DNA of 64,000 nucleotides from Limnoperna fortunei. Taxonomy: Eukaryota; Mollusca; Bivalvia; Mytilida; Modiolidae. Position 1 is the stretch's first letter. Every line of letters starts with the position of its first letter. The notes under the pieces are model-generated. The model was not told the DNA's origin. It saw nothing but the letters and a program-made list of their open reading frames with translations, and made no database searches. The stretch lies in NCBI GenBank assembly GCA_944474755.1, contig OX104113.1, positions 61,586,074 to 61,650,073 of the forward strand, in the 5' to 3' direction. Below are positions 1 to 64,000 of this stretch, in pieces. The position numbers and the translations under genes are program-made.

Positions 1-580
1 TTCTTGTGTTCAAAATTACACCAAAATTTGCCTGGCTTGATGTAAAATATCAGAATAAAATACAGAAAAAAACTATTTAAGTCCTAATTTGTGCATAATT
101 ACGTAAATCAAAGGATTCGTTTAAAATGTACACAATTCATTATCGTACTTTTCTCGATTAAAAATCCACCAAATTGTCATTTCTCTTAAAATTACGAATT
201 TCAGTATGTAATTTTTGTGTTTTATACCAAATTTATTTCTTTTTTCCCTTTCAGCGAATTCGGTATATTTTTAATTATCTATTTCGTTTGTTTGTTTTTT
301 TTTTTTTCGTTTCTTTTATCGTAACCAATTTTTTAGTTTAACGTTTAATTTTTTCTATTTCTAATCTTTTTTTATGAAATATGTATTCCTCGAAATAATA
401 ATTAAATCAAATTGTTGTCTATTTGACAAATATCCCGTTATTAATTAACAAAGGTGTTTGACAATAAACACAAGCTGACGACACGAGACAGTTTTGACAA
501 TGGACCCGTGCTTTAAACTCAATTACTCTCTTATGTCAATCCTTTCTCAATTTCAGGTGTGTCAAAATGAGTGCTGGATG

Positions 581-587
581 TATATAA
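581..587 (+). promoter_or_regulatory. TATA box of array copy 1
   Basis: TATATAA lies 78 nt before the ATG. A TTCAGAA initiator-like sequence lies about 30 nt downstream. The same arrangement occurs in every copy at CDS start minus 78. Confidence 0.75.
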
Positions 588-658
588 CCAACCAAGTCAT
601 CGTTGATATTCAGAACTTGTTTCAACTTCAATAGTGCTAACACATCGAAATCAACACA

Positions 659-991
659 ATGAAAGCCAAAGTACAACAAAGATGCATCAACAAGAGGTCT
701 ACACTAGTAGACAGCGAGAAGCGCTTCAAAAGAGCTTGTGAACAGATAGTCCAGCTAAACTATACCTTAGATGCTCTTCAACAGAGATATAACAAAGCTA
801 AGAAAGACAACCACAAGTCGTTCAGATATTCACTTCGTCTACGTATAGCTGTTGTGGACGGCATGCGAAACATGTACTACGACTATGCCCATAAGAAAGC
901 GGAGGCTATAGCTGAACTCAGACAGGAACTGTTTGGAGAAGTAGTTGACATCGTAGCTGATGAACCTTCAGACATCGAGATGTACGATTAA
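659..991 (+). CDS. 110-aa basic/acidic protein of unknown family, array copy 1
   Basis: I do not recognise this protein; all 24 copies are identical. By charge it is bipolar: residues 1-80 carry 20 Lys/Arg against 7 Asp/Glu, and residues 81-110 carry one Arg against ten acidic residues, ending in DIEMYD. Residues 16-50 and 53-95 look strongly helical, probably coiled or bundled. Cysteines are at 9 and 27. There is no signal peptide or membrane segment. The start is the first ATG after a TATA box (581-587), with an initiator-like TTCAGAA near 612 giving a ~47-nt leader. The coding region has no intron. A histone-type stem-loop (1022-1037) follows the stop. Size, charge, absence of introns, tandem repetition and 3' end are all histone-like, but there is no histone-fold or H1 winged-helix signature. 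A chromatin or S-phase role is inference only. This copy's spacer has the longest T-run (13 T) and a CTATTTCT variant. Confidence 0.85.
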   Translation: MKAKVQQRCINKRSTLVDSEKRFKRACEQIVQLNYTLDALQQRYNKAKKDNHKSFRYSLRLRIAVVDGMRNMYYDYAHKKAEAIAELRQELFGEVVDIVADEPSDIEMYD

Positions 992-1021
992 CTTTTGATG
1001 ATGAAGAACACTTCTAAAAAC

Positions 1022-1037
1022 GGTTCTTTTCAGAGCC
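1022..1037 (+). promoter_or_regulatory. Histone-type 3' stem-loop of array copy 1
   Basis: The 16-nt GGTTCTTTTCAGAGCC folds as a 6-bp stem (one G-U pair) with a UUUC loop, and is followed by ACACACA. This matches the animal replication-dependent histone mRNA 3' stem-loop bound by SLBP, apart from the G-U pair. It starts 31 nt after the stop codon, a normal distance for histone mRNAs. The same element lies at CDS end +31 to +46 in all 24 copies. Confidence 0.88.
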
Positions 1038-1049
1038 ACACACATTTTT

Positions 1050-1058
1050 CAAAAAGAG
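1050..1058 (+). promoter_or_regulatory. Candidate histone downstream element (U7 snRNA target), copy 1
   Basis: CAAAAAGAG begins 13 nt after the stem-loop. It resembles the purine-rich histone downstream element (CAAGAAAGA-like) that pairs with U7 snRNA. Position and composition both fit, and it is repeated in every copy. Confidence 0.7.
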
Positions 1059-1900
1059 TCTATATTGTTGTTACACTTTTTCCAACTTATCCCGTTCTTC
1101 TCTTGTTATTTATTTTAAAGCTTCACAGAAATAATTTCACCGAATATTTTTTTTAGAGAAACCAAATTTTCTGAAATTCAAAACGAAATTGAACGATTTC
1201 GTCATTTTTGTTTTATTTTCAAACTTCGGACATCTTGTAATATTTTCTTGTGTTCAAAATTACACCAAAATTTGCCTGGCTTGATGTAAAATATCAGAAT
1301 AAAATACAGAAAAAAACTATTTAAGTCCTAATTTGTGCATAATTACGTAAATCAAAGGATTCGTTTAAAATGTACACAATTCATTATCGTACTTTTCTCG
1401 ATTAAAAATCCACCAAATTGTCATTTCTCTTAAAATTACGAATTTCAGTATGTAATTTTTGTGTTTTATACCAAATTTATTTCTTTTTTCCCTTTCAGCG
1501 AATTCGGTATATTTTTAATTATCTATTTCGTTTGTTTGTTTTTTTTTTTCGTTTCTTTTATCGTAACCAATTTTTTAGTTTAACGTTTAATTTTTTCTAT
1601 TACTAATCTTTTTTTATGAAATATGTATTCCTCGAAATAATAATTAAATCAAATTGTTGTCTATTTGACAAATATCCCGTTATTAATTAACAAAGGTGTT
1701 TGACAATAAACACAAGCTGACGACACGAGACAGTTTTGACAATGGACCCGTGCTTTAAACTCAATTACTCTCTTATGTCAATCCTTTCTCAATTTCAGGT
1801 GTGTCAAAATGAGTGCTGGATGTATATAACCAACCAAGTCATCGTTGATATTCAAAACTTGTTTCAACTTCAATAGTGCTAACACATCGAAATCAACACA

Positions 1901-2233
1901 ATGAAAGCCAAAGTACAACAAAGATGCATCAACAAGAGGTCTACACTAGTAGACAGCGAGAAGCGCTTCAAAAGAGCTTGTGAACAGATAGTCCAGCTAA
2001 ACTATACCTTAGATGCTCTTCAACAGAGATATAACAAAGCTAAGAAAGACAACCACAAGTCGTTCAGATATTCACTTCGTCTACGTATAGCTGTTGTGGA
2101 CGGCATGCGAAACATGTACTACGACTATGCCCATAAGAAAGCGGAGGCTATAGCTGAACTCAGACAGGAACTGTTTGGAGAAGTAGTTGACATCGTAGCT
2201 GATGAACCTTCAGACATCGAGATGTACGATTAA
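1901..2233 (+). CDS. 110-aa array protein, copy 2
   Basis: Same protein as copy 1. TATA box 1823-1829; stem-loop 2264-2279. The leader reads ATTCAAAAC rather than ATTCAGAAC, and the spacer has CTATTACTAAT. Confidence 0.85.
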   Translation: MKAKVQQRCINKRSTLVDSEKRFKRACEQIVQLNYTLDALQQRYNKAKKDNHKSFRYSLRLRIAVVDGMRNMYYDYAHKKAEAIAELRQELFGEVVDIVADEPSDIEMYD

Positions 2234-3139
2234 CTTTTGATGATGAAGAACACTTCTAAAAACGGTTCTTTTCAGAGCCACACACATTTTTCAAAAAGAG
2301 TCTATATTGTTGTTACACTTTTTCCAACTTATCCCGTTCTTCTCTTGTTATTTATTTTAAAGCTTCACAGAAATAATTTCACCGAATATTTTTTTTAGAG
2401 AAACCAAATTTTCTGAAATTCAAAACGAAATTGAACGATTTCGTCATTTTTGTTTTATTTTCAAACTTCGGACATCTTGTAATATTTTCTTGTGTTCAAA
2501 ATTACACCAAAATTTGCCTGGCTTGATGTAAAATATCAGAATAAAATACAGAAAAAAACTATTTAAGTCCTAATTTGTGCATAATTACGTAAATCAAAGG
2601 ATTCGTTTAAAATGTACACAATTCATTATCGTACTTTTCTCGATTAAAAATCCACCAAATTGTCATTTCTCTTAAAATTACGAATTTCAGTATGTAATTT
2701 TTGTGTTTTATACCAAATTTATTTCTTTTTTCCCTTTCAGCGAATTCGGTATATTTTTAATTATCTATTTCGTTTGTTTGTTTTTTTTTCGTTTCTTTTA
2801 TCGTAACCAATTTTTTAGTTTAACGTTTAATTTTTTATATTACTAATCTTTTTTATGAAATATGTATTCCTCGAAATAATAATTAAATCAAATTGTTGTC
2901 TATTTGACAAATATCCCGTTATTAATTAACAAAGGTGTTTGACAATAAACACAAGCTGACGACACGAGACAGTTTTGACAATGGACCCGTGCTTTAAACT
3001 CAATTACTCTCTTATGTCAATCCTTTCTCAATTTCAGGTGTGTCAAAATGAGTGCTGGATGTATATAACCAACCAAGTCATCGTTGATATTCAAAACTTG
3101 TTTCAACTTCAATAGTGCTAACACATCGAAATCAACACA

Positions 3140-3472
3140 ATGAAAGCCAAAGTACAACAAAGATGCATCAACAAGAGGTCTACACTAGTAGACAGCGAGA
3201 AGCGCTTCAAAAGAGCTTGTGAACAGATAGTCCAGCTAAACTATACCTTAGATGCTCTTCAACAGAGATATAACAAAGCTAAGAAAGACAACCACAAGTC
3301 GTTCAGATATTCACTTCGTCTACGTATAGCTGTTGTGGACGGCATGCGAAACATGTACTACGACTATGCCCATAAGAAAGCGGAGGCTATAGCTGAACTC
3401 AGACAGGAACTGTTTGGAGAAGTAGTTGACATCGTAGCTGATGAACCTTCAGACATCGAGATGTACGATTAA
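3140..3472 (+). CDS. 110-aa array protein, copy 3
   Basis: Same protein as copy 1. TATA box 3062-3068; stem-loop 3503-3518. Leader variant ATTCAAAAC, shared with copies 2 and 4. The spacer after it has ACGAAATTTT instead of ACCAAATTTT. Confidence 0.85.
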   Translation: MKAKVQQRCINKRSTLVDSEKRFKRACEQIVQLNYTLDALQQRYNKAKKDNHKSFRYSLRLRIAVVDGMRNMYYDYAHKKAEAIAELRQELFGEVVDIVADEPSDIEMYD

Positions 3473-4378
3473 CTTTTGATGATGAAGAACACTTCTAAAA
3501 ACGGTTCTTTTCAGAGCCACACACATTTTTCAAAAAGAGTCTATATTGTTGTTACACTTTTTCCAACTTATCCCGTTCTTCTCTTGTTATTTATTTTAAA
3601 GCTTCACAGAAATAATTTCACCGAATATTTTTTTTAGAGAAACGAAATTTTCTGAAATTCAAAACGAAATTGAACGATTTCGTCATTTTTGTTTTATTTT
3701 CAAACTTCGGACATCTTGTAATATTTTCTTGTGTTCAAAATTACACCAAAATTTGCCTGGCTTGATGTAAAATATCAGAATAAAATACAGAAAAAAACTA
3801 TTTAAGTCCTAATTTGTGCATAATTACGTAAATCAAAGGATTCGTTTAAAATGTACACAATTCATTATCGTACTTTTCTCGATTAAAAATCCACCAAATT
3901 GTCATTTCTCTTAAAATTACGAATTTCAGTATGTAATTTTTGTGTTTTATACCAAATTTATTTCTTTTTTCCCTTTCAGCGAATTCGGTATATTTTTAAT
4001 TATCTATTTCGTTTGTTTGTTTTTTTTTCGTTTCTTTTATCGTAACCAATTTTTTAGTTTAACGTTTAATTTTTTATATTACTAATCTTTTTTATGAAAT
4101 ATGTATTCCTCGAAATAATAATTAAATCAAATTGTTGTCTATTTGACAAATATCCCGTTATTAATTAACAAAGGTGTTTGACAATAAACACAAGCTGACG
4201 ACACGAGACAGTTTTGACAATGGACCCGTGCTTTAAACTCAATTACTCTCTTATGTCAATCCTTTCTCAATTTCAGGTGTGTCAAAATGAGTGCTGGATG
4301 TATATAACCAACCAAGTCATCGTTGATATTCAAAACTTGTTTCAACTTCAATAGTGCTAACACATCGAAATCAACACA

Positions 4379-4711
4379 ATGAAAGCCAAAGTACAACAAA
4401 GATGCATCAACAAGAGGTCTACACTAGTAGACAGCGAGAAGCGCTTCAAAAGAGCTTGTGAACAGATAGTCCAGCTAAACTATACCTTAGATGCTCTTCA
4501 ACAGAGATATAACAAAGCTAAGAAAGACAACCACAAGTCGTTCAGATATTCACTTCGTCTACGTATAGCTGTTGTGGACGGCATGCGAAACATGTACTAC
4601 GACTATGCCCATAAGAAAGCGGAGGCTATAGCTGAACTCAGACAGGAACTGTTTGGAGAAGTAGTTGACATCGTAGCTGATGAACCTTCAGACATCGAGA
4701 TGTACGATTAA
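4379..4711 (+). CDS. 110-aa array protein, copy 4
   Basis: Same protein as copy 1. TATA box 4301-4307; stem-loop 4742-4757. Last copy with the ATTCAAAAC leader. Confidence 0.85.
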   Translation: MKAKVQQRCINKRSTLVDSEKRFKRACEQIVQLNYTLDALQQRYNKAKKDNHKSFRYSLRLRIAVVDGMRNMYYDYAHKKAEAIAELRQELFGEVVDIVADEPSDIEMYD

Positions 4712-5621
4712 CTTTTGATGATGAAGAACACTTCTAAAAACGGTTCTTTTCAGAGCCACACACATTTTTCAAAAAGAGTCTATATTGTTGTTACACTTTT
4801 TCCAACTTATCCCGTTCTTCTCTTGTTATTTATTTTAAAGCTTCACAGAAATAATTTCACCGAATATTTTTTTTAGAGAAACCAAATTTTCTGAAATTCA
4901 AAACGAAATTGAACGATTTCGTCATTTTTGTTTTATTTTCAAACTTCGGACATCTTGTAATATTTTCTTGTGTTCAAAATTACACCAAAATTTGCCTGGC
5001 TTGATGTAAAATATCAGAATAAAATACAGAAAAAAACTATTTAAGTCCTAATTTGTGCATAATTACGTAAATCAAAGGATTCGTTTAAAATGTACACAAT
5101 TCATTATCGTACTTTTCTCGATTAAAAATCCACCAAATTGTCATTTCTCTTAAAATTACGAATTTCAGTATGTAATTTTTGTGTTTTATACCAAATTTAT
5201 TTCTTTTTTCCCTTTCAGCGAATTCGGTATATTTTTAATTATCTATTTCGTTTGTTTGTTTTTTTTTTTTCGTTTCTTTTATCGTAACCAATATTTTAGT
5301 TTAACGTTTAATTTTTTATATTACTAATCTTTTTTTATGAAATATGTATTCCTCGAAATAATAATTAAATCAAATTGTTGTCTATTTGACAAATATCCCG
5401 TTATTAATTAACAAAGGTGTTTGACAATAAACACAAGCTGACGACACGAGACAGTTTTGACAATGGACCCGTGCTTTAAACTCAATTACTCTCTTATGTC
5501 AATCCTTTCTCAATTTCAGGTGTGTCAAAATGAGTGCTGGATGTATATAACCAACCAAGTCATCGTTGATATTCAGAACTTGTTTCAACTTCAATAGTGC
5601 TAACACATCGAAATCAACACA

Positions 5622-5954
5622 ATGAAAGCCAAAGTACAACAAAGATGCATCAACAAGAGGTCTACACTAGTAGACAGCGAGAAGCGCTTCAAAAGAGCTT
5701 GTGAACAGATAGTCCAGCTAAACTATACCTTAGATGCTCTTCAACAGAGATATAACAAAGCTAAGAAAGACAACCACAAGTCGTTCAGATATTCACTTCG
5801 TCTACGTATAGCTGTTGTGGACGGCATGCGAAACATGTACTACGACTATGCCCATAAGAAAGCGGAGGCTATAGCTGAACTCAGACAGGAACTGTTTGGA
5901 GAAGTAGTTGACATCGTAGCTGATGAACCTTCAGACATCGAGATGTACGATTAA
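5622..5954 (+). CDS. 110-aa array protein, copy 5
   Basis: Same protein as copy 1. TATA box 5544-5550; stem-loop 5985-6000. Its spacer has a private CAATATTTTAG variant and a longer T-run. Confidence 0.85.
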   Translation: MKAKVQQRCINKRSTLVDSEKRFKRACEQIVQLNYTLDALQQRYNKAKKDNHKSFRYSLRLRIAVVDGMRNMYYDYAHKKAEAIAELRQELFGEVVDIVADEPSDIEMYD

Positions 5955-6861
5955 CTTTTGATGATGAAGAACACTTCTAAAAACGGTTCTTTTCAGAGCC
6001 ACACACATTTTTCAAAAAGAGTCTATATTGTTGTTACACTTTTTCCAACTTATCCCGTTCTTCTCTTGTTATTTATTTTAAAGCTTCACAGAAATAATTT
6101 CACCGAATATTTTTTTTAGAGAAACCAAATTTTCTGAAATTCAAAACGAAATTGAACGATTTCGTCATTTTTGTTTTATTTTCAAACTTCGGACATCTTG
6201 TAATATTTTCTTGTGTTCAAAATTACACCAAAATTTGCCTGGCTTGATGTAAATATCAGAATAAAATACAGAAAAAAACTATTTAAGTCCTAATTTGTGC
6301 ATAATTACGTAAATCAAAGGATTCGTTTAAAATGTACACAATTCATTATCGTACTTTTCTCGATTAAAAATCCACCAAATTGTCATTTCTCTTAAAATTA
6401 CGAATTTCAGTATGTAATTTTTGTGTTTTATACCAAATTTATTTCTTTTTTCCCTTTCAGCGAATTCGGTATATTTATAATTATCTATTTCGTTTGTTTG
6501 TTTGTTTTTTTCGTTTCTTTTATCGTAACCAATTTTTTAGTTTAACGTTTAATTTTTTATATTACTAATCTTTTTTATGAAATATGTATTCCTCGAAATA
6601 ATAATTAAATCAAATTGTTGTCTATTTGACAAATATCCCGTTATTAATTAACAAAGGTGTTTGACAATAAACACAAGCTGACGACACGAGACAGTTTTGA
6701 CAATGGACCCGTGCTTTAAACTCAATTACTCTCTTATGTCAATCCTTTCTCAATTTCAGGTGTGTCAAAATGAGTGCTGGATGTATATAACCAACCAAGT
6801 CATCGTTGATATTCAGAACTTGTTTCAACTTCAATAGTGCTAACACATCGAAATCAACACA

Positions 6862-7194
6862 ATGAAAGCCAAAGTACAACAAAGATGCATCAACAAGAGG
6901 TCTACACTAGTAGACAGCGAGAAGCGCTTCAAAAGAGCTTGTGAACAGATAGTCCAGCTAAACTATACCTTAGATGCTCTTCAACAGAGATATAACAAAG
7001 CTAAGAAAGACAACCACAAGTCGTTCAGATATTCACTTCGTCTACGTATAGCTGTTGTGGACGGCATGCGAAACATGTACTACGACTATGCCCATAAGAA
7101 AGCGGAGGCTATAGCTGAACTCAGACAGGAACTGTTTGGAGAAGTAGTTGACATCGTAGCTGATGAACCTTCAGACATCGAGATGTACGATTAA
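6862..7194 (+). CDS. 110-aa array protein, copy 6
   Basis: Same protein as copy 1. TATA box 6784-6790; stem-loop 7225-7240. Its spacer has private changes: one A lost in GATGTAAATATC, TATTTATAATT, and an extra GTTT in the T-run. Confidence 0.85.
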   Translation: MKAKVQQRCINKRSTLVDSEKRFKRACEQIVQLNYTLDALQQRYNKAKKDNHKSFRYSLRLRIAVVDGMRNMYYDYAHKKAEAIAELRQELFGEVVDIVADEPSDIEMYD

Positions 7195-8101
7195 CTTTTG
7201 ATGATGAAGAACACTTCTAAAAACGGTTCTTTTCAGAGCCACACACATTTTTCAAAAAGAGTCTATATTGTTGTTACACTTTTTCCAACTTATCCCGTTC
7301 TTCTCTTGTTATTTATTTTAAAGCTTCACAGAAATAATTTCACCGAATATTTTTTTTAGAGAAACCAAATTTTCTGAAATTCAAAACGAAATTGAACGAT
7401 TTCGTCATTTTTGTTTTATTTTCAAACTTCGGACATCTTGTAATATTTTCTTGTGTTCAAAATTACACCAAAATTTGCCTGGCTTGATGTAAAATATCAG
7501 AATAAAATACAGAAAAAAACTATTTAAGTCCTAATTTGTGCATAATTACGTAAATCAAAGGATTCGTTTAAAATGTACACAATTCATTATCGTACTTTTC
7601 TCGATTAAAAATCCACCAAATTGTCATTTCTCTTAAAATTACGAATTTCAGTATGTAATTTTTGTGTTTTATACCAAATTTATTTCTTTTTTCCCTTTCA
7701 GCGAATTCGGTATATTTTTAATTATCTATTTCGTTTGTTTGTTTTTTTTTTCGTTTCTTTTATCGTAACCAATTTTTTAGTTTAACGTTTAATTTTTTAT
7801 ATTACTAATCTTTTTTATGAAATATGTATTCCTCGAAATAATAATTAAATCAAATTGTTGTCTATTTGACAAATATCCCGTTATTAATTAACAAAGGTGT
7901 TTGACAATAAACACAAGCTGACGACACGAGACAGTTTTGACAATGGACCCGTGCTTTAAACTCAATTACTCTCTTATGTCAATCCTTTCTCAATTTCAGG
8001 TGTGTCAAAATGAGTGCTGGATGTATATAACCAACCAAGTCATCGTTGATATTCAGAACTTGTTTCAACTTCAATAGTGCTAACACATCGAAATCAACAC
8101 A

Positions 8102-8434
8102 ATGAAAGCCAAAGTACAACAAAGATGCATCAACAAGAGGTCTACACTAGTAGACAGCGAGAAGCGCTTCAAAAGAGCTTGTGAACAGATAGTCCAGCTA
8201 AACTATACCTTAGATGCTCTTCAACAGAGATATAACAAAGCTAAGAAAGACAACCACAAGTCGTTCAGATATTCACTTCGTCTACGTATAGCTGTTGTGG
8301 ACGGCATGCGAAACATGTACTACGACTATGCCCATAAGAAAGCGGAGGCTATAGCTGAACTCAGACAGGAACTGTTTGGAGAAGTAGTTGACATCGTAGC
8401 TGATGAACCTTCAGACATCGAGATGTACGATTAA
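8102..8434 (+). CDS. 110-aa array protein, copy 7
   Basis: Same protein as copy 1. TATA box 8024-8030; stem-loop 8465-8480. The spacer is close to the array consensus. Confidence 0.85.
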   Translation: MKAKVQQRCINKRSTLVDSEKRFKRACEQIVQLNYTLDALQQRYNKAKKDNHKSFRYSLRLRIAVVDGMRNMYYDYAHKKAEAIAELRQELFGEVVDIVADEPSDIEMYD

Positions 8435-9343
8435 CTTTTGATGATGAAGAACACTTCTAAAAACGGTTCTTTTCAGAGCCACACACATTTTTCAAAAAGA
8501 GTCTATATTGTTGTTACACTTTTTCCAACTTATCCCGTTCTTCTCTTGTTATTTATTTTAAAGCTTCACAGAAATAATTTCACCGAATATTTTTTTTAGA
8601 GAAACCAAATTTTCTGAAATTCAAAACGAAATTGAACGATTTCGTCATTTTTGTTTTATTTTCAAACTTCGGACATCTTGTAATATTTTCTTGTGTTCAA
8701 AATTACACCAAAATTTGCCTGGCTTGATGTAAAATATCAGAATAAAATACAGAAAAAACTATTTAAGTCCTAATTTGTGCATAATTACGTAAATCAAAGG
8801 ATTCGTTTAAAATGTACACAATTCATTATCGTACTTTTCTCGATTAAAAATCCACCAAATTGTCATTTCTCTTAAAATTACGAATTTCAGTATGTAATTT
8901 TTGTGTTTTATACCAAATTTATTTCTTTTTTCCCTCTCAGCGAATTCGGTATATTTTTAATTATCTATTTCGTTTGTTTGTTTTTTTTTTTTTCGTTTCT
9001 TTTATCGTAACCAATTTTTTAGTTTAACGTTTAATTTTTTATATTACTAATCTTTTTTATGAAATATGTATTCCTCGAAATAATAATTAAATCAAATTGT
9101 TGTCTATTTGACAAATATCCCGTTATTAATTAACAAAGGTGTTTGACAATAAACACAAGCTGACGACACGAGACAGTTTTGACAATGGACCCGTGCTTTA
9201 AACTCAATTACTCTCTTATGTCAATCCTTTCTCAATTTCAGGTGTGTCAAAATGAGTGCTGGATGTATATAACCAACCAAGTCATCGTTGATATTCAGAA
9301 CTTGTTTCAACTTCAATAGTGCTAACACATCGAAATCAACACA

Positions 9344-9676
9344 ATGAAAGCCAAAGTACAACAAAGATGCATCAACAAGAGGTCTACACTAGTAGACAGC
9401 GAGAAGCGCTTCAAAAGAGCTTGTGAACAGATAGTCCAGCTAAACTATACCTTAGATGCTCTTCAACAGAGATATAACAAAGCTAAGAAAGACAACCACA
9501 AGTCGTTCAGATATTCACTTCGTCTACGTATAGCTGTTGTGGACGGCATGCGAAACATGTACTACGACTATGCCCATAAGAAAGCGGAGGCTATAGCTGA
9601 ACTCAGACAGGAACTGTTTGGAGAAGTAGTTGACATCGTAGCTGATGAACCTTCAGACATCGAGATGTACGATTAA
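9344..9676 (+). CDS. 110-aa array protein, copy 8
   Basis: Same protein as copy 1. TATA box 9266-9272; stem-loop 9707-9722. The spacer has CCCTCTCAG, a long T-run and one A fewer in the A-run. It is the first of a run (copies 8-13) followed by ACGAAATTTT. Confidence 0.85.
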   Translation: MKAKVQQRCINKRSTLVDSEKRFKRACEQIVQLNYTLDALQQRYNKAKKDNHKSFRYSLRLRIAVVDGMRNMYYDYAHKKAEAIAELRQELFGEVVDIVADEPSDIEMYD

Positions 9677-10583
9677 CTTTTGATGATGAAGAACACTTCT
9701 AAAAACGGTTCTTTTCAGAGCCACACACATTTTTCAAAAAGAGTCTATATTGTTGTTACACTTTTTCCAACTTATCCCGTTCTTCTCTTGTTATTTATTT
9801 TAAAGCTTCACAGAAATAATTTCACCGAATATTTTTTTTAGAGAAACGAAATTTTCTGAAATTCAAAACGAAATTGAACGATTTCGTCATTTTTGTTTTA
9901 TTTTCAAACTTCGGACATCTTGTAATATTTTCTTGTGTTCAAAATTACACCAAAATTTGCCTGGCTTGATGTAAAATATCAGAATAAAATACAGAAAAAA
10001 ACTATTTAAGTCCTAATTTGTGCATAATTACGTAAATCAAAGGATTCGTTTAAAATGTACACAATTCATTATCGTACTTTTCTCGATTAAAAATCCACCA
10101 AATTGTCATTTCTCTTAAAATTACGAATTTCAGTATGTAATTTTTGTGTTTTATACCAAATTTATTTCTTTTTTCCCTTTCAGCGAATTCGGTATATTTT
10201 TAATTATCTATTTCGTTTGTTTGTTTTTTTTTTCGTTTCTTTTATCGTAACCAATTTTTTAGTTTAACGTTTAATTTTTTATATTACTAATCTTTTTTAT
10301 GAAATATGTATTCCTCGAAATAATAATTAAATCAAATTGTTGTCTATTTGACAAATATCCCGTTATTAATTAACAAAGGTGTTTGACAATAAACACAAGC
10401 TGACGACACGAGACAGTTTTGACAATGGACTCGTGCTTTAAACTCAATTACTCTCTTATGTCAATCCTTTCTCAATTTCAGGTGTGTCAAAATGAGTGCT
10501 GGATGTATATAACCAACCAAGTCATCGTTGATATTCAGAACTTGTTTCAACTTCAATAGTGCTAACACATCGAAATCAACACA

Positions 10584-10916
10584 ATGAAAGCCAAAGTACA
10601 ACAAAGATGCATCAACAAGAGGTCTACACTAGTAGACAGCGAGAAGCGCTTCAAAAGAGCTTGTGAACAGATAGTCCAGCTAAACTATACCTTAGATGCT
10701 CTTCAACAGAGATATAACAAAGCTAAGAAAGACAACCACAAGTCGTTCAGATATTCACTTCGTCTACGTATAGCTGTTGTGGACGGCATGCGAAACATGT
10801 ACTACGACTATGCCCATAAGAAAGCGGAGGCTATAGCTGAACTCAGACAGGAACTGTTTGGAGAAGTAGTTGACATCGTAGCTGATGAACCTTCAGACAT
10901 CGAGATGTACGATTAA
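10584..10916 (+). CDS. 110-aa array protein, copy 9
   Basis: Same protein as copy 1. TATA box 10506-10512; stem-loop 10947-10962. The upstream spacer carries GACTCGTGC instead of GACCCGTGC, a marker seen again before copies 14, 18 and 23. Confidence 0.85.
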   Translation: MKAKVQQRCINKRSTLVDSEKRFKRACEQIVQLNYTLDALQQRYNKAKKDNHKSFRYSLRLRIAVVDGMRNMYYDYAHKKAEAIAELRQELFGEVVDIVADEPSDIEMYD

Positions 10917-11823
10917 CTTTTGATGATGAAGAACACTTCTAAAAACGGTTCTTTTCAGAGCCACACACATTTTTCAAAAAGAGTCTATATTGTTGTTACA
11001 CTTTTTCCAACTTATCCCGTTCTTCTCTTGTTATTTATTTTAAAGCTTCACAGAAATAATTTCACCGAATATTTTTTTTAGAGAAACGAAATTTTCTGAA
11101 ATTCAAAACGAAATTGAACGATTTCGTCATTTTTGTTTTATTTTCAAACTTCGGACATCTTGTAATATTTTCTTGTGTTCAAAATTACACCAAAATTTGC
11201 CTGGCTTGATGTAAAATATCAGAATAAAATACAGAAAAAAACTATTTAAGTCCTAATTTGTGCATAATTACGTAAATCAAAGGATTCGTTTAAAATGTAC
11301 ACAATTCATTATCGTACTTTTCTCGATTAAAAATCCACCAAATTGTCATTTCTCTTAAAATTACGAATTTCAGTATGTAATTTTTGTGTTTTATACCAAA
11401 TTTATTTCTTTTTTCCCTTTCAGCGAATTCGGTATATTTTTAATTATCTATTTCGTTTGTTTGTTTTTTTTTTCGTTTCTTTTATCGTAACCAATTTTTT
11501 AGTTTAACGTTTAATTTTTTATATTACTAATCTTTTTTATGAAATATGTATTCCTCGAAATAATAATTAAATCAAATTGTTGTCTATTTGACAAATATCC
11601 CGTTATTAATTAACAAAGGTGTTTGACAATAAACACAAGCTGACGACACGAGACAGTTTTGACAATGGACCCGTGCTTTAAACTCAATTACTCTCTTATG
11701 TCAATCCTTTCTCAATTTCAGGTGTGTCAAAATGAGTGCTGGATGTATATAACCAACCAAGTCATCGTTGATATTCAGAACTTGTTTCAACTTCAATAGT
11801 GCTAACACATCGAAATCAACACA

Positions 11824-12156
11824 ATGAAAGCCAAAGTACAACAAAGATGCATCAACAAGAGGTCTACACTAGTAGACAGCGAGAAGCGCTTCAAAAGAGC
11901 TTGTGAACAGATAGTCCAGCTAAACTATACCTTAGATGCTCTTCAACAGAGATATAACAAAGCTAAGAAAGACAACCACAAGTCGTTCAGATATTCACTT
12001 CGTCTACGTATAGCTGTTGTGGACGGCATGCGAAACATGTACTACGACTATGCCCATAAGAAAGCGGAGGCTATAGCTGAACTCAGACAGGAACTGTTTG
12101 GAGAAGTAGTTGACATCGTAGCTGATGAACCTTCAGACATCGAGATGTACGATTAA
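11824..12156 (+). CDS. 110-aa array protein, copy 10
   Basis: Same protein as copy 1. TATA box 11746-11752; stem-loop 12187-12202. Spacer of CCCTTTCAG/GACCCG type. Confidence 0.85.
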   Translation: MKAKVQQRCINKRSTLVDSEKRFKRACEQIVQLNYTLDALQQRYNKAKKDNHKSFRYSLRLRIAVVDGMRNMYYDYAHKKAEAIAELRQELFGEVVDIVADEPSDIEMYD

Positions 12157-13066
12157 CTTTTGATGATGAAGAACACTTCTAAAAACGGTTCTTTTCAGAG
12201 CCACACACATTTTTCAAAAAGAGTCTATATTGTTGTTACACTTTTTCCAACTTATCCCGTTCTTCTCTTGTTATTTATTTTAAAGCTTCACAGAAATAAT
12301 TTCACCGAATATTTTTTTTAGAGAAACGAAATTTTCTGAAATTCAAAACGAAATTGAACGATTTCGTCATTTTTGTTTTATTTTCAAACTTCGGACATCT
12401 TGTAATATTTTCTTGTGTTCAAAATTACACCAAAATTTGCCTGGCTTGATGTAAAATATCAGAATAAAATACAGAAAAAAACTATTTAAGTCCTAATTTG
12501 TGCATAATTACGTAAATCAAAGGATTCGTTTAAAATGTACACAATTCATTATCGTACTTTTCTCGATTAAAAATCCACCAAATTGTCATTTCTCTTAAAA
12601 TTACGAATTTCAGTATGTAATTTTTGTGTTTTATACCAAATTTATTTCTTTTTTCCCTCTCAGCGAATTCGGTATATTTTTAATTATCTATTTCGTTTGT
12701 TTGTTTTTTTTTTTTTCGTTTCTTTTATCGTAACCAATTTTTTAGTTTAACGTTTAATTTTTTATATTACTAATCTTTTTTATGAAATATGTATTCCTCG
12801 AAATAATAATTAAATCAAATTGTTGTCTATTTGACAAATATCCCGTTATTAATTAACAAAGGTGTTTGACAATAAACACAAGCTGACGACACGAGACAGT
12901 TTTGACAATGGACCCGTGCTTTAAACTCAATTACTCTCTTATGTCAATCCTTTCTCAATTTCAGGTGTGTCAAAATGAGTGCTGGATGTATATAACCAAC
13001 CAAGTCATCGTTGATATTCAGAACTTGTTTCAACTTCAATAGTGCTAACACATCGAAATCAACACA

Positions 13067-13399
13067 ATGAAAGCCAAAGTACAACAAAGATGCATCAACA
13101 AGAGGTCTACACTAGTAGACAGCGAGAAGCGCTTCAAAAGAGCTTGTGAACAGATAGTCCAGCTAAACTATACCTTAGATGCTCTTCAACAGAGATATAA
13201 CAAAGCTAAGAAAGACAACCACAAGTCGTTCAGATATTCACTTCGTCTACGTATAGCTGTTGTGGACGGCATGCGAAACATGTACTACGACTATGCCCAT
13301 AAGAAAGCGGAGGCTATAGCTGAACTCAGACAGGAACTGTTTGGAGAAGTAGTTGACATCGTAGCTGATGAACCTTCAGACATCGAGATGTACGATTAA
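13067..13399 (+). CDS. 110-aa array protein, copy 11
   Basis: Same protein as copy 1. TATA box 12989-12995; stem-loop 13430-13445. CCCTCTCAG spacer with a long T-run, paired with copy 12. Confidence 0.85.
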   Translation: MKAKVQQRCINKRSTLVDSEKRFKRACEQIVQLNYTLDALQQRYNKAKKDNHKSFRYSLRLRIAVVDGMRNMYYDYAHKKAEAIAELRQELFGEVVDIVADEPSDIEMYD

Positions 13400-14309
13400 C
13401 TTTTGATGATGAAGAACACTTCTAAAAACGGTTCTTTTCAGAGCCACACACATTTTTCAAAAAGAGTCTATATTGTTGTTACACTTTTTCCAACTTATCC
13501 CGTTCTTCTCTTGTTATTTATTTTAAAGCTTCACAGAAATAATTTCACCGAATATTTTTTTTAGAGAAACGAAATTTTCTGAAATTCAAAACGAAATTGA
13601 ACGATTTCGTCATTTTTGTTTTATTTTCAAACTTCGGACATCTTGTAATATTTTCTTGTGTTCAAAATTACACCAAAATTTGCCTGGCTTGATGTAAAAT
13701 ATCAGAATAAAATACAGAAAAAAACTATTTAAGTCCTAATTTGTGCATAATTACGTAAATCAAAGGATTCGTTTAAAATGTACACAATTCATTATCGTAC
13801 TTTTCTCGATTAAAAATCCACCAAATTGTCATTTCTCTTAAAATTACGAATTTCAGTATGTAATTTTTGTGTTTTATACCAAATTTATTTCTTTTTTCCC
13901 TCTCAGCGAATTCGGTATATTTTTAATTATCTATTTCGTTTGTTTGTTTTTTTTTTTTTCGTTTCTTTTATCGTAACCAATTTTTTAGTTTAACGTTTAA
14001 TTTTTTATATTACTAATCTTTTTTATGAAATATGTATTCCTCGAAATAATAATTAAATCAAATTGTTGTCTATTTGACAAATATCCCGTTATTAATTAAC
14101 AAAGGTGTTTGACAATAAACACAAGCTGACGACACGAGACAGTTTTGACAATGGACCCGTGCTTTAAACTCAATTACTCTCTTATGTCAATCCTTTCTCA
14201 ATTTCAGGTGTGTCAAAATGAGTGCTGGATGTATATAACCAACCAAGTCATCGTTGATATTCAGAACTTGTTTCAACTTCAATAGTGCTAACACATCGAA
14301 ATCAACACA

Positions 14310-14642
14310 ATGAAAGCCAAAGTACAACAAAGATGCATCAACAAGAGGTCTACACTAGTAGACAGCGAGAAGCGCTTCAAAAGAGCTTGTGAACAGATAG
14401 TCCAGCTAAACTATACCTTAGATGCTCTTCAACAGAGATATAACAAAGCTAAGAAAGACAACCACAAGTCGTTCAGATATTCACTTCGTCTACGTATAGC
14501 TGTTGTGGACGGCATGCGAAACATGTACTACGACTATGCCCATAAGAAAGCGGAGGCTATAGCTGAACTCAGACAGGAACTGTTTGGAGAAGTAGTTGAC
14601 ATCGTAGCTGATGAACCTTCAGACATCGAGATGTACGATTAA
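14310..14642 (+). CDS. 110-aa array protein, copy 12
   Basis: Same protein as copy 1. TATA box 14232-14238; stem-loop 14673-14688. CCCTCTCAG spacer, same type as copy 11. Confidence 0.85.
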   Translation: MKAKVQQRCINKRSTLVDSEKRFKRACEQIVQLNYTLDALQQRYNKAKKDNHKSFRYSLRLRIAVVDGMRNMYYDYAHKKAEAIAELRQELFGEVVDIVADEPSDIEMYD

Positions 14643-15549
14643 CTTTTGATGATGAAGAACACTTCTAAAAACGGTTCTTTTCAGAGCCACACACATTTTT
14701 CAAAAAGAGTCTATATTGTTGTTACACTTTTTCCAACTTATCCCGTTCTTCTCTTGTTATTTATTTTAAAGCTTCACAGAAATAATTTCACCGAATATTT
14801 TTTTTAGAGAAACGAAATTTTCTGAAATTCAAAACGAAATTGAACGATTTCGTCATTTTTGTTTTATTTTCAAACTTCGGACATCTTGTAATATTTTCTT
14901 GTGTTCAAAATTACACCAAAATTTGCCTGGCTTGATGTAAAATATCAGAATAAAATACAGAAAAAAACTATTTAAGTCCTAATTTGTGCATAATTACGTA
15001 AATCAAAGGATTCGTTTAAAATGTACACAATTCATTATCGTACTTTTCTCGATTAAAAATCCACCAAATTGTCATTTCTCTTAAAATTACGAATTTCAGT
15101 ATGTAATTTTTGTGTTTTATACCAAATTTATTTCTTTTTTCCCTTTCAGCGAATTCGGTATATTTTTAATTATCTATTTCGTTTGTTTGTTTTTTTTTTC
15201 GTTTCTTTTATCGTAACCAATTTTTTAGTTTAACGTTTAATTTTTTATATTACTAATCTTTTTTATGAAATATGTATTCCTCGAAATAATAATTAAATCA
15301 AATTGTTGTCTATTTGACAAATATCCCGTTATTAATTAACAAAGGTGTTTGACAATAAACACAAGCTGACGACACGAGACAGTTTTGACAATGGACCCGT
15401 GCTTTAAACTCAATTACTCTCTTATGTCAATCCTTTCTCAATTTCAGGTGTGTCAAAATGAGTGCTGGATGTATATAACCAACCAAGTCATCGTTGATAT
15501 TCAGAACTTGTTTCAACTTCAATAGTGCTAACACATCGAAATCAACACA

Positions 15550-15882
15550 ATGAAAGCCAAAGTACAACAAAGATGCATCAACAAGAGGTCTACACTAGTA
15601 GACAGCGAGAAGCGCTTCAAAAGAGCTTGTGAACAGATAGTCCAGCTAAACTATACCTTAGATGCTCTTCAACAGAGATATAACAAAGCTAAGAAAGACA
15701 ACCACAAGTCGTTCAGATATTCACTTCGTCTACGTATAGCTGTTGTGGACGGCATGCGAAACATGTACTACGACTATGCCCATAAGAAAGCGGAGGCTAT
15801 AGCTGAACTCAGACAGGAACTGTTTGGAGAAGTAGTTGACATCGTAGCTGATGAACCTTCAGACATCGAGATGTACGATTAA
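15550..15882 (+). CDS. 110-aa array protein, copy 13
   Basis: Same protein as copy 1. TATA box 15472-15478; stem-loop 15913-15928. Spacer of CCCTTTCAG/GACCCG type. Confidence 0.85.
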   Translation: MKAKVQQRCINKRSTLVDSEKRFKRACEQIVQLNYTLDALQQRYNKAKKDNHKSFRYSLRLRIAVVDGMRNMYYDYAHKKAEAIAELRQELFGEVVDIVADEPSDIEMYD

Positions 15883-16789
15883 CTTTTGATGATGAAGAAC
15901 ACTTCTAAAAACGGTTCTTTTCAGAGCCACACACATTTTTCAAAAAGAGTCTATATTGTTGTTACACTTTTTCCAACTTATCCCGTTCTTCTCTTGTTAT
16001 TTATTTTAAAGCTTCACAGAAATAATTTCACCGAATATTTTTTTTAGAGAAACGAAATTTTCTGAAATTCAAAACGAAATTGAACGATTTCGTCATTTTT
16101 GTTTTATTTTCAAACTTCGGACATCTTGTAATATTTTCTTGTGTTCAAAATTACACCAAAATTTGCCTGGCTTGATGTAAAATATCAGAATAAAATACAG
16201 AAAAAAACTATTTAAGTCCTAATTTGTGCATAATTACGTAAATCAAAGGATTCGTTTAAAATGTACACAATTCATTATCGTACTTTTCTCGATTAAAAAT
16301 CCACCAAATTGTCATTTCTCTTAAAATTACGAATTTCAGTATGTAATTTTTGTGTTTTATACCAAATTTATTTCTTTTTTCCCTTTCAGCGAATTCGGTA
16401 TATTTTTAATTATCTATTTCGTTTGTTTGTTTTTTTTTTCGTTTCTTTTATCGTAACCAATTTTTTAGTTTAACGTTTAATTTTTTATATTACTAATCTT
16501 TTTTATGAAATATGTATTCCTCGAAATAATAATTAAATCAAATTGTTGTCTATTTGACAAATATCCCGTTATTAATTAACAAAGGTGTTTGACAATAAAC
16601 ACAAGCTGACGACACGAGACAGTTTTGACAATGGACTCGTGCTTTAAACTCAATTACTCTCTTATGTCAATCCTTTCTCAATTTCAGGTGTGTCAAAATG
16701 AGTGCTGGATGTATATAACCAACCAAGTCATCGTTGATATTCAGAACTTGTTTCAACTTCAATAGTGCTAACACATCGAAATCAACACA

Positions 16790-17122
16790 ATGAAAGCCAA
16801 AGTACAACAAAGATGCATCAACAAGAGGTCTACACTAGTAGACAGCGAGAAGCGCTTCAAAAGAGCTTGTGAACAGATAGTCCAGCTAAACTATACCTTA
16901 GATGCTCTTCAACAGAGATATAACAAAGCTAAGAAAGACAACCACAAGTCGTTCAGATATTCACTTCGTCTACGTATAGCTGTTGTGGACGGCATGCGAA
17001 ACATGTACTACGACTATGCCCATAAGAAAGCGGAGGCTATAGCTGAACTCAGACAGGAACTGTTTGGAGAAGTAGTTGACATCGTAGCTGATGAACCTTC
17101 AGACATCGAGATGTACGATTAA
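16790..17122 (+). CDS. 110-aa array protein, copy 14
   Basis: Same protein as copy 1. TATA box 16712-16718; stem-loop 17153-17168. GACTCG marker upstream, five units after copy 9. Confidence 0.85.
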   Translation: MKAKVQQRCINKRSTLVDSEKRFKRACEQIVQLNYTLDALQQRYNKAKKDNHKSFRYSLRLRIAVVDGMRNMYYDYAHKKAEAIAELRQELFGEVVDIVADEPSDIEMYD

Positions 17123-18029
17123 CTTTTGATGATGAAGAACACTTCTAAAAACGGTTCTTTTCAGAGCCACACACATTTTTCAAAAAGAGTCTATATTGTT
17201 GTTACACTTTTTCCAACTTATCCCGTTCTTCTCTTGTTATTTATTTTAAAGCTTCACAGAAATAATTTCACCGAATATTTTTTTTAGAGAAACCAAATTT
17301 TCTGAAATTCAAAACGAAATTGAACGATTTCGTCATTTTTGTTTTATTTTCAAACTTCGGACATCTTGTAATATTTTCTTGTGTTCAAAATTACACCAAA
17401 ATTTGCCTGGCTTGATGTAAAATATCAGAATAAAATACAGAAAAAAACTATTTAAGTCCTAATTTGTGCATAATTACGTAAATCAAAGGATTCGTTTAAA
17501 ATGTACACAATTCATTATCGTACTTTTCTCGATTAAAAATCCACCAAATTGTCATTTCTCTTAAAATTACGAATTTCAGTATGTAATTTTTGTGTTTTAT
17601 ACCAAATTTATTTCTTTTTTCCCTTTCAGCGAATTCGGTATATTTTTAATTATCTATTTCGTTTGTTTGTTTTTTTTTTCGTTTCTTTTATCGTAACCAA
17701 TTTTTTAGTTTAACGTTTAATTTTTTATATTACTAATCTTTTTTATGAAATATGTATTCCTCGAAATAATAATTAAATCAAATTGTTGTCTATTTGACAA
17801 ATATCCCGTTATTAATTAACAAAGGTGTTTGACAATAAACACAAGCTGACGACACGAGACAGTTTTGACAATGGACCCGTGCTTTAAACTCAATTACTCT
17901 CTTATGTCAATCCTTTCTCAATTTCAGGTGTGTCAAAATGAGTGCTGGATGTATATAACCAACCAAGTCATCGTTGATATTCAGAACTTGTTTCAACTTC
18001 AATAGTGCTAACACATCGAAATCAACACA

Positions 18030-18362
18030 ATGAAAGCCAAAGTACAACAAAGATGCATCAACAAGAGGTCTACACTAGTAGACAGCGAGAAGCGCTTCAA
18101 AAGAGCTTGTGAACAGATAGTCCAGCTAAACTATACCTTAGATGCTCTTCAACAGAGATATAACAAAGCTAAGAAAGACAACCACAAGTCGTTCAGATAT
18201 TCACTTCGTCTACGTATAGCTGTTGTGGACGGCATGCGAAACATGTACTACGACTATGCCCATAAGAAAGCGGAGGCTATAGCTGAACTCAGACAGGAAC
18301 TGTTTGGAGAAGTAGTTGACATCGTAGCTGATGAACCTTCAGACATCGAGATGTACGATTAA
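18030..18362 (+). CDS. 110-aa array protein, copy 15
   Basis: Same protein as copy 1. TATA box 17952-17958; stem-loop 18393-18408. First unit of the five-unit block 15-19, which is repeated as 20-24. Confidence 0.85.
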   Translation: MKAKVQQRCINKRSTLVDSEKRFKRACEQIVQLNYTLDALQQRYNKAKKDNHKSFRYSLRLRIAVVDGMRNMYYDYAHKKAEAIAELRQELFGEVVDIVADEPSDIEMYD

Positions 18363-19271
18363 CTTTTGATGATGAAGAACACTTCTAAAAACGGTTCTTT
18401 TCAGAGCCACACACATTTTTCAAAAAGAGTCTATATTGTTGTTACACTTTTTCCAACTTATCCCGTTCTTCTCTTGTTATTTATTTTAAAGCTTCACAGA
18501 AATAATTTCACCGAATATTTTTTTTAGAGAAACCAAATTTTCTGAAATTCAAAACGAAATTGAACGATTTCGTCATTTTTGTTTTATTTTCAAACTTCGG
18601 ACATCTTGTAATATTTTCTTGTGTTCAAAATTACACCAAAATTTGCCTGGCTTGATGTAAAATATCAGAATAAAATACAGAAAAAAACTATTTAAGTCCT
18701 AATTTGTGCATAATTACGTAAATCAAAGGATTCGTTTAAAATGTACACAATTCATTATCGTACTTTTCTCGATTAAAAATCCACCAAATTGTCATTTCTC
18801 TTAAAATTACGAATTTCAGTATGTAATTTTTGTGTTTTATACCAAATTTATTTCTTTTTTCCCTCTCAGCGAATTCGGTATATTTTTAATTATCTATTTC
18901 GTTTGTTTGTTTTTTTTTTTTCGTTTCTTTTATCGTAACCAATTTTTTAGTTTAACGTTTAATTTTTTATATTACTAATCTTTTTTATGAAATATGTATT
19001 CCTCGAAATAATAATTAAATCAAATTGTTGTCTATTTGACAAATATCCCGTTATTAATTAACAAAGGTGTTTGACAATAAACACAAGCTGACGACACGAG
19101 ACAGTTTTGACAATGGACCCGTGCTTTAAACTCAATTACTCTCTTATGTCAATCCTTTCTCAATTTCAGGTGTGTCAAAATGAGTGCTGGATGTATATAA
19201 CCAACCAAGTCATCGTTGATATTCAGAACTTGTTTCAACTTCAATAGTGCTAACACATCGAAATCAACACA

Positions 19272-19604
19272 ATGAAAGCCAAAGTACAACAAAGATGCAT
19301 CAACAAGAGGTCTACACTAGTAGACAGCGAGAAGCGCTTCAAAAGAGCTTGTGAACAGATAGTCCAGCTAAACTATACCTTAGATGCTCTTCAACAGAGA
19401 TATAACAAAGCTAAGAAAGACAACCACAAGTCGTTCAGATATTCACTTCGTCTACGTATAGCTGTTGTGGACGGCATGCGAAACATGTACTACGACTATG
19501 CCCATAAGAAAGCGGAGGCTATAGCTGAACTCAGACAGGAACTGTTTGGAGAAGTAGTTGACATCGTAGCTGATGAACCTTCAGACATCGAGATGTACGA
19601 TTAA
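19272..19604 (+). CDS. 110-aa array protein, copy 16
   Basis: Same protein as copy 1. TATA box 19194-19200; stem-loop 19635-19650. CCCTCTCAG spacer; counterpart of copy 21. Confidence 0.85.
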   Translation: MKAKVQQRCINKRSTLVDSEKRFKRACEQIVQLNYTLDALQQRYNKAKKDNHKSFRYSLRLRIAVVDGMRNMYYDYAHKKAEAIAELRQELFGEVVDIVADEPSDIEMYD

Positions 19605-20513
19605 CTTTTGATGATGAAGAACACTTCTAAAAACGGTTCTTTTCAGAGCCACACACATTTTTCAAAAAGAGTCTATATTGTTGTTACACTTTTTCCAACT
19701 TATCCCGTTCTTCTCTTGTTATTTATTTTAAAGCTTCACAGAAATAATTTCACCGAATATTTTTTTTAGAGAAACCAAATTTTCTGAAATTCAAAACGAA
19801 ATTGAACGATTTCGTCATTTTTGTTTTATTTTCAAACTTCGGACATCTTGTAATATTTTCTTGTGTTCAAAATTACACCAAAATTTGCCTGGCTTGATGT
19901 AAAATATCAGAATAAAATACAGAAAAAAACTATTTAAGTCCTAATTTGTGCATAATTACGTAAATCAAAGGATTCGTTTAAAATGTACACAATTCATTAT
20001 CGTACTTTTCTCGATTAAAAATCCACCAAATTGTCATTTCTCTTAAAATTACGAATTTCAGTATGTAATTTTTGTGTTTTATACCAAATTTATTTCTTTT
20101 TTCCCTCTCAGCGAATTCGGTATATTTTTAATTATCTATTTCGTTTGTTTGTTTTTTTTTTTTCGTTTCTTTTATCGTAACCAATTTTTTAGTTTAACGT
20201 TTAATTTTTTATATTACTAATCTTTTTTATGAAATATGTATTCCTCGAAATAATAATTAAATCAAATTGTTGTCTATTTGACAAATATCCCGTTATTAAT
20301 TAACAAAGGTGTTTGACAATAAACACAAGCTGACGACACGAGACAGTTTTGACAATGGACCCGTGCTTTAAACTCAATTACTCTCTTATGTCAATCCTTT
20401 CTCAATTTCAGGTGTGTCAAAATGAGTGCTGGATGTATATAACCAACCAAGTCATCGTTGATATTCAGAACTTGTTTCAACTTCAATAGTGCTAACACAT
20501 CGAAATCAACACA

Positions 20514-20846
20514 ATGAAAGCCAAAGTACAACAAAGATGCATCAACAAGAGGTCTACACTAGTAGACAGCGAGAAGCGCTTCAAAAGAGCTTGTGAACAG
20601 ATAGTCCAGCTAAACTATACCTTAGATGCTCTTCAACAGAGATATAACAAAGCTAAGAAAGACAACCACAAGTCGTTCAGATATTCACTTCGTCTACGTA
20701 TAGCTGTTGTGGACGGCATGCGAAACATGTACTACGACTATGCCCATAAGAAAGCGGAGGCTATAGCTGAACTCAGACAGGAACTGTTTGGAGAAGTAGT
20801 TGACATCGTAGCTGATGAACCTTCAGACATCGAGATGTACGATTAA
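20514..20846 (+). CDS. 110-aa array protein, copy 17
   Basis: Same protein as copy 1. TATA box 20436-20442; stem-loop 20877-20892. CCCTCTCAG spacer; counterpart of copy 22. Confidence 0.85.
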   Translation: MKAKVQQRCINKRSTLVDSEKRFKRACEQIVQLNYTLDALQQRYNKAKKDNHKSFRYSLRLRIAVVDGMRNMYYDYAHKKAEAIAELRQELFGEVVDIVADEPSDIEMYD

Positions 20847-21753
20847 CTTTTGATGATGAAGAACACTTCTAAAAACGGTTCTTTTCAGAGCCACACACAT
20901 TTTTCAAAAAGAGTCTATATTGTTGTTACACTTTTTCCAACTTATCCCGTTCTTCTCTTGTTATTTATTTTAAAGCTTCACAGAAATAATTTCACCGAAT
21001 ATTTTTTTTAGAGAAACCAAATTTTCTGAAATTCAAAACGAAATTGAACGATTTCGTCATTTTTGTTTTATTTTCAAACTTCGGACATCTTGTAATATTT
21101 TCTTGTGTTCAAAATTACACCAAAATTTGCCTGGCTTGATGTAAAATATCAGAATAAAATACAGAAAAAAACTATTTAAGTCCTAATTTGTGCATAATTA
21201 CGTAAATCAAAGGATTCGTTTAAAATGTACACAATTCATTATCGTACTTTTCTCGATTAAAAATCCACCAAATTGTCATTTCTCTTAAAATTACGAATTT
21301 CAGTATGTAATTTTTGTGTTTTATACCAAATTTATTTCTTTTTTCCCTTTCAGCGAATTCGGTATATTTTTAATTATCTATTTCGTTTGTTTGTTTTTTT
21401 TTTCGTTTCTTTTATCGTAACCAATTTTTTAGTTTAACGTTTAATTTTTTATATTACTAATCTTTTTTATGAAATATGTATTCCTCGAAATAATAATTAA
21501 ATCAAATTGTTGTCTATTTGACAAATATCCCGTTATTAATTAACAAAGGTGTTTGACAATAAACACAAGCTGACGACACGAGACAGTTTTGACAATGGAC
21601 TCGTGCTTTAAACTCAATTACTCTCTTATGTCAATCCTTTCTCAATTTCAGGTGTGTCAAAATGAGTGCTGGATGTATATAACCAACCAAGTCATCGTTG
21701 ATATTCAGAACTTGTTTCAACTTCAATAGTGCTAACACATCGAAATCAACACA

Positions 21754-22086
21754 ATGAAAGCCAAAGTACAACAAAGATGCATCAACAAGAGGTCTACACT
21801 AGTAGACAGCGAGAAGCGCTTCAAAAGAGCTTGTGAACAGATAGTCCAGCTAAACTATACCTTAGATGCTCTTCAACAGAGATATAACAAAGCTAAGAAA
21901 GACAACCACAAGTCGTTCAGATATTCACTTCGTCTACGTATAGCTGTTGTGGACGGCATGCGAAACATGTACTACGACTATGCCCATAAGAAAGCGGAGG
22001 CTATAGCTGAACTCAGACAGGAACTGTTTGGAGAAGTAGTTGACATCGTAGCTGATGAACCTTCAGACATCGAGATGTACGATTAA
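21754..22086 (+). CDS. 110-aa array protein, copy 18
   Basis: Same protein as copy 1. TATA box 21676-21682; stem-loop 22117-22132. GACTCG marker upstream; counterpart of copy 23. Confidence 0.85.
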   Translation: MKAKVQQRCINKRSTLVDSEKRFKRACEQIVQLNYTLDALQQRYNKAKKDNHKSFRYSLRLRIAVVDGMRNMYYDYAHKKAEAIAELRQELFGEVVDIVADEPSDIEMYD

Positions 22087-22993
22087 CTTTTGATGATGAA
22101 GAACACTTCTAAAAACGGTTCTTTTCAGAGCCACACACATTTTTCAAAAAGAGTCTATATTGTTGTTACACTTTTTCCAACTTATCCCGTTCTTCTCTTG
22201 TTATTTATTTTAAAGCTTCACAGAAATAATTTCACCGAATATTTTTTTTAGAGAAACCAAATTTTCTGAAATTCAAAACGAAATTGAACGATTTCGTCAT
22301 TTTTGTTTTATTTTCAAACTTCGGACATCTTGTAATATTTTCTTGTGTTCAAAATTACACCAAAATTTGCCTGGCTTGATGTAAAATATCAGAATAAAAT
22401 ACAGAAAAAAACTATTTAAGTCCTAATTTGTGCATAATTACGTAAATCAAAGGATTCGTTTAAAATGTACACAATTCATTATCGTACTTTTCTCGATTAA
22501 AAATCCACCAAATTGTCATTTCTCTTAAAATTACGAATTTCAGTATGTAATTTTTGTGTTTTATACCAAATTTATTTCTTTTTTCCCTTTCAGCGAATTC
22601 GGTATATTTTTAATTATCTATTTCGTTTGTTTGGTTTTTTTTTCGTTTCTTTTATCGTAACCAATTTTTTAGCTTAACGTTTAATTTTTTATATTACTAA
22701 TCTTTTTTATGAAATATGTATTCCTCGAAATAATAATTAAATCAAATTGTTGTCTATTTGACAAATATCCCGTTATTAATTAACAAAGGTGTTTGACAAT
22801 AAACACAAGCTGACGACACGAGACAGTTTTGACAATGAACCCGTGCTTTAAACTCAATTACTCTCTTATGTCAATCCTTTCTCAATTTCAGGTGTGTCAA
22901 AATGAGTGCTGGATGTATATAACCAACCAAGTCATCGTTGATATTCAGAACTTGTTTCAACTTCAATAGTGCTAACACATCGAAATCAACACA

Positions 22994-23326
22994 ATGAAAG
23001 CCAAAGTACAACAAAGATGCATCAACAAGAGGTCTACACTAGTAGACAGCGAGAAGCGCTTCAAAAGAGCTTGTGAACAGATAGTCCAGCTAAACTATAC
23101 CTTAGATGCTCTTCAACAGAGATATAACAAAGCTAAGAAAGACAACCACAAGTCGTTCAGATATTCACTTCGTCTACGTATAGCTGTTGTGGACGGCATG
23201 CGAAACATGTACTACGACTATGCCCATAAGAAAGCGGAGGCTATAGCTGAACTCAGACAGGAACTGTTTGGAGAAGTAGTTGACATCGTAGCTGATGAAC
23301 CTTCAGACATCGAGATGTACGATTAA
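22994..23326 (+). CDS. 110-aa array protein, copy 19
   Basis: Same protein as copy 1. TATA box 22916-22922; stem-loop 23357-23372. The spacer has three linked variants: TTTGGTTTTT, TTAGCTTAACG and CAATGAACCC. They are shared only with copy 24, five units on. Confidence 0.85.
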   Translation: MKAKVQQRCINKRSTLVDSEKRFKRACEQIVQLNYTLDALQQRYNKAKKDNHKSFRYSLRLRIAVVDGMRNMYYDYAHKKAEAIAELRQELFGEVVDIVADEPSDIEMYD

Positions 23327-24233
23327 CTTTTGATGATGAAGAACACTTCTAAAAACGGTTCTTTTCAGAGCCACACACATTTTTCAAAAAGAGTCTATAT
23401 TGTTGTTACACTTTTTCCAACTTATCCCGTTCTTCTCTTGTTATTTATTTTAAAGCTTCACAGAAATAATTTCACCGAATATTTTTTTTAGAGAAACCAA
23501 ATTTTCTGAAATTCAAAACGAAATTGAACGATTTCGTCATTTTTGTTTTATTTTCAAACTTCGGACATCTTGTAATATTTTCTTGTGTTCAAAATTACAC
23601 CAAAATTTGCCTGGCTTGATGTAAAATATCAGAATAAAATACAGAAAAAAACTATTTAAGTCCTAATTTGTGCATAATTACGTAAATCAAAGGATTCGTT
23701 TAAAATGTACACAATTCATTATCGTACTTTTCTCGATTAAAAATCCACCAAATTGTCATTTCTCTTAAAATTACGAATTTCAGTATGTAATTTTTGTGTT
23801 TTATACCAAATTTATTTCTTTTTTCCCTTTCAGCGAATTCGGTATATTTTTAATTATCTATTTCGTTTGTTTGTTTTTTTTTTCGTTTCTTTTATCGTAA
23901 CCAATTTTTTAGTTTAACGTTTAATTTTTTATATTACTAATCTTTTTTATGAAATATGTATTCCTCGAAATAATAATTAAATCAAATTGTTGTCTATTTG
24001 ACAAATATCCCGTTATTAATTAACAAAGGTGTTTGACAATAAACACAAGCTGACGACACGAGACAGTTTTGACAATGGACCCGTGCTTTAAACTCAATTA
24101 CTCTCTTATGTCAATCCTTTCTCAATTTCAGGTGTGTCAAAATGAGTGCTGGATGTATATAACCAACCAAGTCATCGTTGATATTCAGAACTTGTTTCAA
24201 CTTCAATAGTGCTAACACATCGAAATCAACACA

Positions 24234-24566
24234 ATGAAAGCCAAAGTACAACAAAGATGCATCAACAAGAGGTCTACACTAGTAGACAGCGAGAAGCGCT
24301 TCAAAAGAGCTTGTGAACAGATAGTCCAGCTAAACTATACCTTAGATGCTCTTCAACAGAGATATAACAAAGCTAAGAAAGACAACCACAAGTCGTTCAG
24401 ATATTCACTTCGTCTACGTATAGCTGTTGTGGACGGCATGCGAAACATGTACTACGACTATGCCCATAAGAAAGCGGAGGCTATAGCTGAACTCAGACAG
24501 GAACTGTTTGGAGAAGTAGTTGACATCGTAGCTGATGAACCTTCAGACATCGAGATGTACGATTAA
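24234..24566 (+). CDS. 110-aa array protein, copy 20
   Basis: Same protein as copy 1. TATA box 24156-24162; stem-loop 24597-24612. First unit of the second five-unit block. Confidence 0.85.
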   Translation: MKAKVQQRCINKRSTLVDSEKRFKRACEQIVQLNYTLDALQQRYNKAKKDNHKSFRYSLRLRIAVVDGMRNMYYDYAHKKAEAIAELRQELFGEVVDIVADEPSDIEMYD

Positions 24567-25475
24567 CTTTTGATGATGAAGAACACTTCTAAAAACGGTT
24601 CTTTTCAGAGCCACACACATTTTTCAAAAAGAGTCTATATTGTTGTTACACTTTTTCCAACTTATCCCGTTCTTCTCTTGTTATTTATTTTAAAGCTTCA
24701 CAGAAATAATTTCACCGAATATTTTTTTTAGAGAAACCAAATTTTCTGAAATTCAAAACGAAATTGAACGATTTCGTCATTTTTGTTTTATTTTCAAACT
24801 TCGGACATCTTGTAATATTTTCTTGTGTTCAAAATTACACCAAAATTTGCCTGGCTTGATGTAAAATATCAGAATAAAATACAGAAAAAAACTATTTAAG
24901 TCCTAATTTGTGCATAATTACGTAAATCAAAGGATTCGTTTAAAATGTACACAATTCATTATCGTACTTTTCTCGATTAAAAATCCACCAAATTGTCATT
25001 TCTCTTAAAATTACGAATTTCAGTATGTAATTTTTGTGTTTTATACCAAATTTATTTCTTTTTTCCCTCTCAGCGAATTCGGTATATTTTTAATTATCTA
25101 TTTCGTTTGTTTGTTTTTTTTTTTTCGTTTCTTTTATCGTAACCAATTTTTTAGTTTAACGTTTAATTTTTTATATTACTAATCTTTTTTATGAAATATG
25201 TATTCCTCGAAATAATAATTAAATCAAATTGTTGTCTATTTGACAAATATCCCGTTATTAATTAACAAAGGTGTTTGACAATAAACACAAGCTGACGACA
25301 CGAGACAGTTTTGACAATGGACCCGTGCTTTAAACTCAATTACTCTCTTATGTCAATCCTTTCTCAATTTCAGGTGTGTCAAAATGAGTGCTGGATGTAT
25401 ATAACCAACCAAGTCATCGTTGATATTCAGAACTTGTTTCAACTTCAATAGTGCTAACACATCGAAATCAACACA

Positions 25476-25808
25476 ATGAAAGCCAAAGTACAACAAAGAT
25501 GCATCAACAAGAGGTCTACACTAGTAGACAGCGAGAAGCGCTTCAAAAGAGCTTGTGAACAGATAGTCCAGCTAAACTATACCTTAGATGCTCTTCAACA
25601 GAGATATAACAAAGCTAAGAAAGACAACCACAAGTCGTTCAGATATTCACTTCGTCTACGTATAGCTGTTGTGGACGGCATGCGAAACATGTACTACGAC
25701 TATGCCCATAAGAAAGCGGAGGCTATAGCTGAACTCAGACAGGAACTGTTTGGAGAAGTAGTTGACATCGTAGCTGATGAACCTTCAGACATCGAGATGT
25801 ACGATTAA
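25476..25808 (+). CDS. 110-aa array protein, copy 21
   Basis: Same protein as copy 1. TATA box 25398-25404; stem-loop 25839-25854. CCCTCTCAG spacer. Confidence 0.85.
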   Translation: MKAKVQQRCINKRSTLVDSEKRFKRACEQIVQLNYTLDALQQRYNKAKKDNHKSFRYSLRLRIAVVDGMRNMYYDYAHKKAEAIAELRQELFGEVVDIVADEPSDIEMYD

Positions 25809-26717
25809 CTTTTGATGATGAAGAACACTTCTAAAAACGGTTCTTTTCAGAGCCACACACATTTTTCAAAAAGAGTCTATATTGTTGTTACACTTTTTCC
25901 AACTTATCCCGTTCTTCTCTTGTTATTTATTTTAAAGCTTCACAGAAATAATTTCACCGAATATTTTTTTTAGAGAAACCAAATTTTCTGAAATTCAAAA
26001 CGAAATTGAACGATTTCGTCATTTTTGTTTTATTTTCAAACTTCGGACATCTTGTAATATTTTCTTGTGTTCAAAATTACACCAAAATTTGCCTGGCTTG
26101 ATGTAAAATATCAGAATAAAATACAGAAAAAAACTATTTAAGTCCTAATTTGTGCATAATTACGTAAATCAAAGGATTCGTTTAAAATGTACACAATTCA
26201 TTATCGTACTTTTCTCGATTAAAAATCCACCAAATTGTCATTTCTCTTAAAATTACGAATTTCAGTATGTAATTTTTGTGTTTTATACCAAATTTATTTC
26301 TTTTTTCCCTCTCAGCGAATTCGGTATATTTTTAATTATCTATTTCGTTTGTTTGTTTTTTTTTTTTCGTTTCTTTTATCGTAACCAATTTTTTAGTTTA
26401 ACGTTTAATTTTTTATATTACTAATCTTTTTTATGAAATATGTATTCCTCGAAATAATAATTAAATCAAATTGTTGTCTATTTGACAAATATCCCGTTAT
26501 TAATTAACAAAGGTGTTTGACAATAAACACAAGCTGACGACACGAGACAGTTTTGACAATGGACCCGTGCTTTAAACTCAATTACTCTCTTATGTCAATC
26601 CTTTCTCAATTTCAGGTGTGTCAAAATGAGTGCTGGATGTATATAACCAACCAAGTCATCGTTGATATTCAGAACTTGTTTCAACTTCAATAGTGCTAAC
26701 ACATCGAAATCAACACA

Positions 26718-27050
26718 ATGAAAGCCAAAGTACAACAAAGATGCATCAACAAGAGGTCTACACTAGTAGACAGCGAGAAGCGCTTCAAAAGAGCTTGTGA
26801 ACAGATAGTCCAGCTAAACTATACCTTAGATGCTCTTCAACAGAGATATAACAAAGCTAAGAAAGACAACCACAAGTCGTTCAGATATTCACTTCGTCTA
26901 CGTATAGCTGTTGTGGACGGCATGCGAAACATGTACTACGACTATGCCCATAAGAAAGCGGAGGCTATAGCTGAACTCAGACAGGAACTGTTTGGAGAAG
27001 TAGTTGACATCGTAGCTGATGAACCTTCAGACATCGAGATGTACGATTAA
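26718..27050 (+). CDS. 110-aa array protein, copy 22
   Basis: Same protein as copy 1. TATA box 26640-26646; stem-loop 27081-27096. CCCTCTCAG spacer. Confidence 0.85.
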   Translation: MKAKVQQRCINKRSTLVDSEKRFKRACEQIVQLNYTLDALQQRYNKAKKDNHKSFRYSLRLRIAVVDGMRNMYYDYAHKKAEAIAELRQELFGEVVDIVADEPSDIEMYD

Positions 27051-27957
27051 CTTTTGATGATGAAGAACACTTCTAAAAACGGTTCTTTTCAGAGCCACAC
27101 ACATTTTTCAAAAAGAGTCTATATTGTTGTTACACTTTTTCCAACTTATCCCGTTCTTCTCTTGTTATTTATTTTAAAGCTTCACAGAAATAATTTCACC
27201 GAATATTTTTTTTAGAGAAACCAAATTTTCTGAAATTCAAAACGAAATTGAACGATTTCGTCATTTTTGTTTTATTTTCAAACTTCGGACATCTTGTAAT
27301 ATTTTCTTGTGTTCAAAATTACACCAAAATTTGCCTGGCTTGATGTAAAATATCAGAATAAAATACAGAAAAAAACTATTTAAGTCCTAATTTGTGCATA
27401 ATTACGTAAATCAAAGGATTCGTTTAAAATGTACACAATTCATTATCGTACTTTTCTCGATTAAAAATCCACCAAATTGTCATTTCTCTTAAAATTACGA
27501 ATTTCAGTATGTAATTTTTGTGTTTTATACCAAATTTATTTCTTTTTTCCCTTTCAGCGAATTCGGTATATTTTTAATTATCTATTTCGTTTGTTTGTTT
27601 TTTTTTTCGTTTCTTTTATCGTAACCAATTTTTTAGTTTAACGTTTAATTTTTTATATTACTAATCTTTTTTATGAAATATGTATTCCTCGAAATAATAA
27701 TTAAATCAAATTGTTGTCTATTTGACAAATATCCCGTTATTAATTAACAAAGGTGTTTGACAATAAACACAAGCTGACGACACGAGACAGTTTTGACAAT
27801 GGACTCGTGCTTTAAACTCAATTACTCTCTTATGTCAATCCTTTCTCAATTTCAGGTGTGTCAAAATGAGTGCTGGATGTATATAACCAACCAAGTCATC
27901 GTTGATATTCAGAACTTGTTTCAACTTCAATAGTGCTAACACATCGAAATCAACACA

Positions 27958-28290
27958 ATGAAAGCCAAAGTACAACAAAGATGCATCAACAAGAGGTCTA
28001 CACTAGTAGACAGCGAGAAGCGCTTCAAAAGAGCTTGTGAACAGATAGTCCAGCTAAACTATACCTTAGATGCTCTTCAACAGAGATATAACAAAGCTAA
28101 GAAAGACAACCACAAGTCGTTCAGATATTCACTTCGTCTACGTATAGCTGTTGTGGACGGCATGCGAAACATGTACTACGACTATGCCCATAAGAAAGCG
28201 GAGGCTATAGCTGAACTCAGACAGGAACTGTTTGGAGAAGTAGTTGACATCGTAGCTGATGAACCTTCAGACATCGAGATGTACGATTAA
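27958..28290 (+). CDS. 110-aa array protein, copy 23
   Basis: Same protein as copy 1. TATA box 27880-27886; stem-loop 28321-28336. GACTCG marker upstream. It is followed by ACGAAATTTT, whereas its counterpart copy 18 is followed by ACCAAATTTT. Confidence 0.85.
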   Translation: MKAKVQQRCINKRSTLVDSEKRFKRACEQIVQLNYTLDALQQRYNKAKKDNHKSFRYSLRLRIAVVDGMRNMYYDYAHKKAEAIAELRQELFGEVVDIVADEPSDIEMYD

Positions 28291-29197
28291 CTTTTGATGA
28301 TGAAGAACACTTCTAAAAACGGTTCTTTTCAGAGCCACACACATTTTTCAAAAAGAGTCTATATTGTTGTTACACTTTTTCCAACTTATCCCGTTCTTCT
28401 CTTGTTATTTATTTTAAAGCTTCACAGAAATAATTTCACCGAATATTTTTTTTAGAGAAACGAAATTTTCTGAAATTCAAAACGAAATTGAACGATTTCG
28501 TCATTTTTGTTTTATTTTCAAACTTCGGACATCTTGTAATATTTTCTTGTGTTCAAAATTACACCAAAATTTGCCTGGCTTGATGTAAAATATCAGAATA
28601 AAATACAGAAAAAAACTATTTAAGTCCTAATTTGTGCATAATTACGTAAATCAAAGGATTCGTTTAAAATGTACACAATTCATTATCGTACTTTTCTCGA
28701 TTAAAAATCCACCAAATTGTCATTTCTCTTAAAATTACGAATTTCAGTATGTAATTTTTGTGTTTTATACCAAATTTATTTCTTTTTTCCCTTTCAGCGA
28801 ATTCGGTATATTTTTAATTATCTATTTCGTTTGTTTGGTTTTTTTTTCGTTTCTTTTATCGTAACCAATTTTTTAGCTTAACGTTTAATTTTTTATATTA
28901 CTAATCTTTTTTATGAAATATGTATTCCTCGAAATAATAATTAAATCAAATTGTTGTCTATTTGACAAATATCCCGTTATTAATTAACAAAGGTGTTTGA
29001 CAATAAACACAAGCTGACGACACGAGACAGTTTTGACAATGAACCCGTGCTTTAAACTCAATTACTCTCTTATGTCAATCCTTTCTCAATTTCAGGTGTG
29101 TCAAAATGAGTGCTGGATGTATATAACCAACCAAGTCATCGTTGATATTCAGAACTTGTTTCAACTTCAATAGTGCTAACACATCGAAATCAACACA

Positions 29198-29530
29198 ATG
29201 AAAGCCAAAGTACAACAAAGATGCATCAACAAGAGGTCTACACTAGTAGACAGCGAGAAGCGCTTCAAAAGAGCTTGTGAACAGATAGTCCAGCTAAACT
29301 ATACCTTAGATGCTCTTCAACAGAGATATAACAAAGCTAAGAAAGACAACCACAAGTCGTTCAGATATTCACTTCGTCTACGTATAGCTGTTGTGGACGG
29401 CATGCGAAACATGTACTACGACTATGCCCATAAGAAAGCGGAGGCTATAGCTGAACTCAGACAGGAACTGTTTGGAGAAGTAGTTGACATCGTAGCTGAT
29501 GAACCTTCAGACATCGAGATGTACGATTAA
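29198..29530 (+). CDS. 110-aa array protein, copy 24 (last complete copy)
   Basis: Same protein as copy 1. TATA box 29120-29126; stem-loop 29561-29576. It carries the three linked variants of copy 19. Its downstream spacer has a private TTGTTTTCAAAATT change and stops at about 29848. Confidence 0.85.
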   Translation: MKAKVQQRCINKRSTLVDSEKRFKRACEQIVQLNYTLDALQQRYNKAKKDNHKSFRYSLRLRIAVVDGMRNMYYDYAHKKAEAIAELRQELFGEVVDIVADEPSDIEMYD

Positions 29531-31660
29531 CTTTTGATGATGAAGAACACTTCTAAAAACGGTTCTTTTCAGAGCCACACACATTTTTCAAAAAGAGTCT
29601 ATATTGTTGTTACACTTTTTCCAACTTATCCCGTTCTTCTCTTGTTATTTATTTTAAAGCTTCACAGAAATAATTTCACCGAATATTTTTTTTAGAGAAA
29701 CCAAATTTTCTGAAATTCAAAACGAAATTGAACGATTTCGTCATTTTTGTTTTATTTTCAAACTTCGGACATCTTGTAATATTTTCTTGTTTTCAAAATT
29801 ACACCAAAATTTGCCTGGCTTGATGTAAAATATCAGAATAAAATACAGAATTTATTTACAATAGGAAAGAAATATTAACCTTGTCTATCTTTTTACGCTT
29901 GGAAGCAGCATTGCCGGCAGTGATGAAGTTAGAGAGGCTCAGAAAACAGGAAGTTTGTACTTCTCTTGACCAATTTACTCATACTCCTTCACATTTAATC
30001 AAATATTTAATTTTAATTTTGTTTAAAGATTCTTTACGCCAATAGGCCTCATAAGTACGAGAAGAAGAATAAAAACAGAGAGAAAGTTGCAAATAAATAC
30101 AGTAGTTATGGGGAACTATATTCGTGGACAACAGGAAACCAGTTAGGAACTTTACAAGTTCTTATATATACTTACACAGTTGTTTTTCCTTTTTTTTTTT
30201 TAACAACATTATAAAGTCACAAACCAGTCATCTGGTTAAAAATATATTGCTTTTTTAGCGTTTAGTTGTCTTCTACCAATAAAAAAATCAAGAAAGATAT
30301 ATATAATTATCTGTTTCATTAGACATATAGACATAACTGTTATTAGCAAAGATCGTGTGAATGTCCAGTTTTAGGTCTCCCAGTTGATTTAGAAATCGAC
30401 TGCCTTAAAACCAGGACATTTATTTACAATGATCAAGGTTTGTAATTTGATGACCTTCAAAGTTGCAATCATTCAAAACGATATTAACAGTAGTCCACTA
30501 TAATTAAAATTAAATTTGTCACTTGCTCCTCGCTTTTCCTATTGTCGCTTCTTCCGCGCAGGGAAAGATTTGATTCGTGTAGATGGACCCTCTTTACAGC
30601 GACCATGTTGGATCCATACCACAATGACGTCATAATTAATATGCAATGCAATTCGCATATTTGTCAAAAATTTTATGACTTTAATGCATATTGCCTATTC
30701 TGTTGTAATGAGGGTTCACGTACTTATTTCGATACTCTCTACTGCAATTTACAACAAAAATAATACAAATAATCAGTAATTTTAAGGATAGTCGCAATGT
30801 TCTGTTTAGTAAGAGCTTAGTAAAGAAATAATGTTCACTTGCGATTATCCGTAATAGTTTCATCGATTTTTGCGAATAGTCGATATACACTTTTTATCTC
30901 ATAAACTGTGATTAAATGTGACTGTGTCAATAACAAAAATTCCATCTACCGAGTCTTGATAACCTTTGATAACCTTTGTATTAGAACTAAAGTATGAAAA
31001 TCTTAATAAAAATAAGACATCAATAGAAGTAAGTTTTTTGCTGATAGTTGGTATGAAGATAAAGATCCATACTGTACAAGTTTTAGTCGATATGTTATAG
31101 ATATTTATTCAAAGTCTTTGGTTTGGTTAAGGTATGTGGCTACTGACAGAACATATTTTTTATTGGCTGCTAGCTTCTTATCTGCTTTTGTTCGACGTGT
31201 TTCTAATTTCTCCATTTGCATTTTATATCGTTTGCATTATTGCTTTCAGAGCTGCCATCTATGCGACAGTGATTGCACAGACAAGTCGCATGCTGTTTTA
31301 TTTATAAGATAATATCAAAGGCGTACTCATATTATAAGTACTCTCAGAATTGTAAATATCTTGCAGAGGTTTCATATAGTCCCAGTGTTGTTGTCACCGT
31401 CTCTTAATAGTTTAGAGATGTAATATTAACGGTACCTGAAAGTGTTTGGGTGTTTTTTGTTTTATTGACTTGACTTGGGGAGTTTTTTACGTCCTACACC
31501 GACAACTTAATGCCCTTGGTCGGACGGTCATTACGGACATGTTTTTTGTGGGTTTAATAATGTGGCTATTATAGAATTTAATAATTTGAGTTTTGGACAA
31601 AAATTCATTATCATTTAATATAATTCACTTTTATTGATTTTTAAATTTTTATCATGATTG

Positions 31661-31724
31661 AATTTAATTTAATTAATTAATTAATTAATTAATTAATTTA
31701 TTTATTTATTTATTTATTTATTTT
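31661..31724. repeat. Low-complexity (AATT)n then (ATTT)n
   Basis: About ten AATT units run directly into about seven ATTT units. Confidence 0.9.
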
Positions 31725-31761
31725 TGTTTGATTCATTTCATGCTACGTATAAATGTGTTAG

Positions 31762-31898
31762 TTACCATGTGAAAAGGTTGGTTATGTGCAGGTACCAGGA
31801 GGAGGAGCCATTAAATTAACTCGAAAGCAAAGCTTTCTCGTGAATTTTAGCTCCTCCTCTGGGTATTTACACATAACCAATCATTTTTCATATGGTAA
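31762..31898. repeat. Imperfect palindrome, ~60-bp arms
   Basis: The left arm begins TTACCATGTGAAAAGG and the right arm ends CATTTTTCATATGGTAA. Both contain GGTTATGTG/CACATAACC and GAGGAGGAGC/GCTCCTCCTC, and they meet around AAAGCAAAGCTTTCT. It could be a MITE or the end of a foldback element. The TGACGTCA just downstream may belong to it. Confidence 0.75.
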
Positions 31899-31967
31899 GT
31901 CACATGTACCAGAGTGACGTCACATTCTAAAATCCGGATCCATAACATCATTTGTCACTGGACGTAG

Positions 31968-32318
31968 ATGGAAGACGAAGACGGCATGCTTGAAATTGAT
32001 TTTCTAAATATCGATGGTCACTGAGATGAGACTATTGACGATATAACCTTGTCCCAAGTGTGCAACGACATAGAAAATGACCACTAGATGTCATTGAAAA
32101 TGGACGATATTACGCTTTCACAAGCGCTCGACCGATACGAGGTTGAGGCCGAAATGGATGATTTACCCGACATGCATTCAAATTTTGAAATAGTTTTTGT
32201 AAAAAGAGTGGATATTGTGAATTTGTCGAAGAAACAAGAATTTGACAATAAAAAAAAAAAAAAAAAAATTCAAGTGTTTCCAGAAAATGCAGTCTTTCAA
32301 AAGTGTGGTGGTATCTGA
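31968..32318 (+). pseudogene. Broken ORF with repeated DDITLSQ motif, unidentified
   Basis: One reading frame from ATG 31968 gives a plausible acidic protein interrupted by an in-frame TGA (32022-32024) and a TAG before a second ATG at 32088. DDITLSQ appears before and after the TAG, so the segment may contain an internal duplication. The frame then runs into a poly-A tract near 32250, after which the protein-like character is lost. It looks like a decayed gene or transposon ORF; a tyrosine-recombinase (Crypton-like) element is a weak guess. Confidence 0.4.
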
Positions 32319-33697
32319 CATACACCATGACTATTTCAAGCATTCTCATTGGTTTGGCAATAAAAATGCTTGGAATGATCCATTGTGTATGTGCAAATAA
32401 CCACACACTTTTTCAATAGAAATTTAATGCAACTATGGTACACGATTTGAAAATTCAATGGTAGCGAGTAGTTTCTTTTGAATTTAAGCTTGTGTTTTTT
32501 TACTGTTCAAAGATTGATCTCACTCTCGAATCGACATGATTAACAAGTAATAAAGGTCTCTAGTCATCTAGCCATGTGGAAAACATTAATATATATAGCT
32601 ATGTGTACTGAATTACTGCAGAGTGGATGAAATTATTATTAAACAGTCTACATTTTTCTGAAATGTTTAGTTCCGGAATAACAAATGCAGAGTGATTGTT
32701 TGGCTTAGGTGTGATGAAATATCTTGCATGACGCAGTAAATAATAATTAACACAGACACATATTTTTTGAGGGGAGGGGTTGTTTCATCTGCGTATATTG
32801 TTAACCAGTTTAGTCGAATATGTGTTCAATATTTCTGGGGCAATAGTTCTCCTTATTAGTTAATTGTTTTCGTACATTGTAATTAGAATTGGTTGGCGTT
32901 TACATTTTTGTGTATAAATAACGATTTCTTGTCAGTTTAGACAACCTTATAAAGAACAGCCTCTAAAACAACTTTAACGTTGAAGTTTATGAAACACAAA
33001 TTATTCAACATCTTTCTTTGAGGCCTTCAAAATTATATGCCACATATTGTTTGTTAAGTGGAGTAAAAAAACAAACCAACGATGTTTGAGACCTTTCGAG
33101 AGGTTTTTTCCCATGTCAGCCACATCTTAACTATATACTGCTCATACGTTTCTTTTAAGTTTACTTCAGCTGCTTACAAAATAATTTAAAAGGGAATTAA
33201 AACAATTTAAAAATCAGGTCATGACTATAAATTCTTAATTTGACCCGGGCTTTGTCAAGGTATCGCTAAGGTTATATTTCAAGATCGTCAAAATTGAATA
33301 CCCCGAGTCTTTCCGACTAACCAATTGAGAGTCGTTATTAAAAAAAAATCTCTCACAGAGGGATGGGTTTCAAAAGGAATCACCAAAATGTTTCCAGCGA
33401 CATAAAATAGAATTGCGACTTCGTTTTAACATTAGAAACATTTCTCGCCCATTGGCTAACAGTGTCCAAGGTCAGACTTTAAATATAGCCTTGACTTTTG
33501 ACCTCGTGTCCTTTATTATATTTAGACCTATAGTTAAACAAAAGAGGTCCGTAATAACGACTTACGGGTTTCAAATTTTGAAAATAGTAAATTTTACCAT
33601 TGCAGATAACTCCCTGGACTAACCACCAAATTGTTTCCACCAAAATATTCAGATGTTGTCTAACTAATGCCTGAACATTGTCCATGTTAGTTTAGTA

Positions 33698-33743
33698 TTA
33701 GGGACATTATATACTTAGTGTATAAAATATGGTATGTCCCTAA
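33698..33743. repeat. Short hairpin, TTAGGGACAT arms
   Basis: TTAGGGACAT and ATGTCCCTAA form 10-bp perfect inverted arms around a ~26-nt AT-rich loop. This could be a very small MITE; there is no other support. Confidence 0.5.
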
Positions 33744-34262
33744 TTATATTAAACGGTTCATGAGTTGTAAAGTATTTTTGAGTATTTTTTGGGAGCAGTG
33801 GGGTAACTTCGTAATGTGGCGAAAAGTTTATATATACTTCGACGTCGACTACGTCGATAAAGTCTTTCCGTTGAACACTTGAGGGACCTCATATAATCAT
33901 ATTAAAAGCAAAGAGGTTTTTCTTATTTTCAAATAAATATACTCACGATAAAGACCCATTTTGTTGATGTCCACAAACAGCTGGCCCATGGCAGCTCTAC
34001 AAAAAGCACACTTCTAAGTTCTCACACAATTCTTTATATTTAATATTTCTAGTGGACTAAGTGGTAGTCAAAATGTCCATTCAATTCTCGAGGTGATTTG
34101 TTGTTTGTCAACGTGTTTCTGGTAATGGTTATACTGAAACTCTGGATGTTAAGAAATTTATCAATCAATTCACACAATGTTTTATGCGACCAAAACGGAT
34201 CTGTAATTAATACTTATACGAACAGTGGTTATTCTTAATTTCCTTAATATTTTGCAGAAAAG

Positions 34263-34277
34263 ATGACAAGAAGCTGA
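34263..34277 (+). promoter_or_regulatory. Five-codon upstream ORF before the HtrL-like gene
   Basis: ATG ACA AGA AGC TGA ends two bases before the main ATG at 34280. It follows a splice-acceptor-like TTTTGCAG (ending near 34257), so it probably sits in the second exon of a spliced 5' UTR. Such an ORF could lower translation of the main frame. Confidence 0.4.
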
Positions 34278-34279
34278 AA

Positions 34280-35305
34280 ATGACATTCAGTAGAATCCGT
34301 TTAGTTGTGGGATTCTCCATACTTTTCATTCTACTACTAACCATGAAAATTCAAAAGCGACTAGAATTACCAATGATATTGAAAAACGCCACACAAAACG
34401 AGACGGTGGTAGCAACAATAGAAAATGATCACACATATCACGACTCTTGGCAAAACACCAACAGAAGTCTAACTATTGTCACGGCATTTTTCGACAAAGG
34501 ACATTTTCCTAAGGGTTATATTTCAATCAAGAGGACACCAGATTCATACAAGCACTGGATGGAAGCATATCGTTATCTTAAAAATCCTTTAATAATGTAC
34601 ACAGATTCTGTAAAATTTGCTGCATACTTTACGAGTATAAGACAAAGTTCAACGTCTAACACGAAAGTTATATTTCTTAAGCAGGAAAATTTATGGTCTT
34701 TCCAAATAAAGCATGAAGTCGCAAAAATTTACTCAAAACGAGGTTATCCAAAACACTATCCTAATACATATTTACCGGAATATACCAGTATTACACACTC
34801 AAAAATTCCTCTAGTCGCAAAAGCAATAAAATCAAATTATTTTCCATCTGATTATTATTGTTGGATCGACTTGGGATATTTCCGGGATATTGTCGGTCGT
34901 AAAAACTTGTTTTATTTAGAAATACCAGAAGATTTAGATCAATCGAGAATTGCTGTAACACGCGTTTATGATTCTCCTTTGAAGGGCGTATCAGCAAAAT
35001 CAATTATTTTAGGAAACAAGAACTGGATCGGAGGGGGTTTGTTCTTAGGAAAACCAGAAGTATTGATAGCATTCGAAGAACAATATAAACACAGAGTTCT
35101 TTACTATCTATCACAAGGATTAATGAATGTAGAACAGCAAATACTTTATTCTATGTATACGTCTGAGGAGAGGAAGATATATCCCATTAATGTAGAAATT
35201 CAACTTTATATTCCAGGAAAACAAAAAGTTAAAACAGAAAATCCCTGGTTTTATTTGGGATATCTAATGTTCCATGAAGTACCAAACAACACTAGCATTA
35301 CATAA
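34280..35305 (+). CDS. HtrL/YibB-family type II membrane protein
   Basis: A 341-aa single-exon reading frame. Residues 8-22 (LVVGFSILFILLLTM) form one uncleaved signal anchor after a short basic cytoplasmic end, giving a type II Golgi/ER-like topology. The luminal part has the pattern of the HtrL_YibB family (Pfam PF09612): TIVTAFFD at 65-72, a WMEAYRYLKNPLIMYTD block, CWIDLGYFRD at ~194-203 and NWIGGGLFLG at 248-257. In bacteria the family is tied to surface polysaccharide loci. The fold and the acidic WID motif suggest a glycosyltransferase-like role, which is inference. A TTTTGCAG acceptor just upstream suggests an intron in the 5' UTR, so this is a host gene and not contamination. Family assignment is from memory of the motifs. 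Confidence 0.8.
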   Translation: MTFSRIRLVVGFSILFILLLTMKIQKRLELPMILKNATQNETVVATIENDHTYHDSWQNTNRSLTIVTAFFDKGHFPKGYISIKRTPDSYKHWMEAYRYLKNPLIMYTDSVKFAAYFTSIRQSSTSNTKVIFLKQENLWSFQIKHEVAKIYSKRGYPKHYPNTYLPEYTSITHSKIPLVAKAIKSNYFPSDYYCWIDLGYFRDIVGRKNLFYLEIPEDLDQSRIAVTRVYDSPLKGVSAKSIILGNKNWIGGGLFLGKPEVLIAFEEQYKHRVLYYLSQGLMNVEQQILYSMYTSEERKIYPINVEIQLYIPGKQKVKTENPWFYLGYLMFHEVPNNTSIT

Positions 35306-35776
35306 ATATCACATTATAACATAATCATTGTTTTTGTTAATCAGGATTGATATAAATATCTCTGATATTGAAATATAATTAAATTTTCTTTAAACATTTC
35401 AAAATGTCTTGTTACCAGAGATGCACCAGTTTTTTCGCTGCTGCCAGTGTTTTGATATGACTTATATATGCTAATACATTTAAAATTGACTTCAGTGTAA
35501 CTGAAATATTGCTTTGCGGCCAATGAGACCACAGAACGGATATCTTGAAAACAACGGTGTTTAAAAATACTTGTATATGTTTTTTTAAATTCAGTACGGT
35601 AGACGCGCGATTCGTCAAATCAAGACGCAATAATGACGCTTAAACTAAAAATATTGGAAGGCCAAATAATTAAGACGCTGGAGTGGTTTATCAAGTTATT
35701 CGAAACAAGATATTCACAAAACACAGATTTTATTATTAATCCAATATTTATAAATAAATACAAACTCCTGTAATGA
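35306..35776. other. Intergenic/3' UTR between the HtrL-like gene and the Tc1 relic
   Basis: AT-rich, with no supported gene. The first bases are the 3' UTR of the HtrL-like gene. Part of the right side may belong to the Tc1 relic, but I could not define its terminal repeat. Confidence 0.5.
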
Positions 35777-36200
35777 TTATATTAATAAAACCCAAACGTT
35801 AGTGTTCTTACGGTATAAATTGTTCGCATCCCAAAATGTTTGAAGGAGCTGATTGAGTGTCTGAGGCGAAGGTTTACGCTGGTGCACACGTCTATCCAGC
35901 TGGTCCCACAAGTGTTCAATCGGATTCAAATCCAGTGATTTGGAAAAATATGGTAGCACATCAATATTGTTCTGCTCTGAATAGTCCCTTTTTAAGCGTG
36001 CTGTGTGAAACCTGGCACTGTTTTGTTGGAACAATTCCCTGTGTCAGTCAACAAAGCGCATAAGGTGAGGTTCGAGAATTTCGTCTCTGCACCTTTGAGC
36101 CGTTCAATTGCCATGTACCAGTTATGTTTTACGGTCATTATAGGTCGCCACCGACATTTTAACGCTACCTCCACTAGAGCTATCCTCTCCTGGAAACATG
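35777..36200 (-). pseudogene. Dead Tc1/mariner transposase fragment
   Basis: The minus-strand frame 36034-35777 reads FQQNSARFHTARLKRDY and then DLNPIEHLWDQLDRRV, the DDE-region end of Tc1-like transposases. The family motif is FQQDNARPHTA; here the catalytic second Asp is Asn. Upstream on the same strand, to about 36200, transposase-like sequence continues only in other frames. The N-terminal DNA-binding part is missing. This is an inactive remnant. Confidence 0.8.
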
Positions 36201-36671
36201 AGAAACTTTCATTCCTGCACGGATTCTCCTATTACGTTTCTGTAGCATAAAACGTGATTTGTAACTGAACCAACTTATACGCCATGTTGTCTTATGTCCG
36301 TCCACTCAATCTGTTTGCACCATCGGACTTTTTCTCCTCTGTGTAACGGTGTCAAAACTGCCTTAAAATACCTTCGATAGAATTTATGTACACCGTGCTA
36401 ATTTGACAGAGAGCCAAATCAAATGAATAAACATTTACTGTATGATTAAATTGACCATTTCAGTACACCAGGTAAAGTACATAATTTGCATTTTAAAAAA
36501 CCAAAATTGGCTTTGTGTTTCTTTTTTTGAACAACACTAGTATATATTTTATTTTATATGTGATACAGTCAAAGTAAGTATATCGTACATAAACTCGAGT
36601 ACTGCAGGAACCATATGATATGAACATTCCCGAGTAAATTTCACATGGAAAATCACAAGTTGTTAAGATAG
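36201..36671. other. Non-coding stretch between the Tc1 relic and array relics
   Basis: AT-rich with no coding signal. Some of it may be decayed Tc1 5' sequence. Homology to the array unit starts near CGTCTACCTAGAGCTG at about 36672. Confidence 0.5.
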
Positions 36672-37200
36672 CGTCTACCTAGAGCTGTTGTGGACATCAT
36701 GCGCTAAATGTACTACGACTAGCCCATAAGAAAGCAGAGGCTATAGCTGAACTCGGACATGTTACGAGTAGTTGGCATCGTAGCTGAATCTTCAGACATA
36801 GAGATGTACGATTCAAGTTTAATTTTAAAGAACACTTTTAAAAATGGCTCATTTGAGAGCCATACGCTTTTCAAAAAGAGTCTATATTGTTGTTTTTTCA
36901 ATTTTTTTGTACTAATGTCATTTTCTCCTGCCATTCGTTGTATATATAATTTCCCCGTTGTGTTCTCGCGTGAAACATTATTTTTTTGATTGTTCCTGAG
37001 AAAAAAATCATTGTAAATTGGAATCGGAATAGCACTCCTAACACATGCACGACACTAGACTATTGTAACTATTCACCATTACGCGTGCTTGTAAAGTCGA
37101 TTACTTTCTTCTTTTTTCGATTTCAAAGTAAATAACACCAACTAAGTTCTCGTCAATGTTCAGAACTACCGTTCAAAAGAGCTTTGCAAGGGACTTTAAG
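36672..37200 (+). pseudogene. Decayed copies of the 1240-bp array unit
   Basis: Positions 36672-36815 align with codons ~60-110 of the array gene, with an in-frame stop after ATGCGC and loss of the final stop codon. The stem-loop persists as GGCTCATTTGAGAGCC (36846-36861), with five stem pairs intact but the closing pair and loop changed; CAAAAAGAG follows at 36872-36880. After a shortened spacer, 37040-37175 aligns with the promoter and leader of a next unit (CGTGCTTGTAAAGTCGATTACTTTCT; GTTCAGAAC), then jumps to TTCAAAAGAGCTT from codons 23-27. These are two partial, same-orientation copies, much older than the intact array. Confidence 0.85.
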
Positions 37201-38139
37201 AACTAGTCTGGCTTACCGAGTTTGGTTCTAATTGGGCCGGTGTTTTTCAAAGAGAGACAATTTTATATTATTGGGAAAAATAAGACTAATGGCAGATTTG
37301 CAGATTTAACAAATAAGAAACATACAATTCCTTCAGAAAACTTTGATGTTGAACTTGATTTCTATTTTTATTTTCAGTACAGAAGGACATAATTGTTGGA
37401 GGATGAGGCTAACCTACAAGGATCGACCAGGTTTGATTCAAACTATTTGTTGTCTAAATAAGCAAAATGCATGCAAGTGAATCTGCAAAAAGTATTTATT
37501 TGGACTTTACAAAGCTGGAAAGAAAATTTGTTCAGAAAACACTGAATATGTTAAAAATCCTTGTCATGAGACTACAATTCAAGTTTGAGTTGATAATGAA
37601 GAAGAATCAAAAGTTTAACAGATTACTTTTGATGTTTTAAAGTAATTTGACCATCTTAATTTTAGGAAGCTAGGGATAATAAATTTTAACAAGGGACTTT
37701 AATACCAGGTTTGGTTTAATTTGGGGAAGCTGTTAATGAGAAGATTTAAATATAGACAGCCTAAGAATTATTTGATAAAAAGTAATGCATTGACTCACAC
37801 TAATTTCAGGTGATCTCAAAATAGCCAATCCAGCAGCAGCAGTTTGTCTTTTGGTCAAGCAACAACGATGGAAAAAAACCAACAAATAAACATGTAATGT
37901 ACAGAGTTTTTACTTCATAACAGGCGCAAAAAATGCATTCATATAATATAAATAAATGTATGTACAATTTTTTTATCTTCATTATATTGTAACATCTGAT
38001 TTCCTGTCCTTATTTAAAGTTAATGTCATCAATTACAATATGGAATGATGAAATGTATTTATAGCTGACTATTGCTTAAAACAATAACAGTACATTGTTC
38101 ATTTCTGTTTGTTTTGGGGCAACAAATTAAAATGTTCGT
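37201..38139. other. Intergenic/3' flank of the radial spoke gene
   Basis: No coding signal. The right part is probably the 3' UTR of the minus-strand radial spoke gene. The phrase CAAGGGACTTTAA occurs at about 37187 and again near 37690, followed by related text, hinting at a small dispersed repeat. Confidence 0.5.
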
Positions 38140-41100
38140 TTAATCATCTTCCTCTTCTTCTTCCTCTGCTTCCTCCATTTCTTCTGGTTCAATAGCATCT
38201 TGTTGAGCTTTACGGATCTGTCTCTCCTCTTCCACTGATGGATCTTCAATTTCAGTAATTTCAGCACCACTTGGGAATTCCTCTCGAATAGCTGTTGTTT
38301 CTGGTGGGCTGTAGTTGTCCTTGGAGTATTTATGACCAGTACCAATGTATACATTTTCAAATTTCCTGTAAAGAAAATGATAACAATATATTCACAATAT
38401 ATTTAAATTTGTATAATATATATACATGTAGTATACATGTATATAAAGAGAGGATAAACCAGACACAAACAATTGAAAGGATTAATACCAGAGCATAAAC
38501 AACAGTACTAGGTTTTGCATTTTGTGATTTTTGATTGGTTAATCGTACAAATGCTTATAAAAATTTAAAGAAAAATGAATACATTTTTTTCTATTATTTA
38601 ACCTTCTATCTGTCATCAATGCAAAATGATGGAATTAAAAATGAAATCCTAGTTGTATCTAAATTGTTTTAAAATATTAAAAAAAAACAACTTACTTTTC
38701 AGCTGCAAAGGCAAAAGCTCCTGGCCATAGATTTGACCTCATAACAGCACAAGCATACTGTGGGATGAGGCTGTAAGAGAGTTTTGGTGTCCACGGAGGC
38801 ATGTCGCCAACCTCTGCATCTTCGGAAAGAGGAGTTAGAAGTTCAGGTCCCCTTTCTGGCTCTGGTTCATCTGGTTCTTCTCTCTCCTCTTCTTCCTCTT
38901 CATCTTCAAACTCTTCCTGTTCTGCTTTTGCAGGTTGGAACCAGACACATCTTCCCTGAAAGAAAATAGATAAATTAGTCCAAAAAGCACAAAATAAAAA
39001 GACAGTAATAATAATACAATTTTTTCGATTAAACAAGAGGAACAAAAACTGAAACAAGAGTCTGGTATTATTTAAAATGAACATGTTGTATATAGTTGTA
39101 CACAAAAAAAATGTTTGTAGTGTATTCACCTTATGATACAGCACACAATGTATAAATATTAAACAAAATACCTGTGGTAAAATGTGCTGCACGTGGTGGA
39201 CCCAGTGTGATAATGATGGATCTATAAGGTCCCTCATTGGATGTGGTTCATAATCTGGGTTGATGATGAAGTTCTCTCTGCCTTTAAAAAATATACAAAT
39301 GAATTAGTATTTTGAAAAAAAATTACATGAAACCCCATGTTTGTTTTGTTTTTGTTTATTTTTTGCAAAAATTAACCAAAGCTTTTAATTTTCTAAAAAT
39401 TAATTTAACCTACTCTCTACATATCTGATACATATTAAAATAAAAGAAAGCTTCACATTGTCCAATATTATAAACAATATATTTATTAAATCCAAGTTTT
39501 ATTGCAATGCAAAACTACAAGATGACAACTGTCAACATAACAATATTTCAGCAATAGTTAAAATCTTTTATAGAATTAAAAATCTAAATAGAATTAAAAC
39601 AACTACCAAAAATCTATTTATAAAAGAAATCTGCTGAACAAACCACAATATAAGAATATTTCATTAATTTCCATCCAAAAACTGGGTAAACAAAATAAAC
39701 ATTTTGGTAAATTTGAATGATGTATTTGGCATATTTATCAAATTATCAGCCATAACAAGGTGTCCAGTTTTTATCAGGGAGAAGTCGGAGTAGTCAGGGT
39801 AAGTGAGAACCCCTAACATTCACAACAAAACTGGAAATCGAGTCTAGCACACCACACCCGAACTCACACCCCAGTATTGACACAATGGTGATCATTAGTA
39901 TGTGGCTAACTACCTAGACTACTCTGCTAGAAAGGCTGCACCCCCAAAATTGTAATGGCCAACATCTCGCTGTATATTATATAACAATACATTTCTTAAA
40001 TCATTGAATATGCAATTTAGACTTACTGCCTCCTTCCTCTTCTTCCTCCTCCTCTTCATCAAAGATGTAGTATGAAAGAGGTGAAATGTGGGTACCAGCA
40101 CTAATACGGGCAATTTGTGCACGAAGGTAGTTTGATTCATTTCCTGGGAAAGGGGGGTAACTCACAATCTGTAAATTAAAAAAATTTACTGTTTATGACA
40201 TCAGTGCTTACAGTCATATATTTTTTCTAAATATAAACATCAAAATAAATTAAAGTTAATTTTGTACTACATAAAAATTTGTTATTTTGGTTATTATTCA
40301 AATAAGATATAAATATTATCAAAGAAAATACATAAAATGTAGAAAATCACTTCTTTCTCATAATATACAAATGCCAGTTTTCTTAAATGAGCATACCCAA
40401 ATTTACCAGAAATCAAGTCATACCAGCACCAAAAGACCTTAAAACAGAAACATGATTATGATCTCTCAATGTTTCATTAATTAGCTTATGTGCAATAAGC
40501 TTATTACCATAAAGAGGACAGGAAGATTTTAAGAAAAACTATACTTACTGGAGCATCAAGTCTTCCTGTGAAATATTTCTTTATTTGTCTTGCTACTTGG
40601 ACTTGTGCTGGTGTTACAGCTGGAAGCTTAATCCATGGTTTGCCAGCTACAAAACAAATTTCACAAATTTAGACCACCAATAAAACTAAATTAAAAATAG
40701 GATAAGGAGAACTTGTTTTTCTCTTAGAAAACTTAAAATTTCAATAATTTATTATTTGTTCTTATCTGATACCCCAAAAAGTGACTGTTTTGAGAAATAT
40801 AAATTAAAAATTATACTGGTAATTAACAAAACTAAATAACATGTCTGATAATGGTGACCCCAGCAAGATTGATATAATGAATAAAGACGGTTAAAGTTTC
40901 TGTTTTCTACTTTCCTATTATTGCTAGAAAACTGAAATGTTGCCGAACTGCTACTGTCTGAAAACAAAACTAATTAAGATTAGTTATTATGAAAACCTAC
41001 GATCATTGCAAACAAAATATGTCTTCTTATTTGCACCAGATCTGTTTTCTTCCTTTGGTACTTCTGGTGGAGGTTTCCAGTCTGGTTTAGGGGTATCATC

Positions 41101-43791
41101 CTCTTGTTGCTCCTCTGAAATAACACAAAAAAGTTAACCATATTTTATAAATATATGCTTTTACATCCAAAACCCACCCACGTCCGGTTGCATTCTTGCT
41201 TTGCTACCACTACCACTTAAGTGGTAGCAAAGCGAGAATGTGACCGGACGGGGGTTTCTGAAGATGCCAAAACTTTTGAACCTTATAATTACATGAATAA
41301 ATGTATTTAAGGTTATTATATATAAATGTATTTAAGATTACAAATTATAGAACAATAGTCCAATAGTTATTCACTCTTTTTTTAATCAATATTCTTTAGT
41401 TATTATATTCTACTCATAATTTTTTTGGCAACTTGATAGTAATGCCACTTTAAACAATTTTTGAGCTATAATGTGACATCCAGATTTTAATGTGGGAGGA
41501 AGCCTGAGTACCTGAAGAAAACCTCAACTGATAAAAAATATTGTTTTATTCAAAGTAGAATTCAACATATGGTAAGCAGTTTTAATCTGGTAAATAAGAA
41601 GTCATGTAAAATAAAACATACCCTCTTCCCCATCCTCATCTCCTTCTTTTTCTGTTTCTTCCTCTGCATGTTCTTCTGCCTGAAATGTAATTTTCATTTC
41701 TCCATTAATCTAGTGGATTAAAAGCTGACCACAAATGTTTGTCTATCAGTATGTAATCCAATTAACAAAATGACAATTATCATTCCATGTGGACATACTG
41801 AAGGATAAAGATTAGAAAACAATCTTTTCTTATTTTTTTTTAAATGTACAACACTTCAAACATGACTTAAATTGGCTCTTAAGAAATAAAATATTGTTTT
41901 TGTTCAAAGGTATTTGTTTCTGGCTGTGATTAAAAGACACCCCCCCCCCCTTTTACCCCTCAAAAAAAAGAGGACAAATTGAAACATTTACAGAGTTATT
42001 TTGGTGAAAGGAAAACTTACCTCTTCTTCTTCCTCTTCACCCTCATCGTTTCCTTCTCTATATTCTACTTCTGCCACATAATAATTCTGTTCTGTTCCAA
42101 AAATTTTACCCCAGAAATGCACATGTTGCAAAGGATGACGATCTACAAGGTCTTTCAATGCTAGCCAAATTCTTACAAGTTCTTCACGACTTAAACCGAT
42201 GCCAGCTTGTTCAAAATAGAAAAAGTGATCCATTAAATTGGGTAATGGTGTTTCTACTTCCTCATCCTGATCTTGTTCTCCCTCCTCACCTTCACCTTTC
42301 TGAAAAAAAATATATATCATCACATAATCATTACACACTATTCAGGATACATGAATATGACTATATGACTTTACACAAATGGAAATAAATTTTTCCAATA
42401 CTGAGCTTTAAATCTAGAAGTGTATACAGAAAATCATATTTCATGTTTAAATTGTAGAAAGAAGATATCACCTTTTTAATAACAGCTTAATAAAGAATAA
42501 ATACATGTATGACATAATATAAAAATGTGCATATTTTAAGGATATCCACCAAAATTACAATTGTGCTTATGATACTTACAGAAAACAATTTACTGTGAAT
42601 TTCAGCTAGAGCTACTTCTGTTGATTTGTCAATTTTGTCTTGAACTGTGTCAACTTTGGAGACAAACTTTGACCTTTTGACATCTTTGCTAATATCTTCA
42701 ATAATATCTGCTGCATTTTCTGGGCGCTCATCGAGAACCTTTGAAAGAACACAACTCAGATGATCATACCTGCAATAGAAAATTTATGTCAATTATTTTA
42801 TATTACTGAATATATATTTATAAAACTGGACCAAAGTTTATAAATTTAAATACATGTAACATTAACAGACCATGAAACAAAACATCACTGTAATAACTAT
42901 TTAGAATGCTTAAACTGATTAATTCAGAATTAATTCATTGGAGCATGAATATATACTTATGGTACCACTGGTTGGCCCTATATATCAAATATTTTAAAAT
43001 ATTGGCATAAAGGGAAAATCCATGGTAAAATATCAGTATATATTCTTGTCCCAATGGATTATTTCGATTCTAATAGGACATATACAACATTTAGGACACA
43101 AATTTGATAACAATAAAATATGTGAAATATCGTACTATGGTGTTGCTATAAAGAGTGTTGATTGTTTATGATGTTTATTAGTAATATATACTTATTTTAC
43201 ACCTGGTGGGGACTTAAAGAGTTTTAGGTATGTCATATAATAATATTAATTAAATGCATCACTTTAAAGTCAGGGAAGTCAGCTTTAAAATAGATCACAC
43301 TATAGACTATTTTTTTTAAATTAAAAAGTCATTCTTTACAAACAAATCAATACAATGACAGTTTGTTATTAAAAGTCAACATGTTATTTTCCTCAAGTCC
43401 AAGTAACATATTTAAAATAAACACAATAAATGTATAAATTTAAACAGGGTAAAATAACTTTAATAATACTGCTTTCCAGGGTACATGCATGAAAAAAAAG
43501 TGATAAAAAAACACACACAAAGAAACAAACAAACCAAATTTAACAAATAAGCAAAACAAACTTCGCGAGGATGAGTGTATAAATCATATCCATAAATACT
43601 TAATTTCTGCATACATGTTAATGGGATACTAGAAAACCTTAGATATTATTAACGAGATTCGCGAGAAAAACATTAACTTACAGATTAGTTCCTGTGTCTG
43701 TGCTTGATGTTAACAGAAAAGATTTTGCATTTATAAACTGTTGATCCTTCGGATTTAGATTAAGTTCCGTGTTTACTGGTGTCGTAGTCAT
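38140..43791 (-). CDS. RSPH4A: Radial spoke head protein, RSPH4A/RSPH6A family
   Basis: Ten coding exons, 528 aa: 43791-43682, 42769-42580, 42299-42021, 41679-41622, 41114-41001, 40646-40549, 40168-40027, 39281-39172, 38955-38696, 38365-38140. All junctions are GT-AG and every phase closes. The protein is a structural part of the radial spoke head in motile 9+2 cilia and flagella. Diagnostic blocks: [19 protein letters not shown] (from 38), [15 protein letters not shown] in exon 3, [14 protein letters not shown] at the exon 5/6 join, [73 protein letters not shown] and [13 protein letters not shown]. Glu-rich loops lie in exons 3, 4, 7 and 9, with an acidic C-terminus. It lacks the long N-terminal extension of the vertebrate proteins. 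Invertebrates commonly have one gene for vertebrate RSPH4A and RSPH6A, so the symbol is approximate. Confidence 0.95.
39770..39915. repeat. Dispersed molluscan-type repeat fragment in radial spoke intron
   Basis: GGGAGAAGTCGGAGTAGTC then TGGAAATCGAGTCTAGCACACC and CCGAACTCACACC resemble the repeat at 47640-47860 and other fragments here (near 41490 and 54820). Family assignment is uncertain. Confidence 0.4.
41169..41257. repeat. Near-perfect hairpin element in radial spoke intron
   Basis: The arms AAACCCACCCACGTCCGGT and ACCGGACGGGGGTTT flank a centre of CTACCACTTAAGTGGTAG. Nearly the whole 89 bp folds back with few mismatches. It looks like a small palindromic MITE between exons 5 and 4. 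Confidence 0.8.
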
Positions 43792-44348
43792 CTTGATTAT
43801 TGGGAGGTTTTTCCTCCTTTCCTCCAAAATGACAGTAAATTAAGTGAAATTTGGTGTTGTCACGTCCTAGCTTGTTGCCAACCTACCAGACTGCATTGAC
43901 AGTGAAGTTGCCAAGGTAAATACACACATTTGTTTAGAAAGGTAAATCGTCACTTCCGCTACATTGTTGATGACGTTTTACGCATTGCTCGAGCACTTGC
44001 AGAATTGTCAACAAACACCGAAGTGGAATCATTTTTTTCTTATGGATCTGGGAAACAATTTATATTCTTAATGCTTTCACATACTTTTCACCATTAAATT
44101 TAGATGTTTTTACACCAACTTTTTTCATCATAACTGCACGTAAAAAGTTTTATGGGGCGTTCCCATTGTGATATCACAACCCTTGGTCATGACATAAAGG
44201 TGTAATTATGTTAGTAATAAAATTTTGAACACTGATGAAAACCATAACTGAAGCACAAGCATAAAACTTTCAAAATCTGTTAATGTGACTGATTTCACTA
44301 CAAATGTGACTCGCTTGCACATGTGATCAACAATGTCAATGATATAGT
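43792..44348. promoter_or_regulatory. Shared divergent promoter region of radial spoke gene and SAV1
   Basis: The two start codons face away from each other across 557 bp, so both 5' UTRs and core promoters should lie here unless there are further 5' exons. No clear TATA box serves either gene. Confidence 0.6.
43907..43920 (-). promoter_or_regulatory. Candidate RFX X-box for the radial spoke gene
   Basis: GTTGCC-AA-GGTAAA fits the X-box half-sites GTNRCC and RGYAAC with a 2-nt spacer and one mismatch. It lies 116-129 bp upstream of the radial spoke ATG, the usual position in ciliary genes controlled by RFX factors. A second GTTGCC half-site is at 43874. Confidence 0.45.
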
Positions 44349-47300
44349 ATGTTGTCAAAGAAGAAGGATTCATCTTCTGGAATAAATGATGGCATTGCAG
44401 GAAAATATGTTAAAAGGGATACTCCTCCTATGCTAAGAAGTAAGTTACACATTGTATTGTGAAAGATGTAGAGTAATGTCAACAATATGCTAGACAGAGC
44501 AGGGTTTGACTGGTCTCATTACGACAATAACCATTAAGAAGTGCCAAGAACATGTAATTGACGACTTTCCAATTTGAAAACTGCCACCAAGTGTCCACTA
44601 CCGGTACTAAAAACTACCGCTTCAGCCGCAGTTTGTCCTGTTGAAAACTTTTGAAATGGACAATTGTCTTTAATAAATTTTAACGCTTCATGTTAATGAC
44701 AGGTGTCAAAATCTGAGTGATTATGTTATTAAAACTCCCTGCTGTGTAAACATGATTGTTAATTAATTAACCAATGTTTATTACCCTATTTATATGATGC
44801 TAATTGGAGGTAGAACCCCACCTGTTTTATAGCTTGAATAAAAAAACTTGCCAGTGATGTCACATCCGTGTTCCAATATTCAAACTCACCTGTTGCCTAT
44901 GGCTATAGTAACATCTACTTAAGAAGTTAATTAGATGATAATTTCTTTGGCATATACAAACAATACAAGAACAATGCAAAATCTTTATTTCAATGTCATA
45001 GTCTTTTAGTGATGATAGCCGTAGTTTATTTAACTGGAAGTAGAGGTGAATTATGTAAAACTGGAAATGGGTCAATTTAGCATCAAGATGAAATATATTA
45101 GGCCAGAGTTTTTTTATTACTTGGTTTACGGGACCGCCGGTCCTAATTCTGATGATTTCAAAATAAAAATAAAATTGTATCAAATGTTTTTTATTTTATA
45201 TTTCCCACCCGGTTGTAACAAAAATTTCCAACGAAAATAAAATTTTGAAACTGCATTTCATTTCAATTGTTATAAGTGCAATACAAAGATCCATCGTACA
45301 ACTTGATATTTACATTGTTCCAAACAACGTCTGAACTCCTCGGGTGAATAGTATGGAGAGTATCAGAAACAGCCGAAAAACCGGAAGTATTAGATTTGTC
45401 TCCCATGAACGATGGCAACATGAATCGTGCTATTTTAAAGTATTGGTGTTCAATGGACTGGAAAATAAACGGTAAATAGTTAAATAAGTAATTGTTCCTG
45501 CCCCTGGAATTGTTGATATTCTAACGAAAAATCTTTAAATAAAATGGAAACTTCCAAACCGTAAAGCATAATTTATTAATAAAACATTTGATTGTGCAAA
45601 ATATTTGAAGCGAACCATTTTTATATATCAGATTTAAATCATAAATCCGAACTTAATAATTGGCAACAGGACTGGAATTGCTTCTGTAATATTTTATAAA
45701 TATTTATATTTATAAAATCATAATAAAAATGTCTTGAAATTGAATACATGCACAAGTACACTGCTTTATTGCTATGCCCATATACATGTATGTCTTTTAA
45801 ATTGTCTTGTAAATTTCATATGATTTTTTCTGTCTTTCCTTAATATCTTAAGGGCTAGAAAAAAGTTAATAGCAAAATTGATCAGCTCATTAAGATCTGT
45901 ACATGCTCCATTATTTACCATGCATACAATGTAGTTTTCTATTTTTATAGGAACACTGGTCTATGTGTGCGGCGCAATCCTGTTTTCTGGGCATAAATAA
46001 TTATTACCAGAGAAGGAATAAATCGCAACAGCCAAATTGAAGTTAGTCAGGTATATTTTTTATGACCCATCTACGAAAGTAGGGGGCATATAGTGTTTGG
46101 GTATGTTAGTCCGTCCGTTCCAAATGTTGCAAGATGGGGCATTATGTCTTTTGGACATATTCTTGTTTGTAAAACAATTGAAAATTCTGTTGAAATGCCT
46201 GTACCAAGTCAGGACCATTGTGATCTTCAGTATTTCCAGAAAGTCTTTGCCTTGATGTGTTTTTTCTTCCTGGACTGATGAGATAAATCATCCCAGTTCA
46301 GTAGTTTGATTAATATTACCTTTATTTTATATTATTTAAACCTAGGTTCCTGGTTAGTGGGGACATATTTTTCCTTTGTCTTGTTTGATAGATCAATACA
46401 TCAATCTGTTTACACTATATATATTTTAGACACTGATACCAAAGAATTTATATTTTGTACCAAGTTGGGATCATTTCTAGTGCAAGTCTGTATTATAAAC
46501 CTGATTTTTTTCTCTCCACTTTTTGCAAGTTTGATAATGCTGTTTTATCCTCTGTCTTACTAAAGAAGTATTTTATTTGATAACAAATTGACTCTTGTTA
46601 TGTTCCAGGTGTAACCATGACGTTTGATCCCATCTGTATCCATTGTGGGGACTTAGATGTATCCACTAATGACTATATTAATAACTTAAGAGAGAACTCT
46701 GGGATAGTTCGCCCATTATGCAACACAGTCTTCAATCTGACAAACCCATTGTAACGAGGAATGCTGTCAAGACAAAAAAGACCAGAAAATGAACTATGCT
46801 AAAATAAAAAAAATTAAACTATCTAGACCTTTTATTTTTATTTTTTTCATCGACTCCTCAATTTCGGTTGTTTTATTTTTATTTTTATTTATTCCTTCCT
46901 ACTCCATTTTTTCAAAATCTGTCCCGTAAACCAAATAATAAAAAAACTCTGGCCTTAGCATTAAGAAAAAAAGTTGGCAACAAGAAAAAAAATGTCAATA
47001 ATGTTATATTTTGATTGTATTTTCTTTAAATAAATATACTAGTATATGTAAACATCATAGATAATAAAGGAATTAGAAAAAATATTAAATTTTCCAGCTA
47101 TATAAAATGATTTCAAGGAATGCAATGTAGTTGTACATAGAACACTTTTATATTTATTTGTTTTTTATGGGTTTAGACTGAAATGAACTTAATTCTGACT
47201 TTTGGTCAACTGAAATATACATCATATTAGATATTTTGTTTCTTGTTTCTTGTTGCTAACTGTTAATTACTTTGTGTTGCTTCTTGACGTTTCTTGTCAC

Positions 47301-50300
47301 TTCTTGTTGCCTTGATGGTTGTTGACGCTAATATGTTAGACCCAGGTTCAACATTAACTTGTTTTACTGCTTGACCAGTTGGTAGTTATAGCTTAAAAAT
47401 TTACTATACCTAAATTTAAATGAGAGCACATAGAAAGAGACAAAAACATAATTAAAAACTTGTACCTGCATTAGTGTGAGCATTGCACATAGAGATTAAT
47501 GACTGCATAAACACAAAATGTTTTTTCTACATTTATTAACTATGCTTGCATTTCCGGGGATTCAGCTCATGATACATCTTCCACTTTTGATGTACATGTA
47601 AGTGATTGTGTTCTTTTGCTTGTTTGTTTGCATGGTGTTTAATGCCACTTACAGCAATTTTTCATCTACATGTACATGTATATCATGGCATCCAGTTTTT
47701 ATTGTGGGAGGAAGACGGAGGACAAGGAGAAAACTTTTGACCTTCAGTAGGAAAACTGGCAATCCTTGCCAATTTAGATTGGTCAAGTGCACCCTCTCCG
47801 CAGTGAGGTTAAAACCTGCAATCTCAGTGCTGACAGACCATGTGATCTGTAGTAAATGAACTAAATGTACCTCAATGTCCCATTGATCAATTCCTAGAAA
47901 TGTTATGGTGTGTTAAGTAACATCACTATCAACTTCAAGTCAACAATTATGAACATGGAACAGTGGTAAACAATAAGAACATTCTTATGTGTATCTTTAC
48001 AATGTTGAATATATAAGTTCTTTATCCAAGTACCAGATGACCTAAGCATGTAAGCATGATTGACTTAGATTGTAGTAAAGAAGGTTATATCTAATATGAT
48101 TTTTCACATTCTTGTAAACTTACTGACATTGCATTGAAAAAAAAGGAATATTTATTGGTATATTTCTTGCTATAGCTACCAGTACACTACAGATGATGAT
48201 CTGAAATAGTATTTAAAAATATTGCAATCTAATTAAAATCAGCTGTTATGTGCACTCCGTATCCTACGTATGGCTTCAGACAGTACATAGTATATGGAGT
48301 GAGTATAACAGCTGATTTTAATCAGATTGGAAAATTGTGATTTTTTCCTTGTACACATGTATGATTGATCTAATTAACCCTGTGAAAAATTTGTTAGGAT
48401 CAATATATAACATGCAGTCATTCTAATAAGGCCCTTTAATTTGATTATATTGTAATTTGTGTAAATTGTACCCAATGTTAAACTAAAATTTGGCATGAGA
48501 AATGTTTTAATAAAATAAGACAGAATTAACTGCAAAAAAAGTATGTTAAGGTGCATACTCAGTATGCACCTTCAGTGTATTGCATGTGTAACTGGTAACA
48601 TTCGAATGTTATCTTTATTTTTATGCCCCCGCGACGACATGTCGGGGGGCATTAAGTTTTACTCACGTCCGTCCGTCCGTCTTTCCGTACATTCGTACGT
48701 CCGAACAAATTTCCGTCAAGCTTTTCTCACAAACCGTACATGAGAACAATTTGAAATTTGGCAGGTGGTTCAGTATCACAAGTTGTATGTCCTAAGCGAA
48801 TTTCAGACCTGTCGGACAACTACTTCCTGTTTGGGACTTCATTTGTACGTAAATATGTCCATCTGTATGTACCAATTTCCGTCAAGCTTTTCTCAAAAAC
48901 CGTACATGATAACAATTTGAAATTTGGCAGAGTGGTTCAGTATCACAAGTTGTACGTCCTTAGCGACTTTCAGACCTGTCGGACAACTACTTCCTGTTTG
49001 CAACTGGGCCGATATGAAAATGTGTTAACATGAGTATGAAAATTTCTGTCAAGCTTTTCTCAGAAACCATACATCAGAACAATTTGAAATTTGGCAGGGT
49101 GGTTCAGTATCACAAGTTGTACGTCCCAAGCGACTTCAGACCTGTCGGACAACTACTTCCTGTTTTCGACTGGGCCGATATGAAAATGTGTTAACACAAG
49201 TATGAAAATTTCCGTCAAGCTTTTCTCACAAACCGTACATGAGAACAATTTGAAATTTGGCAGGGTGGTTCAGTATCACAAGTTGTATGTCCTAAGCGAC
49301 TTTCAGACATGTCGGACAACTACTTCCTGTTTGGGACTTCATTTGTACGTAAATACGTTCATCTGTATGTACCAATTTCCGTCAAGTTTTTCTCAAAAAC
49401 CTTACATGATAACAATTTGAAATTTGGCAGAGTGGTTCAGTATCACAAGTTGTACGTCCTTAGCGACTTTCAGACCTGTCGGACAACTACTTCCTGTTTG
49501 CAACTGGGCCGATATGAAAATGTGTTAACATGAGTATGAAAATTTCTGTCAAGCTTTTCTCAGAAACCATACATCAGAACAATTTGAAATTTGGCAGGGT
49601 GGTTCAGTATCACAAGTTGTACGTCCCAAGCGACTTTCAGACCTGTCGGACAACTACTTCCTGTTTTCGACTGGGCCGATATGAAAATGTGTTAACACAA
49701 GTATGAAAATTTCCGTCAAGCTTTTCTCCGAAACCGTACATGAGAACAATTTGAAATTTGGCAGGGTGGTTCAGTATCACAAGTTGTACGTCCTAAGCGA
49801 CTTTCAGACCTGTCGGACAACTACTTCCTGTTTGCGACTGGGCCGATATAAAAATGTGTTAACATGAGTATGAAAATTTCTGTCAAGCTTTTCTCAGAAA
49901 CCATACATCAGAACAATTTGAAATTTGGCAGGGTGGTTCAGTATCACAAGTTGTACGTCCCAAGCGACTTTCAGACCTGTCGGACAACTACTTCCTGTTT
50001 TCGACTGGGCCGATATGAAAATGTGTTAACACAAGTATGAAAATTTCCGTCAAGCTTGTCTCAGAAACCGTACATGAGAACAATTTGAAATTTGGCAGGG
50101 TGGTTCAGTATCACAAGTTGTACGTCCTAAGCGACTTTCAGATCTTTTGGACAACTACTTCCTGTTTGGGACTTAATTTAGCGGGGGCATCTGTGTCCCA
50201 TGGACACATTCTTCAATTTTTTTCTATTTTCAGATTATCACACACCTGTCAGACAAAATGTGAGAAGAAGTGCTAAAAATCCAGCATTTTATGCCCCTCA

Positions 50301-53300
50301 ACAAGCAGCAACAAACTCTGTTTCTTACAGATTGCCAAGTGTCCAGTCGTCATCAGTAAACTATGATCTCCAACACTTCCCTCCGAGTCAACGGCCAACA
50401 AGAATGCCAAGTCAGACACTGGGGCATTTGTCAACAGGTGTTCAAAATCTGAACTTATCAGACAGAAATTCACAGATGGGTTCAAACAGTTCATTAGAAG
50501 CTGGTTCAGAAAGTGGACAATCTACTTCTTCTGGGTACCAGTCAGGAAACAGCGGGGTTAGGAAAGTAACTAGCAACTTCTCTACCTTAGGAACTGTTGG
50601 TGAAGGTATAATATATAATAATTTTAACATGTAATTGTTATATATTAGTTTAGCATCAATGAAGAAAAGTTTATTTTAAAAAGTGATTATTGCCTGAATA
50701 TTGAACTTCATTAGAAAAATCGGTGTAAATCTCATGTTACTATTTAAATAAAAAATGACCCTGAAAACAATAATAAAGAATATTTGTATTGGCCATGTTT
50801 ATAATAATTATTTATTAATTGTATAGCAATAAAAGCTACATGTAGGTTCAGCATGTACTGTAGGTTAGATGTTAGATTTGCCCTACAAGTAGGCTACACT
50901 TCTTGATTGTGTTCTCATACTAGTACTGTAGAAGATCGAGATCCTATTCAAAGTTGTGTCAAGTGACAACATGAAATTATGTATTAAGCGTTTTATTCGC
51001 ATTTTAAGTCACATCTGGTTAGGTATAAACTGTGCAATATGTTTTTGTTCACTAAATTGGGGTCTCCCATTAAAAAAATTGTTTTTCTCGAAAGAATATG
51101 TTGAAAATAAAAGTTAAGTAACAGAATCACTAATGTCTGAATAACTAAGTAAATATAATGAGGTAGTAGTAGCTATATAGGTGAACAATACAGAAATCTT
51201 TGTCCTTATGAATGTTTATTATTGACTTTTAAGCTTTTTAATATATGTAGTCATCTTACAATAATTAAGCAAGAAAATAATTTGTATTCCATTTTTTTTT
51301 AAAGATTTTGATGATAACTCAAACTATTACCATAGCAACTTTAATGCTGATGTGTATAACCAAAATGATGAAAACTACCAGATACAGCAACATCATCAAG
51401 AGATCAGAAATTTGTACGCTCAGAAAAATCTCTCTGCACAAAAAAGTTTATATTCTTCGGCTCCAAAGGACAATACAGTTTCAACAGGTTTGATCTGAAT
51501 TAGTTTCATTTAAAGAGTGAACATAGTTACCCCCCAAATGCTCGACCCACATAGCAGCCCAGAACAATGCAAATGTCATATTGGGGAGGCCCTATCATTG
51601 TGGGTTGTTTAAATATAATATACAGAAAGCCTAAGTAGGTCACATTCTAATAGCAGTCAAAATTGTGTTCTGTATGGTTTACCACATGGGTCACCACACT
51701 TTAAAAAACTATAGAGAAGTGATTTCTCCCTGGTACCCAAACTGGGAGAAGTGAGGCCCTGATAGGGAAAATTCAGGGAGACCATAAAATACTAAAATTT
51801 GCAGTCGTTCTATCCTTTTTTCTTTTATTAACATCAAACCTTTTTATAATTATACCCCCGCTCAACAGAGTCGGGGGTATATAGTGGTCCTCACGTCCGT
51901 CCGTCCGTCCGTCCGTCCGTTCGTTCGTCCGTCCACATTTGGTTTCCGGATGATAATTCAAAAAGTTTACATCCGATTTGAATGAAACTTTGGGATATTG
52001 TTATATATCAGGTTGGTAAGAAGCCTATCGATTTTGGGGGAAATCCGTCAAATTTCAAGGTCACAGTCCACGAAAAACGTTAGAAATTTTAACAAAAAAG
52101 TGGTTTCCGGACAATAATTCAAAAAGTTTACATCCGATTTGAATGAAACTTTGGGATATTGTTATATATCAGGTTGGTAAGAAGCCTATCGATTTTGGGG
52201 GAAATCCGTCAAATTTCAAGGTCACAGTCCACGAAAAACGTTAGAAATTTTAAAAAAAAGTTGTTTCCGGACAATAACTCAAAAAGTTTACATCCGATTT
52301 GAATGAAACTTTGGGATATTGTCAAATATCAGGTTGGTAAGAAGCCTATCGATTTTGGTGGAAATCCGTCAAATTTCAAGGTCACAGTCCACGAAAAACG
52401 TTAGAAATTTTAACATAAAAGTTGTTTCCGGACAATAACTCAAAAAGTTTGCATCCGATTTGAATGAAACTTTGGGATATTGTTATATATCAGGTTGGAA
52501 AGAAGCCTATCGATTTTGAGGGAAATCCGTCAAATTTCAAGGTCACAGTCCACGAAAAACGTTAGAAATTTTAACATAAAAGTTGTTTCCGGACAATAAC
52601 TCAAAAAGTTTGCATCCGATTTGAATGAAACTTTGGGATATTGTTATATATCAGGTTGGTAAAAAGCCTTTTGATTTTGGGGGAAATCCATCAAATTTCA
52701 AGGTCGCAGTCCACGAAAAACGTTAGAAAATTTTTCACAAAAGCGGGGGTATCAGCGATCGCTAGATCGACTTTGTCTAGTTGTGGGTTTCCATGATTAT
52801 TTCTCCTGTGTTTTTAAACCATAACACAATTGAATTTAGTTTTGACCCCTTTTTCAATTTAATTTATAGTTTGTTAACTTGTGATCATCCTGAATATAGT
52901 TGAAAGATTTGTTGCTTGATGTTGATCAAACATTCAATCAGTCATTCATTTTTGGTTTAGGGAGAAATAAACCCAATGATGTACATACTATGTAACTTTT
53001 GCATAAGTTTGTAAAAAATCTTTGAGTTTATTTCTTATGAACTGAACAAATAATTACAATCAATCCTTATAATTTAATTATTAAACATTTTTGCTACTAG
53101 TATATTGCAAAAAAATATTTTAAAAGGTTTCAAAGACTAAGGGGACAGAAAGTTTTAGAGGTAATCACACTTACCAGCTGCTTACTATTTTGTTGCCCTC
53201 ATTTTGCATATGCCACCATGACAGCTAAAATTTTGTTCATATTATGTAGTTGTTTGGAAAATTTGATCCTATTTTTCAGCAAATTTAAAAAAAGATATTT

Positions 53301-56300
53301 TATGTTATACATTTTTTGTACAGTTTTCAACACAGACACATTCCTCATTTATTAAGGCATATGCTTTGCAATGAGGCCAGTTAAGACTTTTACGATTTTT
53401 TATTGATTAAATGGCATATATGTACATGTACCTGTATATTTAAGGTTTTCTTCTTGAAAGTTTTCTCTAATTTATTGCATTTCATTGTAAACTAGGTCTA
53501 TAAATGTTGCAGAAATGTAATAATAATATATAAGTCATAGGACATTCATAATTTATGAATATTGTAATAGTCACAATTTAGTAATTGTCATAGTAGTTAT
53601 TTAGTGTGAATTATGTCAGATTTCTTTGAAAAAAAACTATTCCTGTTGATTTTGCAAAGAAATTTACATATCTGCAGTCCCAGAAAGAGACTTTTGCAAC
53701 TAAGCTAATTACAGTGCAGGTAAATACATATCTTTTTATATCAGATCTGTTTTTATTTAGCATCAAGTGGTTTTGCTGGACAGGAGGAACTACCACTGCC
53801 ATTAGGCTGGACCATAGACTGGACTGTGAGAGGTAGAAAATATTACATTGACCACAACACACAGACAACACACTGGAGTCACCCTTTGGAAAAAGAAAGC
53901 CTTCCCACTGGATGGGAGAGGATAGAGTCCAAAGAATTTGGGGTTTATTATGTTAAGTAAGTTTTTCGGGCTAACTCTTAACTTAATGTATAATTTGAAG
54001 TTTTCAAGTGTGTATCAATAAATAATTGTGTATTAAGTTACAGGAATACAGAGTACTTACATTAAATGTTGGTTTAATGGAGTCTTTCCCAGCATGCAAC
54101 ATCAGAGTTAAAGACAACTTTCTCTCTCTGGAGTTACAACTTTTTTATAGCAGTATCTTTTTTTTCATTAGTGCACATATGACCTTAGAAACATTATATT
54201 AAGAAGTATAACAATATAACTAAGAATGGGGGTCATGGTGGGTAAGTGGTTAACATAGTAAGTGATCTCTGAGCCAAACTTAAGGGTGAGCTTGACTCCA
54301 ATCTTATATGACAAGTATTTCAGGTCTTAATAGTAGTGATCCATGCATACAAGGGATATAATATTTAAAAGATGTTTAGCATAAATTATTGAAAGACAGA
54401 GAATGTAAAGAATTTTCAAGAAATAGATAATAGATTTTTTGTGGTTTGGTATTTCAGTCATATCAAGAAGACAGCTCAGTACCCACATCCATGTGCACAA
54501 ACCATACCCAGTATGATGGGGTACCAGCAACCTCCACTGTCAGCTTTAGAGTACAAACCTTCCAGACAGACAAATGTACTAGTTCCTGCTAATCCATATC
54601 TCCATTCAGGTTTGTATAAAAAATTCAAGTGACAAATCTTTTAGTTCATGTTAATTTGTATCTCCATAAAGGTTTGTATAGAAATTCAAATGACAAATCT
54701 TCTAGTTCCTGTAAATCTGTATCTCTTTTAAGGTTTAAGAGTTTGTTTGTTGAAATTATGTTTTACTTTCAGGAAATTTTCAGTTTTATCAGTTTTTACT
54801 CAGGGTTATCCATGGAAACCCCAAACCATTGGTAGGAAAACTGGTAATCCTTATCAATTAAGTTTGGAGTCTAACATTCCCTCCATGCAGTAAGAATCCA
54901 AACCTTAATCTCAATGTATATATGCACATATTAATTATAGATGACTAACTAACTTAACCACTCTGCCATGTATAGAAATTCAACTAAAAAATGCTGTATG
55001 TCCATTCAGGTCTGGCTAAAAAGTAGTCAGGGTAGATAAGCTAGAAGTTGGCACACCCAGTGTCCACTCCTGTGGATGGATGGAAAAAAAACAAAACCTA
55101 ACTTGGGTGAATTATAGTTATTATTTTAAATAAACTTAACAATTGTTGAACACATGGTTTAAAATTTGCAGTTCTATTGAACATAGTGAATAGCTTTTGG
55201 CTTATTTCGAAGTCTTTTGTATTTTTTCCAGAAATTCCGCACTGGCTGCATGTTTACTCTAGAGGGGCTCCAGAGCATGACCATAAATTAAAGGTAGGAT
55301 AAATATTGCTTAGAACTATGTAACTTCTGTTGCACAATACTTAATCAGGCAGGAAGTTGGAGGTCACATTTTAGATTGTTCAGTACTGTTCAATTCTTAA
55401 CAAAATCCTTGCACGGTAATATTTTCAATAAAAGTCCTTACAACCTCCTAGTTTGGTTATTTCTTCGATAGTTCTAATTAAAACAGTAGTTGGATGCTGG
55501 TTCTTATCTAATCCATGTAGAAAAGAATTAGAAATCAATAAAATCACAAACAGTATTGTGTAAAATTCAAAATTTTTTGATATCTCACTGGCACTTATTT
55601 ATGAATTAACATCTATTGGAGGTGTCTGCTTGAATTTATCAGTGAAATACTGTACTGATTGGTAAATTCATGTTGGGCACTTATGAGTCTTATCAGTAAA
55701 TTTTTTAGGGCTTGCCACTTTTGTCATTGACAAAAGCATTTGAAAATTGATAATAGATTCTTAAATCAATTTCGCAACTTGAATTCCAACAAGTATAAAA
55801 AAAATTTGACAATACAAATTTATTCAACCAAGTGAAAAATGCAGGGAATTTTTTAGGATTTTGAGGGCTTTAGTCACTTTAGCGGATGAGCCGTATAAGC
55901 ATCTTCTCAGAAGCATACATTCATTGTACTGGTGAAATATAGTAGAAAAAACTATATTCTTTCAATTGCAGTGTATAAATTTTCAAAGAATTTTAATTTT
56001 AAAACTTATTGGTTACAATTTTTCATTAAGGGCCATTGTACTCTTTGTTTTCTAAGTGGTAGCTATCGGTAATTAGACCTATCTCGGATGTACACAAATC
56101 AGTACGATCTACGACACTTTTGTTTGCGTATATTGACCAGAAGCACCACTTTAATAATCATGTTAATCCGATTACCTGTAAAAACATCGATTCGGCGATT
56201 GACACATGCTGTTTAAAATTATCAAGGTGAAATAATTAAATTTCCTGTTAATTGGCTTTGGGGTCATAAATATGTCGTTTTACACTTGGTAGAATGAATT

Positions 56301-58170
56301 TGTAATGAAAAGTTTTAGTACTTGTTGGAAATTAGGTGACGAAATTGATTTAGAAATCGATTATCAATTTTCAAATGATTTCGTCAATGACGAAAGTGGC
56401 GAGCGCTAAAAAATTCCCTGAAAATGAAAAATTTATGACCCCAAGCCAATTAACAGGAAATTAGATCATTTCACCTTGATCCTCAATAACAGCAAGTGTC
56501 AATGTTTTGCATGTAAATCTGATTATGTTTTATGTGTTTCAAATGGATCATTAAGTGCCATTTGTTTACTTCAAAAATACGTCTCATTACCGATGGTAAT
56601 TACTTAGAAAAAGACAATTACAATAGCCATTAATGAAGTTTTTTCAAAACTTATAAACATGTTTTCTTGTAATCAGTTTTTTTATAATTAAAGATGCAAC
56701 TGAAAGAATATAATTGTTTATACAGTACAACTATATGTCACCAGTAAATTGGATGCTTCTGAGCAGATGCTTATACAGCGTGTCCACAAAACTGACTAAA
56801 GCCCTCAAAATTCTAAAAAATTCACTGGTCTTAAACCTTGTGTGTCAAAAGTTAGGTAAGATTTCCTAATGTTTCAAACTGCAGTCACCAGTAACCTAGC
56901 TATTGCTGATAAACAACCACCCACATTTGTTCTAGTTTTAACATGATAGAGCTGAAATCTTTTTTCATTGCATATAAAACAACATAAATTCACTCACTCA
57001 ATATGCAAAAAACATGTATTTCTCTTGTTGTTTGCTATTTTGGATATGGTAAGAGGGACAATTTAGCATTTCAGATTTTTAACCTCCAATTTCTATTGTC
57101 TTTTTTAGTGGGATTTGTTTCGTGTAAATGAACTGGAACATTTTGATGCATTACTTGTACGTGCAAACAGACAGGACATTGAGAACATTGTCATGAAATA
57201 TGAAAATTACAGATCAGCGTTATTACAGGAAATGGATAGACGTCAAAAGGAAAATTATGGCAACAATCCACAATTATCTGACAATAAATCAACAAATCTG
57301 CCATTGACTAGAAATCAGCTGTTACCATATCCCATGGGTATAAATCCTCAGATAGCATTAACTAAATTAGCCAATCAGATGCCTTCTTCAATAAGTCAAA
57401 AGCCATCTACAGTGGGAAATGAACAGTCACAGTTTCTTCATCTGTCTCAGAAACAAGAATCTCCACACTATATGGCTGACTATACAAAACCTACTGTGAT
57501 ATCCTCTACTGATCAATCTCAGCCTCGGGTTGGACAACCTCAGTTGACGTATAGTCAACCTATGTTTGGTCCAACTAGAATCTTGGTAAATAGTACAATG
57601 GAACAAGAACAGCTAGAGATACAGAGAGAGAGGCAGTTTCAGTCACAACAGCAGCAACGAATTCAACAGCTTCATCAACAGTATCAACAGTTATTGCAGC
57701 AATATCATGCTCAACAAAATCAACAGTGGATCTCACATACTGCTACAAATGTATCACATTATAATCCACCGATTCAGTATAGACAACCAATGCAAGCTGT
57801 TCAACCAAGACAACCAATACCACAAACAACACAGTTACAACAGCATGTACAAATACCCCAGTCTCTGAGGCCTCAGCCCTCATCCTCTCCTCATTTACAA
57901 GATCATGTACAGCCTCAAGCTCAGTCTATGCAGATTGTTAGACATCAGCCTCAAAATGTTCAGCTACATCCAGTGCAATTTTTACAACAACCTGTTTTAA
58001 CTCATCACAATCAATCTGCAACACCTCAACTCCCACCTGTGCAGCACATGCAACAAAATATTCACATGATTCAGAATGAACAGACAATAACGACCTCAAC
58101 TCAGGGTCAACCAACAACCTCCCAACAATCTAACAGAGCACTGACACAGAACATTGAAACAAAAGTCTAA
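44349..58170 (+). CDS. SAV1: Salvador homolog, Hippo pathway WW/SARAH scaffold
   Basis: Seven coding exons, 705 aa: 44349-44439, 50234-50605, 51305-51487, 53761-53956, 54458-54609, 55232-55293, 57109-58170. All junctions are GT-AG and phases close exactly. An in-frame TGA at 44340 makes ATG 44349 the first possible start. The N-terminus [10 protein letters not shown]...[13 protein letters not shown] matches Salvador. WW1 spans ~226-259 ([11 protein letters not shown]...[15 protein letters not shown]). WW2 spans ~261-292 ([20 protein letters not shown]...QYPHP), with Tyr replacing the second Trp as in other Salvador proteins. The SARAH domain spans ~332-395 (EIPHWLHVY...[17 protein letters not shown]...), which binds Hippo/MST kinases. 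About 300 Q/P/H-rich residues follow, far longer than in the 383-aa human protein. Salvador links Hippo/MST to Warts/LATS phosphorylation at the membrane. Confidence 0.96.
45100..46957. mobile_element. Inverted-repeat-bounded segment in SAV1 intron 1
   Basis: TTAGGCCAGAGTTTTTTTAT (45099 on), followed by TACTTGGTTTACGGGAC, recurs inverted near 46921-46957 with about one mismatch over ~36 bp. No transposase lies between. It could be a non-autonomous DNA element, or two opposed copies of one repeat. Confidence 0.55.
46060..46290. mobile_element. Degraded ATGCCCCC-hairpin element fragment
   Basis: A decayed hairpin (ATGACCCATCTACGAAAGTAGGGGGCATA) is followed by TCCGTCCGTTCC and GGGGCATTATGTCTTTTGGACATATTCTTG. 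This matches the hairpin, CGTC run and distal end of the larger element at 48623, without its tandem units. Confidence 0.6.
47640..47865. repeat. Dispersed repeat of molluscan type
   Basis: TATTGTGGGAGGAAGACGGA, GAAAACTTTTGACCTTCAGTAGGAAAACTGGCAATCC, TTAGATTGGTCAAGTGCACC and AAACCTGCAATCTCAGTGCTGACAG recur as partial copies elsewhere in the window (near 41490 and 54820). No coding capacity. Confidence 0.5.
48225..48329. repeat. Inverted repeat with ~49-bp arms (MITE-like)
   Basis: CAATCTAATTAAAATCAGCTGTTATGTGCACTCC and its near-complement GGAGTGAGTATAACAGCTGATTTTAATCAGATTG face each other with only ~7 nt between the arms. Confidence 0.8.
48548..48572. repeat. Perfect 12-bp palindrome
   Basis: AAGGTGCATACT-C-AGTATGCACCTT is perfectly self-complementary around one base. 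No flanking element was identified. Confidence 0.8.
48623..50191 (+). mobile_element. Hairpin-bounded element with ~9 x ~166-bp tandem units, SAV1 intron 1
   Basis: It begins with the hairpin ATGCCCCCGCGACGACATGTCGGGGGGCAT, then (CGTC)n at ~48667, then about nine ~166-bp units containing GTCAAGCTTTTCTC...AATTTGAAATTTGGCAGGGTGG...GACCTGTCGGACAACTACTTCCTG. It ends GCGGGGGCATC. Two unit types partly alternate (ACCGTACATGAGAAC and ACCATACATCAGAAC), so a ~333-bp dimer is visible. The architecture (terminal hairpin, microsatellite, central tandem repeats, no coding sequence) recalls non-autonomous Helitron-like elements of bivalves; that assignment is inference. Confidence 0.8.
51851..52753 (+). 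mobile_element. Hairpin-bounded element with 5 x 161-bp tandem units, SAV1 intron 3
   Basis: It begins with the hairpin TATACCCCCGCTCAACAGAGTCGGGGGTATA, then (CGTC)n, then five units of 160-161 bp starting GTTTCCGGAYRATAA at 51942, 52103, 52263, 52424 and 52585. It ends GCGGGGGTATC. The layout matches the 48623 element, but the unit sequence is unrelated. Confidence 0.85.
54231..54312 (+). repeat. Possible tRNA-headed SINE fragment
   Basis: GGTGGGTAAGTGGTTAACA resembles a pol III box A region, followed by GAGCTTGACTCC, a weak box B. It is short and has no recognisable tail. Confidence 0.3.
55705..56830. mobile_element. Large nested palindromic element in SAV1 intron 6
   Basis: Outer arms of about 400 bp face each other: TTTTGAGGGCTTTAGTCA...TATAAGCATCTTCTCAGAAGCAT (from ~55862) against its inverse ending near 56822, continuing inward to ATCAAGGTGAAAT...TTTCCTGTTAATTGGC (~56223) against GCCAATTAACAGGAAATTAGATC (~56442). 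A second inverted pair lies partly inside: ~55715-55840 against ~56281-56402 (GAAAATTGATAATMGATT). There is no ORF. It may be a foldback transposon with a related copy inserted. Confidence 0.75.
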
Positions 58171-58365
58171 CAGAACTGAAGTACTAATATAAAAAGTTGC
58201 ATTTTATACTTAAATTGCATTTATATACAGTGGTGAACATTAATTTTCCAAATGATTAAATGTCATGTTAGAAATTGAGAAAAAAATAAGTTTCCATATT
58301 TGCAGTAAGTTTTTGTAATGTTAAGTTTACAGGAACTACTAGTACATTGGTAATGGGGTCCTTTT

Positions 58366-58615
58366 AAATGTCCGAGTGGCCTAAGTAGTTGGCTATATGC
58401 TGTTGATCACCAGTGTGTCAATGTTAAGCTTAGGAGTTTTACTTCTGGGAGGGTGGAATCAACTCCAGTCTAACCTGATAAGGAGGATTGACAGGTTTCC
58501 TGCCAAAGGTCAGAAGTTAACATCGTTACTTCTGCATTTTCCCCAAATATGCCATCATATAGCAAACATTGCTGAAAATGGCATAAAACAACATTGAAAC
58601 AAACAAACCAACAAT
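58366..58615 (+). mobile_element. tRNA-headed SINE-like element
   Basis: The head GTCCGAGTGGCCTAAGTAGTTGG resembles a tRNA-Leu/Ser-type box A region, and GGGTGGAATCAACTCC about 80 nt on is a degraded box B. The tail AAAATGGCATAAAACA...GAAACAAACAAACC is like the simple tails of metazoan SINEs. It lies just downstream of the SAV1 stop. Confidence 0.5.
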
Positions 58616-60114
58616 TTGTAATAGAAATGATATCTGGATAGCAAAATGATTTTGTTTTGAGAATTTCTTTCTAAGAATCAACCTTCATTATTCTTATTTG
58701 TGACCATGTATTGTATGTGTTACAATATCATCTGCCATCACAAGGTAAAGTTCATAATGTATGTCAGTTTTAAGATTGATTTAGACTTTTTGCTACCAAA
58801 TTGGGTTTCTTATATGTATCTAAAATATGTTCTTGAACTGGTGTCTATATTGCTAATTTATTTATTATTTGCAGATATATTCTTAGTTCATTTGGCTAAT
58901 TTATTTTTATTATATTGTTCACAACATGGGATTCTGTCATATAAATTGTATCAGTTGATAAATTTATGTAATGACCTTTCAAAGAAGCCTGTTAATACCT
59001 AATGCTCAGAGAGTAGTTGTTTTGTTCATATTCAACATAAAAACAAAAGTTTTTTTTGTAATAACAGTTATTTCTACCTTCAAATGTTTGCCACTTGAGG
59101 TAGTTAATAACTTTACAAATTTATGGCCTTTTTAGGCGTCATTTCTAGGAAAATTGTATTGCATGTACAAGTATGGCCATCAAATTTATTTGTCAGTTGT
59201 GCTGCTGATCTCATTTTATTTGTCCTTCATTTTTTCTTGTTAATATGTTATCTGTCTCATATTATGATGGACTTCATTTTTGTTGTTCTTGCTTTATACA
59301 AGTATTCAGTTGTGTGAATAAGGTTGTAAATTGAATGAAATAATTTAACCAGTGCTTGGTGTTTAGAATCAAAATGTGTCTTAATCATGATTTAACAACA
59401 GCTCAGGTGGATGTTGGTCTTTTCACCTGTCCACATTATCCAGCCCACCAGTGTTCTCTATTTTGACCTCTTACTTTGTCAAAATGATGAACAGATATGA
59501 TTATCTACTGTTTTCAGTAAATTACTTTAGATGGTGTAGAGTTTTGTCTACTCTCACTGTGGATTGGAGGGAAGAGCTAAATTCACTTGAGTTTAGTGTA
59601 TTTTGAGCAGATTGTTTCATCCAATAAGATGAAAAGAAAATAGATAATAAAAACTATGTCAAATGATTGTCTTTTGTATCAGTTACAAGAAGTCAAGTGT
59701 CTGCTGGAAAAAAAATCTTGTAGCTTTAAACATTATAATTTACATATAAATACCTTGGTTGCAAGGATAAAAAGTTAACAATTTGTCATTATTTTATGTT
59801 TTTTGTTGTTCTGTTAGAATACTCAAATTGTGGTTAAAATTTGTGTTTTGTAATCTTTGGGATAATACCCTGTATAGAAATAGGAAGTATTTACAACAAA
59901 TCTGTATTCACTATTAGGTTAACCTTTAGGATACATTCAATACTAATTTTGATCAATAAGTTTTAATCTCCATAAGGCTTTACAAAATGGTTTGTGATAG
60001 CTTTGTTTTTGAACACGAGCAACGGAAAAATAAAACATTATGTTGTTGTGTGAAATTTTAATCCTAGCTTTTGTTGTTGTTCCTATTTCTCCAAGTTACA
60101 TAAATCAAAATTTT

Positions 60115-60219
60115 AGCAGTAGTGGCTACTCTATAAGCAGTAGTGGCTACTCTATAAGCAGTAGTGGCTACTCTATAAGCAGTAGTGGCTACTCTATTAG
60201 CAGTAGTGGCTACTCTATT
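60115..60219. repeat. 21-bp minisatellite, 5 copies
   Basis: Five exact-length tandem copies of AGCAGTAGTGGCTACTCTATA; the last two carry ATTA at the end. Confidence 0.95.
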
Positions 60220-62095
60220 AGGATATTAATGAGAACATACAGAGTTGTACATTAAAGATTAGATTTCTAGTGAATTCACACATATTTATGACTCAAGACA
60301 CCCTTAACCTAAACTTAAGATCACACAGCTTTGAAGAGAATTTAGTTATTATTCAGTATTGTACCTTTTTATTACCAAAAACCAGTAGAAATAATATATT
60401 TACGATAACCTGTCCATATTTAATACTATGTCTCTGGTGTTTACATGTCACAAATCGTCCTTGAATTTTGCTGTAGGGAATTTTACATTCTAAGTTAGCA
60501 ATGTTTTTTATTAAAGGGATCTAATATTGTTTATATATGGAATTCAGATAAACTTTCTGCATTAACTTCAAACAACAAAGCTCAAAGGGTTTGGAACAGA
60601 CAAAATCTAACTGCACCTAGGTAACACTTCCGTTCTAATTTAGGTCAAAATTTTCTATGGAAAAGCACCCTATCAAAATGAAAAAAAGAGCCCCATTTCA
60701 AAACGCTATATATGTACCTCCAGGAAATAATTGTTTATTTCAAAATTTACCTTTTTGGATCTACAGAAGGAGCATACTAGTATGCTTGACCATATTAAGT
60801 AGGCAGTAAACATTTGTTACTCAAAAAAACCATCAAAACACTGTGACTTGTAGTATAGTTTTTAACAATCTTGGACTTCTGTAGTTCAGTTTCAAACAAA
60901 CTCCCTTATTAAAAATGAGACACACCTTTTCATGTTATTTTGAATTGACTGTGGTTGTACATGGCTTGGTAACAAAAGAACAGATTAATCAAGACTAGTC
61001 TTTATACATTTATTTGATCATTTGCCAAAACAAGTGTCAATTGTATAACAATATACATTTATAAAATGTGTACAAATTGTAAATATTTAATAATGTATTG
61101 ATAATTTTAAAAGTAAATTTTTCATTCCTGAAAGTTTGTTTCTTTAATGAATAATGGCTCAACCTATTGTACAGTATGTCAGAATAAATATAGAACTTTT
61201 ACAAAAATATACTTTACATAATTCATAATTAATACTACTGTTAAATGGTTCACCAATGGCAGCAAGAAAAAAAACTGTGCAAAAAAGATTTCTTTTGGAA
61301 ATTAAAAATCTATTAAAGTGCCTACTTTTTGCAAATCTACTTTTTATGTTCAATGAATGAAGAAATTTATTCTGACAATCTTCACATGAACATGTGTTAA
61401 ATGATCATGGCAAGTGCTTTGCGTATTAGTCGTTGTAAAAATTTATAAACAATGGTCATGAAATGCAAGGAAAAGCAAAACTGTCAAAAATGCCTGTGGT
61501 ATAAAAATTATTTGTGAAAATAACTAAAAAATACCTCTATAAACAAATATCACAGTCTAGCACAATACAGAACATTTATCTATCTCCAAACACCTGTCTA
61601 AACTTAAAATAAATTTTATTCTGGGGAATATAAAAAATAACTGTTAACGAGGATGGGTTGGGGAGTTAAAGGCACTTCTGAAAATGTTATTCTGTTATTA
61701 ACTATCTCATCAAGGATTTGAATTAAGACCACACCCATAAGTTTTAACTGGGTTCCCCTACCCTCATGTTTTCTATTTAATTCTTTCTTGGAAAGACAAA
61801 ATTAGATGATTCTTTCCACAGCATTGTTCAATATAAGTACCAGTATTTAACAAGATAATAAGGAAATGACAAAATTTGTGTCAAGTTTGATTAGAAAAAT
61901 GCCCTTTTCTTGTTTAATCCTATGTTAACATGCATTGTAGATGCATTATTATCAGAGGAAATAAATCCACCAAGACCACCAGCCTGCTTGCCATTTGGTG
62001 GACAGCATGTATATTTCAAATCCATCAATCTGCTCAATTGTTCACATAAAAAAACAGTTTGAAACAATTGTGGACTGTGAGCACGCTCACAAAAC

Positions 62096-62661
62096 GATAC
62101 CCCCCCCCCCCCCCCCCCTTCGCTTTCAAGTCCAATTATCTCCCCGTAATGATATCCGACGTCAATAAAAACCCTTCATGCACATCTACATATGGTGTAC
62201 TTCCTTTATGCTTCATTAAATTTCATCAAGCGGTTTAGGAGGAGTTGCGCTTACAATGTCTCCCACTGAATACTATATTTAAAAAGTCCAATTATCTCCC
62301 CTGAATAATATCCTACAGCGTCGAAAATTCTTCATGCACATCTACATATGATGTACTTCCTTCATGTAAAGTTTCATCAAAATCTGCGTAGCGGTTTAGG
62401 AGGAGTTGGGCTTACGAGGTCTCCCACTGAATACTATATTTAAAAATTCTAAGTCTAATTAGCTCCCCTGAATAATATCCTACAGAGACGTAAATTCTTC
62501 ATGCACATCTACATATGATGTACTTTCTCCATGTAAAGTTTCATAAAAATCTGTGAAGCGGTTTAGGAGGAGAAGCGCTAACAAGGGATGTGGACAGACG
62601 GACAGACAGGCAAGACAGGGTGATTCCTTTATACCCCCCAAACAAGTTTGCAGGGGGTATA
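62096..62661 (-). mobile_element. Hairpin-bounded element with 3 x ~160-bp units, reversed
   Basis: Read on the minus strand it starts with the hairpin TATACCCCCTGCAAACTTGTTTGGGGGGTATA (62661-62630), then a CTGTCCGTC-like run, then about three units (starts near 62131, 62287 and 62454, containing CTTCATGCACATCTACATATG and AGCGGTTTAGGAGGAG). It ends in GCGAAG(G)nTATC, with the C-run expanded to ~20 bases at 62099-62118. Same architecture as the element at 51851. Confidence 0.75.
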
Positions 62662-64000
62662 ATAAGTACCTACATTTTTATGCAGATACAAATATATTAG
62701 GACATCAAATTAAGTTAAATAAACATTATACTGTAGGAAGGTTAAGCCTTCAGCATGGATGTTTTGTATCTGAAAAGGTCATGGTATTGATACATGATAA
62801 CAGGTCCTAACCAAAACAAAATTTGCTACAGTAAAATCACCAATTGACGCCTGTACATTGTTAAACACAAAAAAGTCCAAACTACAACAATATGTTTACC
62901 ATGACAACGTACTAAGTTAAAAAATATACTAACAATTTTAAGAAGTTTACATATCATGTTGCTCATTAAATAGTTTTAGGCTCAGAAACATCATAATGCA
63001 TGCATTATCTCCCTTAGTTTGTATTAATCTCCCCCACCCCAACCTTTTATCAAATTTTGAATTCCTCAATGAACTTGAGATAAAATGTTATAATTTTCTA
63101 TTTCAATATTAGAAATCAATTCCTGCATAAGGAAAGAATATGAATTAGATACCAAAATAATATTGTAAATATACTTTACCATATGTAAAATACATACACA
63201 GTCCTTATGTGTATATATTCTAGACAGATAAAAGTCACAACTTTTAACAAAAAACCATACTATTTTACATAGAAATATAAAAAGCAAAACACAGAGAATT
63301 TAAGTTAAAGTTAACAAGACATGCAAAATTGAAATGAAACAAAGTTTTTAGTTAAAAAAGAACAATCCACAAGAGATACATTATGAAAAATGTTCGATTG
63401 GTCGTGTCTGCAGCAATAATAACTTGGCAGTTATTATTTATATAGTCAGAGAATCCTCAGCTGTTTAATGCTTTCTTAAACTTTACTGTGGGATTTCAAA
63501 GAGCTCTCCATAGACAAAACAGTGGATTTTGAGACACCGGTTAGAGTCAGTACATTTCACGATGTTATAAAAATATTCATGTGGATCAACTGTAAATGTA
63601 AATAAATCAAGCCACTTAATGCCCATTTCTCATCTTATTTCCACCACTACCCCTACTCATTTTACTTTCATTTTTACCAGTTTAATGTTAAATTTTGAAA
63701 ATTATTGAGAATTTGAAGAAATGCAAAGACTCATGCGAACCGATTAATGCAAAGGAAACAAAAGATTATCTCGCCCATGTTAAGACATTTGTCCTCACTG
63801 TTTTCGGTAGTAGGTTAATGAATAAATTAGTTACTAGGATTCATTGCGGCAGAAAGAAAACCGTGTATCACGATTTGTTACAAATGGAAGTGAAATGTAG
63901 GAAAGATGGGAAAATGAACTTAACAGATTAACATTAACCTAATTAAAGTTAAGATGATTATTTTTGTGAAAATGTGCCAACTGTGACACGTGTAAAAAAA

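Follow-up and report, generated by a model that had tools for sequence, protein, structure and literature searches.

The window analysed here is a stretch of 64,000 nt (C3:61586074-61650073) of the 1.335-Gb assembly of Limnoperna fortunei. Its left part holds the end of a tandem array on the + strand, in which 24 units follow one another at a spacing of 1239-1243 bp (CDS to CDS). Each unit contains a single open reading frame of at least 90 aa, the coding sequence (CDS) of a 110-aa protein, and this CDS is open and identical in DNA in all 24 window copies. Behind it lie a histone-type 3' hairpin (GGTTCTTTTCAGAGCC) and, further on, a block resembling a histone downstream element.

1..29849, + strand: the array's 24 units inside the window, 1239-1243 bp each (right edge judged from the sequence and approximate)
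437..577, + strand: copy 1, promoter block with DNA-level conservation in relatives (E 4.6e-16 for 437-577, 2.4e-8 for 454-555)
581..587, + strand: TATATAA, 78 nt upstream of the ATG, which we take to be a TATA-box-like motif
659..991, + strand: CDS of copy 1, 110 aa
1022..1037, + strand: histone-type 3' hairpin of copy 1, GGTTCTTTTCAGAGCC (exact sequence, RF00032)
1048..1072, + strand: histone-downstream-element block of copy 1, TTCAAAAAGAGTCTATATTGTTGTT (comparison with histone genes)
1901..2300, + strand: copy 2, CDS, hairpin and CAAAAAGAG
3140..3539, + strand: copy 3, CDS, hairpin and CAAAAAGAG
4379..4778, + strand: copy 4, CDS, hairpin and CAAAAAGAG
5622..6021, + strand: copy 5, CDS, hairpin and CAAAAAGAG
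6862..7261, + strand: copy 6, CDS, hairpin and CAAAAAGAG
8102..8501, + strand: copy 7, CDS, hairpin and CAAAAAGAG
9344..9743, + strand: copy 8, CDS, hairpin and CAAAAAGAG
10584..10983, + strand: copy 9, CDS, hairpin and CAAAAAGAG
11824..12223, + strand: copy 10, CDS, hairpin and CAAAAAGAG
13067..13466, + strand: copy 11, CDS, hairpin and CAAAAAGAG
14310..14709, + strand: copy 12, CDS, hairpin and CAAAAAGAG
15550..15949, + strand: copy 13, CDS, hairpin and CAAAAAGAG
16790..17189, + strand: copy 14, CDS, hairpin and CAAAAAGAG
18030..18429, + strand: copy 15, CDS, hairpin and CAAAAAGAG
19272..19671, + strand: copy 16, CDS, hairpin and CAAAAAGAG
20514..20913, + strand: copy 17, CDS, hairpin and CAAAAAGAG
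21754..22153, + strand: copy 18, CDS, hairpin and CAAAAAGAG
22994..23393, + strand: copy 19, CDS, hairpin and CAAAAAGAG
24234..24633, + strand: copy 20, CDS, hairpin and CAAAAAGAG
25476..25875, + strand: copy 21, CDS, hairpin and CAAAAAGAG
26718..27117, + strand: copy 22, CDS, hairpin and CAAAAAGAG
27958..28357, + strand: copy 23, CDS, hairpin and CAAAAAGAG
29198..29597, + strand: copy 24, the last of the array, CDS, hairpin and CAAAAAGAG
36648..36894, + strand: relic of the unit's 3' half, with a broken coding part and a recognisable hairpin (GGCTCATTTGAGAGCC) and downstream block

The array begins ~240 kb upstream of the window and comprises 214 full-length copies (alignments of at least 325 nt) over 269 kb, all on the + strand and with starts from C3:61346173 to 61615271, a count from which the true copy number may differ because one 200-N gap lies inside the array. 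The first-pass annotation, which had proposed an unrecognised non-histone tandem gene with histone-type 3' ends in at least 24 copies, is thus borne out by 24/24 copies in the window and by nearly all copies of the array, and it gains from the comparison with this genome's histone genes and from hairpin traces in relatives. When the genome was searched with the protein, all 150 scored copies (498 candidates) lay in this one array, and beyond it we met only one isolated copy and the relic, which sits ~7 kb past the array's end with a slightly altered hairpin (RF00032 score 18.1 bits, below the cut-off). The neighbours of the array are a gene with an HtrL_YibB domain (window 34280-35302, +) and exons of a radial spokehead-like protein (window 41988-42338 and 38692-39237, -).

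Of the 214 array copies, 206 keep the CDS length, and 110 of these match the window copy exactly; damage is visible in ~20 of the 214 (stops, loss of the start or stop codon, one-base indels). In the array region the exact hairpin is found 208 times, and in 200 of these cases CAAAAAGAG follows at 12 nt. Variation among 205 of the 214 copies (nine with differing first 23 CDS bases were dropped) is greatest in the far spacer (0.0098 substitutions per site per copy), followed by the CDS (0.0036), the promoter block (0.0028) and the hairpin with its element (0.0017). Substitutions are equally frequent at the three codon positions (0.0035, 0.0040 and 0.0033), and single array copies therefore drift almost neutrally, a pattern in keeping with highly redundant copies under homogenisation and not in conflict with selection on the 110-aa family as a whole.

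Hairpin, downstream element and the genome's own histone genes

The histone 3' hairpin follows a 16-nt consensus, GGYYYUUYUNARRRCC, with six base pairs. The hairpin of the 110-aa gene agrees with this consensus and with its six pairs in 24/24 window copies. GGTTCTTTTCAGAGCC occurs exactly 24 times in the window, once per copy; one further site with three mismatches lies at 36846, and shuffled sequence would give 0.30 sites with at most three mismatches. From the stop codon to the hairpin the distance is 30 nt, and from GGTTCTTTTCAGAGCC to CAAAAAGAG it is 12 nt, so that the order of elements described at first pass stands, but the spacings given there (31 and 13 nt) are each off by one. Aligned to RF00032, the Rfam model of the histone 3' UTR stem-loop, copy 1 scores 33.2 bits (E=1e-7 in 701 nt) and covers all 46 model positions; the alignment is complete, but the score is below the gathering score of 34, and a gathering scan of the whole window listed nothing for that reason. 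Genome-wide, two members of the 110-aa family do exceed the cut-off, an array copy (37.5 bits) and the isolated copy (34.5 bits). All 75 scored candidates of that search pass (a lower bound, from 251319 candidates), and the 75 divide, again as lower bounds, into 34 in histone-array ranges, 39 in a second family and the two of the 110-aa family. The same model gave one match in 14 control genomes, below the cut-off.

To place these signals beside those of the genome's own histone genes we used a histone H4 query, which returned 35 matches, in arrays on C2 (5138-bp period), C5, C98 and C168 and in a few other places. Eight genes were compared, namely H4, H3, H2A and H2B from one stretch each of two array types (C2 and C5). 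All eight end with GGCCCTTTTCAGGGCC and a block containing AAAAAGA. In the hairpin of the 110-aa gene two stem pairs are altered relative to GGCCCTTTTCAGGGCC, one from C-G to T-G and the other from C-G to T-A, and both can still pair. The downstream block begins 10 nt beyond the hairpin in the 110-aa gene and in 7/8 histone genes (11 nt in the remaining one). Over 26 nt it is closest to the H3 blocks of C5 (24/26) and C2 (23/26), followed by the two H2B blocks (22 on C5, and 21) and by the other four histones (18-19). A free search of 33 kb of other window DNA, with no fixed place, reached 17-19/26 at best, and because the last four histone blocks are about level with this background only the fixed offset and the four better blocks carry weight. 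Given this identity and the fixed offset, we take the block for the histone processing signal of this species rather than for a mere resemblance. The eight histone genes score 38.3-43.1 bits against RF00032, versus 33.2 for the window unit. Two observations on the histone genes themselves may be added: a gene of H4 type outside the histone arrays (G000:C8:53179119-53179430, -) shares just 81% identity with the H4 query, and the two histone stretches (L035, L036) contain H2A, H2B, H3 and H4, with no H1-like ORF of at least 85 aa listed in either.

The gene is thus like the replication-dependent core histone genes of metazoans, including those of its own genome, in its tandem arrangement, its uninterrupted CDS, the place of its hairpin (30 nt past the stop codon, 22-36 nt in the histones) and a purine-rich element that begins 10-11 nt past the hairpin and ranges from similar to almost the same in sequence. 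It is unlike them in encoding a product without a detected histone fold or histone sequence match, in forming a separate single-gene array on another contig, and in the two changed but still paired stem positions. In bivalves, one report describes the hairpin on histone mRNAs of Lucina (PMC6210712), and related literature includes PMC6303110, PMC5011920 and PMC12551290.

One U7 snRNA gene of this genome passes the cut-off (37.9 bits, E 6.9e-4), and the 14 control genomes gave no match. The 5' end of this U7 contains UCUCUUU, able to pair with AAAGAG of the 110-aa gene's element; the predicted duplex (-5.5 kcal/mol) is equalled by 141/1000 shuffles, and the corresponding figures for the histones' own elements are 68-743/1000, so that neither the 110-aa gene nor the histones as a set pair better than shuffled sequence.

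Upstream of the gene, conservation of ~140 bp of promoter at the DNA level is seen from P0038 and P0034, two homologs whose translated extensions align to it in different reading frames. Among the 19 extended homologs for which any alignment was listed only these two match strongly, and the rest are at chance level except P0116 (E 1.6e-5, other strand) and P0030 (0.006). Two 7-mers, GGATTGA and GATTGAA, are common to all eight histone promoters (230 bp). The former is also present in the promoter of the 110-aa gene, as it is in 73/2000 shuffles; GATTGAA and the 8-mer GGATTGAA, likewise found in 8/8 histone promoters, are absent from it.

Relatives, the isolated copy and the protein

Searches for homologs returned 134 matches with the single sequence and 402 and 569 with profiles, of which the best 120 were listed each time. 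Every listed match that carries a species name is from a bivalve (Mytilus edulis, Mizuhopecten yessoensis, Magallana gigas, Pinctada imbricata and Mya arenaria), and most of those listed bear no species. Across 49 aligned relatives the protein is 51-98% identical to the window copy. Some of the database entries have peculiarities of their own: P0145 and P0147 (Mya arenaria) are gene models with two domain copies, perhaps from annotation that joined tandem copies, and P0012, P0023, P0039 and P0055 have names such as 'mitochondrial fission protein ELM1' that are probably wrong automatic assignments.

Traces of the 3' end were sought in homologs whose predicted proteins read through past the usual C-terminus. 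For this, 24 of 168 fetched proteins were used, 20 chosen by a rule for long C-terminal extensions and four added by hand (P0101, P0103, P0112 and P0114, the last of which is a match). In 12/24 the extra peptide (e.g. KRLFSEP or NGSFQSHTYFSKR) allows the histone hairpin consensus, where shuffles lead us to expect 0.02; a different loop rule gives 11/24. These 12 are not independent, because several are near-identical relatives. Peptides such as IFFKK and YFSKR, which follow the hairpin peptides, would fit the downstream element. A full hairpin was not found in the other 12 read-through homologs. Seven of them have no trace of it, three (P0067, P0154, P0167) stop inside a hairpin-like start, P0141 is one codon off and P0163 has a stem mismatch.

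The isolated intact copy (L041; C3:63383790-63384330, minus strand) is 1.77 Mb from the array and 94.3% identical over 508 nt, with four amino-acid and ten silent differences. The resulting dN/dS of 0.09 (Fisher p 2.9e-5) shows directly that the protein has been under purifying selection between the array and this copy. Its hairpin is unchanged, and its element has shifted to the AAAAAGAATCTA form seen in 4/8 histone genes.

The protein was described at first pass as unrecognised and has stayed so in database searches: Pfam scans of 50 members at E up to 1 gave 27 families, and the 25 of them that were displayed include no histone family, the best match being an unrelated DUF (E 0.0032), and the family profile matched no PDB sequence at E up to 10. 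Modelled with AlphaFold2, two members each give a two-helix hairpin (mean pLDDT 87.8 and 85.5), for which Foldseek and VIA-align returned only generic helical hairpins, axonemal and ESCRT-III ones included. The body of the protein is basic (residues 1-92, pI 9.96) and its tail acidic (residues 93-110, pI 4.05). The tail resembles a SUMO-interacting motif (V-x-[IV]-[IV] and then Ser/acidic residues) in 129/137 homologs, with 8.1 expected in shuffled tails, a count over those of the 168 proteins that have an intact tail and over related, not independent, sequences; V96 is invariant in 50 aligned sequences. According to PMC8616421, such motifs have an hXhh core with a negative flank, as in IIVLSDSD of DAXX and in VVVI followed by Ser/acidic residues in PML. 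The hydrophobic core followed by Ser/acidic residues is shared with DAXX and PML and in the 110-aa family lies near the C-terminus, whereas the remainder is unrelated as far as compared, and SUMO binding is a prediction. In P0109, P0119 and P0120, which may form a second subfamily, the sequence has diverged and the helical core is kept, and the acidic SUMO-motif-like tail is absent.

A second family with the same 3' end

A second family, not related to the first and with a 686-codon open frame, has a histone-type hairpin and the same downstream element (L038, L039, L040), the stop codon lying 12 nt before GGCCCTTTT[A/C]AGGGCC. In L038 (C1:18291200-18292080) the protein occupies positions 3-764 and the hairpin 777-792; the last 253 residues of the L038 protein had no Pfam match. 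The genome contains ~40 near-identical copies, some with stops, which stand in tandem on C1, C7 and C15 (at 3.6-4.1 kb) and singly on many contigs, and distant relatives (~30% identical) form further tandem sets. The 39 of the 75 scored RF00032 matches that belong to this family (a lower bound) are directly downstream of its genes. It has the look of a family of repeats or mobile elements to which the histone 3' end is common. The statement made at first pass that such ends are in animals nearly confined to histones has to be amended for this genome, where a second multicopy family bears them. Since the 3' end is found on a dispersed repeat-like family as well, it need not mean a chromatin function.

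Expression of the gene and nature of its product

We consider it likely that the 214-copy array produces a replication-type, non-polyadenylated mRNA from a non-histone gene. What the sequence shows directly is the array itself, a hairpin and element on almost all copies, their agreement with eight histone genes of the genome in type, letters and spacing, a U7 gene, a family kept in bivalves with hairpin traces, and purifying selection between two loci. In such a model the mRNA would be made by the pathway of replication-dependent histone mRNAs: SLBP would bind the hairpin, cleavage would occur just after it, between hairpin and downstream element, and the transcript would probably have no poly(A) tail and be supplied in bulk during DNA replication, with S phase as the presumed time.

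What the product does is a separate question, for which the modelled basic helical hairpin and the SUMO-motif-like tail give no more than a hint of a role in chromatin or replication. An abundant nuclear adaptor that binds SUMO on replicating or new chromatin, with the two-helix hairpin as its basic part, is a tentative possibility. It is quite conceivable that the product is instead a bulk protein of S phase or the early embryo outside the nucleus, e.g. a cytoskeletal or egg-store coiled coil whose tail merely resembles a SUMO motif, a reading that concerns the protein and is compatible with a histone-type mRNA end. The generic structural matches, with their axonemal and ESCRT-III hairpins, and the missing tail of the divergent P0119 and P0120 are in keeping with it; the motif kept in 129/137 tails, the invariant V96 and the basic body argue against it.

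For the mRNA, one alternative is a pair of 3' ends as in H2A.X, for which both hairpin and poly(A) ending are described (PMC7807067). The transcript would then be hairpin-ended in dividing cells and polyadenylated otherwise, via the first AATAAA, 261 nt beyond the hairpin of copy 1. We regard this as rather unlikely. Hexamers are indeed present at window 1298 and 1705, and a possible downstream AATAAA is what the gene would share with H2A.X-type genes; however, they lie far past the hairpin and towards the next unit, and they would be expected by chance because the unit is AT-rich. Unlike H2A.X, the product is a non-histone, and the poly(A) site is putative.

It is improbable that we are dealing with a selfish or satellite-like repeat which acquired a histone 3' end, either as a passenger or as a means for the repeat RNA to escape polyadenylation, and that the protein of the array matters little to the host. 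With the same hairpin and element on tandem and dispersed copies of that family, such ends evidently travel on repeats here, and the equal variability of codon positions and the broken copies within the array would agree with such an origin. Against it are the dN/dS of the isolated intact copy, the conservation of the protein among relatives that include five named bivalve species, the confinement of all scored copies to a single array, beside which only an isolated copy and a relic came up, and the 24 identical, open CDSs of the window. That the protein is a diverged histone or linker-histone relative is hardly credible, as its histone-like size, tandem arrangement and 3' end are set against the Pfam and PDB results and against predicted models of two long helices with neither histone fold nor winged helix.

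In the boldest reading, bivalves would possess a histone-type, non-polyadenylated programme for non-histones that takes in a conserved 110-aa SUMO-binding nuclear protein, produced by hundreds of tandem genes as DNA replicates, and in this genome the 686-codon family, with SLBP and U7 serving a 'replication regulon' and not only histones, an idea that we put somewhat short of probable. The main reason for caution is the second, repeat-like family, as it shares the signal and the histone 3' end is consequently no badge of chromatin proteins in this genome. A conserved non-histone family with a histone-type 3' end would nonetheless break the rule that such ends are nearly confined to histones. 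It would mean that bivalves have a protein, probably abundant in dividing cells, that would escape poly(A)-selected RNA-seq, and it would be an experiment made by nature on the hairpin alone, which might tie whatever coding region it follows to S phase, stabilise the message in eggs, or do both.
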